From Haloprofundus halobius (GTDB taxonomy: Archaea > Halobacteriota > Halobacteria > Halobacteriales > Haloferacaceae), in NCBI RefSeq assembly GCF_020097835.1, contig NZ_CP083667.1, positions 310,001 to 374,000 of the forward strand: a DNA stretch of 64,000 bases, written 5' to 3'. Shown piece after piece: positions 1-64,000 of the stretch. The position numbers were made by a program, and so were the translations under genes. Under the pieces are notes generated by a model. The model was not told the DNA's origin, did no database searches, and worked only from the letters and a program-made list of their open reading frames with translations. Numbering within the stretch: the stretch's first letter is position 1; the number at the start of each line of letters is the position of its first letter.

Positions 1-88
1 CTCACCACGGAAGGGGGACGACTTACTGGGCGCTGTTGTCGTGATTGGGCCAGCCGAGGGTGTCGACGGACCGGTCTGCGATATCAGT

Positions 89-107
89 TATTCTCTATTT
101 CAGAATA
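89..107. promoter_or_regulatory. Operator-like dyad TTCT-N7-AGAA, copy 1
   Basis: Perfect inverted repeat TATTCT-N7-AGAATA with spacer CTATTTC. The core TTCTCTATTTCAGAA is identical to the copy at 1228-1242. Its length and symmetry suit a dimeric HTH regulator such as the IclR proteins of this window; the binding partner is inferred. Confidence 0.5.
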
Positions 108-341
108 TTACGTCGGAAGTTCGGTGTCGACTCGACCCCTCGCTCGGACGAGAGAGTCACAGAAACGGCTCTCGAGGTGTTGGTTGTCGAGGTGACGCAA
201 GTGAGAACTGTCTCTCTGTCGGGGAATCTGGGAACGCTTGCTCGTCGGAGGTGTTCGGCTTGCTTCGACACACCGGCACTTTTGCTGCTTGAATACGGTC
301 GTTCGTGCTGGCGAGTCGTCGTGTCGGAACGCGACTGTGAT

Positions 342-356
342 TTCTGATGTACAGAA
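342..356. promoter_or_regulatory. Operator-like dyad TTCT-N7-AGAA, weaker copy
   Basis: TTCT-GATGTAC-AGAA. The half-sites match the other copies, but the spacer differs and there is no extended symmetry, so this copy could be chance. Confidence 0.25.
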
Positions 357-1227
357 CAAGCCACTTCGCGTGGTGTACCTCTCGGGAGAGCCGTGGCGTT
401 CACGCGGTTGGTTTTCGTTTCGACGGTACCGTCGTCGACGCGCAGGAAGAGTAACGCGCCAGTGCTGCCTTTTTCGTTCAGGTTATTGCGCGAGCGGGTC
501 GGGTAGCGACCCCAAGCCGACAAAGGTGGAACAGATATCGCCGATCTCGCGGCGGTCGCTGTCGTCGATATACTGGCCGACTGAGCCCTCGCGGCTATCT
601 CCTCGACGGCGCGACGGACGGGAAACGAAGTCGTCTCTCCAAACTGGAAAAAAATCGCCGCGGCGACCGGCGGAAGAAGCAGGGGATTCGGTTGGGACAG
701 TCGAGCTCCCACCGACTGCCGCGTGCGGAACATGACTAACGTCAAAGCTACGCAGGTGGTCGTTCGCTTCGACCATGTGATTCTTCAGGCGAGTTCGTAC
801 TAATCATTTTGTTCGACGCAACTTTTCGTGGGTCGTCGACGGTCGAAAGACGGGCAGCGTCGCCGACGTTCCGGAGACGAGTTGCGTCGTCGAGTCTCGT
901 ATCGGTGCTGAGAGTGAATGATGGCTGTCCCCGCTCGGTGGATTCATCTGGTGCTTACCTGCAGCGTCTACAACCTTTACCGAAGTGTGAAATATTCGTG
1001 AAACCCAGCACCGAATACCGATTCTACAGAGCGTATCTCTGTTCTCAACGTTTGGCTTATGGTTGTCGATGATTCAGAAATTAGTCTACTGAGTACGGTA
1101 TCGAAGTAGGACAGCCACCATCTCTTCACCATTCGAACCGAAGTACCAACGCGACCGCCCAGTAGGTTTCTCGAAATTTGAGACACGATGAGTTGGACGT
1201 CCCACTTATAGCTCCCCAAACACAATA

Positions 1228-1242
1228 TTCTCTATTTCAGAA
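1228..1242. promoter_or_regulatory. Operator-like dyad TTCT-N7-AGAA, copy 2
   Basis: TTCTCTATTTCAGAA, identical over 15 bases to 91-105 more than 1.1 kb away in the same spacer. Identity of the non-symmetric spacer (CTATTTC) supports a conserved element or a local duplication rather than chance. Confidence 0.5.
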
Positions 1243-1344
1243 CACATTGTCGCCAATTTCTACCGGGCATTACAGATCTAAGTCTGTAATTGCAGATGCG
1301 CAAAGAAGCCACAAGTACTGTGATATTGCCTGTTGCCCACCGCA

Positions 1345-1367
1345 GGTGTTCTGTAATAGAGAACACC
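1345..1367. promoter_or_regulatory. Operator-like dyad with perfect 8-bp arms
   Basis: GGTGTTCT-N7-AGAACACC, a 23-bp perfect inverted repeat with spacer GTAATAG. It is the strongest copy of the TTCT-N7-AGAA family in the window. No gene start lies directly next to it. Confidence 0.55.
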
Positions 1368-1617
1368 AAAGACGATAGTCGAGGTCCAATTCACCGATAT
1401 TTACTGCATCGGGGGCACGGTAGGAATTTCTTTGAGTCCGTGAAGGAGTTTCTGAAGAGTCTATGCTCTAAAGTAATTACAGTATTATTACAGTTTTGCA
1501 CAGAATGTACTCTCACAGTTCGAACTGAGTTCCAATATTAGAAATTACAGGCATCGATGACGAGGAGACAAGGTGGTTCAAAACTCACTCACATCGGCGC
1601 CAGCCACGAGGTTGTTC

Positions 1618-2517
1618 TCAAACTTCAATCTTTGATCGGAACTCTTCTCGACCACTAACATCCAAATCGACGCGGAATACGCTACCTGCACCTCTCCCTT
1701 CTCTCTCGCGGCCCTCGATACAGGCAGTTGTCACGTATATGTCGTTATACGACTTTCCAGCGAACGTCACCGAAGAGACCTTTTTGGGGTCGAACTGCAC
1801 TGTCTCTCGACGCGTTCCGTCGGGTGCGAATCGGACGAGGGAATTTCCGTTCCAGAACGCAGACCAGATGTGTCCCTCAGCGTCAACGGTCAGTCCGTCA
1901 GGTTTCCCATCGAAGTCAGAGGCTTCGAGGAATACTTCGGGGTCGGTAATCGAACCTGTGGCGCGGTCGTACTTATATCGGTAAATGTAACCTGATGACG
2001 AGGGCTTGTCGCCACCAGAGTCGGTAAAGTACATCTGAGACAAATCGGGGGAGAACCCCATTCCGTTGGGCAACCCACACTCTTCGCAAACGAGCTCGAA
2101 CGACCCATCCCGGTTGAGACGGTACAGTTGTCCGGGTACCCCATTGTTAGTGTCTGGCATTACACCACAGAACACACGCCCCTCAGGATCAGCGATGACG
2201 TCATTGAATCGTTCGCTAAACTGATCCGGGTTTTGCTTGGCGATAGTTGTTATTCTGCCGTCCGAGGGGTCAAACTGTCTGACTGCTCCGAATTCCTGAA
2301 ACAGCAAGAGTGCCCCATTCTCCTGAACGGTGAATCCACCGATACGTTCGTCGTCGTCATTGTAGACGAGTTCGTGTTCTTCTGTCCTTGGGTCGTACGC
2401 GTACAGTCGTCCTCTCGGGATGTCACTCCAGTATAGTAACTCTTCGTCAGGGTGCCAGAGTGGTCCTTCGCCCGTCTCGCATTCGAGGTCAACCACGAGT
2501 TGCGGATTGATCGGCAT
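1618..2517 (-). CDS. SMP-30/gluconolactonase family sugar lactonase
   Basis: A 299-residue beta-propeller protein of the SMP-30/gluconolactonase/LRE family, usual length for the family. These enzymes hydrolyse aldonolactones to aldonic acids using one divalent metal. The expected ligands are visible: Glu in the N-terminal TGEGPLWHP, Asn in RFND and Asp in KPDGLTVD. There is no signal peptide, so it is cytoplasmic. It probably opens the lactone made by a sugar dehydrogenase such as the Gfo/Idh/MocA enzymes further right. The start has an AT-rich TATA-like element (TTAAATG) about 25 nt upstream, suiting a leaderless message. The true substrate (xylono-, arabinono- or another lactone) cannot be read from sequence. 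Confidence 0.9.
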   Translation of the reverse strand: MPINPQLVVDLECETGEGPLWHPDEELLYWSDIPRGRLYAYDPRTEEHELVYNDDDERIGGFTVQENGALLLFQEFGAVRQFDPSDGRITTIAKQNPDQFSERFNDVIADPEGRVFCGVMPDTNNGVPGQLYRLNRDGSFELVCEECGLPNGMGFSPDLSQMYFTDSGGDKPSSSGYIYRYKYDRATGSITDPEVFLEASDFDGKPDGLTVDAEGHIWSAFWNGNSLVRFAPDGTRRETVQFDPKKVSSVTFAGKSYNDIYVTTACIEGREREGRGAGSVFRVDLDVSGREEFRSKIEV

Positions 2518-2577
2518 GGTGCGTCCATGATGCTCTTATCATTTAAGCGTAAGTGTCCCTTTACTACGTGAGAAGGG

Positions 2578-2841
2578 TTGAATCGATGTCGGGAGGTGCT
2601 TGACGTCGTCCGTGAACAGACGATTCATACAGTACTCATCGCAACGGTAGCCTCGATCATCGCGATGATGGGAGCAATATATATCCATCAGTACGTCGCG
2701 ACTGGGTCTCCCCTCACCGCCGTGCTTGAAGTCCTCACACTCTACGTGACTGCATATCTGTCGCTCGTCATGCCAACGGCACTACTTGGGTTCTCGCGAG
2801 GGCACCCTGTGGGGTACGCACTAGGGACTGGCAACGAGTAA
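2578..2841 (+). CDS. Small two-helix membrane protein, function unknown
   Basis: An 87-residue frame starting with TTG, divergent from the lactonase. Two hydrophobic segments are visible: about residues 17-38 (TVLIATVASIIAMMGAIYIH) and 46-70. The hydrophobic, non-arginine-rich composition is unlike the chance frames nearby. An AT-rich box about 25 nt before the TTG could serve as promoter. I do not recognise the family; it could also be the tail of a lost membrane protein. Confidence 0.4.
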   Translation: MNRCREVLDVVREQTIHTVLIATVASIIAMMGAIYIHQYVATGSPLTAVLEVLTLYVTAYLSLVMPTALLGFSRGHPVGYALGTGNE

Positions 2842-2995
2842 TGCAACACCGTTCGACCGCCGATTTGACAGTTCCTCTTCTCCTCTCCAAGAAATATTGC
2901 AGTCTCAACACTCGGTAGACTACGATCTACTGTCCCCGCACGTCAAAATTTTTATTACAACCAACTGTCCCCATCTATCACAATATATTACATAA

Positions 2996-3187
2996 TTAGT
3001 ATTGCAATAAAGTTTGAATCAGGGACTTAAAAATGGCTTTAAAGTCAATCTCAGCCTTCTCGCCGAGACTGAGGCTGAACGCATCGGTGAATTTGTTAAC
3101 AAGGAAATTAAGGAGTTGGTCCTCGTGGAATTCATCGTCTGCTTGGTGTGATTGTTTAGTCACATCTTCAGCAAGCAGACATCTCAA
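2996..3187 (-). pseudogene. N-terminal scrap of an ISH3-type transposase
   Basis: The minus-strand frame encodes TKQSHQADDEFHEDQLLNFL followed by VN and an SLSL segment, which resembles the start of ISH3-group (ISH51-like) haloarchaeal transposases as I remember them. It stops after about 60 residues, whereas the full protein has several hundred. No terminal repeats are visible. It sits next to a dead ABC-ATPase fragment, consistent with IS-mediated damage. Identification is from memory of the family. Confidence 0.5.
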
Positions 3188-3203
3188 CTAACCGGTCTTG
3201 TGG

Positions 3204-3384
3204 TATAAGATATTTTACAATACCGAGTATCACGTTCGAGTCCCGGGTAACATCAAGCCAATAGAGAACAAGTAGGAGTTCATAGCGTTCGACGAGGAGA
3301 ACCTTCATCTCTTCCACCCCGACGGCGAGACGAATATCCTCGCCGATCCCCAACGGGGCGCCTAGCCCGTCGCCGACGACTGAA
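3204..3384 (+). pseudogene. C-terminal remnant of a MalK-type sugar ABC ATPase
   Basis: One frame reads VPGNIKPIENK, stop, EFIAFDEENLHLFHPDGET, NILADPQRGA, stop, PVADD, stop. It aligns codon for codon with the last 50 residues of the intact ATPase at 16561-17697 (VPGDVKPEENKEVFITFDEE, then NLHLFHPEDGTNILTETQRT, then AQPVADD). Two in-frame stops and absence of the nucleotide-binding domain show it is dead. It implies that a second copy of this ATPase once lay here, upstream of the GH127 region. Confidence 0.75.
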
Positions 3385-3478
3385 CTGACGCGCCTTCTTC
3401 GGCAACCGCTGATTCGTGATGGCCACCTCGAAAACCGCTATGTCCGCGACGATTCCCCAAAGAGCGGTAGCTACCGGG

Positions 3479-5401
3479 TCACCCTGCCCGCATCCAGACC
3501 TGCATCGCCCCGGGGTCGCGGTTGTCCCACGAGTGGTAGGGAACGAGCGTGAGCGTCGTCGACTCGGTACGGGTTTCGTCGTCCGGGAGATACAGTAACC
3601 CCTCCCACTCATCGAGGGTCGGGACATCGGCGTCGGCCTCCAGGACGGTTACGCCGCCCAGCAAATCCTCGCGATGGGCGGCGTTGACGTCCCCGTCTGT
3701 GCAAACCGCGTACTGGTGGAGCGGACGGTCATTGTCGACCTCCTCGGCGCAGTAAACGAGCGGGCCGCGTTCAACGGCGACCCGCCCGGCGTCGCTCTCA
3801 ACGGCCGGGTGGGCCGCGACCAGTTCGGGCTCCATCGCCAGATCGAGTTCGATCGTCTCGCCGTCCCACTCGCGATCGAGCCGAATGTATCTTGACCCGT
3901 CGTGGTCGACTTCTTCACCGTTGACCGCCACCGTCGCTTCAGTACACCATTCGGGGATCCGGAGGTTGACCGGGATGACGTCGTCAGCGTCAATCTCAAG
4001 AGTCACGTCTCCGTCCCAGGGGAGGGCGCTGGTCTGGTTAACATCAACGTCAACGCCGTGTACGCTCGTGGCAAGGGTGCCCCCGACATACTGGTTGACG
4101 TAGAGTTCGCCACCGCTCGTCGAGTAGCAGTACTGCCCCAACGACGCGAACAGGCGCGCGGCGTTAGGCGGACAGCACGCACAGGTGAACCAACCCTTCC
4201 GGTGATGGCCGCCCGCGCTGGCGAGCGGGTTAACATAGAAGAAGTGTTTCCCATCCAGCCCGATACCGGCCAGAAAACCGTTGTATAGCGTCCGCTCCAT
4301 TAGGTCGGCGTACTTGGCCTCCTCGGTCAGTTCGAACATGCGCTGGTTCCAGAAGATACTGCCGATGGCGGCACAGGTCTCGGCGTAGGCAGACTCGTTC
4401 GGGAGGTCGTAGTCCTCCGTGAATCCCTCGTGTTCGTGCTCTGGGCCGATCCCACCTGTAATGTACATGCGCTTCTCCGTCATGTTCGCCCACAGCCGGT
4501 CGAGCGCTGCCTTGAGGTCGTCGTCGCCACGTTCGGCCACCAACTCAGTAACGGCGGCGTAGAGGTACATCGCACGGACGGAGTGGCCCTCTGTGGTTGA
4601 CTGTTCCCTGACCGGCGCGTGCGCCTGTGCGTAGCTGCCGTCGTACTCACCCTCGTCGTCGAGAAAAACCGTTCTCGACCCCTCGTGGATCGAACCTTTC
4701 CAGTCGTCGGAGTCGAACTCTCCGCCAGCAATCTCGTCGAGGTGTTCGAGTTCCCAAGCGAGACGGTCGTCGTACCCGCGAAGGTTGATGAAGTACTCGG
4801 CAAGGTCAAGATACCGCTTTTCGCCGGTTACTCGGTAGAGCTTGATGAGCGCGAGTTCAATCTCCTCGTGGCCCGGAACCCCGTCTATCTCGTCTTCGAA
4901 TACGTCGTCGATGTGGTCGGCGAACGCTGTCGCCACGTCCAGCAACGACGATTCCCCTGTTGCCTCGTGATGAGCGACTGCCGCCTCGATGAGATGGCCC
5001 GCGCAGTACAACTCGTGGAGCATGTGGAGGTTGGTCCACTTTCCGTCGGGTTCGACGAGCTGGAAGTACGTGTTAAGGTAGCCGCTTTCCTCCTGAGCGT
5101 CGGCTATAAGATCGATGACTTCGTTGACACGATCGCGCAGGTCGGGATCCTCTCTTTTCGCGAGTTCGTAGCTCGCTGCTTCGAGCCACTTGTAGGCGTC
5201 AGAATCCTGGAACCACATCCCTTGGAAGCCGCCTTCTTTCCCGTTAGCGGCCCGGTAGAAATTCTCCAGAGTCCTAGAGTCCTCAAGCTGTTCATACTGG
5301 TACTCGATGGTGACATCACGGTTGCGCTCCATCCACGGTGACCAGAACTCGTCGTCAATCTCAACGTTAGTGAGCGCTATCGAATGCGGGGCTCCGATCA
5401 T
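3479..5401 (-). CDS. GH127 beta-L-arabinofuranosidase
   Basis: A 640-residue retaining glycosidase of family GH127, which releases beta-linked L-arabinofuranose. The Zn-thiolate active site known from Bifidobacterium HypBA1 (Glu338, Cys340, Cys417, Cys418) is matched by E341-T-C343 and C409-C410 (CACCPPNAARL). No signal peptide is present, so it acts on imported oligosaccharides. The open frame extends upstream, but I chose the ATG at 5401: a TATTTATTTT box lies 27-36 nt before it, fitting a leaderless message, and the N-terminus (MIGAPHSIALTNVEIDDEFW) is family-like. An ATG at 5428 is the alternative. Arabinose released would feed the oxidative pentose genes at 24.8-30 kb. Confidence 0.9.
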   Translation of the reverse strand: MIGAPHSIALTNVEIDDEFWSPWMERNRDVTIEYQYEQLEDSRTLENFYRAANGKEGGFQGMWFQDSDAYKWLEAASYELAKREDPDLRDRVNEVIDLIADAQEESGYLNTYFQLVEPDGKWTNLHMLHELYCAGHLIEAAVAHHEATGESSLLDVATAFADHIDDVFEDEIDGVPGHEEIELALIKLYRVTGEKRYLDLAEYFINLRGYDDRLAWELEHLDEIAGGEFDSDDWKGSIHEGSRTVFLDDEGEYDGSYAQAHAPVREQSTTEGHSVRAMYLYAAVTELVAERGDDDLKAALDRLWANMTEKRMYITGGIGPEHEHEGFTEDYDLPNESAYAETCAAIGSIFWNQRMFELTEEAKYADLMERTLYNGFLAGIGLDGKHFFYVNPLASAGGHHRKGWFTCACCPPNAARLFASLGQYCYSTSGGELYVNQYVGGTLATSVHGVDVDVNQTSALPWDGDVTLEIDADDVIPVNLRIPEWCTEATVAVNGEEVDHDGSRYIRLDREWDGETIELDLAMEPELVAAHPAVESDAGRVAVERGPLVYCAEEVDNDRPLHQYAVCTDGDVNAAHREDLLGGVTVLEADADVPTLDEWEGLLYLPDDETRTESTTLTLVPYHSWDNRDPGAMQVWMRAG

Positions 5402-5980
5402 GACAACATTGTAATTCTCTGGAACCATAAAATAAATACTGTCGGTTCCATCGATACGGTCCACTCGGTTCGTACGTCTGCGGTACTTGGAAAGAACCCG
5501 ACTCCGGAGTAGTCGCGGTCCACACAACCGTGTACTGATAGCACACGCACTCTCTATCGAGCACCATCGCAGTATATCGGACGGGCGCGGCACCGCCGAC
5601 CTCTCGATTGAGGAACTGTCGAAGGTAGACCGACGTCGCCGACGACGGTCGTCGAGGCGACCGATACCGATAGGGGTGTGTCGTCGTCGTTGATCGTCGA
5701 GACGGGTCTGACGGCGGAGACGACGGAGTGAACGTCAGACGTGGTGTTCGCGTGGTACTCTTCCGACGATACGGGAAATCACGTATGAAAACACACTCCG
5801 CGTCACGGACGATATCATCAAGAACGCGACGGAGATGGCAAGTAGCCGACGACATAGTACGACGCGGTCGGTCGCGGCACATGCGTCACGATTCACGACC
5901 CGATGCTGCTGCCGTCAGCCCGGTATTCGGTCGACTTCCCATTCCGTCTCGTGGGGCTTCCGTCACCGACCCCTATTCGA
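5402..5980. other. Spacer, no gene recognised
   Basis: The GH127 promoter lies at its left end (TATTTATTTT, 5428-5437, minus strand). The rest is GC-rich DNA with short arginine-rich frames that resemble no protein. No clear dyads or terminators were noticed. Confidence 0.5.
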
Positions 5981-6442
5981 CTACTCGTCGATTTCGCGGC
6001 GAACGAACGTCACCGGACAGGGTGCGGAGAGCATCACCGCCTGCGCGACGCTCCCAAAGATGGCCTTCCCGGTCGGGCTCCGATTTCGTCCGCCGACGAA
6101 TAACCTATCCGCACCAACGGCCTCCGCGACCTCGACGATTTGGTCTTCCGGTCGGCCGATCACGCCACGCGTCTCGTACTCGATACCGGCCTGATCGAAT
6201 CGCTCCACGAGTTCGTTGATCGTCATGTAACGTCTGGCGACCACGTCGGGGGACACCTCCTCCTTCGACGGGTCGAACTCTACTTTTCGGGCGGCATCGT
6301 CGAACCCGTCCTCGGTGAACACGTGTAAGAGGACGACTGACGCCCCCGTCGGTCCGGCGATGCCGATCGTTTCCTCCGCTAGTCGGGCCATTCGGTCGCG
6401 ATCTCCCGGTCCGACCGCGACGAGGATGGTCTCTACAGACAT
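5981..6442 (-). CDS. UspA-type universal stress protein
   Basis: A 153-residue single-domain universal stress protein, counted from the second ATG (MSVETILVAVGPGDRDRMAR). The family nucleotide-binding loop GxxG-x9-G(S/T) is present near the C-terminus (GGRNRSPTGKAIFGSVAQAV), suggesting an ATP-binding form. Such proteins are soluble homodimers with broad stress roles. An ATG six bases upstream (6448) is also possible. Nothing ties it to the surrounding sugar genes. Confidence 0.9.
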   Translation of the reverse strand: MSVETILVAVGPGDRDRMARLAEETIGIAGPTGASVVLLHVFTEDGFDDAARKVEFDPSKEEVSPDVVARRYMTINELVERFDQAGIEYETRGVIGRPEDQIVEVAEAVGADRLFVGGRNRSPTGKAIFGSVAQAVMLSAPCPVTFVRREIDE

Positions 6443-6627
6443 ATCCACACATTCACACAGGCCGGAATAAGTATTGTCTCTGGGGCGGTCGGCGGTGTTA
6501 CGTTATTTAACTTCGCACGTTAGACGAACGTCCCGTCGATTCGGCGCATTGGTTCGTCGATACCCGTCGCGGCCCAGTACGACCGGTTTTAAGAGGTAGT
6601 GGGAAGATCGTTTAGCGAGACGATCAC

Positions 6628-7719
6628 ATGACCGAACAGGCCAAACTCGACCGTCTAGACGCGTATCTCGCGACGAACGATCTCGAGTCGATATGGTTCG
6701 CGGCGCCACCGATGTTCGCCTGGCTCACCGGCGGCGACAACCTCGTCGCTCGTGAAGGGGATGCCGGCGTCGCGGCCGCGGGATACGATGGCGAGGCAGT
6801 AACTGTCGTCACGTCGACCATCGAGGGCCAGCGGCTCCTCGACGAAGAGATAGATGTCGACGTACGACTCGTGGAATATCCCTGGCATGAGGAAGACCTC
6901 GAGGATGCCGTCGCCGCCGTCGCCCCGACGCCCGCGGCGGCTGACGTCGCGTGGGGGGAGTTCGAATCGATAGACCGGTCAGCGGTCACGCAGCCCCTAA
7001 CCGATGGCGACGTGGAGCGGTACCGCGATCTCGGGCGAGAGACGGCCGTAGCCGTCGAGGAAGTCGCGCTCGGTGTATCACCGGCCAGCAGCGAGCGCGA
7101 ACTGGCTGGCCGGTTACATTACCAGCTTCAGCGCCGGGGTATCGACTCCCCCGTGGTCCTCGTCGGCGGTGCCGACCGCCTCCAGCGCTACCGGCACTTT
7201 ACCCCGACCGACGTTGAGGTGGGGAGCTACGCCGTCCTCACGGTCGTCGGTGTCCGCCATGGACTCAACGCAGCGGTCACCCGAACCGTCGCTTTCGACA
7301 ATGCGCCAGACTGGCTCGCTGACCGCTACGCTGACGTCAGCCGGGTCGCGGCGACGGCCGCCGCCGCCACTCGTCGCGTGGGTGTCGACAATGGCACCGC
7401 CGCCGATATCTTCGAGCCCATTCGAGGCGCCTACGAGGAACTCGGCTACGTGAACGAGTGGGAGAACCACCACCAGGGTGGCGCGCTTGGCTACGCCTCG
7501 AGGGAATGGACGGCGACGCCCGGCAACCGGACGCCGGTCGAACTCCCGATGGCGTTCGGCTGGAATCCCACCGTCGAGGGTGCGAAGTCCGAGGATACCG
7601 TCCTGGTGACGGCCGATGGCGTCGAGGTGCTCTCGACTACCGGCGAATTCCCGACGTTGACGGCCGATGCCGTGGGGACGGAGTTCACACTCACGCTACC
7701 GGACGTTCTCTGGATGTAG
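6628..7719 (+). CDS. M24 (Xaa-Pro peptidase/creatinase-like) protein lacking key metal ligands
   Basis: A 363-residue protein with the two-domain layout of the M24 pita-bread family: creatinase-like N domain (about 1-125) and catalytic-fold C domain. The C domain keeps a His (WENHHQGGALGY) and the final Glu (KSEDTVLV), but where M24 enzymes carry two metal-binding Asp (DxG...GYxxDxTRT) this one has VVGVRHGLNAAVTRT, with neither Asp. It is thus probably not a metallopeptidase. It may be a metal-independent hydrolase like creatinase or a non-catalytic relative. It stands alone between UspA and GH2, transcribed away from both. Confidence 0.8.
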   Translation: MTEQAKLDRLDAYLATNDLESIWFAAPPMFAWLTGGDNLVAREGDAGVAAAGYDGEAVTVVTSTIEGQRLLDEEIDVDVRLVEYPWHEEDLEDAVAAVAPTPAAADVAWGEFESIDRSAVTQPLTDGDVERYRDLGRETAVAVEEVALGVSPASSERELAGRLHYQLQRRGIDSPVVLVGGADRLQRYRHFTPTDVEVGSYAVLTVVGVRHGLNAAVTRTVAFDNAPDWLADRYADVSRVAATAAAATRRVGVDNGTAADIFEPIRGAYEELGYVNEWENHHQGGALGYASREWTATPGNRTPVELPMAFGWNPTVEGAKSEDTVLVTADGVEVLSTTGEFPTLTADAVGTEFTLTLPDVLWM

Positions 7720-7756
7720 CGGGTCGGCGCGGGCGGTGAGCACAAACGCTCGCCGC

Positions 7757-10453
7757 CTACAGCGTCCGGATGAGGCGATTAACCAGCGTCGTGGCCGTCG
7801 GGTGTTCACCGTAGGCGTCGGTCACGCGGAAGGTACAACAACAGAGCGTCCCGTCACCGTGCTTGCGCGTGAGGAGCGCGCTGCTCCAGTTTGCGATCCA
7901 TCCCTCAATGGAGCCGACGTGGACGTCGTCGGCTGCGGCGTTGAGGTCGATGACCAGGTCGTGGGGGAAGAGATCCTCGAATGACCAGCCAACGCGGGCG
8001 TCCGGACAGAGATCCGCGACGAGGCTGCTGTCCTGGTACAGTAGCGAAGCGACGAGATTCCAACTCTCGCCGGCAGGTAAGTTTCGGTACTCGAAGTAGT
8101 CGTTCGGCGTCATTCGGCCGTCGGGCTTGGGGACGACGACCGCGGAATTTCCCCGCTTGACGAATTCCGAGACGTCGTCGTCGAGATCCGTGACGACGGC
8201 GATGTCGGCGTCGGCTAAATCACAGGTGACAGTGACGTCGTTGGCATCGAGAGAATCCGCGATAGGGGCGGTTGAATACACCGTCTTCCCGCCTGAGTCC
8301 TCTGGAGCGACAACGACTATCCGTACCACATTTGAGACCGTATGATCGGCTGCGTCCAGGGTTGCCTGGACCGAGTAGGGTCCCGTTTCGGTGTCGGCCG
8401 ACGGGACGACGGTCAGCACCGACTCGAACGTCGTCACGCCGAAGCCGTCGATGGAGACCGATCGGCTTCCATCCCCGCCCGCGCCCGTCCAACTGAGGAT
8501 GCCGTCCAGGGCATCGGTCGTGTCGTTGACGACGTGGACGTCGACGGACACCGCCTCGCCCGGCGCGACCACGTGTCGCTCGGGCTCGATGGCGACCAAC
8601 ACCTCATCGTTGACGGTCGCGAAGTCACTAGCCAAGGACTTGGGGTCGCGGAGATAGTCGAGAACTCCGTTGAATTCCCACTCGATGTCGGAGAACTCGG
8701 TGAGGACGTAACCGGCGATCCCCTCGTGTGTGCGCATCTCCTCGACGATTCCCTTCAGAGAGTCCGACTCGCGTGCCTGCCACACTTCGGCGAGGTCCGC
8801 ATAGCCGTCGAAGACGTCGGGCAGGTTCGTGCTTTCGTAGCGTTCGTCGACCCTCTCGGGGCGCTTGAGCGGGTCGTCGAGGAAATCGTGAGAAAACCAT
8901 GTCGGGTCGCCGCCGTAGTGGTCGCGGAGTTTCGACAAGTCGGGGAATCCCCAGGTGCCAAACTCCGAGATCATGATCGGCGCGTCATCGGCAGGCGTGT
9001 TCTCGACAGCGTAGTTGTCGCCAGGATTCGCGACGATGTCGTTGAGGTCGTCTTTCCACGCCGCGTGGCGATCAGGGCTCACGAAGTATTCGTGGTAGTC
9101 GTTGAGATCGGTGGTGACGTGAGCCCAGCCGGAGTTGTCGCAGACCAGCCTGGTGGGGTCGAGTTCCTTCGTTTCGCGAAATAGCTCGGTGAGGTAGGCC
9201 TGTTTCTCCTCGTCGTTCCACAGACGTCCCTTGTGGTCGGAGTAGTCGACCTGGTCGAGGCCTATCCCCCACTCTTCGTTGTAGAGGCTCCAGATGACGA
9301 CGCTCGGACTATTGTAGTCCCGGTCGATCAACCCCCGGATCTGTTTCCGGACTTCCTCTTTCGAACGGTCCGTGTACAGGTCCGGGTTGGCCGGCTCCTC
9401 CCAGACGAGGATACCGAGGCGGTCGGCCGCCTCGACGAAGTCGGGGTGGGCTGGTTTGATGTGCTTACGAAGTAGATTGAATCCGAGTTCCTTCGCCTTT
9501 TGTATCTCGTATTCGAAGAGGTCGTCGTCGAACGGGCGATATAGGGTGTCCGGGTAGTAAGCTTGATCGAGTGCGCCGCGCACGTACAGGGGGTCTCCAT
9601 TGAGGTACAGGCGGCCGCTATCGACGCTGACGCTACGCATCCCGAAGTAGTCCTCGTGGATGTCGACGATACCGCCGCCGTCGCTCCGCAGTTCGACTAC
9701 TAGGTCGTATAGTGCGGGGTCGTCGGGAGTCCAGTAGTCGGGGTCGTCGAGGGTAACAGTACACTCGCCGTCGTTGCCCGCGATGTCGCACGTTGCGTTC
9801 GCCACGTCGTCGCCGTCCCGTCGAACCGTCACGACCGCCTCGACGTCGTCGGTCGGATCGTCGACCGTGATGTCGACAACGACGCTGTCGTCGTCGAGAT
9901 CTGGTCTTGCCTTCACGTCGGCGACGAACGTCGCCGGCCGGGATTCGAGGGTGACGGATTGCCAGATACCGCTCGATCGAGTGTACCAGGGCCTCCCCTG
10001 TTTACCGTGCGGGATTTCACTGAGATCTTCGGGATCGGTCACGGCAACGGCGACGGTGTTCTCCCCCGGCGTCATCGCATCGGTGACCTCTACCTCGAAT
10101 GGGAGGTACCCATCCCGGTTTGTCCCGACTCGTTCGCCGTCGACGTAGACGACGGCCTCGTAGTCGACGGCCCCGAACCGAAGGAAGGTGCGCTCTCCGG
10201 TGCCGTCGTACTCGACGGTCGTCCGGTACCACGCCGTCCCGGTGTACTCGCGATAGGTCCTCTCCTCTTGCCAGGCGTGGGGGACGGACACCACCTCGGC
10301 ATCGGCCGGCCAGTCCGTGTCCGGATCCTGGAGACCGCGTTCGTCGCCGTCGCCGTCGGGGTCCGTCACGAACGTCCACTCGCCGTCAAGCCGGGCTGTC
10401 ACCCTCGGCTGCTCGTCGAACTGGGGCATGGTTTCCCGTACGTTCTCGGGCAT
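7757..10453 (-). CDS. GH2 glycosidase (beta-galactosidase/glucuronidase-like)
   Basis: About 898 residues with GH2 architecture: jelly-roll sugar-binding domain (about 20-185), immunoglobulin-like domain (about 190-290), TIM barrel (about 290-590), and a C-terminal beta-rich tail. Catalytic residues are visible: acid/base E393 in SLYNEEWGIG and nucleophile E497 in MISEFGTWGF. No export signal, so it cleaves imported glycosides. Substrate (beta-galactoside, glucuronide, mannoside or arabinopyranoside) cannot be fixed. The frame extends further upstream; I use the ATG at 10453 (MPENVRET), with 10429 (MPQFDEQPR) equally possible. Confidence 0.85.
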   Translation of the reverse strand: MPENVRETMPQFDEQPRVTARLDGEWTFVTDPDGDGDERGLQDPDTDWPADAEVVSVPHAWQEERTYREYTGTAWYRTTVEYDGTGERTFLRFGAVDYEAVVYVDGERVGTNRDGYLPFEVEVTDAMTPGENTVAVAVTDPEDLSEIPHGKQGRPWYTRSSGIWQSVTLESRPATFVADVKARPDLDDDSVVVDITVDDPTDDVEAVVTVRRDGDDVANATCDIAGNDGECTVTLDDPDYWTPDDPALYDLVVELRSDGGGIVDIHEDYFGMRSVSVDSGRLYLNGDPLYVRGALDQAYYPDTLYRPFDDDLFEYEIQKAKELGFNLLRKHIKPAHPDFVEAADRLGILVWEEPANPDLYTDRSKEEVRKQIRGLIDRDYNSPSVVIWSLYNEEWGIGLDQVDYSDHKGRLWNDEEKQAYLTELFRETKELDPTRLVCDNSGWAHVTTDLNDYHEYFVSPDRHAAWKDDLNDIVANPGDNYAVENTPADDAPIMISEFGTWGFPDLSKLRDHYGGDPTWFSHDFLDDPLKRPERVDERYESTNLPDVFDGYADLAEVWQARESDSLKGIVEEMRTHEGIAGYVLTEFSDIEWEFNGVLDYLRDPKSLASDFATVNDEVLVAIEPERHVVAPGEAVSVDVHVVNDTTDALDGILSWTGAGGDGSRSVSIDGFGVTTFESVLTVVPSADTETGPYSVQATLDAADHTVSNVVRIVVVAPEDSGGKTVYSTAPIADSLDANDVTVTCDLADADIAVVTDLDDDVSEFVKRGNSAVVVPKPDGRMTPNDYFEYRNLPAGESWNLVASLLYQDSSLVADLCPDARVGWSFEDLFPHDLVIDLNAAADDVHVGSIEGWIANWSSALLTRKHGDGTLCCCTFRVTDAYGEHPTATTLVNRLIRTL

Positions 10454-10532
10454 CCCTGAAAATATCATCGCTACCGTCGCGGGTGCACTTGGTAGAACGG
10501 AACCGATGAGATCGTCGCTACCAGGTATCGTA

Positions 10533-10716
10533 TTATCCGCTGACAATGAGAAACTGTCCGCCATCGACCCAGAGTTCGTGTCCGTTGGCGTCGTCGCTGG
10601 CGGATGACGACGGTCGCCCCGTTGTCCGCGATCTTTCCGGCGAGCGCCTTCCCGTTATCGCCTCGGGTACCTGTCACGAGTGCGAGGGGGTCGGATACGT
10701 CGATGTCACGCGCCAT
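10533..10716 (-). pseudogene. Internally deleted SDR dehydrogenase remnant
   Basis: The first part reads MARDIDVSDPLALVTGTRGD followed by NGKALAGKIADNGATVVI, the beta1-alphaA NAD-binding start of a short-chain dehydrogenase. In the +1 frame directly after, ANGHELWVDGGQFLIVSG-stop is a typical SDR C-terminus. About 200 residues between the two ends are missing and the frame shifts at the junction. It lies just upstream of GH2, so GH2 may have lost an operon partner. Confidence 0.75.
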
Positions 10717-10834
10717 CCGTCTGTCGAGTTAGTTAATTCGACCTGCCGGCCGCAACTGTGGCGCCGGGAACGGTCGAATGTCGACGGAAAAGTGGACGTC
10801 GATTCGTGCGAAAGAGGATCGGGTGTCGGTCGGG

Positions 10835-12328
10835 TTACTGGATCGAGATGCCGGCGACCGTTGACGGCTGCAGTTCCGCGGTTAGGACGCCGTCCTCGAC
10901 GCTGACGTCGAGGTCGGCGGCGGCGAACTCGTCAGCGTTGTCGGCGTCGACGATGAGGTCGGGTTCCTGATTCTCGAACAGCACCTTCGCGTCCACGTCG
11001 GCCGCATCGTCGCCCCCGACGTTGATTTCGACGGTGTGCGTACCGCGGGTGTCCAGGTTCGTCACGGTGACGTACGTCTCGCCGTCGTCGCTGACGGAGG
11101 CCGAGGCGCCAACGAGCGGCAGTTCGTCGTCGCCGACGTTGCGGGTGGGCGCCTCGACTGACGTCTGGACGGCCTCGTTGCCCTTGTGGGGCGCGTAAAG
11201 GTCGAAGACGTGGTAGGTCGGGCGCGCCCACGCCTCGTCGCCCTCCGTCTCAACCAGACATTGGAGGACGTTGACCGTCTGGGCGATGTTGGACATCGTC
11301 ATCACGTCGGCATGGTGGTTGAAGACGTCGAGGACGGCCGCGGCCGACAGAGCGTCGACGACGGTCCCCGGCTGTTCGAGCCCGCTCTCGGCGACGGCCT
11401 CGGTGTGCCAGGCGCCCCACTCGTCGATGATGACGCCGATGTCGCGGGTGGTGGCGAAGGCGTCGATGGTCGCTGCGATGCGCTCGATGTGCTCGTCCAT
11501 CTCGAGGGCCTCGACGAGGAACTGGTCGTAGTCGTCCTCGTCGGCCTCCGCGACGGACATCGTTCGGCCGTAGTAGTGGTGCAGCGTGAGGTGGTCGAGG
11601 GGGAACTCGACGCCCCAGCTCGACTTGCCGACCTCCTCCATGAAGCGGTGGTTCCACTCGTGGTCCTCAAATCCGCACGCGATCAGTTCGAGATCGTCGT
11701 CGACCATGAGGTTGTCCATGGATCCGACGTAGGTTGCGAACCGACGGTACTCGCGGGCGTACTGCTCGGGCGACATCCGGCCGCCACAGCCCCAGTTCTC
11801 GTTCCCGATGCCCCAGTAGGGGACTTCGTAGGGTTCGTCGCGTCCGTTTTCGCGGCGGCGATTCGCGAGTTCGGTGTCGCCGCCGTAGCAGGCGTACTCG
11901 ACCCAGTCGGCCGCCTCCTGCGGGTCGCCGGAGCCGACGTTGGTCGCCAGGTACGGCTGCGTCCCCACGCGTTCACAGAACTCCAGGAACTCGTCGGTCC
12001 CAAACGTGTTGGGCTCTTCAGGTACCTCCGAGCGGTCCTGTGACCAGAAGAGATTGCGGCGGCGTGGACGGTCCTCGCGGGGACCGACGCCGTCCTCCCA
12101 GTGGTAGTCGTCGGCGAAACAGCCGCCGGGCCAGCGCAGCACCGGCATCTCCAGGTCCGAGAGCAGTGTCATGACGTCCTCGCGGAACCCGTCACCGTCC
12201 GCGGACTGGCTGTGCCAGATGCCGTCGTAGATGCACCGTCCGAGATGTTCGGAGAAGTGGCCATGCAGTTCGGGTTCGATGCGGTCGATACTAGCCTCTG
12301 TGTGGACAGTAACGCTCGCGTCTGTCAT
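10835..12328 (-). CDS. GH51 alpha-L-arabinofuranosidase
   Basis: A 497-residue GH51 enzyme that removes alpha-L-arabinofuranosyl residues with retention. Acid/base E177 lies in YWGIGNENWG and nucleophile E303 in IIDEWGAW; WPGGCFADDYHW, typical of the family, is at 66-77. TIM barrel plus C-terminal beta-sandwich, normal length. No signal peptide, so cytoplasmic. The long upstream extension of the frame is not used: a TATA-like box (TTTTATA) sits about 25-30 nt before the ATG at 12328. It follows a sugar ABC operon on the same strand, which probably imports its substrates. Confidence 0.93.
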   Translation of the reverse strand: MTDASVTVHTEASIDRIEPELHGHFSEHLGRCIYDGIWHSQSADGDGFREDVMTLLSDLEMPVLRWPGGCFADDYHWEDGVGPREDRPRRRNLFWSQDRSEVPEEPNTFGTDEFLEFCERVGTQPYLATNVGSGDPQEAADWVEYACYGGDTELANRRRENGRDEPYEVPYWGIGNENWGCGGRMSPEQYAREYRRFATYVGSMDNLMVDDDLELIACGFEDHEWNHRFMEEVGKSSWGVEFPLDHLTLHHYYGRTMSVAEADEDDYDQFLVEALEMDEHIERIAATIDAFATTRDIGVIIDEWGAWHTEAVAESGLEQPGTVVDALSAAAVLDVFNHHADVMTMSNIAQTVNVLQCLVETEGDEAWARPTYHVFDLYAPHKGNEAVQTSVEAPTRNVGDDELPLVGASASVSDDGETYVTVTNLDTRGTHTVEINVGGDDAADVDAKVLFENQEPDLIVDADNADEFAAADLDVSVEDGVLTAELQPSTVAGISIQ

Positions 12329-12349
12329 ACGGGTAGAACTGATCCAGGC

Positions 12350-12359
12350 AGAGTATAAA
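12350..12359 (-). promoter_or_regulatory. TATA-like box of the GH51 gene
   Basis: On the minus strand the sequence is ATTTTATACT, centred about 27 nt before the ATG at 12328. This matches archaeal TATA placement for a leaderless mRNA, so GH51 can be transcribed separately from the transporter upstream. Confidence 0.5.
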
Positions 12360-12437
12360 ATGACCGGTTGCGGCGGTTGGCGGCAGGTGATCCGGCGTAG
12401 GCAGTCCGGCGACGGGTGGTCCGGCGAGTGAGACCAG

Positions 12438-13106
12438 TCAGTTCGCGCCCCGGGTGCCGTCGGCTGACGCGTAGATCGACTGGTCCTGCTCGGTTGCCTG
12501 CTCGTGCTCGGGCGGTTCAAGGAGGACGTGAACGTGGAACGCGGCGGCGAATCCGGCGAAGACGAGCGCGAACGCGATGGTCAGCAGGCCAGCGACGAGG
12601 AAGGCGACGACCGTCGCCATCGCGAGCGTGACGGCGCCGACGGCGTTCGCGCTCGTCCAGCGAAACCCGGCCCGGACGGACGATTCGAGGTCACCGCCCG
12701 TGGCCAGACCGACGAACGTCGGTACGAGGACGAGCGCCGTGTACGCGGCGGCGTAGGCCGATCCGACCGAGAGGACGAGCAAGAACGTCGACGGACTCGC
12801 GAAGTACTCTAGTGCGTACAGCACGGAGACGACCGCGAGGACGAGCGGGACGCCGGAGAGCAGCGCCGCCGAGACACCGTGGCGCTTCAGGACTGAGACG
12901 ACTCGCTCCCGGTCGAAGGCGTACGTCTCCCGGAGTGAGGCGACTGCGGCGTAGGCTCCGAGCGTCGCCGGTCCGACCGTGATCAGCGGGAGCGAGCAGA
13001 CGAACCAGATGACACTCAGCAGGACCATTCGCGGACCGTACTCGTAGAAGAACCGCATCGCAGCGATGAACGATCGATAGACCGATTTCGAGTCCGCGTT
13101 CCTCAT
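12438..13106 (-). CDS. DUF624/YesL-like membrane protein of a sugar ABC locus
   Basis: A 222-residue integral membrane protein with about five hydrophobic segments (roughly 27-50, 78-97, 105-128, 149-165, 166-192). The opening (MRFFYEYGPRMVLLSVIWFV) resembles DUF624/YesL proteins, which often sit beside CUT1 sugar transporter genes; their role is unsettled. It begins 28 bp after the downstream permease and is probably its operon partner. Family assignment rests on layout and context more than on strong motifs. Confidence 0.75.
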   Translation of the reverse strand: MRNADSKSVYRSFIAAMRFFYEYGPRMVLLSVIWFVCSLPLITVGPATLGAYAAVASLRETYAFDRERVVSVLKRHGVSAALLSGVPLVLAVVSVLYALEYFASPSTFLLVLSVGSAYAAAYTALVLVPTFVGLATGGDLESSVRAGFRWTSANAVGAVTLAMATVVAFLVAGLLTIAFALVFAGFAAAFHVHVLLEPPEHEQATEQDQSIYASADGTRGAN

Positions 13107-13134
13107 GACGCTGAACGATGGGACGGGGCGTTAA

Positions 13135-14001
13135 CTAGGTTACCCCTTGCATCTCGACGGCGGACATGAGCTGATCCTGTAACAACAGGAACAGGATGAA
13201 CAGCGGTCCGGACGCGATCAGCGCCGACGCCATCGTCACCGCCGGCTGGTAGGTGAAGTTGTCCCGGAGCACGACGATCCCGATGGGCAGCGTGTAGGCT
13301 GCCTCGCTCTGGAGCACGATCAGCGGCCAGAGGAACTGGTTCCAGCTCCAGACGAAGATGAACAGCGCGAGCGCCGTCAGGATCGACTTCGAGAGCGGCA
13401 GGATCAGGTGAGTGTAGATCCGCAGGTTCGAGAAGCCGTCGAGCTGTGCGGCCTCCTGGAGTTCGTAGGGCAGGTCCCGGAAGAACTGGGCCAGGAGGAA
13501 CACGCCGAGCGGACCCGCCACGAACGGCAGGATCACGGCGGCGTAGTTGTTCAACAGCCCGAGATCCGAGATGAGGATGTACAGCGGGATGATGTTGACG
13601 AAGCCCGGGACCATGAAGCTCGCGATGATCAGGGCCAGGACGTAACGCTGTCCGGGCCAGTCGAGCCTGGTCAGGGCGAAGGCGATCATCGAGTCGACGA
13701 GCAACACGAGCAGCGTCGTCACCGACGCGATGATGAGCGTGTTGATCGCCCACTGCGCGATCAGTGACTGGGTCAACAGGTCCGTGAACGCGGTGAACGT
13801 AATCGGGTCCGGGATCCAGTGCATCCCCTCGGCGACAGCCTGCTGCTGGGTCTGCAAGGACGTCGTGATCATGTACAGGTACGGCACCACGAACAGCAGC
13901 GCCGCGCCGTACATGACGACGTGGACGCCGACGTTCCGCAGGGAGACGTCGCCGACCGTGAACGATTCGAACCGATTTTCCGTGGCTGATGAGTCACTCA
14001 T
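13135..14001 (-). CDS. CUT1 sugar ABC transporter permease (MalG type)
   Basis: A 288-residue permease with six hydrophobic helices and the cytoplasmic EAA loop that contacts the ATPase (ELQEAAQLDGFSNLRIYTHL). It ends in the short tail usual for MalG-type subunits. The start overlaps the end of the preceding permease gene by 8 bp, indicating translational coupling. With the neighbouring permease, binding protein and divergent ATPase it forms a complete importer for di- or oligosaccharides, plausibly arabinose-containing given adjacent GH51, GH2 and GH127. Confidence 0.92.
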   Translation of the reverse strand: MSDSSATENRFESFTVGDVSLRNVGVHVVMYGAALLFVVPYLYMITTSLQTQQQAVAEGMHWIPDPITFTAFTDLLTQSLIAQWAINTLIIASVTTLLVLLVDSMIAFALTRLDWPGQRYVLALIIASFMVPGFVNIIPLYILISDLGLLNNYAAVILPFVAGPLGVFLLAQFFRDLPYELQEAAQLDGFSNLRIYTHLILPLSKSILTALALFIFVWSWNQFLWPLIVLQSEAAYTLPIGIVVLRDNFTYQPAVTMASALIASGPLFILFLLLQDQLMSAVEMQGVT

Positions 14002-14917
14002 TGTCGCCTCCGAGGAGGTAGTAGTTTGCGATGGACACCATCACGAGGATGCCCGTCAGGACGTACCCGATGGCGGCGGCGTAGCCGAAGTTCCGCTGGG
14101 CGAACGCCGCCTCGTAGAGGTACATGACGAGCGTCTCCGTCGTACTGCCCGGACCGCCCGAGGTCATTACGTACGGCTGTCCGTACACCTGGAACGCCCA
14201 GATGATGTTGATGATGACGACGAAGAAGATGGCGTGTCTGATCTGGGGAACGGTGACGTCCCTGAACTGTCGCCAGGTTCCCGCGCCGTCGAGTTTGGCC
14301 GCCTCGTAGAGGTAGTCCGGGACGCTCTGGCGGGCAGACAGCAGGATGACGAAGCTGAACCCGACGAGCCACCAGACGGTCGTCATCGCGATGGCGGGCA
14401 TCGCAGTGAGCCGAGTCTGGAGCCACTGGGGCGGGTTCGCCATGACCATCCCGAGGTAGTGGTTGATCAGCCCGTACTGGGTCGAGTACAGGTCGACCCA
14501 GACCACCGCCGTCACGGAGACGGTCAGGATGTACGGGCTGAAGAAGATGGCCCGGAGCAGGCCCTTCCCCTTGATGTCGCGGTTGACGCCGAGCGCAAGG
14601 CCCAGCGCGACCACGACGATAGAGGGGACGGTGAGCAACGCGAAGTACCCGGTGTTCCCCAGGGCGTTCCAGAAGTCCGAATCGTTCAGGAGCTGCTGGT
14701 AGTTCTCGAGGCCGATGAACACCGACTGGGTCGGGTCGATGGCGTTCCAGTCGAACAGGCTCATGTACCCGCCCATCACCAGCGGGTACAGGAGAAACAC
14801 GCCGAAGATGACGAGATAGGGGAGCGAGAAGAGGATGCCCTCGATCAGCTCCTTGCGTGAGCGACTGTCGGAACTGATCACCCCCTTGATCCCGTCGAAT
14901 CGATCAGTGACAGACAT
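13994..14917 (-). CDS. CUT1 sugar ABC transporter permease (MalF type)
   Basis: A 307-residue permease with six hydrophobic helices and EAA loop (YLYEAAKLDGAGTWRQFRDV). The N-terminus (KELIEGILFSLPYLVIFGVF) is typical of the UgpA/MalF group. It follows the binding-protein gene by about 20 bp and overlaps the next permease by 8 bp, so the three genes are one transcription unit. Confidence 0.92.
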   Translation of the reverse strand: MSVTDRFDGIKGVISSDSRSRKELIEGILFSLPYLVIFGVFLLYPLVMGGYMSLFDWNAIDPTQSVFIGLENYQQLLNDSDFWNALGNTGYFALLTVPSIVVVALGLALGVNRDIKGKGLLRAIFFSPYILTVSVTAVVWVDLYSTQYGLINHYLGMVMANPPQWLQTRLTAMPAIAMTTVWWLVGFSFVILLSARQSVPDYLYEAAKLDGAGTWRQFRDVTVPQIRHAIFFVVIINIIWAFQVYGQPYVMTSGGPGSTTETLVMYLYEAAFAQRNFGYAAAIGYVLTGILVMVSIANYYLLGGDNE

Positions 14918-14938
14918 TGTTGGCTTGGACTGGTGTGA

Positions 14939-16303
14939 TCACGACAGCTGGTCGTTCCACGTCTCGACGCCCTGCTGGAGTGCTTCCTCGGGCGCAGTAC
15001 TCCGGGAGTAGGCGTCGGTGAACCACGTCCAGTTACTCTGGGCGAACATGTCCGCATTCGGAAGCTGGGGCCAGTAGGCGAGCTGGTCGTCCTCCGCCAT
15101 CTCCATGAATTTCTTGAGCGTCTTGTCCCAGATGTCGGCCTCCTGTAGTTCGTCACCGTTGAGAATCGGGTTATACGCCGGCAGGTGACCCGCCTCCGCG
15201 CCCCACTCGGGGTTCTCCTGGGCGATCCACTCCGCGGCCTCGACGGAGGCCTGGATACGCTCTTCGCTAGCACTCTCCTGATTCGGAAAGATGATCGTGT
15301 GGCTGTCGGCCGTCGTCACCAGTTGCTCCGCGTTCGGGACCCAGTGGGGCTTCTGGAAGCCCCACTCGTAGTCCTGGTCGTCCAAGACGGTGACGAACCA
15401 GGTGCCGTTGACCGTCATCGCGATGTTCCCGTTCCGGAAGCCCTGCTCGACCCGGTCGTCGGAGGTGTCGGGCTCGTCCCATTCGCGCTCGCCGGAGATG
15501 CTGACGATGTACTCGAGCGCCTCGAGTCCCACGTCGTCCCCGAAGGTAGCTTCGGTGTAGTCGTCGTTGAACATGCTCCCGCCCATCTGGTTGAGCGCCA
15601 TGAAGTACTGGCGGAAACCGCCGCCATTGCCCCAGTACGGGTCGGGGCTGAACGGCTTGGCGTCGGTGTTCTCGAGGATCGCGTTGCAGGCCTCCTCGAA
15701 CTCGCTGAAGTTCTCGAACGGGGGCTCGACGCCGGCCTCGTTCAGGATGTCCATGTTGTAGTACAGCCCGAGCGGGTGTGAGTCAATCGGGATTGCGTAC
15801 TGACTACCCTCGAGCATGCACGAATCGAGGATCGACTGGACGTAGTCGTCCGTCGTGACGTAGTCGTCGATGGTGGTCAGCGTATCCTGAAAGCGGCGCA
15901 GGTACGTCGCGTGCGAGATGGCCATGTCCGGCGCCTCGCCGCCCGTCATGGATGTAAACAGCCGGTCGTAGTGGTCGTCCCACGGGGTTCGCTGCCGATT
16001 GATCGTGATCTCGTCGCCGAGAGGCTGTTCGTCGTTGAAGCGGTCGATTATCGCCTTCATGACCTCCCCGTCGCCTCCCCCGAACAGGGTCCAGTACGAC
16101 AGCTCCATGTCGCCGCCGCCGTTGCCACCACTGCCGCCGCTGCCACTACCGCCGCCGAGGCCGAAACAGCCGGCGAGACCGGTGAGACCGGCGATACCAG
16201 TCGCACCCGCCGCCTGTAGGAATCGACGACGGCTACGGCTCTCTTTAGTCGTTCGCCGGTTCGACTCACGATTAGGTCCACTGTCATTGCTACTAGTTGG
16301 CAT
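14939..16303 (-). CDS. CUT1 sugar-binding lipoprotein, Tat-exported
   Basis: A 454-residue extracellular solute-binding protein (family 1). A Tat motif (SRRRFLQAAGATG) precedes a lipobox-like LTGLAGC and a glycine/serine-rich linker, so it is a Tat-exported, membrane-anchored lipoprotein, the usual haloarchaeal form. I chose the ATG at 16303: the region before it has a TATA-like CTTTATTAAC about 25 nt upstream, and the extra upstream residues do not look like protein. First gene of the importer operon (binding protein, two permeases, DUF624-like protein). Its promoter resembles that of the other binding-protein gene (start 47621): AGCAAC, then an AT-rich box. Confidence 0.92.
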   Translation of the reverse strand: MPTSSNDSGPNRESNRRTTKESRSRRRFLQAAGATGIAGLTGLAGCFGLGGGSGSGGSGGNGGGDMELSYWTLFGGGDGEVMKAIIDRFNDEQPLGDEITINRQRTPWDDHYDRLFTSMTGGEAPDMAISHATYLRRFQDTLTTIDDYVTTDDYVQSILDSCMLEGSQYAIPIDSHPLGLYYNMDILNEAGVEPPFENFSEFEEACNAILENTDAKPFSPDPYWGNGGGFRQYFMALNQMGGSMFNDDYTEATFGDDVGLEALEYIVSISGEREWDEPDTSDDRVEQGFRNGNIAMTVNGTWFVTVLDDQDYEWGFQKPHWVPNAEQLVTTADSHTIIFPNQESASEERIQASVEAAEWIAQENPEWGAEAGHLPAYNPILNGDELQEADIWDKTLKKFMEMAEDDQLAYWPQLPNADMFAQSNWTWFTDAYSRSTAPEEALQQGVETWNDQLS

Positions 16304-16530
16304 CACTACCGGGTTATCCCTAATGTTAATAAAGGTTGCTGTCATTGTGACATGGAAACTTAGAAAATGCATAAAATTAACTGGTATCATATCGCAACTG
16401 ATGTATATGCCTCTGGATCCTGTCGGACCGTTCCCTGCATACGCCTCTCGAGCGATGGCGGAGTGGCGCGGATTAAGATTTACTACTTATAACCTGTGGC
16501 CCCGGCGATTCGTTCCCAAACACGAAAACG

Positions 16531-16538
16531 TTTTTAAA
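16531..16538 (+). promoter_or_regulatory. TATA-like box of the sugar ABC ATPase gene
   Basis: TTTTTAAA lies 23-30 nt before the ATG at 16561, the spacing expected when transcription starts at or near the start codon. The binding-protein operon is transcribed in the opposite direction from about 230 bp away. Confidence 0.5.
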
Positions 16539-16560
16539 TCACCTCGGCAATAGTTGAGGT

Positions 16561-17697
16561 ATGAGTAAGGTTACCATCGAGAGCGTGTCAAAGATTTACG
16601 ACGACGGCGGCAACGACATTCTCGCCGTCGACGATATCGATCTGGATATCCAGGACGGCGAGTTCATGACCATCGTCGGTCCCTCGGGCTCGGGGAAGTC
16701 GACGTTGCTGCGAATGATCGCCGGGTTGGAGAGCATCACCGACGGGACGATCAGCATCGGTGACCGCGTGGTCAACGACGTCAGCCCGCAGGACCGCGGA
16801 ACGGCGATGGTGTTCCAGAACTACGCGCTGTACCCCCACATGACCGCCCGGAAGAACATGGCCTACGGGCTGAAATTGACGACGGACCTGGGGAAAGCCG
16901 AGATCAACGAGCGCGTCGAGGAGGCCGCCGACATGATGGGCATCTCCGAACAGCTCGACAAGAAACCCGGCAGCCTCTCCGGCGGCCAGCAACAGCGCGT
17001 AGCGACCGGGCGCGCCATCGTGCGCGACCCCGAGGTGTTCCTGATGGACGAGCCGCTCAGCAACCTTGACGCGAAACTTCGGATGCACATGCGGACGGAG
17101 ATTCAGCGCATCCACGAGGACTTGGAAACGACGATTATCTACGTCACCCACGACCAGGAGGAGGCGATGACGATGTCCGACCGCGTTGCTATCTTCGACA
17201 TGGGCGAGATCCAACAGGTGGGAACTCCCGACGAGATCTACAACCACCCGGCCAACCTCTTCGTCGCCGACTTCATCGGTAGTCCGTCGATGAACACCTT
17301 CAACGTCTTGTTCGACGGGTCGACGCTCGTCGGCCCTGACTTCGAGTACGAACTCTCCTCGGAGATCGCCAATCGCGTCCGCCAGTACGTCGACGACGGT
17401 GACGAACTCGTGATGGGTATCCGTCCCGAGGACATCTACTTGGCCGACGGCAGCGGTCCCAACGACATCAGCGCGTACCTCGACGTCCTCGAACCCGTCG
17501 GCTCCGACAACTACCTCTACTTCCAGGTCGGGGACGACGAGTGTCGCGTCCGCGTCCCCGGCGACGTCAAGCCCGAGGAGAACAAGGAGGTGTTCATCAC
17601 GTTCGACGAGGAGAACCTCCACCTCTTCCACCCCGAGGATGGGACGAACATCCTCACCGAAACCCAGCGCACCGCCCAGCCGGTCGCCGACGACTGA
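16561..17697 (+). CDS. MalK-type sugar ABC transporter ATPase
   Basis: A 378-residue CUT1 ATPase. Walker A GPSGSGKST (about 41-49), Q-loop VFQNYALYPHMT, signature LSGGQQQR, Walker B VFLMDEPLSNLDAK, switch His in YVTHDQEEAMTMSDR, and a C-terminal OB-like regulatory domain (about 235-378). It powers the permease pair encoded on the opposite strand and may be shared by other importers. A decayed copy of its C-terminus lies at 3204-3384. Confidence 0.94.
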   Translation: MSKVTIESVSKIYDDGGNDILAVDDIDLDIQDGEFMTIVGPSGSGKSTLLRMIAGLESITDGTISIGDRVVNDVSPQDRGTAMVFQNYALYPHMTARKNMAYGLKLTTDLGKAEINERVEEAADMMGISEQLDKKPGSLSGGQQQRVATGRAIVRDPEVFLMDEPLSNLDAKLRMHMRTEIQRIHEDLETTIIYVTHDQEEAMTMSDRVAIFDMGEIQQVGTPDEIYNHPANLFVADFIGSPSMNTFNVLFDGSTLVGPDFEYELSSEIANRVRQYVDDGDELVMGIRPEDIYLADGSGPNDISAYLDVLEPVGSDNYLYFQVGDDECRVRVPGDVKPEENKEVFITFDEENLHLFHPEDGTNILTETQRTAQPVADD

Positions 17698-18016
17698 TAG
17701 CGTCGATCGTACTATTTCTACGTGGGAGCTGTCTTCGGTAGACAAACAGGTGAAATAGCCCAGTATCGAGACAGATCGGTACCCACGTACGACCGTCTGT
17801 CTGAAAACGACTGCATCTCCGGCTGTTTCCCACAACAACGACCGCGTTAACCGAGATCGTTCTGCGCGAACTCCGCCAGAAACACGATGTCGAATCCGCC
17901 GCGTTTACCCTCGATCTGGCGAACCTCTCGGTCGCCTCCAGCAGCGTCTCCACGGCCGGGACAGGACCTGTGAGGAGGGCAGTAGGCAGTACAGTCCTGT
18001 TGACTGGTCCGGTACT
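17698..18016. other. Spacer between ABC ATPase and SDR
   Basis: No intact gene. On the plus strand near 17838-17930 one frame reads LTEIVLRELRQKHDVESAAF, faintly like the catalytic-core region of IS5-group haloarchaeal transposases (LREKHDVDDAVFLVDGA type), but the match soon fades. I list it only as a possible insertion-sequence scrap. Confidence 0.3.
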
Positions 18017-18790
18017 TCAGAACGCGCTGTCGCCGAAACCTCCGTCGACGGTGAGTACCTCGCCGGTCACGTAGGATGCGGCGTCGCTGGCCAGATAGAC
18101 CGCCGCGCCGACGATCTCCTCGCGGTCGGCGACGCGTCCGAGCGGGGCTCGGGCGTCGATCACCGCTCGCTTTTCGGTCCCCTCGGCGTAGGTGTCGGTG
18201 TTCTGTGGAGTGATGACGAACCCGGGCGCGATGGCATTGACCCGGATCTCCGGTGCCAGCTCCTTCGCTGACGCGCGGGTGAACGCCTCCACGCCGCCCT
18301 TAGCCGCGGAGTAGGCCGGCAGGTTCGCCATCGAGAGCCGAGCCGCCATCGAGGAGATGTTGACGATTGACCCTCCATCGTCCATCGCCGGCGCGAACGT
18401 CTGAGTCACCTTGCGGACGCCGTCCAGAGCCACGTCGGTGACGAAGTTCCACTCGTCGTCCTCGATACCGAGGACCGTCTCCCGCGAAATGGCGCCTTGC
18501 GAGGCGACGACGACGTCGATACCGCCGAACTCCTCGACCACGGTTTCCCGAACCGCGTCCAGCGACTGCCGGGCGGTGACATCGCAGGTGATACGGGCGG
18601 TGTTGGCACCGAGCTCTTCAATGTCGTCGGCGGTCGAGGAGACCGCCGACTCGGTTCGACTGGTGGCAACGACGTCCGCGCCTTCTGACGCGAACCCGAG
18701 TGCAATCGCCTGGCCGATCCCGCTCGTGCCGCCGATGACGACAGCCCGTTTGCCGTCGACTGATACCGGCGTGTGCTCGTACGCGACCAT
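18017..18790 (-). CDS. Short-chain dehydrogenase/reductase (KduD/IdnO-like)
   Basis: A 257-residue classical SDR. NAD(P)-binding GGTSGIGQ, catalytic Ser in NISSMA, YSAAKGG (YxxxK) and the C-terminal VDGGFGDSAF are all in place. Proteins of this type oxidise or reduce keto groups of aldonates and related sugars (KduD, gluconate 5-dehydrogenase). It is divergent from a zinc dehydrogenase and close to a GntP permease, which recalls the idnO-idnD-idnT trio of gluconate/idonate metabolism; this is inferred from context. A closely similar fragment of the gene (about 110 bp, roughly 90 percent identical by eye) lies at 24545-24660. Confidence 0.9.
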   Translation of the reverse strand: MVAYEHTPVSVDGKRAVVIGGTSGIGQAIALGFASEGADVVATSRTESAVSSTADDIEELGANTARITCDVTARQSLDAVRETVVEEFGGIDVVVASQGAISRETVLGIEDDEWNFVTDVALDGVRKVTQTFAPAMDDGGSIVNISSMAARLSMANLPAYSAAKGGVEAFTRASAKELAPEIRVNAIAPGFVITPQNTDTYAEGTEKRAVIDARAPLGRVADREEIVGAAVYLASDAASYVTGEVLTVDGGFGDSAF

Positions 18791-18855
18791 ACGTTCACGA
18801 TGATCGCTGCCCCGTATTACCTTTGTGAATAGAGGGGTAAATATGGACCTACCCC

Positions 18856-18864
18856 ATACTATAT
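18856..18864 (+). promoter_or_regulatory. TATA-like box of the zinc dehydrogenase gene
   Basis: ACTATATTA is 26-34 nt before the ATG at 18890. The divergent SDR starts at 18790, so both promoters share a spacer of about 100 bp. Confidence 0.45.
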
Positions 18865-18889
18865 TACACTCGACACGCGAAGCCTCGTT

Positions 18890-19930
18890 ATGCGAGGGTT
18901 AGCGAAAACCAGTCGTAGCCACGGCGGAATGGAACTCGTCGAACGCGATCGCCCGAAACCTAGTTCGGACGAAGCGCTCGTCGAAGTCGACTACGCCGGC
19001 CTCTGCGGGAGCGACGCCGGCATCTACGAGTTCGAGTCCGCTTTCGAACGCATGAATCTCCCCACCGTCATCGGCCACGAGTACTCCGGCCGTGTCGTCG
19101 AGGTCGGCGAGGATGTCACGAAGTTTGCTGTCGGCGACCGTGTGGTCGAGCGACCGATCCGTGGCTGCGGCGACTGCTACCAGTGTGAGATCGGGGAGCC
19201 TAACGTCTGCCAGAACGCCGTCATCACGGGCGTGGACCACGACGGCGCTTACGAGCCCTACATCGCCGTTCCAGAGGACGCGCTCCACCCAGTCCCCGAC
19301 AGCGTTGAGCAGCAACACGCCGCGATGGTCGAGCCGACGAGTATCGGTACCCGCGCCGTAATCCAGAACTCGCGAGTGCGCGCGGGCGACCGTGTCCTGG
19401 TCGAGGGACCCGGTCCGATAGGACAACTCACCGCGCAGGTCGCCCGAGCCCAGGGCGCCGAGGTCGTCATCTCTGGGATCGGTCTGGATGCCGACTATCG
19501 CCTCCCGCTCGCCGAGCAACTGGGCTTCGACACGATCAACGTCGCCGAGGACGACCTCGAGCAGGTCCGCCAGGAGCGCACCGACGGCATCGGATACGAC
19601 GTTGTCTTCGACACGACAGGACACCCATCGGGACTCCCCTCCGCGATCGAGGAGGTCCGCAAGGGCGGTCAGATCGTCCTGATCGGCCAGACGGGCGAGA
19701 CTACGATGCCGTACTCACCGCTAGTCCGGGCCGAAATCGATCTGCAGTGCTCCTACGCCTCGATGTACGAGGACTTCGAGAACGCCCTCCGGCTTATCGA
19801 CACCGGTGATGTCGACGCCGAGACGTTCATCGACGAGCGCTTCTCCCTACTTGACGCCGACAAGGCTTTCGAGACGTTCGTCGACGGCGGCACCTGCAAA
19901 CCTGTCTTCGACGTCTCGGAACTGCGATAA
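18890..19930 (+). CDS. Zinc-dependent medium-chain dehydrogenase (polyol/aldonate type)
   Basis: A 346-residue MDR enzyme. Catalytic zinc ligands C39 (GLCGSD), H63-E64 (IGHEY); structural zinc cysteines C93, C96, C99 and C107; Rossmann motif VEGPGPIGQL. Such enzymes oxidise secondary alcohols of sugars, polyols or aldonates (L-idonate, galactitol, threonine dehydrogenase group). It is divergent from an SDR and followed by a Gfo/Idh/MocA gene on the same strand 80 bp later. The substrate cannot be named from sequence. Confidence 0.92.
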   Translation: MRGLAKTSRSHGGMELVERDRPKPSSDEALVEVDYAGLCGSDAGIYEFESAFERMNLPTVIGHEYSGRVVEVGEDVTKFAVGDRVVERPIRGCGDCYQCEIGEPNVCQNAVITGVDHDGAYEPYIAVPEDALHPVPDSVEQQHAAMVEPTSIGTRAVIQNSRVRAGDRVLVEGPGPIGQLTAQVARAQGAEVVISGIGLDADYRLPLAEQLGFDTINVAEDDLEQVRQERTDGIGYDVVFDTTGHPSGLPSAIEEVRKGGQIVLIGQTGETTMPYSPLVRAEIDLQCSYASMYEDFENALRLIDTGDVDAETFIDERFSLLDADKAFETFVDGGTCKPVFDVSELR

Positions 19931-20010
19931 CCACAACGGATTGGTTCGCTCTCGATCGTGCGCACCACGTATCCGAGGACTTTACTCCCCGCTCGCTATA
20001 TCCTGCGCCA

Positions 20011-21081
20011 ATGCTCGACTGGATCGACAGCTACGAAGAGCGGAAGTGGCAGACGGCGACTGAGGGCACCGTCCGGTACGCCCTGCTCGGACTCGGATGG
20101 TGGACGATCGACGTCGCCCTGCCAGCTATCGAATCGTCCGACCTCGGCGAGGTGACGACGCTTGTGAGCAGTTCGACCGAGAAGGCCGAACGGCTCGCCG
20201 AGGAGAACGACGTCGAAAACGGGATTAGCTACGACGAATACCACGACGGCGCGGCTAGCGATCAGTTCGATGCCGTCTACGTCGGGACGCCCAACGCCTA
20301 CCACCTGGAGTACGTCGAGACCGCAGCCGAATTAGACAAGGCAGTCATCTGTGAGAAACCAATGGAGGCCACCGTCGAACGGGCCAAACGGCTGGTCGAG
20401 GCCTGCGAGGCCGCCGATATACCGCTGATGATCGCCTATCGGATGCACACCGACCCCGCCGTTCAGCGGGCGAAGGAACTGATCGATAAAGGCTTTCTCG
20501 GTGAGCCGGTGTCGGTGTACGGCAACAACAGCCAGCCTCTTCTAGAGATGATTCCCGATCCCGACCAGTGGCGCCTTGACCCCAACCTGTCGGGCTACGG
20601 TACCTCTGTCATGGACCTGGGTGTCTACTCAATCAATACCGCCCGCTATCTGCTGGACCGTGATCCCGTCGCCGTCCATGCCAGGATGAGTTCCCATCAC
20701 GAGGCATTCGAAGACGTCTCCGACGAGCGTTCCGCGGCGACACTCGTCCTCGAAGACGACGTGAAGATGGTGACGACCAACAGCCAACATGCCCACGAGG
20801 ACACGAACCTGAAGCTCACCGGGACCGAGGGCCAGATCGAGTTTCAGCCGGCGTTCCACGGTGAGGTGACGCTCCAGCTCTCCCGGGGTAACGTGACCGT
20901 AACGGTCGACCACGATACCTTCAACGCTGAGCGGGAGATGATGGAGGAGTTCGACTACTTCGCTGACCGCGTGCTGACCGGCGCGCCGATGCACGCTGAC
21001 GGTCGCCACGGACTGACGGACATGCGGGTCATCGAAGCTATCCACCACTCGGCCGAGAGTGGCGACATCGTCGAGCTGTAA
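20011..21081 (+). CDS. Gfo/Idh/MocA sugar dehydrogenase, xylose-dehydrogenase-like
   Basis: A 356-residue oxidoreductase. N-terminal Rossmann domain with GLGWWT and the EKP motif (ICEKPMEAT) that contributes the catalytic lysine, then the alpha/beta C-domain. The GWWT, AVYVGTPNAYHL and DPDQWRLDPNLSGYG segments resemble haloarchaeal NADP-dependent D-xylose 1-dehydrogenases. It is clearly a paralogue of 26424-27515 (LGWWT, EKPMEATVERA, MIAYRM and DPDQWRLDP shared). The product would be a lactone, handled by an SMP-30 or similar lactonase. It may use a different sugar from its paralogue. Confidence 0.9.
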   Translation: MLDWIDSYEERKWQTATEGTVRYALLGLGWWTIDVALPAIESSDLGEVTTLVSSSTEKAERLAEENDVENGISYDEYHDGAASDQFDAVYVGTPNAYHLEYVETAAELDKAVICEKPMEATVERAKRLVEACEAADIPLMIAYRMHTDPAVQRAKELIDKGFLGEPVSVYGNNSQPLLEMIPDPDQWRLDPNLSGYGTSVMDLGVYSINTARYLLDRDPVAVHARMSSHHEAFEDVSDERSAATLVLEDDVKMVTTNSQHAHEDTNLKLTGTEGQIEFQPAFHGEVTLQLSRGNVTVTVDHDTFNAEREMMEEFDYFADRVLTGAPMHADGRHGLTDMRVIEAIHHSAESGDIVEL

Positions 21082-21626
21082 CTGGCAATAAGTCGATTCT
21101 CCCGTGTATGATTCCTCTGGCCACTACGAGCAGGTGAAGTTGACCTCTATAATCAATCGTGTTCAATTATTATGATCTACGAAGATTAGTTCAATATTTG
21201 CGACATCGCTACATCGGTGATCTCGTCAGCGCCACTATCGTCGTATGAATGAATCGAACCCGTTTGAACAATGACCGTACTAAATGATGAAAAGAAGAAA
21301 GCAAACTCCGGGTGCTATTTGCCACTTGTGATGGACGGGGTGGAACATCTCTGCTTGGTAGCTCAAAAACCGGGTTGTCCGTGTAGGCGCGGAACGGCCG
21401 CGTAGGTCGCCGCGGTTGCGATGAACTGACCACTACTGCCGACGTGGCAGACACTCGAATCCCGGTGAAAGCCGGGCGCATGGGTTTCGAGAATTTCATG
21501 GCAACTGGTCACGTCTGACAAACACCAGCGTTTTGCGACTGTCGACTGCCGACTACTGTCCGCGAATCACCCGTCCGTGTTCTCTAGACCAGAACGCTTA
21601 TCGTGAAAGATAGTTAAAGACCGAAC
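21082..21626. other. Spacer upstream of an IclR gene
   Basis: No gene recognised. A short hairpin CCCGG-TGAAAG-CCGGG lies near 21460-21480. Such hairpins occur at ends of IS200/IS605-group elements, but no tnpA or tnpB sequence is recognisable, so I do not call an element. The right end holds the operator-like dyad at 21579-21595. Confidence 0.4.
21579..21595. promoter_or_regulatory. Operator-like dyad in front of an IclR gene
   Basis: GTTCT-CTAGACC-AGAAC, a perfect 17-bp inverted repeat of the TTCT-N7-AGAA family, 31 bp before the ATG of the IclR regulator at 21627. The position overlaps where promoter elements should be and suggests autoregulation. It is the copy that best links the dyad family to a particular regulator. 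Confidence 0.6.
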
Positions 21627-22382
21627 ATGGACGCCAAACACCCGGTGCGAACCACCGAGAAGACGCTCGCCCTGGTGGAAGAGCTGATGGAGGAAGGTCC
21701 ATGCGGTGTGACCGAGTTGGCACAGAACCTGGACATGGGTAAAAGTGCCGTTCACAACCACCTAACAACGCTTCGGAAACACGGCTACGTTCTGAAGACG
21801 GGCGACGAGTACCGAGTGGGGCTGAAGTTCCTTGAGATCGGGGGTCGCACTCGGAAGTCGATGAAGTTCTATCAGGTCGCCGAACCCGAAGTCAAGTCGC
21901 TCGCCGCCGAGACCGGCGAACTCGCCAATCTTCTGGTCGAAGAACAGGGGCTGGGCGTCTACCTGATGCGCTCGAAAGGTGAGCAAGCCGTCAACCTCGA
22001 CACGTACGCGGGACTCCGCACGTACCTCCACACGACGGCGCTCGGGAAAGCGATTCTCGCGTATCTGCCGGAGTCGCGGGTCGACGAGATAATCGACCAG
22101 CGCGGTCTCGAACCGATTACATCCAATAGCATCCAGACGCGCGACGAACTGTTCGAGTCGCTCGAAGCCGTCCGCGAACGGGGGTACGCCATCGACGACG
22201 GCGAGCGCCTGGAGGGACTCCGCTGCATCGCCGCCCCCGTTAAGATGTCTTCAGGAACCGTGCTGGGTTCGATAAGCGTTTCCGCACCCGCCAGTCGCGT
22301 CAGCGACGACGACCTCCACGGCGAACTGGGCGACCGCGTCCTGAGCGCGGCCAACGTGGTAGAACTCAACATCAACTACTGA
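21627..22382 (+). CDS. IclR-family transcriptional regulator
   Basis: A 251-residue IclR protein: winged HTH at about 8-65 ([20 protein letters not shown]), then the effector-binding domain at about 75-250. It begins [16 protein letters not shown] and ends [11 protein letters not shown], both family-typical. IclR proteins bind as dimers or tetramers to palindromes and respond to small acids or sugars. A GTTCT-N7-AGAAC dyad lies just upstream. Closely related haloarchaeal regulators control pentose degradation (XacR in Haloferax). Likely targets are the neighbouring Gfo dehydrogenase and GntP genes. Confidence 0.93.
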
Positions 22383-22391
22383 TAATCTTCA

Positions 22392-22406
22392 TTCTCTATA
22401 TTCGAA
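22392..22406. promoter_or_regulatory. Degenerate TTCT-N7-AGAA dyad after the IclR gene
   Basis: TTCT-CTATATT-CGAA: left half-site and spacer start match the other copies; the right half has one change. It lies 10 bp past the IclR stop and upstream of the FAH fragment and GntP gene. Confidence 0.35.
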
Positions 22407-22499
22407 CGGGATGGAACGAAGCCACTCGTTAGAACCACCGGAATGCGTCCACTTTCGCGTCTTTGCTGTGTCCCGTTACAGTACTTTGAGTGTAATACT

Positions 22500-22691
22500 A
22501 TGGCGGAGATTGCGACAGTCTGTTCTCACATAAAGAACGCCGATAGTGACACCGCGTCGGTATGGAGCGGGGCCGTCGACTCAAGTGAGAACGGCGAGAA
22601 CGCGTGGAACCGCTATCCACGGGCCGGCGACGAGGTTCGCATCGTCATCGACGGGATCGGCGAGCTCTCGAACCCGGTCGTCGAGGTGTGA
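22500..22691 (+). pseudogene. C-terminal fragment of a fumarylacetoacetate hydrolase-family protein
   Basis: The last 30 residues (RYPRAGDEVRIVIDGIGELS, then NPVVEV-stop) match the conserved C-terminus of FAH-family enzymes (GDxVxVxIxGIGxLxNPVV). The preceding 35 residues of the frame are not convincingly FAH and the metal-binding core is absent. Probably the tail of a lost FAH-type dehydratase or hydrolase rather than a working small gene. Confidence 0.55.
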
Positions 22692-22777
22692 TCTGAGGTC
22701 GGGTGCACCCACGGCCGTCGCCCCTTTTAACACCACCGGATATGACGGGCAATAAATAGTAAAAATAAAGTACATTA

Positions 22778-24184
22778 ATGATAGAAGTAGATTCGATGTT
22801 CGTACCAACACTACTACAGACGGGTGGAGAGGCACCGCTCCTCGCACTGTTCGCGGGGATCGTAACGATCGTCCTGCTGTTGGTCGTCCTCGACCTCCCG
22901 GCGTTCGTCTCGCTCGTGATCGCCGGGCTCGTGGTCGGGATCGTCGCGCCGTCGATCCCGTTCGCGGAGGTACCAGCCGAGTTCGCGACGGCCTTCGGGG
23001 ACGGGATGGCCGGCATCGGTATCCCGATCCTGATGGCGGCGATCATCGGGAAGGCGATGATCGAGAGCGGGGCAGCGAATCGCATCGTCCGAGGGTTCAC
23101 GAGTCTCTTCGGCGACGACAACACGGAGATCTCGCTGTTCAGTAGCAGTTTCATCATGTCGATCCCCGTGTTCTTCGACAACGTGTTCTACCTACTCGCG
23201 CCGCTGGCCCGCTCGGCCCGGTCGCGGCAGGGGGAGAACTACACCCTGTTCATCGTCGCGGTGGGTGCCGCGGGGGTCGTCACGCACGGGTTCGTCCCGC
23301 CGACGCCCGGACCGCTCCTCGCCGTCGAGGAGTTCGACGCCAACCTGGGCGAGACGATCGCCATTGGGCTCATGGTCGGCCTGCCGACGGCGCTGATCTC
23401 GGGGCTCGGGTACGGCTACTGGATCAACCGGCGTCTCGACATCCCGCTCCGGGACGCGATGGGCACGACCGTCGAGGAACTCGAAGAGCAGAACGAGGTC
23501 CCGACCAGCGCACTCCCCGGCGTGTTCGAGTCGCTGCTGCCGATCCTGCTCGCGATCGTCCTCGTCACCGCGAACACGGCCGTGACGACGTTCATCGGCG
23601 AGGACGCGGCGGTCGCTTCGGTCACCGGCTTCTTCGGCGATCCGAACCTCGCGCTGACGGTGGCCGCGATGGCGGCGGCGATCACGTACTACCGCATGAG
23701 CGATCTCGACAGCGACACGTTCTCCGACGAGCTCACCGACGCGCTCAGGAGCGGCGGTAACATCGCCGCTATCACTGCGGCCGGTGGGGCGTTCGGTGTG
23801 ATGATCGAAGCCGCCGGCGCCGGCGAGTACATCGCGAGCAGTCTCGAGCAGGTCGGCCTCGGCCTCCTCGTGACGGCGTGGCTTATCGCGGCGGGCGTCC
23901 GCCTCGTCCAGGGGTCGGCGACAGTCGCCATCGTCACCACCGCGGGGATCATGGCGCCGCTGGCGAGCGGTCTCGACGTCAACCTCGCGTACCTGGTGAT
24001 GTCCATCGGGGCGGGCGCGTCGTTCTGCTCGTGGTACAACGACAGCGGTTTCTGGATCGTCAAGGAAATCGGCGGCCTCACGCAGGCGGAGACGCTCAAG
24101 ACGTGGACGGTCGCGACGTCTCTCATCGGATTCAGCGGCCTGCTGAGCACGCTCATCTTCTCGTCGATCCTGCCGATGGCCTGA
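22778..24184 (+). CDS. gntP: GntP-family gluconate/aldonate permease
   Basis: A 468-residue membrane protein with about 12-14 hydrophobic segments. Features of the GntP (gluconate:H+ symporter) family are visible: SIPVFFDNVFYLLAPLAR, THGFVPPTPGPL, SGGNIAAITAAGGAFG, VRLVQGSATVA and FCSWYNDSGFW. These carriers import gluconate, 2-keto-3-deoxygluconate, idonate or related acids. AT-rich promoter sequence lies just upstream; an ATG at 22796 (MFVPTLLQ) would sit at better leaderless spacing. With the SDR and zinc dehydrogenase nearby, it suggests uptake of a sugar acid. Confidence 0.93.
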   Translation: MIEVDSMFVPTLLQTGGEAPLLALFAGIVTIVLLLVVLDLPAFVSLVIAGLVVGIVAPSIPFAEVPAEFATAFGDGMAGIGIPILMAAIIGKAMIESGAANRIVRGFTSLFGDDNTEISLFSSSFIMSIPVFFDNVFYLLAPLARSARSRQGENYTLFIVAVGAAGVVTHGFVPPTPGPLLAVEEFDANLGETIAIGLMVGLPTALISGLGYGYWINRRLDIPLRDAMGTTVEELEEQNEVPTSALPGVFESLLPILLAIVLVTANTAVTTFIGEDAAVASVTGFFGDPNLALTVAAMAAAITYYRMSDLDSDTFSDELTDALRSGGNIAAITAAGGAFGVMIEAAGAGEYIASSLEQVGLGLLVTAWLIAAGVRLVQGSATVAIVTTAGIMAPLASGLDVNLAYLVMSIGAGASFCSWYNDSGFWIVKEIGGLTQAETLKTWTVATSLIGFSGLLSTLIFSSILPMA

Positions 24185-24369
24185 AGACGCCTCGCCGCTG
24201 GTCTTCTTTCGAACGCGTCGATCGACCGCCGAGAGTCACTCCCGCCGTGTGGCGCACGCGGTCGCGCCACGTACCGCCGCGAGAACGAGAGTCGCTGGCT
24301 CGAACCGCCCGGACCGGTGTTCACTGACTCGACGAGGCTATACGTCTGGAGGCGGCGTGAAGTCGAGTC

Positions 24370-24475
24370 TTGGCATCTCCGACACTTTCGCGTACCCATC
24401 TTCGATGATGTCCCCTCGACGAGGTCGTCCAAACCAGTTGAGTTCGTGGGAGTGGTACTCAACGGCCAGCGAGTT
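24370..24475 (-). pseudogene. C-terminal remnant of an enolase-superfamily sugar-acid dehydratase
   Basis: On the minus strand NSLAVEYHSHELNW matches NSLAVEYHSYELGW of the intact xylonate dehydratase at 27800-29038. A frame change follows, then DLVEG and IIEDGYAKVSEMPRLDF correspond to DLVEEDGLIEEGRMEIPEKP of the intact gene. The rest of the gene is missing. It lies about 380 bp before an aldehyde dehydrogenase of the same pathway. Confidence 0.7.
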
Positions 24476-24544
24476 TGTGCGACCGACGCGTACTGTCCCT
24501 TTCAGTCGTGGAGGACGGAGACATCGAAGACAGATTTCCAGGTT

Positions 24545-24660
24545 TCGCCGGCGGTGGACGATGGGGGGTCAATCGTCAACATCTCCTCGCTGGCGGCGGG
24601 CTCTCGATGGCGAACCTGCCGGCGTACAGCGCCGCGAAGGGTGGCGTCAAACCAGTAAGG
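24545..24660 (+). pseudogene. Middle fragment of an SDR gene
   Basis: DNA nearly identical to the catalytic region of the intact SDR at 18017-18790: VDDGGSIVNISSLAA in one frame, then after a one-base deletion LSMANLPAYSAAKGGV in the next. Both ends run into unrelated sequence. High DNA similarity points to recent copying or recombination between the two loci. Confidence 0.75.
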
Positions 24661-24664
24661 AAGT

Positions 24665-24824
24665 TGAGCGACACCCCCACCGAGACCCTTGAAGGGGCGG
24701 CCGCCTCGACCCGGTCGTCGACGCGGACGAACGCCGTATCGCCCGCGGGGTCGTTCGACACGTGGAAGTACGGCTTCTCATCTGCGGAGTACCGGGTGAC
24801 GGCGCGTCCGAGGTCGGACGTCAA
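24665..24824 (-). other. Possible N-terminal fragment of an unidentified protein
   Basis: The minus-strand frame from the ATG at 24824 reads MTSDLGRAVTRYSADEKPYF and continues with protein-like HVSNDPAGDTAFVRVDDRVE before running into the antisense of the SDR fragment. I do not recognise the family. The frame is truncated by the junction near 24660, so it is another broken piece. Confidence 0.3.
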
Positions 24825-24855
24825 AAAATACGGCAGGTCGGTCGGAGCCGAGGCG

Positions 24856-26304
24856 TCAGTAGTTGTCGTAGACGGTCTTCTCGATGGTGTAGAAGTCGAG
24901 ACCGGCGTCGCCCTGCTCGCGCCACGTCTCGGAGGACGACCGTTTGAACCCGCCGAAGGGGACGTGCAGTTCGAGGCCGGTCGTCTTCTCGTTGACCTTC
25001 ACGACGCCCGCCTCGGCCTCGTCGACGAAGCGGTTGGCCTCGGTGTGGTCGTCGGTGACGACGCTCGCCGAGAGGCCGTACTCGACGCCGTTGGCGACGT
25101 CGAGCCCCTCGTCGAAGTCGCTTACCTTCATGACGGCGACGACGGGGCCGAACACCTCGTCGCACGCAATGCGCATCTCCGGGTCGACGTCGGTGAAGAC
25201 GGTCGGTTCGACGAAGTACCCCTCCTCGACGTCGTCGCCCTCGGGGACGCCGCCGCCCGCCGCGAGCGTCGCCCCCTCGTCTTGGGCGATGTCGACGTAT
25301 TCGAGCGTCGACTCCAGTTCGCTCTGGCTGACCTGCGGCCCCATCTCGTGGTCGTTTCCGGGACCGATGTCGATTGACTCCGCGCGGTCGACCAGTTCGG
25401 CGACGAACTCGTCGTAGACGTCCTCGTGGACGATGGCGCGCGAGCAGGCGGTGCAGGACTGCCCGGTGGTGCCGAATCCGCCGGTCGCGACGATGTCGGC
25501 GGCCTCCGAGGGGTCCGCCGAGGCGGCGACGACCGTCGGATTCTTGCCGCCGAGCTCGGTCTGGACGCGCTTGCCGGCGTCGGTGGCCTGCTCGTACACC
25601 ATCTCGCCGACCTGACTGCTGCCGGTGAAGGAGACGGCGTCGGTGCCCTCGTTCTCGATGAACTCGTTGCCGACCGAACTGCCGGGACCGGTCACGACGT
25701 TGAGGACGCCGTCGGGCAGTCCCGCGTCGTCGAGTGCTCGCGCGATCTCGACGACGACCCCCGGAGCCAGCGACGCGGGCTTGAGAACGACGGTGTTGCC
25801 CGCCGCTAGTGCCGGAGCGAGTTTCCACGCCGGGATGGCGATGGGGTAGTTCCACGGCGTAATCAGCGCCGCGACGCCGACCGGTTCCTGTCGGGTGTAG
25901 AGGTTCGTGTTCCGGCTGCTCGGACCTTTGACGGTGCCGCCGAGGTCCGCCGCCTTGACCGAAAAGTAGTGGAAGATGTCGATGGCGCGCTGTACCTCGC
26001 CGGCGGCCTCCGCGCGCGCCTTCCCCTCCTCGGCGACGAGCAGGTCGGTCAGTTCCTCTTTGCGCTGGCCGAGAAGCGTCCCGGCCTCGCGGAGGATGCT
26101 CCCGCGCTCGGGGCCAGGAGTGGTCCGCCACTCCTCGGCGGCGGCCACCGCGGCGTCGACGGCCTCGGCCGCGTCGTCGGCGCTGGATTGCTGGTAACTC
26201 GCCACGACTTCGCTCGGATTCGCAGGGTTCGTCACGTCGATAGTCTCGCCGGTCTCGGAGGCGACCCACTCTCCGTCGACGTAGTTCTCGTTAGTCTCCG
26301 TCAT
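24856..26304 (-). CDS. xacF: Alpha-ketoglutarate semialdehyde (2,5-dioxopentanoate) dehydrogenase
   Basis: A 482-residue aldehyde dehydrogenase. Folate-dependent-type N-terminus, NAD-binding ITPWNYPIAIPAWKLAPALA, catalytic Glu in ELGGKNP, catalytic Cys in TTGQSCTACSR, and VFGPVVAVMK. In the oxidative pentose pathway this family turns alpha-ketoglutarate semialdehyde into alpha-ketoglutarate. The assignment rests on its place beside the pentonate dehydratase, KDP dehydratase and xylose-type dehydrogenase genes, as in Haloferax volcanii. I use the second ATG (26304), which has an AT-rich box (GAATAGTAA) 24-31 nt upstream; 26313 is the alternative. It is divergent from the Gfo gene. Confidence 0.85.
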   Translation of the reverse strand: MTETNENYVDGEWVASETGETIDVTNPANPSEVVASYQQSSADDAAEAVDAAVAAAEEWRTTPGPERGSILREAGTLLGQRKEELTDLLVAEEGKARAEAAGEVQRAIDIFHYFSVKAADLGGTVKGPSSRNTNLYTRQEPVGVAALITPWNYPIAIPAWKLAPALAAGNTVVLKPASLAPGVVVEIARALDDAGLPDGVLNVVTGPGSSVGNEFIENEGTDAVSFTGSSQVGEMVYEQATDAGKRVQTELGGKNPTVVAASADPSEAADIVATGGFGTTGQSCTACSRAIVHEDVYDEFVAELVDRAESIDIGPGNDHEMGPQVSQSELESTLEYVDIAQDEGATLAAGGGVPEGDDVEEGYFVEPTVFTDVDPEMRIACDEVFGPVVAVMKVSDFDEGLDVANGVEYGLSASVVTDDHTEANRFVDEAEAGVVKVNEKTTGLELHVPFGGFKRSSSETWREQGDAGLDFYTIEKTVYDNY

Positions 26305-26423
26305 CGATGGCATCTTCTCGGTTCGCGCTTACTATTCTTACGGTTCTGTGAAGAACTGTCACGGTCCTCTCGGCGTCCCCGACGCTCCACTACACTTTTG
26401 CTGGTCGCCTCGAACCGCAGACC

Positions 26424-27515
26424 ATGTCAGTCGATGACTACCTACGCAGCGTCCGAGAGCGCGACTGGGAGGAACTGGAGTCGGGGACGCTCCGCCTCGC
26501 GATGGTCGGTCTCGGATGGTGGACGCGCGAGCAGGCGATACCCGCCGTCGAGGCGTCGAGATTCTGTGAGACGACGGCGCTCGTCAGTAGTTCCGGTGAC
26601 CGCGCCGCGGAGTTAGCGGCGGAACTACCGAACGCCGAGACGGCGATGACGTACGACGAGTTCGCCGACGGCGAGGCGACCGAGGCGTACGACGCCGTCT
26701 ACATCTGCACGCCCAACGCACGCCATCTCACGCACGCGCGAACGGCCGCCGAACACGGGAAGGCGATTCTCTGCGAGAAGCCGATGGAGGCGACGGTCGA
26801 ACGCGCCGAAGCGCTCGTCGACGCCGCTGCGGACGTGCCGCTGATGGTCGCTTACCGCATGCAGACCGACCCGCAGGTGCGTCGCATGCGCGAACTCGTC
26901 GAAGACGGCGCCGTCGGCGACCCGGTGGCCGTCCACGGACACATGAGCCAGCAACTGCTCGACGTCGTCTCGGGGGACCCCGACCAGTGGCGTCTCGACC
27001 CCGAACTCGCCGGCTACGGCGCGACGGTGATGGACCTCGGCATCTATCCGCTCAACACCGCGCGGTTCGTCCTCGACGCCGACCCGGTGAGCGTGACCGC
27101 GCAGATGCACTCCGAGGACGAGGCGTTCCGGGACGTCCCCGACCAGTACGCGACGTTCACGCTCCGGTTCGACGACGGGACGTACGCCGCCTGCACGTCC
27201 AGCCAGCACGGACACCTCTCCGGACATCTCCGCGTCGTCGGCACCGAGGGCGAACTCTTGCTCGAACACACGTTCCTCGGGCAGGCCACCCAACGGCTCG
27301 TCTACCGGACGCTCGAGGGGCGCGAGGCGGTGATAGACGACGGCCGCCGCGACCTGTTCGGCGACGAGATGACCGAGGAGTTCGACTACTTCGCCGACCG
27401 CGTCCTGCGCGGGGAACCGCTCGGTCCGGACGGCGAGCACGGACTCGTCGACATGCGCGCGCTCGCGGCCATCTACGAGGCCGCCGAGACAGGGGAAGAA
27501 GTGTCGGTCCAGTAG
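26424..27515 (+). CDS. Gfo/Idh/MocA dehydrogenase, D-xylose 1-dehydrogenase-like
   Basis: A 363-residue oxidoreductase with Rossmann motif GLGWWT, catalytic EKP motif (LCEKPMEAT) and C-domain segments DPDQWRLDPELAGYG and EEFDYFADRVLRGEPL. It resembles the NADP-dependent D-xylose dehydrogenases of haloarchaea, which form xylonolactone, and heads the pentose-oxidation genes. It is paralogous to 20011-21081. It lies between xacF (divergent) and the xylonate dehydratase (same strand, 285 bp later). Confidence 0.9.
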   Translation: MSVDDYLRSVRERDWEELESGTLRLAMVGLGWWTREQAIPAVEASRFCETTALVSSSGDRAAELAAELPNAETAMTYDEFADGEATEAYDAVYICTPNARHLTHARTAAEHGKAILCEKPMEATVERAEALVDAAADVPLMVAYRMQTDPQVRRMRELVEDGAVGDPVAVHGHMSQQLLDVVSGDPDQWRLDPELAGYGATVMDLGIYPLNTARFVLDADPVSVTAQMHSEDEAFRDVPDQYATFTLRFDDGTYAACTSSQHGHLSGHLRVVGTEGELLLEHTFLGQATQRLVYRTLEGREAVIDDGRRDLFGDEMTEEFDYFADRVLRGEPLGPDGEHGLVDMRALAAIYEAAETGEEVSVQ

Positions 27516-27799
27516 CCGTCGGCTGTCGACGTCGTCGGCGGTCGCCGCACGAGGTAGCGTTGTCGCTGCGTGGAGCCGTCTCCAGCGGGCTCGGAACCCC
27601 CAGAGCGACGCACGCCTCTACGTCGTCGACGGACGAGCGTGAGCCACACCGCCGCTGACGAGCACGAATCGTGTCGACGACGAGCGTGAACCACAACGAC
27701 GACCACGAACCGTGTCGACGGACGACACCTCGACGACGCTCGGCTGACAGTCGTTCATGCGCAAGATTTACTACCGAGTTTCGGAATATACGGACGCAA

Positions 27800-29038
27800 A
27801 TGGTTGACTACGCGAAGCTCCACGACCCGAACGCGGAGTACACGATGCGGGACCTCTCCGCGGAGACGATGGGCCTGACGAACAGTCGCGGCGGCGTCAG
27901 AGACGCGGAGATCACCGACGTCCAGACGACGATGGTCGACGGGAACTACCCGTGGATTCTCGTCCGCGTCTACACCGATGCCGGCGTCGTCGGCACCGGC
28001 GAGTCCTACTGGGGCGGCGGCGACACGGCCATCATCGAACGGATGAAGCCGTTCCTCGTCGGCGAGAACCCCCTCGACATCGACCGCCTGTACGAACATC
28101 TCGTCCAGAAGATGTCCGGCGAGGGCTCGGTCTCCGGGAAAGTTATCTCCGCGATCTCCGGCATCGAGATCGCGTTGCACGACGTCGCCGGAAAACTCCT
28201 CGACGTCCCGGCGTACCAGCTCGTCGGTGGCAAGTACCGCGACGAGGTGCGCATCTACTGCGACCTCCACACCGAGAACGAGGCCGACCCGCAGGCCTGC
28301 GCCGAGGAGGGCGTTCGCGTCGTCGAGGAACTCGGCTACGACGCCATCAAGTTCGACCTCGACGTCCCCTCGGGCCACGAGAAAGACCGCGCGAACCGCC
28401 ACCTCCGGGGTCCCGAGATAGACCACAAAGTCGAGATCGTCGAAGCCGTCACCGAGGCCGTCGGCGACCGCGCGGACGTCGCCTTCGACTGCCACTGGTC
28501 GTTCACCGGCGGGAGCGCGAAACGCCTCGCCGTCGCTCTCGAAGAGTACGACGTGTGGTGGCTCGAAGACCCCGTGCCGCCGGAGAACCACGAGGTACAG
28601 AAGAAGGTGACCGACTTCACGACGACGCCGATCGCCGTCGGGGAGAACGTCTACCGGAAGTTCGGTCAGCGTACCCTGCTCCAGCCGCAGGCGGTCGACA
28701 TCATCGCGCCGGACCTGCCGCGCGTCGGCGGGATGCGCGAGACGCGTAAGATAGCCGATCTCGCGGATATGTACTACATCCCCGTGGCGATGCACAACGT
28801 CTCCTCGCCCATCGGGACGATGGCTTCGGCGCAGGTCGGCGCGGCCATCCCGAACTCGCTGGCCGTGGAGTACCACTCCTACGAACTCGGCTGGTGGGAG
28901 GACCTCGTCGAGGAGGACGGCCTCATCGAAGAGGGTCGCATGGAGATTCCCGAGAAACCCGGCCTCGGGTTGACGCTCGACTTGGACGCCGTCGAGGCGC
29001 ACATGGTCGAGGGCGAGGAGCTGTTTGACGAAGCCTGA
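27800..29038 (+). CDS. xacD: D-xylonate/pentonate dehydratase, enolase superfamily
   Basis: A 412-residue mandelate-racemase-type member of the enolase superfamily. It removes water from pentonates to give 2-keto-3-deoxypentonate. Mg ligands and bases are seen in IKFDLD, AFDCHWS, WWLEDPVPPEN, IAVGENVYR and VAMHNVSSPIG. The upstream extension of the frame is excluded: the ATG at 27800 begins MVDYAKLHDPNAEYTMRDLS as in haloarchaeal relatives, and an AT-rich stretch (GATTTACTA) lies about 28-35 nt upstream. A dead C-terminal copy is at 24370-24475. Confidence 0.9.
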   Translation: MVDYAKLHDPNAEYTMRDLSAETMGLTNSRGGVRDAEITDVQTTMVDGNYPWILVRVYTDAGVVGTGESYWGGGDTAIIERMKPFLVGENPLDIDRLYEHLVQKMSGEGSVSGKVISAISGIEIALHDVAGKLLDVPAYQLVGGKYRDEVRIYCDLHTENEADPQACAEEGVRVVEELGYDAIKFDLDVPSGHEKDRANRHLRGPEIDHKVEIVEAVTEAVGDRADVAFDCHWSFTGGSAKRLAVALEEYDVWWLEDPVPPENHEVQKKVTDFTTTPIAVGENVYRKFGQRTLLQPQAVDIIAPDLPRVGGMRETRKIADLADMYYIPVAMHNVSSPIGTMASAQVGAAIPNSLAVEYHSYELGWWEDLVEEDGLIEEGRMEIPEKPGLGLTLDLDAVEAHMVEGEELFDEA

Positions 29039-29187
29039 CTCCGTCGGGCCAGAAAATTTCGGATTTGTACTGTTCGACGAGGCGTGAGCCGCGTCGGGTA
29101 CGTAACGAGAGAGTGCGACATCCGGACGTTCGAGCGTCGTTCGCTTGGCAGCGATACTCTTTTAACGACCTCTGTTCATCACCCAGT

Positions 29188-30072
29188 ATGCGTTACTACC
29201 GACTCCCCGGCGGAGAGCATAGATCACTCTCCGAATCGTTGGTTGTCATCGACGACGAAGACGACGCGTACGACCTGACGACGGCCTCCGAAGATCTGAG
29301 CTCCTTCACCGATCTTGCCCGCGCGGCGAACGCGAGCGGCCGGTCGGTCGACGCCATCGCCCGCGACCGAATCCCGGACGCGGAGCGCCGAGATCTCGGC
29401 GACGTCGAGGAGAACGCGCTCTTACCGGTCGTCCCGGACGAAGTCTGGGCGGCGGGCGTCACCTACCGAATCAGCGAAGAGGCCCGCAAGGCCGAGAGCG
29501 GGAAGCCCGAGGTGTACATCGACGTGTACGAACGCGACCGACCGGAACTGTTCCTGAAGGCGACGCCGTCGCGGACGGTCGGTCCGCGCGAGTCGATCGG
29601 CGTGCGCGGCGACTCCGAGTGGGACGTCCCCGAACCCGAACTGGGCGTCGTGCTCCACCGCGGCGATGTCGTCGGCTACACCATCGGCAACGACGTCTCC
29701 AGTCGTGACATCGAAGGCGACAATCCGCTTTATCTCCCGCAGGCGAAGGTGTACGACCGCTGCTGCTCGCTCGGTCCCTGCGTGGCGACCGAAGCCGTCG
29801 TCGAGGATCCCCACGACCTCACGATGTCGCTCGCTATCGAACGCGACGGGGAGGTCGTCTACGAGGGGTCGACGTCAACCAGCGAGATGGCGACCTCCTG
29901 CGAGACCCTCGTCGACTACCTCGGCCGGCACAACACCCTCCCGGAGACGCTCGTCTTGCTGACGGGGACGGCGCTCGTCCCACCCGAGTCGTTTACGCTC
30001 GAAGAAGGAGACCGCGTCTCCATCGACATCGATCACATCGGTCGACTCGTCAACGACACCGTCGTTGTCTGA
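29188..30072 (+). CDS. xacE: 2-keto-3-deoxypentonate dehydratase, FAH family
   Basis: A 294-residue fumarylacetoacetate-hydrolase-fold enzyme. Mg-binding residues occur in WDVPEPELGVVLHRG and YTIGNDVSSRDIEG. In the Weimberg pathway this family dehydrates 2-keto-3-deoxy-xylonate or -arabinonate to alpha-ketoglutarate semialdehyde, the substrate of the dehydrogenase at 24856. The start at 29188 (MRYYRLPGGEHRS) has a TATA-like CTTTTA about 27 nt upstream. It follows the dehydratase in the same direction. Confidence 0.9.
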   Translation: MRYYRLPGGEHRSLSESLVVIDDEDDAYDLTTASEDLSSFTDLARAANASGRSVDAIARDRIPDAERRDLGDVEENALLPVVPDEVWAAGVTYRISEEARKAESGKPEVYIDVYERDRPELFLKATPSRTVGPRESIGVRGDSEWDVPEPELGVVLHRGDVVGYTIGNDVSSRDIEGDNPLYLPQAKVYDRCCSLGPCVATEAVVEDPHDLTMSLAIERDGEVVYEGSTSTSEMATSCETLVDYLGRHNTLPETLVLLTGTALVPPESFTLEEGDRVSIDIDHIGRLVNDTVVV

Positions 30073-30268
30073 GCGAGGAGCGCACCCAGCGGTCGCGAGA
30101 AACCGCCGCACGTGATGTCGTCGTTCGACGTGCCGACGACACGTCGGATCCGACGACGCGCAGCGGCGAAGACACGGGCGTTCCCCGAGGCAGGGTCGTG
30201 AAGCAGCCGAGTCGTCGCACGAGGAAACGTGTCGTCCGGACCCGGTGGAAAAACCAGCTATCGTCCGA

Positions 30269-32599
30269 TCAGTCGGCGTCCGAGACCGTCGTCTCGGTGA
30301 AGTACGTCCGACCGGTCGACGGCACTTCTTTGGACTCGGGCACCTCGAACCGTGCAGTCGAGACGACATCGGCGGCGGAGTGGCCGACGCGGAACTCGTA
30401 GGGTCCCTCCTCCACGGTAAGGTCGAAGTCTCGGTCGTAGTAGGCGAGTTGCGAAGCGGCGACCTCGAAACTAACACGATTCGACTCGCCGCTGTCGAGC
30501 GAGACGCGCTCGAAGCCGACGAGTTCCTGAACTGGACGGGCCTGATCGGGGTTCTCCGCGCTGACGTAGAGTTGTACGACGTCGTCGCCCGCACGGTCGC
30601 CGGTGTTTTCGACCGTCACCGTCGCGGTAATCGTTCCGGCGGGCGGCAGTTCATCCGTCGACAGCGAGAGGTTGCCGTACTCGAACTCGGTGTAGCTCAG
30701 ACCGTGGCCGAACGGGTAGAGTGGGTCGCTCTCGGTGTAGACGTACTCCTCGTTCGCAGTATTTGGTTTCCGGTTGTAGTGGACCGGCAGTTGGCCGACG
30801 GTGCGCGGGATGGAGACGGGGAGGTGGCCGCCGGGGTTGTGGTCGCCGAACAGGACCGCCGCGATACCCTCGCCGCCCCGCTCGCCGGGGAGCCACGACT
30901 GTACGACAGCGGGCACTTCCTCCACGATCCACTCGATGGAGTGGGGTTTGCCGCTCACGACGACAACGACGAGCGGCGTCTCCGTCGCGTATAGCGTCTC
31001 GACGAGTTCCTGCTGGACGCCGGGGAGCCCTAGGTCGACCACGTCGCGGCCTTCGCCGCTGGTGGCAACGCTCGGCATGTTGACGCGCTCTCGGTCGGAG
31101 TCGGAAAAATCGACGGCGGAGCGCGCACCGACGAACGCGACTGCCACGTCGGCGTCGGCGGCTGCCGTCGTCGCCGCGTCGAATCCGTCCGTCTCGGGAC
31201 CGGTAGTCGTGCAACCCCGTTCGTACAAGACGTCGAACCCGGACTCCTCTCCTCGCGTGCGGACGGCGTCCAGCGGCGTCGTGGCCTCGATCTCGACCTC
31301 CACCTCGGGGTAGTGGGCGGGGTACGCGTAGTCGCCCATGAGCTCCTGTGCGTCGTCCGCCTTCGGGCCGACGACGGCGACGGAGTCGGTTTCGTCGCCG
31401 ACGAGCGGGAGCAGGTCGCCTTCGTTCTTCAGGAGCGTCATCGACTCGCGGGCCGCGCGCGTCGTGAGTTCGCGTGCCTCGTCGGTACCGAACGGTTCGT
31501 CCGCCGCGTCGGCGTCGACGGTCGAGTCGTCGAGGAGACCGCCCTCGGCTTTCGCGCGGAGCACGCGCCCTACTGCCCGATCCAGCGTCGCTTCGGCCAA
31601 CACGCCCTCCTCGACGGCCTCGACGAGATGTTCGCCGTAACAGTCGGTGTACGGCAATTCCACGTCGATCCCCGCCTCGACGGCGGCGACGCCCGCTTCC
31701 CGTTCGTCGGCGGCGACGCCGTGTTCGCTCCGGAGGTACTCGACGCTGTAGTAGTCGGAAACGACCGTTCCGTCGAACCCCCACTCGCCGCGGAGGACGT
31801 CGGTGAGCAGCCACTCGTCGCTGGCGCAGGGGACGCCGTCGACGTCGTGGTAGGCGTTCATCACGGAGTCGGCGCTCGCCGTTCGGACGGCCGCCTCGAA
31901 CGGGAACAGATGCGTCTCGCGGAGTTCACGTCGTCCGACGTTGACCGAACTGCGGTTCTTCCCGCCCTCGCCGGCGCCGTGGCCGACGAAGTGTTTGAGT
32001 GTCGCGGAGATGCCGTCGCCGTCACCCTGCAAGCCGCCGACGTAGCCGCAGGCCATCGCCGCGATGAGATAGGGATCCTCGCCGAACGTCTCCTCGACGC
32101 GGCCCCAGCGGAGGTCGCGCGCGACGTCGAGAACGGGCGAGAGCGCATGCGTCGTGCCGATAGCCTCCAGTTGGGAGCGAATCGTGCCAGTGACTTCTTC
32201 GAGGAGTTCCGGCGACCAGGTGCTCGCCATCCCGATCATCTGGGGGAACGTCGTCCCCTTGGGGCCCATGTACCCGCTGAGACACTCCTCGTGCGGAATC
32301 GCCGGAACGCCGAGACGCGTCTCCTCACGGAGATACGACTGGAGTTCGTTCGTGCGTTCGGCCGCCTGCCGCGGCGGGAGGCTCCCCTCGCCGCCGATTC
32401 TGGTGAGGTGGCCGATTCCCGACGAGAGGTGTTCTTCGACGGCCGACTCGTCGAGGGCGCCGTCCTCGTCGAGCAGTTCCTCGGCGTTCACCGATCCGAG
32501 TTGGGCCGCCTTCTCCTCCAGCGTCATCCGTTCGAGGAGTTCGTCTACGCGTCGCGTGACCGAGCGCTCGTGACCTCCGCTGCCTGAACCTGTCTGCAT
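30269..32599 (-). CDS. GH3 beta-glycosidase (beta-xylosidase/glucosidase-like)
   Basis: A 776-residue GH3 enzyme: N-terminal TIM-like domain (about 10-360), alpha/beta sandwich (about 370-600) and fibronectin III-like C-domain (about 650-750). Nucleophile D282 lies in VVSDYYSVEY; KHFVGHG and PVLDVARDLRWGRVEE are conserved substrate-pocket motifs. No signal peptide, so intracellular. Placed at the end of the xylose genes it probably releases xylose or glucose from imported oligosaccharides. The ATG at 32599 is chosen over the GTG before it. Confidence 0.92.
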   Translation of the reverse strand: MQTGSGSGGHERSVTRRVDELLERMTLEEKAAQLGSVNAEELLDEDGALDESAVEEHLSSGIGHLTRIGGEGSLPPRQAAERTNELQSYLREETRLGVPAIPHEECLSGYMGPKGTTFPQMIGMASTWSPELLEEVTGTIRSQLEAIGTTHALSPVLDVARDLRWGRVEETFGEDPYLIAAMACGYVGGLQGDGDGISATLKHFVGHGAGEGGKNRSSVNVGRRELRETHLFPFEAAVRTASADSVMNAYHDVDGVPCASDEWLLTDVLRGEWGFDGTVVSDYYSVEYLRSEHGVAADEREAGVAAVEAGIDVELPYTDCYGEHLVEAVEEGVLAEATLDRAVGRVLRAKAEGGLLDDSTVDADAADEPFGTDEARELTTRAARESMTLLKNEGDLLPLVGDETDSVAVVGPKADDAQELMGDYAYPAHYPEVEVEIEATTPLDAVRTRGEESGFDVLYERGCTTTGPETDGFDAATTAAADADVAVAFVGARSAVDFSDSDRERVNMPSVATSGEGRDVVDLGLPGVQQELVETLYATETPLVVVVVSGKPHSIEWIVEEVPAVVQSWLPGERGGEGIAAVLFGDHNPGGHLPVSIPRTVGQLPVHYNRKPNTANEEYVYTESDPLYPFGHGLSYTEFEYGNLSLSTDELPPAGTITATVTVENTGDRAGDDVVQLYVSAENPDQARPVQELVGFERVSLDSGESNRVSFEVAASQLAYYDRDFDLTVEEGPYEFRVGHSAADVVSTARFEVPESKEVPSTGRTYFTETTVSDAD

Positions 32600-32690
32600 C
32601 ACCTGTGTGCTCTCAATCCGGCGTCTTAACGATTTGGACGCGGAACACGGATACGCGTTCGAAATACTCCACGTCAGTTCTTCTCCGAAC

Positions 32691-32707
32691 GTTCCCCATT
32701 ACAGAAC
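32691..32707. promoter_or_regulatory. Operator-like dyad upstream of GH3
   Basis: GTTCC-CCATTAC-AGAAC, one mismatch from perfect symmetry and of the same half-site and spacer type as the other copies. It lies about 95 bp before the GH3 start (minus strand), a reasonable place for regulation of that gene. Confidence 0.45.
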
Positions 32708-32823
32708 TGAGTCAGAGAGATAGTTCGAGGTTTTAAGTACGGTAGGTGAGAAATTCACTCACCGACCTTCGAAAGGTGGACCAAAATGGCGTCTCAGAAC
32801 CATCGACGTCCTCTTGATTGTCG

Positions 32824-32838
32824 TTCTGTATTAGAGAA
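32824..32838. promoter_or_regulatory. Operator-like dyad TTCT-N7-AGAA
   Basis: TTCT-GTATTAG-AGAA, perfect half-sites; the spacer resembles GTAATAG of the copy at 1345-1367. It lies in the spacer 220 bp upstream of GH3 with no gene on the other side for 700 bp. Confidence 0.45.
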
Positions 32839-33083
32839 TAGCTGGTCGGTGCCGCTTCGCTCGTCTGATGAACGATCGGGGACTACGAAACTACCGCGGG
32901 TTTTTCGTTACGGACATCCACGTCGCGGTAAACGGTTGCTATCCAATTCTGGAGCGTGTATGACCGATAGATGCACCCGAGAACCCTTCGAACAGGATCC
33001 GAGGCTATTTGCGTCTGCGTCTGGACATCCGGATATCCTCCGACATGAGGACGCGAACCGATAACTAGGAGCTATTACATGCG

Positions 33084-33098
33084 TTCTCTATCACGGAA
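33084..33098. promoter_or_regulatory. Degenerate TTCT-N7-AGAA dyad
   Basis: TTCT-CTATCAC-GGAA with flanking G and C giving GTTCT...GGAAC, one mismatch. Spacer start CTAT is as in copies at 95-101 and 1232-1238. Confidence 0.4.
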
Positions 33099-33317
33099 CA
33101 GCTGCCTCTCTGAGTTACTCCCGACCGCATTGGCGGGGGAGTGCGAGACGGGGGGGTCGTTCGACTCCAAGACGTCGACGACGGAGACGAGTGAGTCGCT
33201 AGGCGACCGAGACGACGCTTCACCGCGGGTCCGCGGTGCTCCGGCGGCTAGACGCCATTCCCGACCCCTACCCTTTCGGTTCTACCAGTTGGCGTTCGTT
33301 GTCGGCCTCGCGATTCG

Positions 33318-33341
33318 AATAACAGTACTAATTTTGTTATT
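33318..33341. promoter_or_regulatory. 24-bp dyad AATAACA-N10-TGTTATT, copy 1
   Basis: Perfect 7-bp arms around a 10-bp spacer, followed by CTCATTT. A second copy with the same arms, partly identical spacer (ACTAA) and a matching downstream CCCATTT is at 36787-36810. It lies 200 bp before the SDR fragment. Probably a binding site for a dimeric regulator. Confidence 0.5.
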
Positions 33342-33539
33342 CTCATTTCGTCCCGTCGAAACGCTCTCGGAGCGATGACAGAGTTGTGACCGAGTGTTAC
33401 TGGAATCGGTCGACGCGTTGGAGAGGATTCAGTAACAGTCCTCATTCGACGTTCCGTAGCTGTTCACTAGGAGTTCGCAGAAAGCTCTGTTGACACGTTC
33501 CGTTACAAAACCATATGCGTAATAGATGTCGCGGGTCGT

Positions 33540-33665
33540 CGAACCCGCTCGGCCACATCGGCGACCCGATGGAATTCGGCAACACGGTGGCGTTCCTCTC
33601 GTCGCCGAAGTCGGGCTACATCAACGGACAGTCGACAGTCATCGACGGCAGGACCGGCAGGTCAA
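33540..33665 (+). pseudogene. C-terminal fragment of an SDR dehydrogenase
   Basis: The frame NPLGHIGDPMEFGNTVAFLS followed by SPKSGYINGQSTVIDG matches the end of short-chain dehydrogenases (xxRxGxPxE..xxVxFLaSxxsxYinGqxxxVDGG). The Rossmann fold and catalytic YxxxK are missing. It precedes broken cupin and FAH genes on the same strand, so it may be what remains of an SDR from that operon. Confidence 0.7.
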
Positions 33666-33744
33666 ACCTCCTACCGTCCTCCAAACGCGCCGTTGGGCGG
33701 GGCTGTCGAACCTCGCCGCAGACGAAACTCCTTTTTCCACCGAC

Positions 33745-34120
33745 TGTGAGAGACGCTCACGGATCACGTTCCGTTCGACGACGCCGAGACCTACGAACCC
33801 GACGACGGCTGGATACGCGCCGCGCTCGCCGGCAGCGACGCTTTCACCTCCAGGTGGTTCGAGAAGCCGCCGGGACACAGTCGCCGATGCACAACCACGA
33901 GAACAAACAGGTGTGCATCTGTCCGGAGAGCGAGTTGACGCTCTACAACGAATACGGCGAGGAGCACACGCTCCAAAAGTACGACTCGGTCCTCCTCGAC
34001 TCGTGGGAGCCCCACCGCGTCGAGAACACGGGTGACGAGCGGGCCATCGGTCTGGACGTGTTCGCGCCCGGATGCGGATTCAACTTCTGGACCGACCGAG
34101 AAGACGGCGACGCGGAGTAG
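33745..34120 (+). pseudogene. Frameshifted cupin-domain protein
   Basis: Frame one reads TLTDHVPFDDAETYEPDDGW, then IRAALAGSDAFTSRWFEKPPGHS; frame two continues SPMHNHENKQVCICPESELT and ends GCGFNFWTDREDGDAE. A one-base loss around 33880 separates them. Metal-binding cupin motif HNHENKQ and a C-terminal PHRVEN remain. No start codon is evident in the first frame. The stop is 3 bp before the FAH start, so they formed an operon. The original role may have been sugar binding, isomerisation or sensing. Confidence 0.65.
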
Positions 34121-34123
34121 TAG

Positions 34124-34953
34124 ATGGCGGGCGAACGACGGTTCGCTCGGACGGCCAACGGTCGCTCGTGGGTGGGCGACGACTCGGGATTCGTCCCGCT
34201 CGAATCGACCGGACCTGGCGTCAAAACCGTGAACGAGGCACTCTCCGTGCGCGGTGACTCTCTCGCGGACGTCGACGTGAATGGCGCTTCGGCGCGACGA
34301 ATTCCGAACGAGTCGTTGACGTTCGCGACGCCGTTCGACCCCGGAAAGCTCTAAGGTATCGGACTCAACTACGCCGACCACGACGCAGACCTAGCGGAAG
34401 TCCGGCCGGACGCGCCGGCGAGTTTCATGAAACCGCGACGGCGGTCACCGCCCTGGGCGGCCTGATTCGACTTCCCGCCTGGAGTGACAGAGTCACCGCA
34501 GAGGCGGAGTTAGGCGTCGTCATCGGTCGGACGTGCACCGACGTTGCCCGCGACGAGTTGAGCGACATCGTCGCCGGCTTCATCCCGGTCATCGACATGA
34601 CCTGCGAGGACGTCTTGGAGAAAAATCTGCGCTTCCTGACGCGGGCGAAGAGCTTCGACACCGCCATCGTCGTCAGCCCGTGGCTGTCGGCCCCGGCGAC
34701 GCTTGACCGACTCGAAGGCGTCACGGTTCGCATCGTCGTCAACGACGAAGTAATCGCCGAGAACGACCTCGACGGGATGCTGTTCCCATCGGACGAACTC
34801 GTCTCGTTCCACTGGCGCGTGATGACGCTCGAACCGGGTGACCTCATCTCGACGGGCACGCCCGACGCGGGTGTCATCGAATCCGGTGACCACGTCCGTA
34901 CGGAAGTCGAGGGTGTCGATGTCCTCGAAGCCGATGTGGTAGGTTACTCGTAG
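34124..34953 (+). pseudogene. Broken FAH-family hydrolase/dehydratase
   Basis: From the ATG at 34124 the frame encodes an FAH N-terminal region, hits TAA at 34352 (PFDPGKL-stop-GIGLNYADHD), continues in frame to ASFMKP, and then shifts by one base near 34436 to ATAVTALGGLIRLP. The remainder is intact: TAEAELGVVIGRTC, VIDMTCEDV, MLFPSDELVSFHWR, ISTGTPDAGV. Conserved FAH segments (GxGLNYxDH, ExELGVVIGR, GTPxGV-like) are clear. Next to rhamnose-type genes it could have been the diketo-acid hydrolase of the L-rhamnose pathway; that is inference. One stop and one frameshift make it inactive unless recoded or mis-sequenced. Confidence 0.8.
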
Positions 34954-35502
34954 ACACTTTCTCCGTTGCCAACCGGCTACCGGGTCGGCCTTTGGAGTGC
35001 AATTATTTATGTCCGCACGCCACTCTCTGTTCTTCGATCGCTAAATCGTAAATTGGCTTTATATCCTTGTACTGCTCACCTGAAAGCATAATTGAAAATT
35101 AAACCGGAATAGTTGATATATTACCGTTAAGATGATGATAGCAGTCTTAGAGGCATTAAACGGCAGAATTTAGCTGTTTGAGCTTTCCGGCCGATGATTC
35201 GTGAAACAAAAGATGGATATTATAAATTGTATATCTACTGGTGACCTCTGACTGTTTTCACCGAGGATGGACAATGGTGCGATGACGGATTCGGACCGGG
35301 ATCTACGGTCAGAGACGCGTTCGTAACGCAACTTGCGTGGAGACGATCGTTGCAGACCTCCGAATCTGATTCTACCCGGACCGCCAAATGACTCATCTGC
35401 TCATTCAGACTGGTTATAACCGTGTTTAGCCCGAAATTCGACGACTTCGATCACGACTCACACAAGCGGAGCGCCATCGATACACACGAGCGTAATCGAC
35501 GA
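34954..35502. other. AT-rich spacer
   Basis: No gene recognised. The sequence is much more AT-rich than the flanking genes and contains several possible TATA-like stretches, but no conserved downstream frame. The 3' end of the minus-strand IclR gene borders it on the right. Confidence 0.5.
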
Positions 35503-36282
35503 TCAACGCTGTTCATGCTGGAGTTCGACGATATTAACGGCCTCTTTGAGTCTCTCCACCAGTTTCTCCTCGGTATCACGGGAGGCCAATCGGGAGTTTG
35601 GGCCCGCAACCGACATCGCACCGATGACCTCACCGGTGTTTTTTCGGACTGGGACTCCAAACGCTCGCACACCGACGATATGTTCTTCGCTCTCGATAGA
35701 GTACTCTCGCTGCCGAGTCGCTTCGAGATCTTCAAATAGTTTGCCTTGATCGGTAATTGAATGTTTCGTCGTTTTCGCAAGGCCATGTTCCTCGACGAAA
35801 TCCTCCACGAACTCATCTGAACGAAACGCCAACATCGCTTTCCCCATTGCGGTGAGGTTGAGTGGCGTCCGAGACCCTACTGGGACATCATCCCAGATGG
35901 CGTTCTCTCCCTCGGAGCCGTAAATGATGACCCGTTCGCCGTCCTCGTGAACACCCAAATTGACGGCTTCGCCAGTTTCCCGGGCGAGCCGGTCAACTTC
36001 AGCTCGTCCCGTCTGAAAGAGCGAGAATGAGTGTCGCAGTTGGCCCCCGTGGAGGAGAATACGAAGTGACAATCGATACCTGCCGTCTTGATTGATCGCG
36101 TAGCCCGTGTTCTCAAGTGTTTTTAAATACGAGTGCGCTGTTGTCTTTGGGATATTCAGTTGATTGGCCAATTCAGTAACACCCGTTTCTTCCACGGCTG
36201 TTAGGTGTTCCACTATTTCAAACGTCCTCTCCATGACACTAAGCGAACTGCGGCCATCATTTGAAACGTCTTGGCCATCCAT
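35503..36282 (-). CDS. IclR-family regulator of the rhamnose-type locus
   Basis: A 259-residue IclR protein: HTH at about 18-72 (GVTELANQLNIPKTTAHSYL) and effector domain at about 85-255. In Haloferax an IclR protein (RhcR) controls the L-rhamnose genes, and this one lies between the broken SDR-cupin-FAH genes and the rhamnose-type SDR/lactonase pair, so the same role is plausible. A TATATGTA box about 26 nt upstream of the ATG suits a leaderless message. Confidence 0.92.
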   Translation of the reverse strand: MDGQDVSNDGRSSLSVMERTFEIVEHLTAVEETGVTELANQLNIPKTTAHSYLKTLENTGYAINQDGRYRLSLRILLHGGQLRHSFSLFQTGRAEVDRLARETGEAVNLGVHEDGERVIIYGSEGENAIWDDVPVGSRTPLNLTAMGKAMLAFRSDEFVEDFVEEHGLAKTTKHSITDQGKLFEDLEATRQREYSIESEEHIVGVRAFGVPVRKNTGEVIGAMSVAGPNSRLASRDTEEKLVERLKEAVNIVELQHEQR

Positions 36283-37138
36283 TTAGCAGAATTATTAATG
36301 GCACATACATATACCTTTTGTCAGTTCGGTATCGAGATCGTACGAATATTTCATACACCGGTGGGACCTTAGACAAAACTAGTTATATGGATTTTTACCT
36401 TTTCGTATATTCAGCATACTTCTTACATAATCAGAGTACATGAGTTCAATTTGAGATTCTGTCAATCTACCAGAGACCGTACATTCTAAAACAATCGTTA
36501 CAGCAGTATGATCCGAACGGCTCCCGTCAAATCCAGAGATACGGCTTCTCTGGGATCATTATAGGATCACTTCCCTCTTTCATTTCCTCCTTGCATTTGA
36601 TGCTCCGTTTTCGATCTGGATCTGCTGGTGCCGATCTAAGGCACAATCCAAAGAATAAGATGATCGGAACATAAATTATCTGTCTATATCTTATCTCTGT
36701 CTTATCCTCATCTGATACCTTTTTTGAGTTCAGTTTCATGACGGCTATGTATAACGGTGTAGATGTGCTATTGCCATCTCCCGACTAATAACATTACTAA
36801 GTTTGTTATTCCCATTTTTGCTGATGCAAAATATGTGAGTCAGACGCGATCATCGGTCACATTACTGGTACAGGTGTACGGATATATGGAACAGACTTTT
36901 AGTGGTTCGACGTTAAACATGCTCTGCTTCGGGAAAAATACCGATGAAGGAGTTCGCACGCTGATCTGTGTACGATATAATGGAACAGGGTGATGTATCT
37001 AAACCGCTCACTCTCCGTGTCTGATTGGTGAATAGTCGAGAGGTACAGTCTAGGGCTACTGACTTTTCCGCACTATCGTCAGGCGGCCGCCTGTCGACGA
37101 GCACCTGGTTTTAAGCAGACTCTCGAGAAACAATTGCC
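36283..37138. other. AT-rich spacer with a conserved dyad
   Basis: No credible gene; the frame at 36527-36739 (minus) is lysine-rich and unlike haloarchaeal proteins. The notable element is the AATAACA-N10-TGTTATT dyad at 36787-36810. The spacer divides the IclR gene from the SDR-lactonase pair. Confidence 0.5.
36787..36810. promoter_or_regulatory. 24-bp dyad AATAACA-N10-TGTTATT, copy 2
   Basis: Same arms as the copy at 33318-33341, with the spacer sharing ACTAA and the same CNCATTT on the right. It lies between the divergent IclR gene and the SDR, 330 bp upstream of the latter. A site for the local IclR or another regulator is inferred. Confidence 0.5.
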
Positions 37139-37942
37139 ATGGTCGGACACACAGAGTATGACTTCAGTGGAGAATCCGCCATTGTGACAGGTTCTACATC
37201 TGGCATCGGACGAGGGATTGCACGATCACTCATAGAAGCGAACGCGAATGTAGTAGTGAACTCCAGAACCGAGAAGGATGTTCGAGAAACTGCGTCTAGC
37301 CTCGACGAGCTCGGTACCGGCAACGCTATCGGTATCACAGCAGACATGAGCGACCCATCAGCTATCGACGATCTCGTCGAGAACGCGATACAGGAGTTCG
37401 GAGAGATTGATTTACTTGTGAACAACGCGGCAATCTGGCCCATGGAAGGAGAGATGATCGAAGCAAATCTTGACAACTGGGACACCACGATGGATGTGAA
37501 CGTGCGCGCTCAGTTCTACGCCTCGAAGCTCGTTGCGACGCACATGAGAGACGAAGGGATCGAAGGATCCATCGTCAATGTGACGAGCCAGACTGGCGAC
37601 CGACGCACCGGAAACCGGGGGATCTACGGGGTGTCGAACTCGTCAGTAAACGGACTCACCTGGCGAATGGCCGGTGAACTCGCCGAACATGGTATCCGGA
37701 TGAACGCCGTGTCGACTGATTTGGCTGACACCCGACAAGTCAGGTTAGAGGCACACCAAGAGGGAGAAGCGAGCGGTCGGACAGAAGAGGAAGTTCTCGA
37801 CGAGTGGGCGAGCGACCTGCCCCTCGGACGGATGGGGGAACCATCAGATCTGGCCGACGCAGTACTGTTTCTCGCTAGCGACCGCGCTGAATACGTCGTC
37901 GGGACAATACTGCGGGTCGCAGGTGGGGGGAATCTCCAGTGA
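37139..37942 (+). CDS. Short-chain dehydrogenase with Asn in place of the catalytic Lys
   Basis: A 267-residue SDR of the rhamnose-type locus. NAD(P) motif GSTSGIGRG, NNAAIW and catalytic Ser in VTSQTG are normal, but the YxxxK motif reads YGVSN: the catalytic lysine is asparagine. It overlaps the lactonase gene by 4 bp (GTGA), so the two are coupled; an L-rhamnose 1-dehydrogenase or a keto-deoxy-rhamnonate dehydrogenase is suggested by this pairing. The lost lysine leaves activity uncertain, though the operon around it looks intact. Confidence 0.85.
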   Translation: MVGHTEYDFSGESAIVTGSTSGIGRGIARSLIEANANVVVNSRTEKDVRETASSLDELGTGNAIGITADMSDPSAIDDLVENAIQEFGEIDLLVNNAAIWPMEGEMIEANLDNWDTTMDVNVRAQFYASKLVATHMRDEGIEGSIVNVTSQTGDRRTGNRGIYGVSNSSVNGLTWRMAGELAEHGIRMNAVSTDLADTRQVRLEAHQEGEASGRTEEEVLDEWASDLPLGRMGEPSDLADAVLFLASDRAEYVVGTILRVAGGGNLQ

Positions 37943-38808
37943 CCGTCGTCGACGCACACACGCACGTCTGGGGCCCAGACACGGACGACTACCCTTGGCA
38001 AGCAGAAGTTCTTCCGCCCGAGTGGGAGGGGCCATACACCCATACGGACCTGATATCTGATATGGATGCTGCAGGTATAGAAGAGGCAGTAATAGTCACG
38101 ACACCGTTGTACGGCCGGGGAACTGAGGCGAACGATTACACCCAGGCGGCTATCGAAGCTTATCCCAACCGGTTCTACGGTGTCGGACTGATGGACTTCT
38201 TCCCGGAGGATCCGGCCGAAGCCGCCGCATCTCTCCGTCGCTTAGTATCGCTGGATCGGATGGTCGGCGTGCGGATACACGCCGCGCTTGAGTACGCGGA
38301 GTCACCGACAACGCTAGACCGTCACGGAGATTGGTTCCTCGACGACCGTCTCAATCCCGTATTCGAGGCCGCCGCCACCGAGGATGTCGCCATATTCGTC
38401 TTTCCGAAGGCACAGCAACTCACAGACGTGGCGACGGTGATCCGCGAGAATCCCGGCGTCCAGTTCGTCATCGATCACATGGCGTGGCCCGACGAGACAA
38501 CCAACCCACACAAGCGGCCATGGACTGCATTCAAGGAACTCGCCGAGTACACCAACGTCTCGGTCAAGGTAAGCTCCTTACCACGCTCTAGTAAGGAAGA
38601 CTGGCCGTACCGCGACCTATGGGACTACGTCCGGAATCTCGTCGATTGGTACGGTGCTGAGCGCTTGATGCTCGGTTCTGATTACCCCTGGATGGACAGC
38701 TGGGCGACGTACGAGGAGTGTCTATCCTGGGTTGACGAGGCAGGGTTTCTTTCAGATCGCGATCGGCGCTACCTCCGCGGAAAGACGTTCACCTCGATAC
38801 ACAGGTGA
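37939..38808 (+). CDS. Amidohydrolase-2 family sugar lactonase
   Basis: A 289-residue TIM-barrel metal hydrolase of the amidohydrolase-2 family. Metal and active-site motifs: DAHTHVW at the N-terminus, FVIDHMAWP in the middle, LGSDYPW near the end. Members linked to sugar dehydrogenases hydrolyse L-fucono- or L-rhamnono-lactones. It starts with GTG overlapping the stop of the SDR. Followed by a mutarotase and a dehydratase, it fits the lactonase step of non-phosphorylative deoxyhexose oxidation. Confidence 0.87.
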   Translation: MTVVDAHTHVWGPDTDDYPWQAEVLPPEWEGPYTHTDLISDMDAAGIEEAVIVTTPLYGRGTEANDYTQAAIEAYPNRFYGVGLMDFFPEDPAEAAASLRRLVSLDRMVGVRIHAALEYAESPTTLDRHGDWFLDDRLNPVFEAAATEDVAIFVFPKAQQLTDVATVIRENPGVQFVIDHMAWPDETTNPHKRPWTAFKELAEYTNVSVKVSSLPRSSKEDWPYRDLWDYVRNLVDWYGAERLMLGSDYPWMDSWATYEECLSWVDEAGFLSDRDRRYLRGKTFTSIHR

Positions 38809-38983
38809 TTACTCACTATTTTTAACCGACACCACTATTCGAATCGATCCCTAAATGTGGGTTAGTTGTATGAACAACGCGGAATCACTCGCCAATTCAC
38901 CACGTGAGAAGACGAGCTGCGTTTTCCTGCAGGCATTTTCGCATGAAAATAGAACGTGGATCACGCCTAACGTCGAACTACGA

Positions 38984-39325
38984 TTAGAGATCGTCGCTCA
39001 ACGACCAGATTTCTTCCATGACCGGCATCTCCATATTGTCTGGATCGATCCCTTCCGTTTTGAACTGCTCCACATGAGATTCCCACTCCTCATTTTCGGG
39101 GTCGCTCTCGTAGCGCTCCTGAAACTGTTCCATGTCCTCAACCTCAATGATACCGACCGCTATCTCGTCGCGAAGGAAGAGTCGGTATTCGTAGACACCC
39201 CCCTCAACCATAGCATCAATGACCGACTCAGGGACGTTGTCGTGGGCTTCGATGTACTCGTCGGTCATCTCCGGTTTGATACGCTGTAATATCGCCACCT
39301 GTTCGAGATCTTGATTCTCAGTCAC
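38984..39325 (-). CDS. rhaM: L-rhamnose mutarotase
   Basis: A 113-residue protein of the L-rhamnose mutarotase family, which interconverts alpha and beta anomers of the sugar. Recognisable are VAILQRIKPEMTDEYIEAHD with the family His, the GGVYEYRLFLRDEIAVG core and the C-terminal MPVMEEIWSL. The frame reaches 39394, but I chose the GTG at 39325: a TTTTTAAT box lies 26 nt before it, consistent with a leaderless message, and the resulting length is close to the usual 104. It gives the strongest evidence that the locus handles L-rhamnose or a similar deoxyhexose. Confidence 0.85.
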   Translation of the reverse strand: MTENQDLEQVAILQRIKPEMTDEYIEAHDNVPESVIDAMVEGGVYEYRLFLRDEIAVGIIEVEDMEQFQERYESDPENEEWESHVEQFKTEGIDPDNMEMPVMEEIWSLSDDL

Positions 39326-39349
39326 GGCTGCATAGTCACGAATAGGCCT

Positions 39350-39358
39350 ATTAAAAAT
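39350..39358 (-). promoter_or_regulatory. TATA-like box of the mutarotase gene
   Basis: On the minus strand ATTTTTAAT sits about 26 nt before the GTG at 39325. This placement decides the start choice for the mutarotase. Confidence 0.45.
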
Positions 39359-39672
39359 TCCGGGTTTTTGGACACTATCTTGTGCATCAGTCAATCCACA
39401 AGATCAGATGACGAACCTCTAACCGTATGGGGTCAGTCCCTCCTATCGAAACGAATTCGCTCCACGTTTGCGACAAATAGTCGGTAGAAGTTCTCTCGTC
39501 GATTCTCATCCAACAGGAGGCATGCGGCGGGTTCGTGACTGCACCTCGTGTAATTTCAGCCAGCCATCAGGGCAGAAGATGACTCTTCTCAGCATGAGTT
39601 TAACCGGAGAACGTAAACAGAGGTGTCGGCAAAACCAATAAATTTTATATTCATACCACGAGGCATACGGAT

Positions 39673-40848
39673 GTGACTCCAGAGATCACAAAGATAGAGA
39701 GCGTCGAATTCGAATATCCGATCGAGAACGTCGGCACAGACGGCAACGGGTTCAACCTTGTCTACGAGCCCGGGTCGACGCTCACGAGTTCGAAAATTGC
39801 AGTTAAAGTCCATACAGACACCGGGATCACCGGTGAGTACGTCGTCGCGACGTCGACGTCGCCGGACCAGATCAGCAAGTTCGCGAAGTTTCTCATCGGG
39901 AAGAACCCGCTCGAGCGCGAACGCCACTGGTCAGAGGTCAAGCGCGCGCTCCGGAAGTACGATCGGATGGGAATGGGGCCCATCGACATCGCGCTGTGGG
40001 ACTTCGCCGGGAAGTACTACGACGCGCCCATCCACGAACTGCTGGGTACCTACCGCGAGCGTCTGCCCGCCTACGCCTCGACGTACCACGGCGACGACGC
40101 GGGCGGCCTGGACTCGCCCGAGGCGTTCGCCGACTTCGCCGAGGAGTGCCTAGAGATGGGGTACGGCGGCTTCAAGATCCACGGTTGGGGCGGCGGCGAC
40201 GAGCTACGCAACCTCGACCGGGAGATCAAGGCCGTCCACGCCGTCGGCGAGCGCGTCGGCGACGAGATGGACCTGATGCACGACCCCGCATGCGAACTCG
40301 AGACGTTCGCTGACGCCCTCAAACTCGGCCGCGCGCTCGACGAGGAGGGATTTTTCTGGTACGAGGACCCCTACCGCGACGGCGGTATCTCCCAGCACGG
40401 CCACCGGAAGTTACGCCAGAAGCTCGACACGCCCATCCTCCAGACCGAGCACGTCAGGGGACTCGAACCGGCCACCGACTTCGTCGCCAACGAGGCGACG
40501 GACTTCATGCGCGCGGACCCGGAGTACGACGCCGGCATCACCGGCGCGATGAAACGCGTCCACGTCGCCGAAGGGTTCGGCATCGACGTGGAGTTTCACG
40601 CCCCGGGGCCGGCTCAGCGCCACTGTATCGCCGCAACGCGCAACGCCAACTACTACGAACTCGCGCTGGTCCACCCCGACTGCCCGAACACCCAGCCGCC
40701 CGTCTACGAGGGCGACTACTCAGACATGATCGACACCATCGACGAGGACGGTACTGTCCCGGTCCCCGACGGTCCCGGCCTCGGCGTTGAGTACGACTGG
40801 GACTACATCGAGGACAACGCAACCGGTAGCGTCCAGACGTACGAATAA
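39673..40848 (+). CDS. Enolase-superfamily sugar-acid dehydratase (rhamnonate type)
   Basis: A 391-residue mandelate racemase/muconate lactonising-type enzyme. Catalytic KxH in GGFKIHGWGG; metal-ligand region LMHDPA, WYEDPY and QTEHVRG; C-terminal His in VEFHAPGPAQ. It starts with GTG; TATA-like sequence (AAATTTTATATT) lies about 20-35 nt upstream. Next to a mutarotase and a lactonase, an L-rhamnonate (or L-fuconate/galactonate-like) dehydratase making a 2-keto-3-deoxy acid is likely. It differs clearly from the xylonate dehydratase at 27800. Confidence 0.87.
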   Translation: MTPEITKIESVEFEYPIENVGTDGNGFNLVYEPGSTLTSSKIAVKVHTDTGITGEYVVATSTSPDQISKFAKFLIGKNPLERERHWSEVKRALRKYDRMGMGPIDIALWDFAGKYYDAPIHELLGTYRERLPAYASTYHGDDAGGLDSPEAFADFAEECLEMGYGGFKIHGWGGGDELRNLDREIKAVHAVGERVGDEMDLMHDPACELETFADALKLGRALDEEGFFWYEDPYRDGGISQHGHRKLRQKLDTPILQTEHVRGLEPATDFVANEATDFMRADPEYDAGITGAMKRVHVAEGFGIDVEFHAPGPAQRHCIAATRNANYYELALVHPDCPNTQPPVYEGDYSDMIDTIDEDGTVPVPDGPGLGVEYDWDYIEDNATGSVQTYE

Positions 40849-41023
40849 TCGCTCAATTTCGTTCCACATTTTGTTTATCGGACTATCTGATTGGAAATTT
40901 TAGATGCGATAACTCCAACTCGGTTCTTAGTTCTGGATGAATTTCACGGCTGAAAATAATGGACGAAGGCCACGGAGCTACAGCCGTGGGAAAGCTTATT
41001 AATAATTAACATTACTATCCGGT

Positions 41024-42877
41024 ATGGAGTTCGATCCAAATAGACGACAGCTTTTACGAGCAGCGGCGGCCGTCCCTGTGCTCGGCCTCGCCAGTCAATC
41101 GGCTGGCGCGACATCGGAACGAGACGATTACTGGGAGTTCGAGAGCGAATTCTTCGCTACTGCTTTCGCTGAGTACTACGGCACATACGACACTAACAGC
41201 GACGGCGACCTCTGGCCCAGTTGCTGGGCAGACGACGGGCACCTGTACACGGCAAACGGGGACGGCACCGGGTTCGCAGATGATTCTTGGTCCGATATCG
41301 TAATGAATCGAGTCTATGGGACGCCCGATACCGGGCTGACAGGTGAGCGCCTCGCTGCTGGAGACGAACTCGGGATCATCTGGGCAGATTCCGACGAGTA
41401 CAACCGCAAACCAACCGGAATGGTAGCTGTTGATGGCAACGGCGACGGTAACGACGAACTGTACCTTGCCTACCAAGATCTTCGTCACTCCCCCGCCGAG
41501 AAGGCGTTCGACGATGCGCCCAACGCGAGTGTTGCAAAATCTGTCGACTACGGAGAGACCTGGGAAACGACCGATGAACCGATGTTTTCCAAGTATGTGT
41601 TCACCACCGTTTTTTTCCTCGATTACGGTCAGAGCCACGAGAATGTCGACGTTCTTGCCCCAAATCCACCCGGACACGGTGATACCGAACCGCCCGGGAC
41701 TGATAGTTCGTCGAAGGAGTCAGGTAATCGCTCACGAGGGATCGGTGCGACAGAGCCGCCAGGACATGGCGGTAACAACCCTGAAGAGTACGTGTATGCG
41801 TACGGCCTGGACAACAACTGGCGCAGTTCGTTTAGCGGGACCGTTCCGGACCCGGTTCGACTCTATCTTGCGCGGGCGCCGATAGACTCGATTATGGACC
41901 GGTCCACGTGGGAATTCTTCGCCGGAGTCACGAACAACGGTCGACCGACGTGGACTGCTGAACTCGAGGGCCGCGAACCCGTTCTGGAAGACGAGAGGCG
42001 CGTGTACGAGGACCAGTACATGGAGAACGGGCCGAACCGCGGCGAATCGATGAGTGTCTTATCGCAGGGCAGCGTCGTGTACAACGAACCACTCGACCGA
42101 TATCTCTACACCTCCTGGACCGAATATACGTTCGAATTCTACGAAGCACCGGAGCCGTGGGGCCCCTGGAAGCTATTCATGCGCAAAGACTTTGGGAGTC
42201 TCCCATGGTTCGGCAACGTTATTGACGAACTGTGCGACGGACCCGTAAATGGAGGGTACGCCACGACCATTCCATCCAAATTTATCGGAGACAACGGCGA
42301 GTCGATGTGGATGCAGGCAAACTGGTTCGAAGGAGTTGCCTGCGGTGGAAATAACTACAATTTCGATCTCAGAGAGTTCGACGTGACGCCGTATGCAGAG
42401 TCGAATCCGTCCAACAAGCGTTCTGCCGACAACCTGGCAACGAGAGACGGAACGGTGCCCATAGAGAAGAGCGCACACTACGGAAACGGCAAGTACTACA
42501 ACTCCGGGGAGAGGGGCCAGAGCGAAGACAGCTGGGATGGGACGGCTAAACCGCTTGACTTCTGGGGATATCTCTGGGAGACGGAATACGCTCTCAATAG
42601 AGTCGTCTACACGACCGGTGCTATGTTCCCCGACGGCGGCTGGTTCGCCAATGACGGCGATAGCTTACGAGTACAGGTTCGCCGTAATTTCGAATGGGTT
42701 GACGTGGACGGACTCTCGATCGAACCAGAGTACCCGTACGATGAAACCGCAGGTCCCAACAACACGTACGAATTCACGTTCGAGGACGATCACGGAGATG
42801 GTGTCCGTATTATCGGTGTTCCAGGCGGGAACGCAGCGTTCACGTCTATCGGTGAACTGGAAGCCTACTACAAGTGA
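41024..42877 (+). CDS. Tat-secreted protein, possible DUF4185-like beta-propeller
   Basis: A 617-residue exported protein. The signal is RRQLLRAAAAVPVLGLASQS with cleavage near AGA-TS; no lipobox, so probably released. The mature part has repeated beta-rich motifs (SCWADDGHLYTANGDG, YLAYQDLR, YGETWETTDEPMF, FYEAPEPWGPWKLF) like the GPWxxF pattern of DUF4185/sialidase-type propellers; a low-complexity PPGHG segment is at about 215-255 and a discoidin-like beta domain may close the protein. It is the only clearly secreted non-transport protein here and could act on an external glycan (glycosidase or lyase). The activity is unknown. Confidence 0.75.
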   Translation: MEFDPNRRQLLRAAAAVPVLGLASQSAGATSERDDYWEFESEFFATAFAEYYGTYDTNSDGDLWPSCWADDGHLYTANGDGTGFADDSWSDIVMNRVYGTPDTGLTGERLAAGDELGIIWADSDEYNRKPTGMVAVDGNGDGNDELYLAYQDLRHSPAEKAFDDAPNASVAKSVDYGETWETTDEPMFSKYVFTTVFFLDYGQSHENVDVLAPNPPGHGDTEPPGTDSSSKESGNRSRGIGATEPPGHGGNNPEEYVYAYGLDNNWRSSFSGTVPDPVRLYLARAPIDSIMDRSTWEFFAGVTNNGRPTWTAELEGREPVLEDERRVYEDQYMENGPNRGESMSVLSQGSVVYNEPLDRYLYTSWTEYTFEFYEAPEPWGPWKLFMRKDFGSLPWFGNVIDELCDGPVNGGYATTIPSKFIGDNGESMWMQANWFEGVACGGNNYNFDLREFDVTPYAESNPSNKRSADNLATRDGTVPIEKSAHYGNGKYYNSGERGQSEDSWDGTAKPLDFWGYLWETEYALNRVVYTTGAMFPDGGWFANDGDSLRVQVRRNFEWVDVDGLSIEPEYPYDETAGPNNTYEFTFEDDHGDGVRIIGVPGGNAAFTSIGELEAYYK

Positions 42878-42968
42878 AAGATCCTACAGTCCGCGTACCG
42901 AAACCGACTACGAATCGATTCTTCGTCTTCACGTGGTCTACTCGTAGAGAAGCGTGCCCCTCGAAGAC

Positions 42969-44138
42969 TTAATTTTCTGCTTTGGAGGATTCGTCGACCG
43001 TGGTGACCTCGAGGGCTTCTCTCGTCGTTCCGTGCGCAATCGCGTCGCCGGATTCGTCGAAGAGGTGGATCTTTGAACGGTCGAGGTAGACGTCAAGCGT
43101 GTCCCCTTCCTTGATCTCGGTATCGGGTTCGACCTCCATGAGCAGTTCGTCGACTTCGTGAATGCCCGTCGCGTTCTCGTCCCCGATAAGCAGATAGGTC
43201 ATCACTCGGTTCCCAGTGGGTTCGGTCACGTCAACAGTTACCTGTATGGGTGTCGAGTACTCTTTCTGGCCAGCAGTCTTGTCGCTGGGATAGATGTCCT
43301 CCGGGCGGATACCGAGCGTCACGTTCGCTTTCCGTTCGAGAGCCAGTTGCTCGGTATCAAGTGGGATGTCGAAGCGGGGCGTCTCCAGACCGTCCTCCGT
43401 TACGACCCCGTCGATAAAGTTCATCGACGGAGAGCCGATGAAGCTCGCAACGAACTGGTTTGCCGGTTCGTTGTAACATTCGAGTGGGGGAGCGAATTGC
43501 TGGACCGCTCCCCCGTCCATCACCACGATCCGATCAGACATCGTCATCGCCTCTTCCTGATCGTGGGTGACGTACACCATTGTGACGTCAAGTTCACGCT
43601 GAATGCGCTGTATCTCCGTTCGCATGTGGACGCGCAACTTCGCGTCGAGGTTCGCTAGTGGTTCGTCCATGAGGAAGACGTCCGGATTTCTAACGAGCGC
43701 ACGACCGATCGCGACGCGTTGGCGTTGTCCACCGGATAACTCGTCCGGCATCCGGTTGAGCATTCCCTCTAGCTGGAGGATCTCGACCGCTTCGTCGACC
43801 CGCTGATCGATCTCGTCGGATTCGTATCCCCGCATCCGCAGCCCGAAGCTGATGTTCCCGTAGACGCTCTTGTGGGGGAACAGGGCAATATTTTGGAATA
43901 CCATCGCGATTCCTCGGTCCTTCGGAGCGTCGTCCGTGACATCCCTGCCGCCGATCTCGACCGTTCCGCTCGTCGGGCGAGTCAGCCCCGAGATCATCCC
44001 GAGCGTCGTCGATTTCCCGCAGCCTGACGGACCGACGAACGAGACGAATTCTCCGTCTTCTAGCTTTAGGTTCGTGTTGTTGACCGCAACGACATCACTA
44101 TACTCCTTTCGCAACTCTTGAAGTGTTAATTCTGACAT
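42969..44138 (-). CDS. MalK-type sugar ABC transporter ATPase (second system)
   Basis: A 389-residue CUT1 ATPase: Walker A GPSGCGKST, Q-loop VFQNIALFPH, signature LSGGQRQR, Walker B VFLMDEPLANLDAK, switch region YVTHDQEEAMTMSDR and C-terminal regulatory OB-like domain. Last gene of a four-gene importer operon (binding protein, permease, permease, ATPase). Being in the rhamnose-type locus, it probably powers import of rhamnose or rhamnose-containing oligosaccharides. Confidence 0.94.
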   Translation of the reverse strand: MSELTLQELRKEYSDVVAVNNTNLKLEDGEFVSFVGPSGCGKSTTLGMISGLTRPTSGTVEIGGRDVTDDAPKDRGIAMVFQNIALFPHKSVYGNISFGLRMRGYESDEIDQRVDEAVEILQLEGMLNRMPDELSGGQRQRVAIGRALVRNPDVFLMDEPLANLDAKLRVHMRTEIQRIQRELDVTMVYVTHDQEEAMTMSDRIVVMDGGAVQQFAPPLECYNEPANQFVASFIGSPSMNFIDGVVTEDGLETPRFDIPLDTEQLALERKANVTLGIRPEDIYPSDKTAGQKEYSTPIQVTVDVTEPTGNRVMTYLLIGDENATGIHEVDELLMEVEPDTEIKEGDTLDVYLDRSKIHLFDESGDAIAHGTTREALEVTTVDESSKAEN

Positions 44139-44143
44139 GTGTA

Positions 44144-45115
44144 TTATTCTTTGAGTGCTCCCGCGGTTAGTCCACTAACGATCCGTTCCTGTGCAAGCAA
44201 GACAAGTATCGCGACGGGAATGATCCCTATCAGACTTGCTGCTGCCATGAGGTTGTACGGCGTCTGATACTGGCCGGGGCCTGCCTGAAACTGCATGATA
44301 CCCCAGACGAGTGGTGAACCATTTACAGCCTCGCCGTCCGTCATTAGAAACGAGAAGAAGAACTCGTTGTAGACGGCGATGAACGTCAGTACTCCGGCAG
44401 TGACGACACCCGGCGCCGAGAGCGGAACGATAACTCGGAAGAGAGCCCCCAGCCGGGTCGTTCCCTCAATTCGGGCCGCGTCTTCGAGCCCATCCGGGAT
44501 CTGACTGTAGAATACTGTTAGGATGTAGATCGCGAAGGGCATTGTCAATGCACTCAGCGGAGTGACAATCGCCCACGGTGTGTTGTACAGGTCGGGCAAT
44601 GAGACCCCAAACAACACCGTATTCCCCGTAAGGAGATTGAATAACGGTACGAGGACCGCTGCAGGGGGAAAGTACGAGATGACCAGTAACACGAGGAGGA
44701 GCGGCGTCCGACCTCGAAATTCGAAGCGGCCGAACGCGTATCCTGCGAGACTTCCGAGGATCAGCACGAGAGCCGTCACGAAGGTAGCGATAAAGATGCT
44801 ATTGAATATATATATATGGAAGGGGACGGCCTGGAACACTTCCACGAAGGCTCCAAAGTTAAACCCTCGAGGATAGGGCCCCATGCCGGCGATCATGTTG
44901 TTCGGGGTGATCGCGAGGATGACCAACCAGTAAAAGGGAAATAACGTCGTCACGAGGAAGAATATCCCAAGCAGATAGAACGCCGCCTTGTAGGCTATCG
45001 AAGGGTTCGCAATTACCCGCTGGACGAGGCTATTGATCCCTGATTCTGTGCTTTCGGTGTCAGTTTGACGCGGCATGTTGGACGCCGCATCGTCGGTGTC
45101 TGTTGGTTCTGTCAT
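44144..45115 (-). CDS. Sugar ABC permease (MalG type, second system)
   Basis: A 323-residue permease with six hydrophobic helices preceded by a polar N-terminal tail of about 40 residues, and an EAA loop (DGLEDAARIEGTTRLGALFR). Five bases separate it from the ATPase gene and one from the upstream permease, so it is tightly coupled. Confidence 0.92.
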   Translation of the reverse strand: MTEPTDTDDAASNMPRQTDTESTESGINSLVQRVIANPSIAYKAAFYLLGIFFLVTTLFPFYWLVILAITPNNMIAGMGPYPRGFNFGAFVEVFQAVPFHIYIFNSIFIATFVTALVLILGSLAGYAFGRFEFRGRTPLLLVLLVISYFPPAAVLVPLFNLLTGNTVLFGVSLPDLYNTPWAIVTPLSALTMPFAIYILTVFYSQIPDGLEDAARIEGTTRLGALFRVIVPLSAPGVVTAGVLTFIAVYNEFFFSFLMTDGEAVNGSPLVWGIMQFQAGPGQYQTPYNLMAAASLIGIIPVAILVLLAQERIVSGLTAGALKE

Positions 45116-45116
45116 A

Positions 45117-46070
45117 TCAGAGGCTTTCCTCCCTGAATCGGTAGAGATAGATGCTGACGAAGATGGCGACGACTACGGCGGTAAATACTGCGATGGTCGC
45201 GGACGTCCCGTAGAACCGCTGACGGAAGGTACCGACGACCATACACGAGAGCGACGGTACGGTGTTACAGCCAGCCATTATCTCAATGATTCCGTACACT
45301 TTCAGCGCCTGTATGCTCCGGAAGAGGAGCGCAACGAGGACCGCTGGCAGGATGAGCGGGAACGTGATCTCCTTGAACTGTTGCCACTTAGACGCACCGG
45401 AGACCTTGGCAACGTTATAGAGGTCTCGATCAATCGTCTGGATACCGGCAAGCACGATTAGCGTGACAAACGAAGTCGTCTTCCAGATGTCCGCAAGGAT
45501 GATGATGAGCAACGAATCCGTCGTGTTGGACAGTGGGGCACTAGAGATCAGGCCCATATTGTGAAGTGGTTCAACCCCGAAGCCGATCCCCGGGGAGAAG
45601 AGCAGGTAGAACATCATCCCGTGAATAGCGATCGGAACCGCCCACGGGAGGAGTACGATCAGGCGGGCCCATCTTCGTCCACGGAAGGATCGATCTAGGA
45701 AGAGCGCCTGTACGACACCGAGTACTGCTTCGATGAACACGCTGACGATCGTGAAGACGAGTGTAACGATTAGTGAACTCTGGAGTGGTCTATTCAGATC
45801 GATAAACGGAGCTGGAAGCAGGGTCGAGAGGTCCCCGGTGAACAAGTCGACGTAGTTCTGCACACCGACAAAATCACCTAGATCTCCCGCCTGAACGATC
45901 GAATCGGCGTAGAACGACATTTCGACCGTCCGCAACAGGGGCCAAAACGCGAGAATGGCCAGCAGGATGCTCGTCGGAGTTAATAGCAGGTAGACGAACT
46001 GCGTATCCGTAAGTCCCTCAATCCAGTAGAGGAATCGGCGATCCAACCTGTATGATTCTTTTAAATTCAT
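45117..46070 (-). CDS. Sugar ABC permease (MalF type, second system)
   Basis: A 317-residue permease with six hydrophobic helices and the EAA-type loop (YNVAKVSGASKWQQFKEITF). N-terminal LLLTPTSILLAILAFWPLLR is typical of the MalF/UgpA group. It follows the binding-protein gene by about 40 bp. Confidence 0.92.
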   Translation of the reverse strand: MNLKESYRLDRRFLYWIEGLTDTQFVYLLLTPTSILLAILAFWPLLRTVEMSFYADSIVQAGDLGDFVGVQNYVDLFTGDLSTLLPAPFIDLNRPLQSSLIVTLVFTIVSVFIEAVLGVVQALFLDRSFRGRRWARLIVLLPWAVPIAIHGMMFYLLFSPGIGFGVEPLHNMGLISSAPLSNTTDSLLIIILADIWKTTSFVTLIVLAGIQTIDRDLYNVAKVSGASKWQQFKEITFPLILPAVLVALLFRSIQALKVYGIIEIMAGCNTVPSLSCMVVGTFRQRFYGTSATIAVFTAVVVAIFVSIYLYRFREESL

Positions 46071-46112
46071 GAATTTGTGTGTAATGGAATCAGTTCGGAG
46101 TGTGATGGGCTT

Positions 46113-47621
46113 CTATTCGGAGAGTTCCGCTTCGATGTCCTCGATAGACGATTTCAGGTTACTCATTGCCTGTTCGGGCGACTTTTCCTGATTGAGACAG
46201 CTGTTGACTTCCTGCGAGATCTGGCTCGACTCCGGACCCCACGCCACCGTTGCAGCACGCGGAATTGCTCGTGGCGCAGTTGTCCGAAGGACATCGAGAT
46301 ACCGGCTCACCGGGCCGATGCCCTCGAGTGCGTCGGATTCGAGGAGCGAGATGTCCGGGGGAAGCGTCCCGGTGAGCTCGAACAACGTGGTACGGAACTC
46401 CTCGTTTCCGACCATCGCTTCTAGGACCTGAACGGCTTCCTCGACGTTCTCAGAGTTGGGATTGACCATGCACGTCCAGCCACCGACGAAACTACGACCG
46501 ACTCCGCCAGTTCCCTCGTATTCCCCTTCACCGTCCGGGACGCCGTACGGGATAGGCATGACGCCGAGGTCTTCTCCGTGAGCGTCTTCTGCACCGCTCG
46601 TCGTCCACGTGGTCGGCCAGTTTCGGTTTGCGATGGCATTTCCGTCCACAAACGGCTGAAGTGACGTGTCTTCGGCCCACTGGAGGGTGGCCGACGGGGA
46701 GATATCACCTGCAAACCCGTCGAGCGCGTGCTCGTCATCTTCCCCGTGGATGAATGTTCGAATCATGCGAAGCGCTTGGTAGTGGGGCTCTTCGTCCACC
46801 GTTACTGGCCGGTCCCCGACGGGGCCGAAAAGGTTGTCGCGACCGCCAAAGTACGCGCCACCGAAGCTGGTCATCCACTCGTTGTAGTTACAACAGGACA
46901 GGCCCTCGTAAGCGCTTCCTTGGAATGTGAACCCGTAATCGATGTCGGAATTCTGTTCCAGGACATCGGCAATCATCTGCGAGAAATCCTGCCACGACAT
47001 GCCCTCCGTCATCCAGTTCTCGCCTTCAGGGTCGTATCCGGCGTCTTCGACGAGGTCCTTGCGATACTGAATCCCGGCAATGTCGGTGTTGTACTGCACA
47101 CCGAAGAGATTACCGTCGCGGTCAGTCATCGTCCCTCGCAGTTGTTCAACGTAATTCTCTTGCATGTAGTCAAGCGACTCTTGGGACATGTGTTCGCTCA
47201 GGTTGAGCACCTGGCCCCTGACTACGTAGGGAATCGACCAAGCGGTGTCAGGCGTGATGATATCTGGAGTACTCCGTCCAGAACTGAGCCACTGGTTGTA
47301 CTGGGACTGGGTGTCGTCAGTCGTTTCACCAGGTTGGTCAGCCAATTCGACGGTGATGTTATCTGGAAGTTCTGCTTCTAACGTTTCGCTGATCGCCTCT
47401 TTTTCATCGTCATCGTAGTCGTGAGTGTTCCAAGTGATCGTGACACCTCCATCACCGGAGTTCCCGACTGTCGTCCCTTCACCGCCACTGTTGCCGCTAT
47501 TTCCGGAACAGCCTGCGAGACCAGCTGCGATTCCCGTTGCTCCGACGGATTCGACGAATTGCCGTCGTGAAAATCCGTTTACTGATGATTCTACTCTCTG
47601 CTGCTCGTTACTGTCTGACAT
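46113..47621 (-). CDS. Sugar-binding lipoprotein, Tat-exported (second system)
   Basis: A 502-residue family 1 extracellular solute-binding protein. Tat motif SRRQFVESVGATG, lipobox-like LAGC followed by a Ser/Gly/Asn linker. It determines substrate choice for the importer downstream. The promoter has CACTTATTAG about 28 nt before the ATG and is preceded by AGCAAC, the same arrangement as the other binding-protein gene (start 16303), which hints at a shared upstream element. Confidence 0.93.
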   Translation of the reverse strand: MSDSNEQQRVESSVNGFSRRQFVESVGATGIAAGLAGCSGNSGNSGGEGTTVGNSGDGGVTITWNTHDYDDDEKEAISETLEAELPDNITVELADQPGETTDDTQSQYNQWLSSGRSTPDIITPDTAWSIPYVVRGQVLNLSEHMSQESLDYMQENYVEQLRGTMTDRDGNLFGVQYNTDIAGIQYRKDLVEDAGYDPEGENWMTEGMSWQDFSQMIADVLEQNSDIDYGFTFQGSAYEGLSCCNYNEWMTSFGGAYFGGRDNLFGPVGDRPVTVDEEPHYQALRMIRTFIHGEDDEHALDGFAGDISPSATLQWAEDTSLQPFVDGNAIANRNWPTTWTTSGAEDAHGEDLGVMPIPYGVPDGEGEYEGTGGVGRSFVGGWTCMVNPNSENVEEAVQVLEAMVGNEEFRTTLFELTGTLPPDISLLESDALEGIGPVSRYLDVLRTTAPRAIPRAATVAWGPESSQISQEVNSCLNQEKSPEQAMSNLKSSIEDIEAELSE

Positions 47622-47923
47622 GCGTCTACCCCGTCAATCTTATGTCTAATAAGTGTTGCTAACGATTAACCAACTGCGTAACAGGCCAGAATACATTTTT
47701 TGAATAGAAATTACTTAGAAAAATTATATTATGGCCATTATGTATTTCGTATCAGATATTATTCTCTTTCTGACGTCACGTCGGTTATTATCTCAGAGGC
47801 GCAAGAGAGTTTATTACATCGACGGTCTTTCACGTCTCAGTTGATCAACGCGCGGCTCACGAGATTTTAGTTAGAGATATTATAAAAATGGTTATGCTGA
47901 TTCAGTAAAACGTACCTGTAGGC
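47622..47923. other. AT-rich spacer between divergent genes
   Basis: Holds the promoter of the binding-protein operon at its left (TATA-like box near 47647-47656, minus strand) and a TATTATAAAAATGG stretch near 47877-47890 that may serve the plus-strand gene. No coding sequence seen. Confidence 0.5.
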
Positions 47924-48721
47924 GTGTTTGATAGCTTAAAACGGCCGGAGTACACAGGTCTCAACCGATGTTACCCCTGCACCATACTCAACATCGTTCT
48001 TCTAGTTGGTCTCGGTTTTCTCGTTACGTCCGTCTCTGTCGTTGGTGCCTCAATTCTTCTCATAATCGGCGGTGTCTCAATCTGGTTTCGGGGATACATC
48101 ATTCCCTATACACCGTTTATCGGCCCGTGGTTCAGGAATAAGCTCTTTAAGATCACAGGTCAAGAAATTCCATCCGGGTCAAATGACGGATCGTTAGCGA
48201 GCGACGACATGTCTGGAGAGAGAGTTGTAGAAGAATTACTTCGCACAGACATTTTAGAGTTGACAGGGGGAGACGACCTGGTCCTCTCCGAACCATTTCG
48301 GTCCAAGTGGCGTGCAAAGATGGAAGAAGTCCGGAGACTAGATCTCGACAAATTCGAACGGTGGGCGACAATGATCCTCCAGGACTGCGATATTTCGGGG
48401 GTCGAAGCGAAAGATCAACGCTGGGCAGACTCATACGTGGTTGTCACGTTCCCGTTCGGAGAGGAGTCGATACTTCGATATCCGGTGGCCGTGGCTGAAT
48501 TTTCGTCGCTCGCAACACTAGAGGGATACGGGCTGGAACCGCCCGTTCGCCTTCACAGTTGTGGACCCCTTAGAGGTTTCCTCACGGAGTGCCCGCTCTG
48601 TGATACACCATTGGAAGTGTCACGATATGATGGGTGTTGCGGCAATCCACGCGCCGGAGAAGAAAGTCCGGGTCTCATTTGCAAGCAGTGCCGAACGGTT
48701 CTGTATAAGTTCCCCAAATAA
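47924..48721 (+). CDS. Conserved haloarchaeal membrane protein with C-terminal zinc ribbon
   Basis: A 265-residue protein beginning MFDSLKRPEYTGLNRCYPCT, a signature I recall from widespread uncharacterised haloarchaeal proteins. Two hydrophobic segments (about 22-58) anchor it; a soluble acidic region follows; the C-terminus has paired cysteines (CPLC, then CC, then CKQC) forming a likely zinc ribbon. GTG start. Function unknown. It is unlike the surrounding sugar genes and may be a chromosomal bystander. Confidence 0.8.
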   Translation: MFDSLKRPEYTGLNRCYPCTILNIVLLVGLGFLVTSVSVVGASILLIIGGVSIWFRGYIIPYTPFIGPWFRNKLFKITGQEIPSGSNDGSLASDDMSGERVVEELLRTDILELTGGDDLVLSEPFRSKWRAKMEEVRRLDLDKFERWATMILQDCDISGVEAKDQRWADSYVVVTFPFGEESILRYPVAVAEFSSLATLEGYGLEPPVRLHSCGPLRGFLTECPLCDTPLEVSRYDGCCGNPRAGEESPGLICKQCRTVLYKFPK

Positions 48722-48937
48722 CCCTCGATAGTTTGCGTCGCGCCGTGACTCTGTTCTGAAGGAGAGAGATTCACTTCCCCGGTCAATCGCTGACAGACGA
48801 GACCACCAATCTGTAATTCTCGACCGTCAATCCCTTGCTGGTGTCGCCGTAACGCACAATCCAATCATGCGACAATCTATATCGATTCTCCGCCTCTTGG
48901 GAAACATTTATGACATTCTCCTAGCAAGGCATACAGC

Positions 48938-50026
48938 ATGCGGTTCAGAACCGGGTTAGACGACATTACCCAGCTAAGTGACGAGAAAAGTAGATCGATC
49001 ACCGCAGAAAATCCGGATGGTGCTGTCGGTGCAGGGGGAAAAGAGGCAAGCAATCTCGGACCAGCGCGAAAAGGTCGGCCGTGTCTGCGAAACGTCGAAC
49101 CGGGGAGTACGGAAACGCTAGCCGAAATCGACGGTCCCGGCGTCATCAAGCATATCTGGATGACCGTCCGAGACGAGACGGACTCCGGACCAACTGTACT
49201 TCGCGACCTCGTGCTACGGATGTACTGGGACGACGAGAATGACCCGTCCGTAGAGGTCCCTCTTGGTGACTTCTTCTGTAACGGACACGCGATGCGATGT
49301 GAAGTGAACTCGGAGCCGATCATCGTCGTCCCGGAAGGAGGGTTCAACTGTTATTTCCCGATGCCGTTCCGCGATGACGCCAAGATCACAATCGAATCGG
49401 AGCATCCGGAGGAAATCCCCGCGCTTTTCTACCAGATAGACTACTCACTAGTTCCGGAACTGGACGACGACACGGCGTACTTTCACGCGCAGTGGCGCCG
49501 GGAGAAGCCGACGACCATCAAAGAGGACTACACGATCGTGGACGATATCTCCGGCAAAGGACACTTCGTCGGAACCTATTTGGCCTGGACGGCGCTGGAA
49601 GAGTACTGGTGGGGTGAAGGCGAAGTGAAGTGTTACATTGACGGGGACGAAGAGTATCCCACCATCTGCGGTACTGGCACCGAAGATTATGTTGGAGGTG
49701 CCTGGTGTTTCAACGATCCCTCGGGCAGCGAGGAGACGTTCCCGTCGCCAATGACGTACTCGACCCCTTATCTCGGATATCCGTTGTACGACGACGGTAG
49801 TGACGGACAGGGACGACCGCCGAGGCACGGCCTTTATCGGTGGCATATCCCCGATCCGATTCACTTCGACGAGGACCTGCGCGTGACCGTCCAACAGATT
49901 GGTCACAACAGTCGTGAGCTATTCGAGCGGTCGGACGCCATTTCGTCAGTCGCGTATTGGTATCAATCAGAACCCCACAACAGCTTCCCAGAGTTACCTG
50001 AGCGAAACGAACGGATACCACTATAA
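48938..50026 (+). CDS. GH172 (DUF2961) glycosidase
   Basis: A 362-residue protein of the DUF2961 family, now GH172, which includes alpha-D-fructofuranosidase and D-arabinofuranosidases. Family motifs: GPGVIKHIWMT (about 67-76), GEGEVKCYIDGDEEYPTI (about 226-243) and CGTGTEDYVGGAW (about 244-256); E229 and E249 correspond to the paired catalytic carboxylates of the family. No signal peptide, so cytoplasmic. An ACATTTATGA box is about 30 nt upstream. With GH51 and GH127 it gives the organism enzymes for several arabinofuranoside linkages. D-arabinan or fructan activity cannot be told apart from sequence. Confidence 0.88.
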   Translation: MRFRTGLDDITQLSDEKSRSITAENPDGAVGAGGKEASNLGPARKGRPCLRNVEPGSTETLAEIDGPGVIKHIWMTVRDETDSGPTVLRDLVLRMYWDDENDPSVEVPLGDFFCNGHAMRCEVNSEPIIVVPEGGFNCYFPMPFRDDAKITIESEHPEEIPALFYQIDYSLVPELDDDTAYFHAQWRREKPTTIKEDYTIVDDISGKGHFVGTYLAWTALEEYWWGEGEVKCYIDGDEEYPTICGTGTEDYVGGAWCFNDPSGSEETFPSPMTYSTPYLGYPLYDDGSDGQGRPPRHGLYRWHIPDPIHFDEDLRVTVQQIGHNSRELFERSDAISSVAYWYQSEPHNSFPELPERNERIPL

Positions 50027-50192
50027 AACGCTAGAAACTGCCAGAGACAATGGGATATCGTACCGAACGGCAAACTGATCGGACTTCTGATCGAGCAACG
50101 CTGCCGATTCGGGCAAGAGCTTCACGATCTCGTGGTTGTGAGCATCGAGTGCCCAGTACGCTCCCGGCCAGAAGCGGTACCCCGATGTCGAG

Positions 50193-50851
50193 TTATACCC
50201 CGCCAGTCGAGACGTACAGGTAGCTGCCGATACTGCCGGAGAACACGATCTCGAAGAGGTCGGTTCCGACGGCGATGGGAACCGGCACGCTGATGATGGA
50301 GAACAGCGCGGGCATGTGGATGAAGCCGTCGCCGCGCAAGTTCAGCATCGGCGGGATGTGGTACGACTGAATCTTCTTGGCGATGTCGGGGATGTCGTCC
50401 GTGTCGACTTCGGCGTCGCTGTCGAGGTCGTGGCTGACGCCGACGTCACTATCGTCATCGCCTGTCAGCTGTTGGTAGGTGAAGAACGATACCGCCAAGC
50501 AGTACCGCGTAGATGACGCTGATGAGCGCGTCGGCACCCCCATGTGCCTGTAAGCCGACAACCAACTACTTGCCGATTTCGGACCGATGGTGTCCTGATG
50601 ATCATTGACACGCCGAGTCTGTAGTCGACCTGTCCGAGGTCACGGTGTTTGAGCGTCCCGATGACGGGGGTCCCGAACACGAACGCGAGACCGCTCCCGA
50701 CGGCGACTGTTGGCTCGTAACCCATCACGAGCTAGACGGGTGTCACGAGGAACGACCCACCCATGCCGAAGAAGCCGAATAGGACGCCAATCATGAGTCC
50801 GAAGACGACCAACAGTACGGGCAGCGCCACGCTGATCCCGCAGATGTCCAT
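50193..50851 (-). pseudogene. TauE/SafE sulfite exporter family, multiply broken
   Basis: From the ATG at 50851 the frame reads FGFFGMGGSFLVTPV, an in-frame TAG (near 50732), LVMGYEPTVAVGSGLAFVFG, then GTLKHRDLGQVDYRLGVSMI before at least two frameshifts. Later frames keep GGADALISVIYAVLLGG, FFTYQQL, HIPPMLNLRGDG and EIVFSGSIGSYLY. These are hallmark TauE/SafE segments. It is preceded by a DUF7512-like small gene, its usual partner. Confidence 0.8.
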
Positions 50852-50853
50852 GA

Positions 50854-51009
50854 TTACTCCCTGCCCGTGATGACGGCGGTTACGGCCGGGCCGACCACCT
50901 TCTCTAGCGCGCCATACCCTACGTAGAGGACGACCGCCTCGACGAGCACCAAGCTCACGAGTCGGATCGATTCGAAGTCGACCGTCAGCGCACCTTCGGT
51001 CGCTACCAT
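50854..51009 (-). CDS. Small single-helix membrane protein (DUF7512-like)
   Basis: A 51-residue frame below usual ORF cut-offs: MVATEGALTV, then a hydrophobic helix around VSLVLVEAVVLYVGYGALEK, ending VITGRE. Its stop is 2 bp before the TauE/SafE ATG. Short one-helix proteins with LVEAxxLYVGYGAL are common next to TauE/SafE genes in haloarchaea. The frame is intact although its neighbours are broken. Its function is unknown and it may be non-functional without the exporter. Confidence 0.6.
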   Translation of the reverse strand: MVATEGALTVDFESIRLVSLVLVEAVVLYVGYGALEKVVGPAVTAVITGRE

Positions 51010-51204
51010 GAGCCGTCACGGCCGTTCCAGTCAGGTTTCGAATATCTCTGAGCCGACGATATTGTGTAAATCGTACTTTTCTGCTCAGCACCACTCCGAC
51101 GGCCCCTATTTAATGAGCACGAGAGTATTGCCTAAGATCATCAATTCTAATCTGTTCTATAACGTATAAATATCTCATAGACGACGATGGGTGGCAAAAC
51201 GAAC

Positions 51205-51466
51205 TCAGTCACTCGGGGCGACGGCCGCATCGGAGTCGGTCTGCCGAGACCGCCAATAGCCCTGCGCGTAGGCGCCGAGGAACATCCCGCCGATGGCCCA
51301 GAAGATGGGGATTACCGATCCTTTCCGCACGTACCTCGAGGATTTTTACCGGTTCGCCGTCGTCGACGCGCTGTTTGAAGGTCTCCGAGTCGATCGATTC
51401 TACGTCCGTGTCCGATTCGGGAACGCGTCGTTCATCTGTACGCTCCGATACTGGCTCATCGTACAT
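51205..51466 (-). pseudogene. Rhodanese-type protein remnant
   Basis: From the ATG at 51466 the frame reads MYDEPVSERTDERRVPESDT, then SIDSETFKQRVDDGEPVKIL and VR, the start of a rhodanese domain. Most of the domain, including the active-site Cys loop, is missing. In another frame the tail IPIFWAIGGMFLGAYAQGYW followed by RSRQTDSDAAVAPSD-stop looks like a membrane-helix C-terminus. It belongs with the broken TauE/SafE gene as a former sulfur-handling module. Confidence 0.6.
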
Positions 51467-51802
51467 AAGGTCCCATATAGTATACAATATTAATTGGCTA
51501 CAAACTATCTCAAATAGATTATAACTCGCATAAATAGGATTCACACCGTATTTTGATTCCATCGTTGTGTGCTTGAGACCCAATACCGACACAACTTTTA
51601 GAGACAGGCGAGTAGTGTGGGATGAGTCCAATACAGAACGGGCAGATCAGAATGAGCACGGATACACCCGATAGTTCGGCCGACTCGGTCGGCGTTCCCG
51701 ACGACGCGTCGGCTGTCGAACTCGCGGCACACGTACCCGAAATCGCCGAGAGGATCCGCCGCTCGTCGGACCGCAAGAGTTCGTCACCCTTGGCGCCGAC
51801 TG

Positions 51803-52150
51803 CGACCGACCATCCGCGATCTCGTCGGTGGCCACTTCGGCGGCCACCCCGACCCCTCCGAGTTCGGCGTCGTCGTCGACGCCGACCACCTAGTGACCGA
51901 GGGCGTCACCGAGTTCTGCGTCTTCGACGAGGCGTACAAACTGGAGTGGGACGACGAGAAGGTGACGGTGCTCGCGCACCTCGACCACCCCGAGCTGGAC
52001 GACTACCCGGCGCTCTGGGTGAAGTCGTACGGCGATGGCGCTGTCTGCTACTGCTCGCTCGGCCACACGCCGGAAGCGTTCGAGAACGAGTCGTTCCGCA
52101 CGCTGCTCCGCAATGCCGTCCGGTGGGCGTCCGCAGATAACCGTCCCTGA
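51803..52150 (+). pseudogene. ThuA-like protein, C-terminal part
   Basis: The frame carries RPTIRDLVGGHFGGHPDPSE, VTEGVTEFCVFDEAYKLEWD, VTVLAHLDHPELDDYPALWV, GDGAVCYCSLGHTPEAF and NAVRWASADN: the second half of a ThuA-like (class I glutamine amidotransferase-like, trehalose-utilisation) domain. The N-terminal half is absent. Upstream, from 51652, lies a different N-terminal piece (MSTDTPDSSADSVGVPDDAS ... HVPEIAERIRR) that I cannot identify. The two seem joined by a deletion. Confidence 0.7.
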
Positions 52151-52524
52151 GACGACGGCGGTGAGATCCGAACGGAACCGAGCGGCGCCGCTCTCGACGG
52201 CAGAGTGAAGCGATTCGGTCGGAGAGAGCCTCACATGAAGTGAGATCGGACCGACGTTCACGACGGGACGCTCTTTCTCGAACACGACGGCTGGTTCGAA
52301 GTGTGACAAATGGAGGATATCGTCGCGCTCGTCGAATCGATCGGCGAGAAGGACGAACATAGATCAGCTCCGGAATGTCTGCCTTTGCAGAGCTCTTGCA
52401 GTTCATTTGAGACAGCAAAGGAACCACGACGTTCGTAGACGGCGCCGGAATCGTAGGGTTTCGGTTGTCACGGGCGCGTGCCGGTACCCCAAAGATTTCT
52501 ACGGGCTGGCACATTCGGGCGGTC
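52151..52524. other. Spacer upstream of the PIG-L gene
   Basis: No intact gene. Short protein-like bits (TLFLEHDGWFEV-stop near 52270-52304, then MEDIVALVESIGEKDEH from 52311) suggest further gene debris, unidentified. Promoter-like AAAGATTTC lies about 30 nt before the ATG at 52525. Confidence 0.35.
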
Positions 52525-53355
52525 ATGACAGAGAAACTCACCCTGCTGGTCGTCGGGCCGCACCCCGATGACTGTGCGATAAAGAGCGGTGGTATCGCTG
52601 CGAAGTACGTCGAGGCGGGACACGACGTAACATTCCTCTCCGTGACGGACGGCAGCGCCGGCCACCACGAGATGGGTCGCCAGAAACTCGCCGCCCGCCG
52701 CAAGCGGGAGACGGAGGCCGTCGCCGAGACCCTCGGCGTCGAGTACGAGGTGTTCGACATCAAAGACGGCGAACTCCAGCCGACGCTGGCGAACCGCCGG
52801 CGACTGATCCGGTTCGTCCGCAAGGTGGATCCCGACCTCGTACTCGGCCCACGCCCGAACGACTACCACCCCGACCACCGATACTGCGCGCAGTTGCTAC
52901 AGGACGCCGCCTACACGCTCATCGTCCCGAACGTCTGTCCCGACACGCCGCCGTTGGAAGCGAACCCGGTCATCGGCTACGTCGCCGACCAGTTCCACAA
53001 GCCCGCGCCGTTTGAACCGGACGTCGTCGTCGATGTAACCGGCGTCGAAGACCGCAAAATAGACGCACTCCACTGCCACGAGTCGCAGATGTACGAATGG
53101 CTCCCGTACACCTTCGACGAACTTGACGCCGTACCCGAAGGCGACGACGAACGGCGTGAGTGGCTCGCCAGCGACGGGCTTTCTCACCTGGTGGCGAACA
53201 CCGAGATGAACGTCGCAGACCGTTTCCGCGACGAACTACGTGAACGCTACGGTGAGGCGTCCGGTACGCGGGTCGAACACGCCGAGGCCGTCGAAGTGTC
53301 CGAGTACGGGGCTCCGCTGACTGGGGAACTGCGTGAGCGGCTGTTCTTCTTTTGA
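52525..53355 (+). CDS. PIG-L/LmbE family N-deacetylase
   Basis: A 276-residue zinc-dependent deacetylase. The metal motif GPHPDD is at about 11-16 and the second motif HPDHRYCA at about 113-120. The family removes acetyl groups from N-acetylated sugars (GlcNAc-PI, mycothiol-like and chitobiose types). The ATG at 52525 (MTEKLTLLVVGPHPDD) is chosen over the upstream frame start because the Rossmann-like strand starts there. It may deacetylate an amino sugar in the adjacent catabolic set, or be unrelated. Confidence 0.88.
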   Translation: MTEKLTLLVVGPHPDDCAIKSGGIAAKYVEAGHDVTFLSVTDGSAGHHEMGRQKLAARRKRETEAVAETLGVEYEVFDIKDGELQPTLANRRRLIRFVRKVDPDLVLGPRPNDYHPDHRYCAQLLQDAAYTLIVPNVCPDTPPLEANPVIGYVADQFHKPAPFEPDVVVDVTGVEDRKIDALHCHESQMYEWLPYTFDELDAVPEGDDERREWLASDGLSHLVANTEMNVADRFRDELRERYGEASGTRVEHAEAVEVSEYGAPLTGELRERLFFF

Positions 53356-53675
53356 GGCCGGTCCGATCTTCCTCGTCCGCTGTTCGACACGTCAGCCGCG
53401 CTTGTTGAACCGCGGTCGCGACGGCGACCGATTTCGCGAGCGGACGCGACAGCGTCCATTCGCCATCGACGCGCCCTCTTCACCGAATCACCATGTAGCA
53501 GAGGATCTTCAGCGAATCACTACGCGAACAGCCCCGGGTTCGACATCGGTGCGTTCGTCCGAGCAGAACTGTCGGATAACGACGGTCGGATGCCGACACC
53601 GACGCGGAAACACTATTTTTAATGGGCTAAACGGCCGATATCAGCCGAAGGCCGGGACAACATCCGTCAAAATGT

Positions 53676-53708
53676 TACAGACCTATGGCTGTAATGCGTA
53701 GGTCTGTA
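53676..53708. promoter_or_regulatory. Perfect inverted repeat, 10-bp arms
   Basis: TACAGACCTA, 13-nt spacer, TAGGTCTGTA. It is about 170 bp before the IclR start and could be a distal operator or the remnant of an element end. A run of T follows only weakly, so a terminator is less likely. Confidence 0.45.
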
Positions 53709-53845
53709 CTGTTCGGTAGGGGTGAACAATTTTGTTGCTGGAATTTATCCGTCGTCGGCAAGGTGAGGGGGCGTACGTTCGATCTGTGGTACAGTACCGG
53801 AGTCGACGGCCGTACAGCCGTTCACCCAGAATGAACAGATATTTA

Positions 53846-53860
53846 TCGGTACGTTACCGA
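53846..53860. promoter_or_regulatory. Dyad overlapping the IclR promoter
   Basis: TCGGTA-CGT-TACCGA, perfect arms, immediately after the TATA-like ATATTTATC (53839-53847) and 13 bp before the ATG at 53874. Binding there would block transcription, so it is a good candidate for autorepression. It differs from the TTCT-N7-AGAA family. Confidence 0.5.
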
Positions 53861-53873
53861 ACTACGTTCGACC

Positions 53874-54635
53874 ATGAGCGAACAACCGAACGTCATCCAA
53901 GCTTCGATCACGACGTTCCGCGTGGCGGAGGCGCTCAAGCACCTCGAAGGCGCAGGCGTTACCGAACTCGCCGCCCACCTCGAACTCCCGAAGAGTACGG
54001 TCCACTACCACCTCCGAACGCTCATGCAGGCGGAGTTCATCGTCGCCGACGGCGACGAGTACCGCGTCGGACTCCGATTTCTCGACTTCGGCGAGTTCGT
54101 CCGCGACCGAGTCGAACTGCTGGACGCCACGGACCCTGCGCTGCGGAAACTGGCCGAGGAGACAGAGGAAATCGCGAACCTACTGGTCGAGGAACACGGC
54201 CGAGGCGTCTACGTCGCACGCGAACTGGGCGAGAGGGCGGTCCAGACGAGCTTCCACACCGGCAAGCGCGTCCCGCTGCATCAGACCTCGGCGGGGAAGG
54301 CGCTTCTCGCGTTCACTCCACGCGAACGGGTCGAGGAGATACTCGACCGCCACGGCCTCCCGAGCAAGACGCAAAACACGATCACCGACCGAGACGAGCT
54401 CTTCGAGGAACTTGAGGAGATACACGAGCGCGGGTACGCCTACGACGACGAGGAGTGGCACCGTGGCCTCCGCTGCGTCGCCGCCCCCATTCGCGACCTC
54501 AACGACCGGGCGGTCGGCGCCGTCAGCGTCGCCGCGCCGCTCAGCCGCACCCGCGGGGACCGCTACCGGAGCGACCTCCCGGACGCGGTACTCAGCACGG
54601 CGAACGTCATCGAACTGAACATGCAGTACTCGTAG
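53874..54635 (+). CDS. IclR-family transcriptional regulator (right-hand locus)
   Basis: A 253-residue IclR protein: HTH at about 12-65 (GVTELAAHLELPKSTVHYHL), effector domain at about 75-250, C-terminus ANVIELNMQYS. It is followed 55 bp later by a TIM-barrel isomerase gene on the same strand and is the only regulator in the right-hand locus, so it probably controls the kinase, aldolase, sulfatase and dehydrogenase genes there. A dyad covers its own promoter. Confidence 0.93.
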   Translation: MSEQPNVIQASITTFRVAEALKHLEGAGVTELAAHLELPKSTVHYHLRTLMQAEFIVADGDEYRVGLRFLDFGEFVRDRVELLDATDPALRKLAEETEEIANLLVEEHGRGVYVARELGERAVQTSFHTGKRVPLHQTSAGKALLAFTPRERVEEILDRHGLPSKTQNTITDRDELFEELEEIHERGYAYDDEEWHRGLRCVAAPIRDLNDRAVGAVSVAAPLSRTRGDRYRSDLPDAVLSTANVIELNMQYS

Positions 54636-54690
54636 TACCGGTCGCGTCCGTGAGGATAGCTTCTTAACCAAGTCCGCGCAATTCAGTACC

Positions 54691-55434
54691 ATGCGGACCG
54701 GAGTCAATCTGTTCACTCTGCGAGACGTAGACGAGCCGCTGCCCCGAGTACTCGAACGAGTCGCCGACGCCGGCTACGACGGTGTCGAGTTCCTCCACCG
54801 CCTCCCCGACGCGGACACGGCGGCCGTCGTCGACGCGCTCGACCGGACGGGGCTGGCAGTCCCCGGCGCGCACCTCGGGCCGTTCGTCAGCCTCCCGGAG
54901 CTCCCGGCGGAGCTCGACCGAACCATCGATCTCTACGAGGCGGTGGGCTGTGAGGCGCTCGCGGCCTCTATCGGCGAGGAGCGACTCGAATCGCGCGCGA
55001 GTATCCGCGAGACGGCGGCTCGACTGGAGGAACTCGCCGCCCGCGCTGTGGAGCGTGACATCCAGTTCCTCTATCACAACCACTACTGGGAGTTCCGCCC
55101 GCTCGACGGCTCGACGCCGTTCGACATCCTGCTGGACTCACTCGACGAGCGCGTCGGCGTCGAACTGGACGCCGGCTGGGTCGCCGCCGGCGGTGACGAC
55201 CCCGTCGAGCGGATTCACTCGCTCGGCGATCGAGTGGAGATACTCCACGTCAAGGACGTCGACGTCGCCCGGAAGGCGTCGGTCGAAGTCGGGACCGGGG
55301 ACGTCGACCTCGCGGCCTGCGTCGAGGCCGCGCGGACAGAGGAAGTGGAGTGGTACGTCTACGAACACGACGAACCGGACGATCCGCTGAACTCGCTCGA
55401 CCGCGGCGCCGCGTTCCTCGACCGGTTGCGGTAG
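54691..55434 (+). CDS. TIM-barrel sugar isomerase/epimerase-like protein (AP endonuclease 2 fold)
   Basis: A 247-residue xylose-isomerase-like TIM barrel. Metal-binding positions are visible in YHNHYWEF, VGVELDAGWVA, ILHVKDVD and YVYEHDEPDD. Family members isomerise or epimerise sugars or dehydrate or eliminate keto-sugars (IolE, IolI types). It lies after the IclR gene and convergent with a Gfo/Idh/MocA gene, a pairing seen in inositol-like and 3-keto-glycoside pathways. The substrate is unknown. Confidence 0.88.
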   Translation: MRTGVNLFTLRDVDEPLPRVLERVADAGYDGVEFLHRLPDADTAAVVDALDRTGLAVPGAHLGPFVSLPELPAELDRTIDLYEAVGCEALAASIGEERLESRASIRETAARLEELAARAVERDIQFLYHNHYWEFRPLDGSTPFDILLDSLDERVGVELDAGWVAAGGDDPVERIHSLGDRVEILHVKDVDVARKASVEVGTGDVDLAACVEAARTEEVEWYVYEHDEPDDPLNSLDRGAAFLDRLR

Positions 55435-55458
55435 CGTCGAAGTCTACGCCGTCGTTGC

Positions 55459-56478
55459 TCACGCGGGGTCGAGGTCGATGTCGACCCGCCGACCGGTCCG
55501 CGCGGACTCGTACGCCGCGGCGGTCAGCGCGACGGCGCGGAAGGAGTCGCGGGCGGTCGCGGGCGGCTCCTCGCCGGCGTCGAGCGCGTCGACGAACGCC
55601 TCTATCTTGTTCGGGTCGTCCCCCCGGTCGAGGTGCGGGCGCCACTCGTCGCCGTCGGCGTCGACAACGACCACCTCGTCCTCGTCGAAGCGAATCTCCT
55701 CGGAGTCGGTCCAGACGCGGATGCGCTCTGTGAACCGCGGGGTTCGCCCCGAGACGGCAACGGTCCCGGTGAGGCCGCCCTCGAAGGTGACGCAGAGCGC
55801 GGCGTCGGACTCGACGCGCTCGTCGTCGTCCTCGAACGTCATCTCGGCGGAGACGCTGACGGGCTCCAGCCCCGTCGTCCAGAGGAGTCCGTCGATGAGG
55901 TGGTTACCGGTGTCGTAGGTGACGCTCCCGCCGCTGAGGTCTGGATTCGTCCGCCACGTGCCGCCGAACAGCTCCATGTACGGCTGGGAGATCTCGGCGT
56001 CGACGTAGACCACGTCGTCCGAGGACTCCGCGAGACGTCGGCGCGCCGTCCGGTAGGCGCCGTTGAGGTGGCGCTGGTAGCCGAGCATCACCGTCCGGTC
56101 GCTCGCCTCGACGCGGTCGACGAGTTCCCTCGCCTTCGCCGGGTCGACGCAGAGCGGTTTCTCGCAGAGCACGTCGAGCCCGGCGTCGAGCCCGGCGGTG
56201 ACCTGTTCGTAGTGGAGCGCGTGCGGGGTCGAGACGACGACGGCGTCGAGTTCCTCGGCCGCCAACAGTTCCTCGTAGCTCTCGTACAGCGCCCCCGCCG
56301 AGAGCGCGAGCTTCTCACCGGCGCGCCGGCGCGCCTCGGCGGCGACGTCGGCGACGCCGACGACTGTCGTCCGCTCGTGGTCCCGTATCTGACCGCCGAT
56401 GACGCCGCCTAGCCACCCGTGGCCGACGATGCCGAATCGATACTCTGGCGTCACCTCGCCGTTGTTCTGGCTGCTCAC
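55459..56478 (-). CDS. Gfo/Idh/MocA family oxidoreductase
   Basis: A 339-residue NAD(P)-dependent dehydrogenase: Rossmann motif GHGWLGGVIGG, catalytic EKP in LCEKPLCVDPAKA, and DTGNHLIDGLLW supplying the active-site His. It differs from the xylose-type pair at 20011 and 26424. It converges with the TIM-barrel gene (24 bp between ends). Candidate for oxidising a hydroxyl of a glycoside or cyclitol that the TIM-barrel protein then processes. Confidence 0.9.
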   Translation of the reverse strand: MSSQNNGEVTPEYRFGIVGHGWLGGVIGGQIRDHERTTVVGVADVAAEARRRAGEKLALSAGALYESYEELLAAEELDAVVVSTPHALHYEQVTAGLDAGLDVLCEKPLCVDPAKARELVDRVEASDRTVMLGYQRHLNGAYRTARRRLAESSDDVVYVDAEISQPYMELFGGTWRTNPDLSGGSVTYDTGNHLIDGLLWTTGLEPVSVSAEMTFEDDDERVESDAALCVTFEGGLTGTVAVSGRTPRFTERIRVWTDSEEIRFDEDEVVVVDADGDEWRPHLDRGDDPNKIEAFVDALDAGEEPPATARDSFRAVALTAAAYESARTGRRVDIDLDPA

Positions 56479-56637
56479 AGAGGGTGCCTCGCTGCGACTG
56501 GATTAAACCTTCTGGTGCTGGTGAACGGCCGCGGGAGCGGTTACGGATGGCGCATATTGTCCGGCGTCCTCACCCGTACACGCCGATGGCTGTCGCGGGC
56601 CGCGCGTCGCCGGAGTGCACCGCCACCGCCTCGCGCG

Positions 56638-57798
56638 TCACGCTCTGTTCGAGGTATCGAGCGTCGCAGCGTCGTCATACAGCGCCTCGTAGCCGTCGAG
56701 GAACGTCCGGAGCTCGTCGTACGTCGGCGGCGTCCCGTTTCTGACGAACCAGCCGGCGACGGCGCTCCCGGCGGCGAGCTGGGCGCCGCCGTCGAGACCG
56801 GTGAGCTTCCCGACGATGAGACCCGCGTTGAAGTGGTCGCCAGCGCTCGTGGTTATCGTCGGATTCGGCTCGTGCGGGACGGTGATGCGCCAGTGCCCCG
56901 TGCCACTCGCCATCGCCGCCTCCCTCAGCGCGTGGACTACCACCGTCGAGACACCGAGCGCGTCGCGCAGGGCGACGGCGACATCGACCAGCGGTCCTTC
57001 CTCGTCGACGCCCGACGCGACGAGGTCCGCAAGCCGGAGCGCCTCCGCCCGATTCACGCTGACGGTGATGGGGACGACGTCGTCGAGCGCGTCGAGCGAC
57101 GAGACGCCCTCGATTAGCGTCTCCGACGAGAGCCGCCTGACGTCGGCGGGGTCAACGAGGACGTGCTCCGGCGGGTCGCGGAGGCGCGGCCAGAGCTCCT
57201 CGCGGAGCCCGTCCCAGACGGTCGGCATCTGGGGAATTGTCGCCCAGTAGCCGAGTCCGAGTAGCTCCGTACGGTCGAACGAGGCGGCCAGCGAGTTCAC
57301 GCCGACGGTCGAGCGGATCTCCTCCCAGTCGAGGTTCGCCAGCCGCCGCGTCTCGCTCAACAGCACCTTTCCGTCGTCGAACTCGACGGCGTCGGTCACT
57401 GGTGCTTCGCCGAGCGAGACGAGACGCGCACGGTCGTACCCGCGCGTGAACGTCTCCCGCGGCGGCGATCCGTAGGTCCCGACGAGCGTCGGTCGGTGGC
57501 CGAGGCGCTCCATCGCGCGGCCGAGGTGCGACGTGTGGCCGCCGGCTCGCTTCCGCTCGCAGAACCACTCGATGCTGCAGGAGGTGTCGAGCGCCGCGGC
57601 GTCGACGATGCGCGTCCCGAACTCCTCCAGCGTCTCCATCCGGTCGTACTCCTCGGGGCCGACGCGCTTCGCGACGGCGGTCCGGACGCGGTCGACGACG
57701 CCGTCGAATCCGAACGCGACCTTCTGTTCCTCGAGCGACGGCGGTAGCTGACGTCGACAGGCGTCGACAGATTCGCGAGTTGTGGTATCGATACCCAT
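56638..57798 (-). CDS. PfkB-family carbohydrate kinase
   Basis: A 386-residue ribokinase-fold kinase. The C-terminal signature TTSAGDHFNAGLI (about 320-332) carries the catalytic Asp; an N-terminal GGHTSHLGRAMERLG resembles the substrate-binding GG motif. It is longer than typical PfkB enzymes (about 310), owing to a roughly 60-residue N-terminal extension. Divergent from the aldolase, suggesting phosphorylation of a keto-sugar (or sugar acid) that the aldolase splits. Confidence 0.86.
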   Translation of the reverse strand: MGIDTTTRESVDACRRQLPPSLEEQKVAFGFDGVVDRVRTAVAKRVGPEEYDRMETLEEFGTRIVDAAALDTSCSIEWFCERKRAGGHTSHLGRAMERLGHRPTLVGTYGSPPRETFTRGYDRARLVSLGEAPVTDAVEFDDGKVLLSETRRLANLDWEEIRSTVGVNSLAASFDRTELLGLGYWATIPQMPTVWDGLREELWPRLRDPPEHVLVDPADVRRLSSETLIEGVSSLDALDDVVPITVSVNRAEALRLADLVASGVDEEGPLVDVAVALRDALGVSTVVVHALREAAMASGTGHWRITVPHEPNPTITTSAGDHFNAGLIVGKLTGLDGGAQLAAGSAVAGWFVRNGTPPTYDELRTFLDGYEALYDDAATLDTSNRA

Positions 57799-57936
57799 AT
57801 GAGACTTATCGTGTCGGTGAGTACACCCCCGGTAACTAAACTATTGTGCCATGGAGAACGTCGCGGCGCTCGGGAGGCGCCGAACTGTCGCAGCCAAAAC
57901 TGATTTGACGGTGCCGTCGGAATCGGTTGACGTCAG

Positions 57937-58719
57937 ATGCGTTCAGTAGCCAATACGCCGGTTTCACGGGACGGAAAGTCGATACTCATCGCGATGGATC
58001 ACGGTCTCGAACGCGGTCCGGGCGTCTTCGAGTCGGTGCCCGAGCGCGCCGACCCCTCGACCGTCTTCGACATCGCGACCCACGACGCGGTCACCGGACT
58101 GGCTGTACAGAAAGGAGTCGCAGAGACGTACTATCCCTCCTACGAGGACGACGTCACCCTCGTCGCGAAGCTCAACGGGAAGACCGGGATGGTGATGGGC
58201 GACCGGTACGCGCCGCCCATCTGGTCGGTGGCGGACGCGGCCGAACTGGGCGCCGATGCCATCGGCTACACGGTTTACACCGGGTCGAACCGCGAGGCGG
58301 AGATGTTCAAGGAGTTCAGCTCGGCGCGCGACGACGCCCGCGACGCCGACCTGCCGGTCGTCCTCTGGTCGTACCCGCGCGGGCAGGGGGTCAACGACCA
58401 CGACGCCCCCGACACCGTCGCCTACGCGGCGCGCATCGGCCTCGAACTCGGGGCAGACCTCGCGAAGATAAAGCATCCCGGCACGCAGGAGGCCGTCGAG
58501 TGGGCAGTCCACGTCGCCGGCGAACTCCCCGTGCTGATGAGCGGCGGAGCCTCGGTGGACGAGGAGGCGTTCCTTCGCGACGTGGAGACGTTCATGAGCG
58601 CCGGCGGGCGCGGTCTCACCGTCGGCCGGAACATCTGGCAGCGCGAGGATCCGACCGCCGTCCTCGACAAACTCGAACGGCTCGTCTACGAGGACGCCAC
58701 CGTCGACGATGTCGTCTGA
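57937..58719 (+). CDS. Class I aldolase (archaeal FBA/DeoC-LacD group)
   Basis: A 260-residue TIM-barrel aldolase related to archaeal class I fructose-bisphosphate aldolase. ILIAMDHGLERGP opens the barrel, ADLAKIKHPG holds the likely Schiff-base lysine, and LMSGGASVDE and GRGLTVGRNIWQR bind phosphate. Divergent from the PfkB kinase and 39 bp before a sulfatase. It could cleave fructose-1,6-bisphosphate, a ketose-1-phosphate or a 2-keto-3-deoxy-phosphate compound; context favours a local catabolic intermediate. Confidence 0.88.
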   Translation: MRSVANTPVSRDGKSILIAMDHGLERGPGVFESVPERADPSTVFDIATHDAVTGLAVQKGVAETYYPSYEDDVTLVAKLNGKTGMVMGDRYAPPIWSVADAAELGADAIGYTVYTGSNREAEMFKEFSSARDDARDADLPVVLWSYPRGQGVNDHDAPDTVAYAARIGLELGADLAKIKHPGTQEAVEWAVHVAGELPVLMSGGASVDEEAFLRDVETFMSAGGRGLTVGRNIWQREDPTAVLDKLERLVYEDATVDDVV

Positions 58720-58758
58720 ACCCCGCAAGCGCGGACCGGGAGGTGCGCGCGACGACCG

Positions 58759-60330
58759 ATGAGGATACTCTACGTCGACTGTGACTCGCTCAGGGCCGAC
58801 CACCTGGGCTGTTACGGCTACCACCGGAACACGACGCCGACCGTCGACGCGCTCGCCGACGACGGGATGCGGTTCACCGACTACTACGCGTCGGACCTCC
58901 CCTGTCTCCCCTCGCGGACGGCGCTCGTCACCGGCCGGTTCGGCATCCACACCGGCGTCGTCAACCACGGCGGACTCGCGTCGGAGCCCCGACGGACCGG
59001 CCGCGACCGGGGCTTTTCGACTGCCGACCGGTTCCGGACGCTGCCGGCCGTTCTCCGCGACGCCGACCACCGAACGGCGCTGGTCAGCTCGTTCCCGACC
59101 CGCCACGGGACCTGGCACGTCCTCGACGGCTTCGAGGAGTGGCGCGACACCGGCGGCTGCGGCTTCGAGCGCGCCGACGACGTCTACGCTCACGCCGAGG
59201 AGTGGCTCGACGCGCACGCGACGGAGGAGGACTGGTACCTCCACGTCAACTTCTGGGACCCCCACACCCCCTACGACACGCCCGTGGCGTACGGCAATCC
59301 CTTCGCGGACGACCCGGCGCCGGAGTGGCCCGACGAGGAGACGATCCGGGAGCACTGGGAGGGGTACGGGCCACACAGCGCCCGTGACCTCCACGGTGTC
59401 GGTAAGACTCCCGACGAGAGCGTCGACTGGGGCGCGGACCCCGGACTGGAGCGCACGCCCGCGCGAATCGAGTCCCGCGAGGACTACCGACAGTGGATCG
59501 ACGGCTACGACGTCGGCATCCGGTACATGGACGACTACATCGGGGAGTTGCTCGCGCGACTCGAACGTCACGGGGTCCGCGAGGAGACCCTGGTGATAGT
59601 CAGTGCCGACCACGGCGAGAACCAGGGCGAGTGTAACATCTACGGCGACCACCACACTGCCGACCGGCCGACCGGTCGCGTCCCGCTCGTGATGAGCGGG
59701 CCGGGCGTCGGGGCGGGCGTCGACGACGCGTTCCACTACGCGCTCGACCTCGCGCCGACGCTCGCCGAACTGGTCGGCGCCGACGCGCCGGAAGGATGGG
59801 ACGGCCGGTCGTTCGCGCCGGCGCTCGTCGACGCGGACGCAGACGCCGCCGTCTGTGCCGACGACGAGTCGGTGACCACCGACGGCGAGTACGGCCGCGA
59901 GTACCTCGTCCTGAGTCAGGGCGCGCTGACGTGCCAGCGCGGCGTCCGCTGGGAGAACTGGCTCCTACTTCGGACGTACCACGACGGCGTCCACGACTTC
60001 GACGACGTCGAACTCTACGACCTCGACGCCGACCCCCACCAGACGACCGACCTCGCGGACGAACGCCCCGACGTCGTCGGCGAGGGGAGCCGCCGCCTCG
60101 AAGCGTGGCACGCCGACCGGATGACGGAGTCCGCCCGCGGCGAGCGCGGCGGCAACCCCGACCCGCCCGCGGGACTCCGCGACCCGCTCTGGACCGTCAT
60201 CGAGGAGGGCGGACCGTACCACGCGACGCGGCGTCCCGGGAAGCTCCGACGGTACGTCGAGCGCCTCCGCGAGACCGACCGCGAGGCGATAGCGGACCGT
60301 CTCGAACGCCAGTACGGAGACGTGCTCTGA
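58759..60330 (+). CDS. Cytoplasmic sulfatase (formylglycine-dependent type)
   Basis: A 523-residue alkaline-phosphatase-fold sulfatase. The activation motif C-x-P-S-R is C49-L-P-S-R53 followed by TALVTGR, so Cys49 should become formylglycine. Metal-binding DCDSLRADHLG at the start and SADHGENQGE in the middle are present. There is no signal peptide, so it acts on an imported sulfated sugar or sulfate ester. A formylglycine-generating or anaerobic maturase gene is not in the window. It follows the aldolase closely and is probably cotranscribed. Confidence 0.9.
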   Translation: MRILYVDCDSLRADHLGCYGYHRNTTPTVDALADDGMRFTDYYASDLPCLPSRTALVTGRFGIHTGVVNHGGLASEPRRTGRDRGFSTADRFRTLPAVLRDADHRTALVSSFPTRHGTWHVLDGFEEWRDTGGCGFERADDVYAHAEEWLDAHATEEDWYLHVNFWDPHTPYDTPVAYGNPFADDPAPEWPDEETIREHWEGYGPHSARDLHGVGKTPDESVDWGADPGLERTPARIESREDYRQWIDGYDVGIRYMDDYIGELLARLERHGVREETLVIVSADHGENQGECNIYGDHHTADRPTGRVPLVMSGPGVGAGVDDAFHYALDLAPTLAELVGADAPEGWDGRSFAPALVDADADAAVCADDESVTTDGEYGREYLVLSQGALTCQRGVRWENWLLLRTYHDGVHDFDDVELYDLDADPHQTTDLADERPDVVGEGSRRLEAWHADRMTESARGERGGNPDPPAGLRDPLWTVIEEGGPYHATRRPGKLRRYVERLRETDREAIADRLERQYGDVL

Positions 60331-60360
60331 GGCGGACGCGCCGACGCGGTGCGCGAGACG

Positions 60361-61422
60361 TCACGGGTCGCGGCGTCGAGGTCCGCTCCCCGCCAGCACG
60401 TCCGCGACCGACACCCACTCGTTGTCGCGAGCGACGCTCTCGTAGATAGTGAACACCGTCGCCAGTGTCCGGAGGTTGTCCCGTCCGCTGGAGAGCGGTT
60501 CCGTGCGGGTTTCGACGCAGTTCGCGAAGTGGACGAGCTCGTTGACGAACCCGCTCTCGCTCGGAAGCTCGACATCTGCCGGAATCTCGTCGAACTCGCG
60601 AGGCGCGTCGGAGCGGCTGATACGCGGCGCCGTCGTCGCCTCGCCTTCCGCCGGGAGCGCGTGGACGACCCGCTCCTCGCCGAAGAGCCAGAACCCCTCG
60701 CCGTACGGGAACCCCGCCGCGGAGTAGGTGTCGAACACGTCGACCATCGCGCCGTTCTCCATCTCGAGGAGTCCAACGCAGTAGTCTTCGGCGTCCTCGA
60801 ACGCGGGGTCGACTGTCTTCGCGAGCGCCGTGACGCGGCGAGGCTCACCGAGGAAGTACCGGAGCAGGTCGAGTCTGTGGACGAGGACGCTGATGACGCC
60901 GCCCCCGCCGGCTTTCTCCCCGTCGAACAGCCAGTGATCGGTGTCGACGTGTTCCCGGAGGTTCTGCACCGCGTCGAACCGGGCGTGGTGGACTTCGCCG
61001 AGTTCGCCGTCGGCGAGTCGTCGTTCCACCGCCCGGTTGTGAGGGTCGTACCGCTGAGTCTGTCCGACCATGAGCGTCAGGTCCCGTTCGTCCGCGATGT
61101 CGACGAGTTCGCGAGCCTGTTCCATCGACGTCACGAACGGTTTCTCGACGTGCACGTGGAGCCCCGCTTCCAGCGCGGCCTTCGCTGCGGGGTAGTGCAG
61201 TACGTGCGGCAGGATGACGTCAACCGCGTCGATATCGGCCTCCACGACGAACGTCTCGAACTCCGTCCACCGATCCGTCTCGAACTCTTCCGCGGCGGCT
61301 TTCGCAGCCGACTCGTCGACGTCACAGACTCCGCCGACGCGGAGTTCGTCGAACTGCCGGTACGCTGGAAAGTGCGCGTCCGCGATGCCGCCGACACCGA
61401 GTATTCCGACGTCTAACGCCAT
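60361..61422 (-). CDS. Gfo/Idh/MocA family oxidoreductase
   Basis: A 353-residue dehydrogenase: Rossmann motif GVGGIADAHF, catalytic EKP in HVEKPFVTSMEQ, and SVLVHRLDLLRYF supplying the expected His. N-terminus MALDVGILGVGG. It is the second non-xylose-type member in the right-hand locus and is divergent from a zinc dehydrogenase. Substrate unknown. Confidence 0.9.
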   Translation of the reverse strand: MALDVGILGVGGIADAHFPAYRQFDELRVGGVCDVDESAAKAAAEEFETDRWTEFETFVVEADIDAVDVILPHVLHYPAAKAALEAGLHVHVEKPFVTSMEQARELVDIADERDLTLMVGQTQRYDPHNRAVERRLADGELGEVHHARFDAVQNLREHVDTDHWLFDGEKAGGGGVISVLVHRLDLLRYFLGEPRRVTALAKTVDPAFEDAEDYCVGLLEMENGAMVDVFDTYSAAGFPYGEGFWLFGEERVVHALPAEGEATTAPRISRSDAPREFDEIPADVELPSESGFVNELVHFANCVETRTEPLSSGRDNLRTLATVFTIYESVARDNEWVSVADVLAGSGPRRRDP

Positions 61423-61539
61423 GGACGAACGTCTCGCTCATCGGTGATAGATGCTTCCGTGCGACCGTCGAGGGGGATTGCCCCTCCTCGGCGTTTCCGT
61501 AACCAGTAGTTATTTGAGGATAATGAGTCGTGTCTAGGT

Positions 61540-62610
61540 ATGGGTAGGCAAGCCACATCAGCGTATGCCGAAGAGCACGCCGACCGGATGTCGGCCGTCG
61601 TCAACTACGAACCGGAAGCGGTGGAACTCCGCGAGGTCGAGGTCCCCGAAATCGAGGACGGGGAGGCTCTGATCCGCGTCGAGGCGGTGGGAATCTGCGG
61701 CAGCGACGTCCACCAGTGGCACGGGAGCCACAGTTGGCCCGTCAACTACCCGGTGACGCTCGGCCACGAGTTCGGGGGCGTCGTCGAGGAAATTCAGGGG
61801 AGCGACGAGTTCGAAGCCGGCGACCGCGTCGTCAGCGAGACGGCCGCCGAGATCGACGAGACGTCGCCGCTCAGTCGTCGCGGGCTCTACAACCTCGACC
61901 CCTCGCGAAAGGGGTTCGGCTACGGGACCGACGGCGCGATGGCGCGGTACGTCGCGGTCCCGATCCGCTGTCTCCACCACATTCCCGACGACCTCTCCTT
62001 CGAGCGCGCCGCGTTGACCGAACCGTGCAGCGTCGCCTACAACGCCGTCTGCGGTAACGCCGACGTCAACCCCGGCGACAGCGTGTTGGTGCTCGGGCCG
62101 GGACCGATCGGACTCCTCTGCGTCCAGATGGCGGCGCTGTCGGGCGCGAGCACCGTCGTCGCCAGCGGACTGCCAGCCGACCAGGACCGACTCGACGTCG
62201 CCGAGGAACTCGGCGCGACGCACACCGTCACCGGCGACGCCGTCGAGTTCGTCGACGGTCTCGGCGACGGGCTCGGCGTCGACACCGTCATCGACGCCGC
62301 GGGGGTCTCCGCGACGTTCGAGACGGCGATGGACGTGGTCAGACCGGACGGCCACATCACCAAGGTCGGGTGGGGTCCCCAGCCGATGGAGTACAGCATG
62401 GACCCCGTCGTCCAGAAGGCCGTCACGGTGCAGGGGAGCTTCTCGCACACGTGGGAGATCTGGGAGAAGGTCATCACGCTCCTCGGGACGGGGCAACTCG
62501 ACGTCGAACCCGTCGTCGACCGCGTCGCTCCGCTGGAGGAGTGGCGGGAGTGCTTCGAGGGGATGCACGAACGCGAGTACATCAAGTGCGTGCTGACGCC
62601 GAACGAATGA
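61540..62610 (+). CDS. Medium-chain zinc dehydrogenase lacking structural zinc cysteines
   Basis: A 356-residue MDR enzyme with catalytic zinc ligands C53 (GICGSD) and H76-E77 (LGHEF) and Rossmann motif VLGPGPIGLLC. The structural-zinc lobe, which normally has CxxCxxCx7C, reads SETAAEIDETSPLSRRGLYN with no cysteine, as in sorbitol-dehydrogenase-like enzymes. A GTAGTTATTT box about 25-35 nt before the ATG supports the start at 61540, although MSAVVNYEPE (61588) is closer to usual N-termini. Likely a polyol or sugar dehydrogenase working with the TIM-barrel gene downstream. Confidence 0.88.
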   Translation: MGRQATSAYAEEHADRMSAVVNYEPEAVELREVEVPEIEDGEALIRVEAVGICGSDVHQWHGSHSWPVNYPVTLGHEFGGVVEEIQGSDEFEAGDRVVSETAAEIDETSPLSRRGLYNLDPSRKGFGYGTDGAMARYVAVPIRCLHHIPDDLSFERAALTEPCSVAYNAVCGNADVNPGDSVLVLGPGPIGLLCVQMAALSGASTVVASGLPADQDRLDVAEELGATHTVTGDAVEFVDGLGDGLGVDTVIDAAGVSATFETAMDVVRPDGHITKVGWGPQPMEYSMDPVVQKAVTVQGSFSHTWEIWEKVITLLGTGQLDVEPVVDRVAPLEEWRECFEGMHEREYIKCVLTPNE

Positions 62611-62673
62611 GCCGGAACGCACACGCGGCCCCCGACGTCCCCCACTCCGACCGCCCGGAGGTGACTCACTGAG

Positions 62674-63570
62674 ATGCCGCTCGCCGCGTTCCCGAAGTGC
62701 TACCTTAGCATGTTGATGGAGGGCGAGATGCGCCACGAGGAGTGGTTCGACGTCGCGAGCGAGATCGACGTCGACGGCGTCGAGTTCTATTGGGGCATCA
62801 CGCCCGACGACGACCCCGAGGAACTCGACCGCCTCCGGTCGGCCGCCGCCGACCGTGGGCTCTCGATTCCGATGATGTGTTACTCCCCGGACTTCACGCA
62901 CCCCGACCCAGACGTGCGCCGCGAGGAAGTCGAACGGGAGAAGCGCGCCATCGAAGCGACCGCGCGACTCGGCGGGAGCTACTGCCGCGTCCTCTCGGGG
63001 CAGCGCCGGCCGGAGGTGTCGCGCGAGGAAGGTCTCTCGTGGGTGAGCGACTGCATCGAGGAGCTGATTCCGTACGCGGCCGACCGCGAAGTGACGCTCG
63101 TCCTCGAGAACCATTACAAGGACGACTACTGGGAGCACCCGGAGTTCGCCCAACAGAAGGAGGAGTTCCTCGACCTGCTCGACCGCATCGAGGAGAGCCC
63201 GTGGTTCGGCGTCAACTACGATCCCTCGAACGCCATCATCGCCGACGACGACCCCATAGAACTGCTGGAGGCGGTGGCCGACCGCGTCGTGACCTGCCAC
63301 GCCAGCGACCGCTACCTCGAGGGCGGGACCATCGAGGACCTCCGCGAGATGGAGGCCGAGGGCGGGCAGGGCTACGCCGACATCCTCCAGCACGGCGTCG
63401 TCGGCGAGGGGATGATAGATTACGACGCCGTCTTCTCGATTCTCGCCGACGCCGGCTTCGACGGCTGGATCTCCATCGAGGACGGCTACGACGCGGAGAA
63501 GGGGAAGGAACACCTCGACCGCTCCGCGCAGTTCCTCCGCGGGAAGATGGCCGAGTACGGCCTGCCGTAG
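62674..63570 (+). CDS. TIM-barrel sugar isomerase/epimerase-like protein
   Basis: A 298-residue xylose-isomerase-like TIM barrel. Probable metal ligands: Glu in LVLENHYKDDYWEH, Asp in VNYDPSN, His in VVTCHASDRY and Glu in WISIEDGYD. It starts 63 bp after the zinc dehydrogenase on the same strand. Only distantly like the barrel protein at 54691. Isomerase, epimerase or dehydratase activity on a keto-sugar is likely; the exact reaction is open. Confidence 0.88.
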   Translation: MPLAAFPKCYLSMLMEGEMRHEEWFDVASEIDVDGVEFYWGITPDDDPEELDRLRSAAADRGLSIPMMCYSPDFTHPDPDVRREEVEREKRAIEATARLGGSYCRVLSGQRRPEVSREEGLSWVSDCIEELIPYAADREVTLVLENHYKDDYWEHPEFAQQKEEFLDLLDRIEESPWFGVNYDPSNAIIADDDPIELLEAVADRVVTCHASDRYLEGGTIEDLREMEAEGGQGYADILQHGVVGEGMIDYDAVFSILADAGFDGWISIEDGYDAEKGKEHLDRSAQFLRGKMAEYGLP

Positions 63571-63596
63571 CGTTCACACGGTCGCACTCTCTCGCG

Positions 63597-64000
63597 TCAG
63601 TCGTCTCCTTCGACGATTTCGAACATACAGCCCTGCTCGATGTGGTGGACCGGCAGGTCGGAGAACGCCTCGTCGAGGTGGTCGGCGAGCAGTTTCATAC
63701 TTCTCACCTCGCTCGTCGCGTGGTTGGCGACGACGACCGGGACGCCGGCGTCGACGGCGACGTGGCCGTCCCGCCAGTAGGAGAAGCCGTCGTCCGAGCA
63801 GACGACGAGGTCCGGGTCGTACGCGTCGAACATGTGTCGGAAGGGCGTTATCGCGCCCGTCCCGACGACGATGCGGGAGACGGGTGTCTCTCCGTCGCCG
63901 AGCAATTCGACAGCGTCCTGTCCCACGTCACCGAGTTCGGCAGCCATCTGGCTGGCCGCCTCTCGCGCCGGTCGCTCCGCCACCTCGTAGACGCGGTAGT
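63597..64000 (-). CDS. Nif3-like dinuclear metal protein, C-terminal part
   Basis: The reading frame enters from beyond the right edge and ends at 63597. The visible part has RIVVGTGAITPFRHMFDAYD, VVANHATSEVRSMKLLADHL and HHIEQGCMFEIVEG, matching the C-terminal half of Nif3/GTP cyclohydrolase 1 type 2-like proteins, where His and Glu of NHATSE bind metal. The role of the family is uncertain. It converges with the TIM-barrel gene. Confidence 0.75.
   Translation of the reverse strand, partial: YRVYEVAERPAREAASQMAAELGDVGQDAVELLGDGETPVSRIVVGTGAITPFRHMFDAYDPDLVVCSDDGFSYWRDGHVAVDAGVPVVVANHATSEVRSMKLLADHLDEAFSDLPVHHIEQGCMFEIVEGDD

Follow-up and report, generated by a model that had tools for sequence, protein, structure and literature searches.

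The gene at 41024-42877 of the window, the 64,000-nucleotide stretch of Haloprofundus halobius DNA analysed here, is best read as encoding the extracellular depolymerase of a horizontally acquired, GC-poor island for D-arabinan utilisation. The explanation that best covers the whole is secreted GH183-like D-arabinan cleavage followed by import, GH172 hydrolysis and oxidation of the pentose, and we give it a probability of about 0.6. Within it, the prediction of a secreted hydrolase of GH183 type has good support, D-arabinofuranose is the probable substrate of this enzyme, and the role proposed for the locus as a whole is plausible. The combination suggests an archaeon able to eat a bacterial wall sugar. 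The coordinates of the relevant features are collected in Table 1.

The open reading frame starts with ATG, occupies exactly 41024..42877 on the plus strand and encodes 617 amino acids. It is a real gene, since orthologues are 40-59% identical over near-full length and its AlphaFold model is confident (pLDDT 88.7); its own genome (G000, 3.95 Mb, 5 contigs) carries one copy. The N-terminus, MEFDPNRRQLLRAAAAVPVLGLASQSAGA, combines a twin-arginine motif with a hydrophobic stretch and has no lipobox cysteine. The full-length protein matched no Pfam or NCBIfam family beyond a weak hit to the Pfam TAT_signal model (E 0.035). The mature protein is strongly acidic (pI 4.15; 4.1 for the whole ORF product), with a net acidic fraction of 0.11 versus a median of 0.036 among relatives, as expected for export by a haloarchaeon. 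The gene is flanked on one side by the enolase-family dehydratase gene, on the same strand, and on the other by a convergent ABC importer (42969-47621, minus strand). This position agrees with the placement given in the preliminary description, which had suggested a gene product that could feed the importer.

Table 1. Features of the locus, with positions in the window, strand and basis of assignment
Feature	Position	Strand	Basis
Secreted propeller protein, predicted GH183-like D-arabinan hydrolase	41024..42877	+	Sequence, orthologues, AlphaFold model, fold search
Tat signal peptide, residues 1-31, RRQLL motif, end approximate	41024..41116	+	Sequence
Beta-propeller catalytic domain (predicted), residues ~43-456, distant DUF4185/GH183	41150..42391	+	Models, profile-profile comparison, fold search
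C-terminal beta-sandwich, residues ~478-617, discoidin/CBM-like	42455..42874	+	Model, sequence
Asp62, predicted nucleophile, equivalent of EndoMA1 Asp33	41207..41209	+	Invariant in 50 relatives; PMC10509167
Asp80, predicted acid/base, equivalent of EndoMA1 Asp51	41261..41263	+	Invariant in 50 relatives; PMC10509167
2,5-Dioxovalerate (2-oxoglutarate semialdehyde) dehydrogenase	24856..26313	-	NF052305, 878 bits versus cut-off 750
FAA-hydrolase family, predicted 2-keto-3-deoxypentonate dehydratase (XacE-like)	29065..30072	+	Profile, Haloarcula match
IclR-type regulator, candidate for control of the locus	35503..36282	-	Profile match
SDR sugar dehydrogenase, predicted pentose 1-dehydrogenase	37139..37942	+	Profiles, Haloarcula cluster match
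Amidohydrolase-2 lactonase, predicted pentonolactonase	37939..38808	+	Profiles, Haloarcula cluster match
Enolase-superfamily sugar acid dehydratase, predicted D-pentonate (D-arabinonate or D-ribonate) dehydratase	39673..40848	+	Profiles, Haloarcula match
ABC importer ATPase, MalK/UgpC type	42969..44138	-	Profile matches
ABC importer permease	44144..45115	-	Profile match
ABC importer permease	45117..46070	-	Profile match
ABC importer solute-binding protein, SBP_bac_8	46113..47621	-	Profile match
DUF2961/GH172 glycoside hydrolase	48938..50026	+	Pfam, 315 bits versus cut-off 27
GH172 Glu227, aligned with alphaFFase1 Glu270, WWGEG motif	49616..49618	+	Alignment
GH172 Glu249, aligned with alphaFFase1 Glu291, GTGTED motif	49682..49684	+	Alignment
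GH172 Cys257, Araf/Fruf position	49706..49708	+	Alignment

The AlphaFold model, built with 45 sequences (pTM 0.88), consists of an all-beta propeller followed by a C-terminal beta-sandwich; residues 1-34 and 224-249 are disordered in it. Matches of F5/8 type to the C-terminal domain are weak and occur in two or three relatives. A fold search with the full model against the PDB returned EndoMA1 (8ic1), an endo-D-arabinanase of GH183, first with an E value of 1.9e-19, the next protein following at 2.2e-11. A model of the propeller alone (pLDDT 89.0) again retrieved EndoMA1 first (E 6.5e-16, with a moderate TM-score of 0.54), and AraH2 of Mycobacterium tuberculosis ranked fourth (TMt 0.65). The fold required of GH183, a five-bladed propeller related to EndoMA1, is thus recognised by fold match rather than by a count of blades from coordinates. 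The protein is grouped with glycoside hydrolases and not with non-enzymatic surface proteins, and together with the Tat signal this upholds the earlier prediction of an exported glycan-active enzyme. A sequence-profile search against the PDB retrieved mostly Asp-box sialidases.

The same preliminary description had seen hints of a DUF4185/sialidase-like propeller, and these are confirmed by the propeller model and by the match of the propeller alone to Pfam DUF4185 (PF13810; E 1e-7). Because that match scores 32 bits, below the gathering cut-off of 39.5, the protein is not filed as a DUF4185 member. DUF4185 was matched by 45 of 50 aligned family members, with a best E value of 1.2e-14; a PF13810 search over 99 relatives gave no match anywhere, controls included, and is uninformative. 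A profile-profile comparison with the true DUF4185 proteins of the same loci gave a probability of 98.6% (E 6.9e-16). The protein represents a branch related to, but outside, Pfam DUF4185, and this branch very likely works in the same way as the DUF4185/GH183 enzymes. We know of no assayed member of this branch. DUF4185 has been reported from bacteria and fungi, and the D-arabinan-cutting family GH183 was first described in 2023, in bacteria and phage (PMC10115798, PMC10509167).

The GH183 enzymes retain configuration and use two catalytic aspartates, which lie 18 positions apart as Asp33/Asp51 in EndoMA1 and Asp170/Asp188 in DgGH4185b (PMC10509167, PMC10115798). In the haloarchaeal protein D62 and D80 have the same spacing, and this holds for 50/50 aligned sequences, across which several further polar residues are also invariant. 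In bona fide DUF4185 proteins of the same loci the aspartates of the TDLG and GDT motifs are 17 or 18 apart. Where no catalytic assignment had been considered possible, the Asp pair now allows a predicted one. The third carboxylate of GH183 (Glu243 in EndoMA1, the Glu of GELSV) aligns with Gln348; in DgGH4185b, a mutant in the third carboxylate largely kept its activity (PMC10115798).

The enzymes encoded nearby bear on the substrate. The solute-binding protein of the importer belongs to SBP_bac_8, the class present in the D-arabinan locus of Microbacterium (PMC10509167). Beyond the importer lies a GH172 gene whose product matches DUF2961 above the cut-off, has both catalytic Glu motifs (WWGEGE and GTGTED) and, by eye, no signal peptide. 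Its nearest solved relative is the exo-alpha-D-arabinofuranosidase ExoMA1 (E 4.7e-84, versus 2e-44 for alphaFFase1). Enzymes specific for arabinose and for fructose are told apart by a position that holds Asn253 in ExoMA1 and Gly299 in alphaFFase1 (PMC10509167). The window enzyme has a non-glycine residue there, Cys257, as does the D-arabinofuranosidase DgGH172c. GH172 is rare among haloarchaea (6/391 genomes). Two of the other haloarchaeal enzymes, in genomes G111 and G315, have Gly at this position and ketohexokinase-like neighbours, with GH32 as well in G111, which would suit a putative action on fructosides in their case but not in that of the window enzyme. This Gly/Cys position only partly allays the concern that GH172 proteins of haloarchaea are fructosidases. 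The G111 locus (L093, 3429-17861), with two GH32 genes, the Gly-type GH172, a ketohexokinase-like gene and an importer 49-62% identical to that of the window, appears to serve fructan use, including a step like that of alphaFFase1. In two further haloarchaeal loci (L094 in G160 and L095 in G252, the latter at 476-7923 and with GH3 as well) GH172 adjoins sulfatases, suggesting a sulfated furanoside glycan. The gap between importer and GH172 in the window (47924-48721) encodes a 265-residue protein with an N-terminal hydrophobic stretch, Cys-rich C-terminal motifs and no Pfam match.

On the other side of the propeller gene the window holds what had been called a rhamnose locus. The NCBIfam models for L-rhamnose dehydrogenase (147 versus 400 bits) and L-rhamnonate dehydratase (73 versus 393) score far under their cut-offs. 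A single cluster of Haloarcula halophila contains counterparts of the SDR (63% identity), the amidohydrolase (62%) and the dehydratase (82%). It also encodes a KDP-dehydratase-like FAA protein (61%), and its aldehyde dehydrogenase shares 67% identity with the 2,5-dioxovalerate dehydrogenase of the window. By these matches the supposed rhamnose genes appear to serve pentose oxidation, and the label is corrected. The haloarchaeal set of 2,5-dioxovalerate dehydrogenase, dehydratase, lactonase and dehydrogenase is complete in the window. D-Arabinonate and D-xylonate both yield D-2-keto-3-deoxypentonate, and D-arabinose would therefore need no more than three steps of its own; formation of this compound from D-arabinonate has been demonstrated (PMC6336799). 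The region 24856-30072 resembles the Haloferax xac set, with 2,5-dioxovalerate dehydrogenase, Gfo/Idh, enolase-family dehydratase and FAA genes and an adjacent GH3.

Apart from its own genome, the protein was absent from 391 genomes of the class and from a 393-genome sample of the phylum; with no other archaeal carrier among those searched, archaeal conservation cannot serve to test the locus. The sequence by itself, used as query against viral sequences and genomes, retrieved no relative at first. Among plasmids, the search returned borderline DUF4185 proteins from Novosphingobium, together with a Flammeovirga protein whose similarity is confined to the C-terminal domain. A single-sequence query being insufficient, the search alignment was composed of the plasmid relatives and one viral-contig relative, and with it a scan of the genome collection found 376 relatives, for which 79 loci were kept. 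The closest relative is encoded by a Thermomicrobiales MAG (59% identity), followed by proteins of Pseudonocardiaceae, Actinopolymorpha, Nocardia and others (49-54%). The orthologues in the 40-59% range are mostly from Actinobacteria, also from Thermomicrobiales, and remoter relatives occur in Bacillota, Acidobacteria and Planctomycetes. In a tree whose forks are open, the haloarchaeal protein is placed with sequences from Thermomicrobiota and Actinomycetota, and the simplest reading is that the gene was probably gained horizontally from bacteria. Planctomycete and other distant relatives (L058-L084) mostly have ~370-450 extra residues N-terminal to the propeller, with ORF starts as predicted and not refined.

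The gene context of these relatives was compared by profile. GH172 was found within 23/53 close loci, GH116 and a fucose-isomerase-like gene each within 10/53, all three within 0/26 distant loci; an FGGY kinase was found within 10/53 close and 1/26 distant loci. Since GH183 profile counts may take in the family under study itself, the GH172 and GH116 counts were relied on. The four gene types GH172, GH116, fucose-isomerase-like and FGGY kinase are parts of the Microbacterium D-arabinan locus (PMC10509167). In three loci (L017, L023, L030) the orthologue lies in a contiguous same-strand run with GH172 or GH183 genes, and GH172 also accompanies members close to the haloarchaeal protein (L017 and, by profile, L007, L011 and L071). 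Most of the nearest orthologues (Nocardia, Pseudonocardiales, Thermomicrobiales) have no obvious D-arabinan locus within 8 kb, and some of them could remodel their own cell walls. Long genes next to the orthologues in Saccharopolyspora, Nocardia and Microlunatus were suspected of encoding arabinosyltransferases, but checking did not bear this out.

Base composition sets the locus apart. The genes between 37.1 and 50.0 kb have a GC content of 0.51-0.59, except for the dehydratase (0.64), versus 0.64-0.71 for the flanking genes tested, which fits a presumably acquired block. The dehydratase, with its own GC content, is widespread in haloarchaeal plasmids. At the right edge of the block (50200-51000) a stretch looks, by eye, like the decayed remains of a membrane permease, and near the left edge (33515-34120) an ORF that fuses an SDR tail to a cupin domain is probably a frameshifted remnant.

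In view of these data a complete route can be proposed. The fold, the Asp pair, the GH172 identity and the orthologue context come from sequence and models, and from them we infer the activity, the exact substrate, the endo action and all fluxes. The Tat-secreted, salt-adapted hydrolase would act outside the cell on an alpha-linked D-arabinofuranosyl polymer, cutting it in a double displacement that retains configuration. Asp62 would serve as the nucleophile and Asp80 as the acid/base, while the C-terminal beta-sandwich of the hydrolase may anchor it to the glycan. The importer would bring the oligosaccharides in and the cytoplasmic GH172 would free D-arabinose. This sugar would then be oxidised to D-2-keto-3-deoxypentonate by the SDR dehydrogenase, lactonase and dehydratase. 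Since D-2-keto-3-deoxypentonate is also an intermediate of D-xylose degradation, the FAA protein and 2,5-dioxovalerate dehydrogenase encoded upstream in the window could complete the route to 2-oxoglutarate. GH116 is absent from the genome, which would leave beta-linked ends in place.

Other substrates must be weighed against D-arabinan. Haloarcula possesses an enolase-superfamily dehydratase specific for D-ribonate (PMC8551123), which keeps D-ribose among the candidate substrates, and the window dehydratase, with its 82% identity to the Haloarcula pentose-cluster enzyme, may be this D-ribonate enzyme and not a D-arabinonate enzyme. The propeller enzyme and GH172 would then free D-ribofuranosyl units. 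In Flammeovirga (L003, 8780-10726) the C-terminal domain occurs in a secreted ADP-ribosylglycohydrolase-family protein encoded next to a ribokinase and a sugar transporter, a fusion that would suit ribose. Yet to our knowledge GH172 and GH183 have no reported ribosidase activity, the actinobacterial loci pair the orthologues with GH116, GH183 and the fucose-isomerase-like and FGGY genes expected for D-arabinose, and the dehydratase has a GC content of its own and a wide spread in haloarchaeal plasmids; a D-ribose locus is unlikely. We regard as quite improbable a D-fructofuranoside locus, in which GH172 would be an alpha-D-fructofuranosidase and the propeller enzyme would act on a fructan-like glycan. 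The G111 locus described above and, in the window, a ketohexokinase at 56638 and a DeoC-type aldolase at 57937 speak for it. However, the glycine that lets alphaFFase1 take fructose is kept in the G111 and G315 enzymes and replaced by Cys in the window, fructose metabolism has no place for the dehydrogenase, lactonase and dehydratase, and the ketohexokinase sits outside the GC-poor block.

L-Fucose shares its configuration with D-arabinose, and the oxidation enzymes could be fucose enzymes of a fucose or fucoidan locus; the best match of the lactonase is L-fucono-1,5-lactonase, and sulfatases lie beside GH172 in G160 and G252 and at 58759 in the window. That match reaches 47 bits, far below the 400-bit cut-off, no fucosidase family was found among the window genes scanned with Pfam, and the GH172/GH183-type context points to Araf, so that this assignment seems very unlikely. 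Equally little credence, or slightly less, goes to a non-catalytic surface protein that merely captures arabinan: propellers can lose catalysis and a CBM-like domain is present, but the Asp pair and the polar residues are invariant across 50 relatives. The rhamnosidase or lyase envisaged in the preliminary description, acting on rhamnogalacturonan or ulvan to feed a rhamnose pathway, is the least probable of all. L-rhamnose pathways do share the SDR, enolase-family and FAA combination, and PL24 lyases have the general propeller fold, but PL24 matches were some ten orders of magnitude weaker than that of EndoMA1, no rhamnosidase (GH78, GH106) or rhamnose lyase profile of Pfam or NCBIfam matched the protein, the rhamnose-specific models fail as noted, and 2,5-dioxovalerate dehydrogenase is the end point of the partner cluster. 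Orthologue context and the neighbouring GH172 point instead to D-arabinofuranose.

The proposed D-arabinan island can be compared with known systems. With the GH183 enzymes (EndoMA1, 8hhv/8ic1; DgGH4185b; AraH2, 8an0) the protein shares the propeller fold, the spacing of the Asp pair, secretion, a C-terminal beta-sandwich as in EndoMA1, and GH172 and sugar ABC importer neighbours. It differs in falling below the DUF4185 cut-off, in its ~15% identity to EndoMA1, longer insertions and archaeal origin, and in having Gln348 aligned with the Glu of GELSV. The GH172 has both catalytic Glu motifs of ExoMA1 (8ic8), DgGH172c (8ah3) and alphaFFase1 (7v1v), and has Cys257 where ExoMA1 has Asn and alphaFFase1 Gly. 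GH183 enzymes are sought as tools for work on the cell walls of mycobacteria. The branch described here escapes the Pfam threshold although its members number in the hundreds (376 in one scan), often beside known D-arabinan genes; it therefore offers new D-arabinofuranose enzymes that can be tested, in this case a high-salt one.

The literature searched contained no archaeal D-arabinan locus and nothing joining D-arabinan with haloarchaea, and the papers naming both GH172 and archaea were, by title and abstract, not about an archaeal GH172. We see an even chance that this is the first archaeal D-arabinan utilisation, in which a secreted, bacterial-derived new family related to GH183 and an archaeal oxidative pentose pathway together convert actinobacterial wall arabinan to 2-oxoglutarate. 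If so, the haloarchaeal diet extends to a bacterial wall glycan and a bacterial depolymerase has been coupled to an archaeal oxidative pathway. The locus of Microbacterium arabinogalactanolyticum, composed of GH183, GH172, GH116, an SBP_bac_8 importer, an isomerase and a kinase, has the same layout of extracellular endo enzyme (predicted here), importer and intracellular GH172 without signal peptide. In contrast, the haloarchaeal genome lacks GH116, and the predicted fate of D-arabinose is oxidation to 2-oxoglutarate, not isomerisation and phosphorylation. The Haloferax xac genes and the Haloarcula ribose/xylose/arabinose pathway have the same dehydrogenase, lactonase, enolase-family dehydratase, FAA dehydratase and 2,5-dioxovalerate dehydrogenase; what sets the window apart is that these enzymes come together with GH172, an importer and a secreted enzyme of GH183 type, and that D-arabinose is the predicted substrate.
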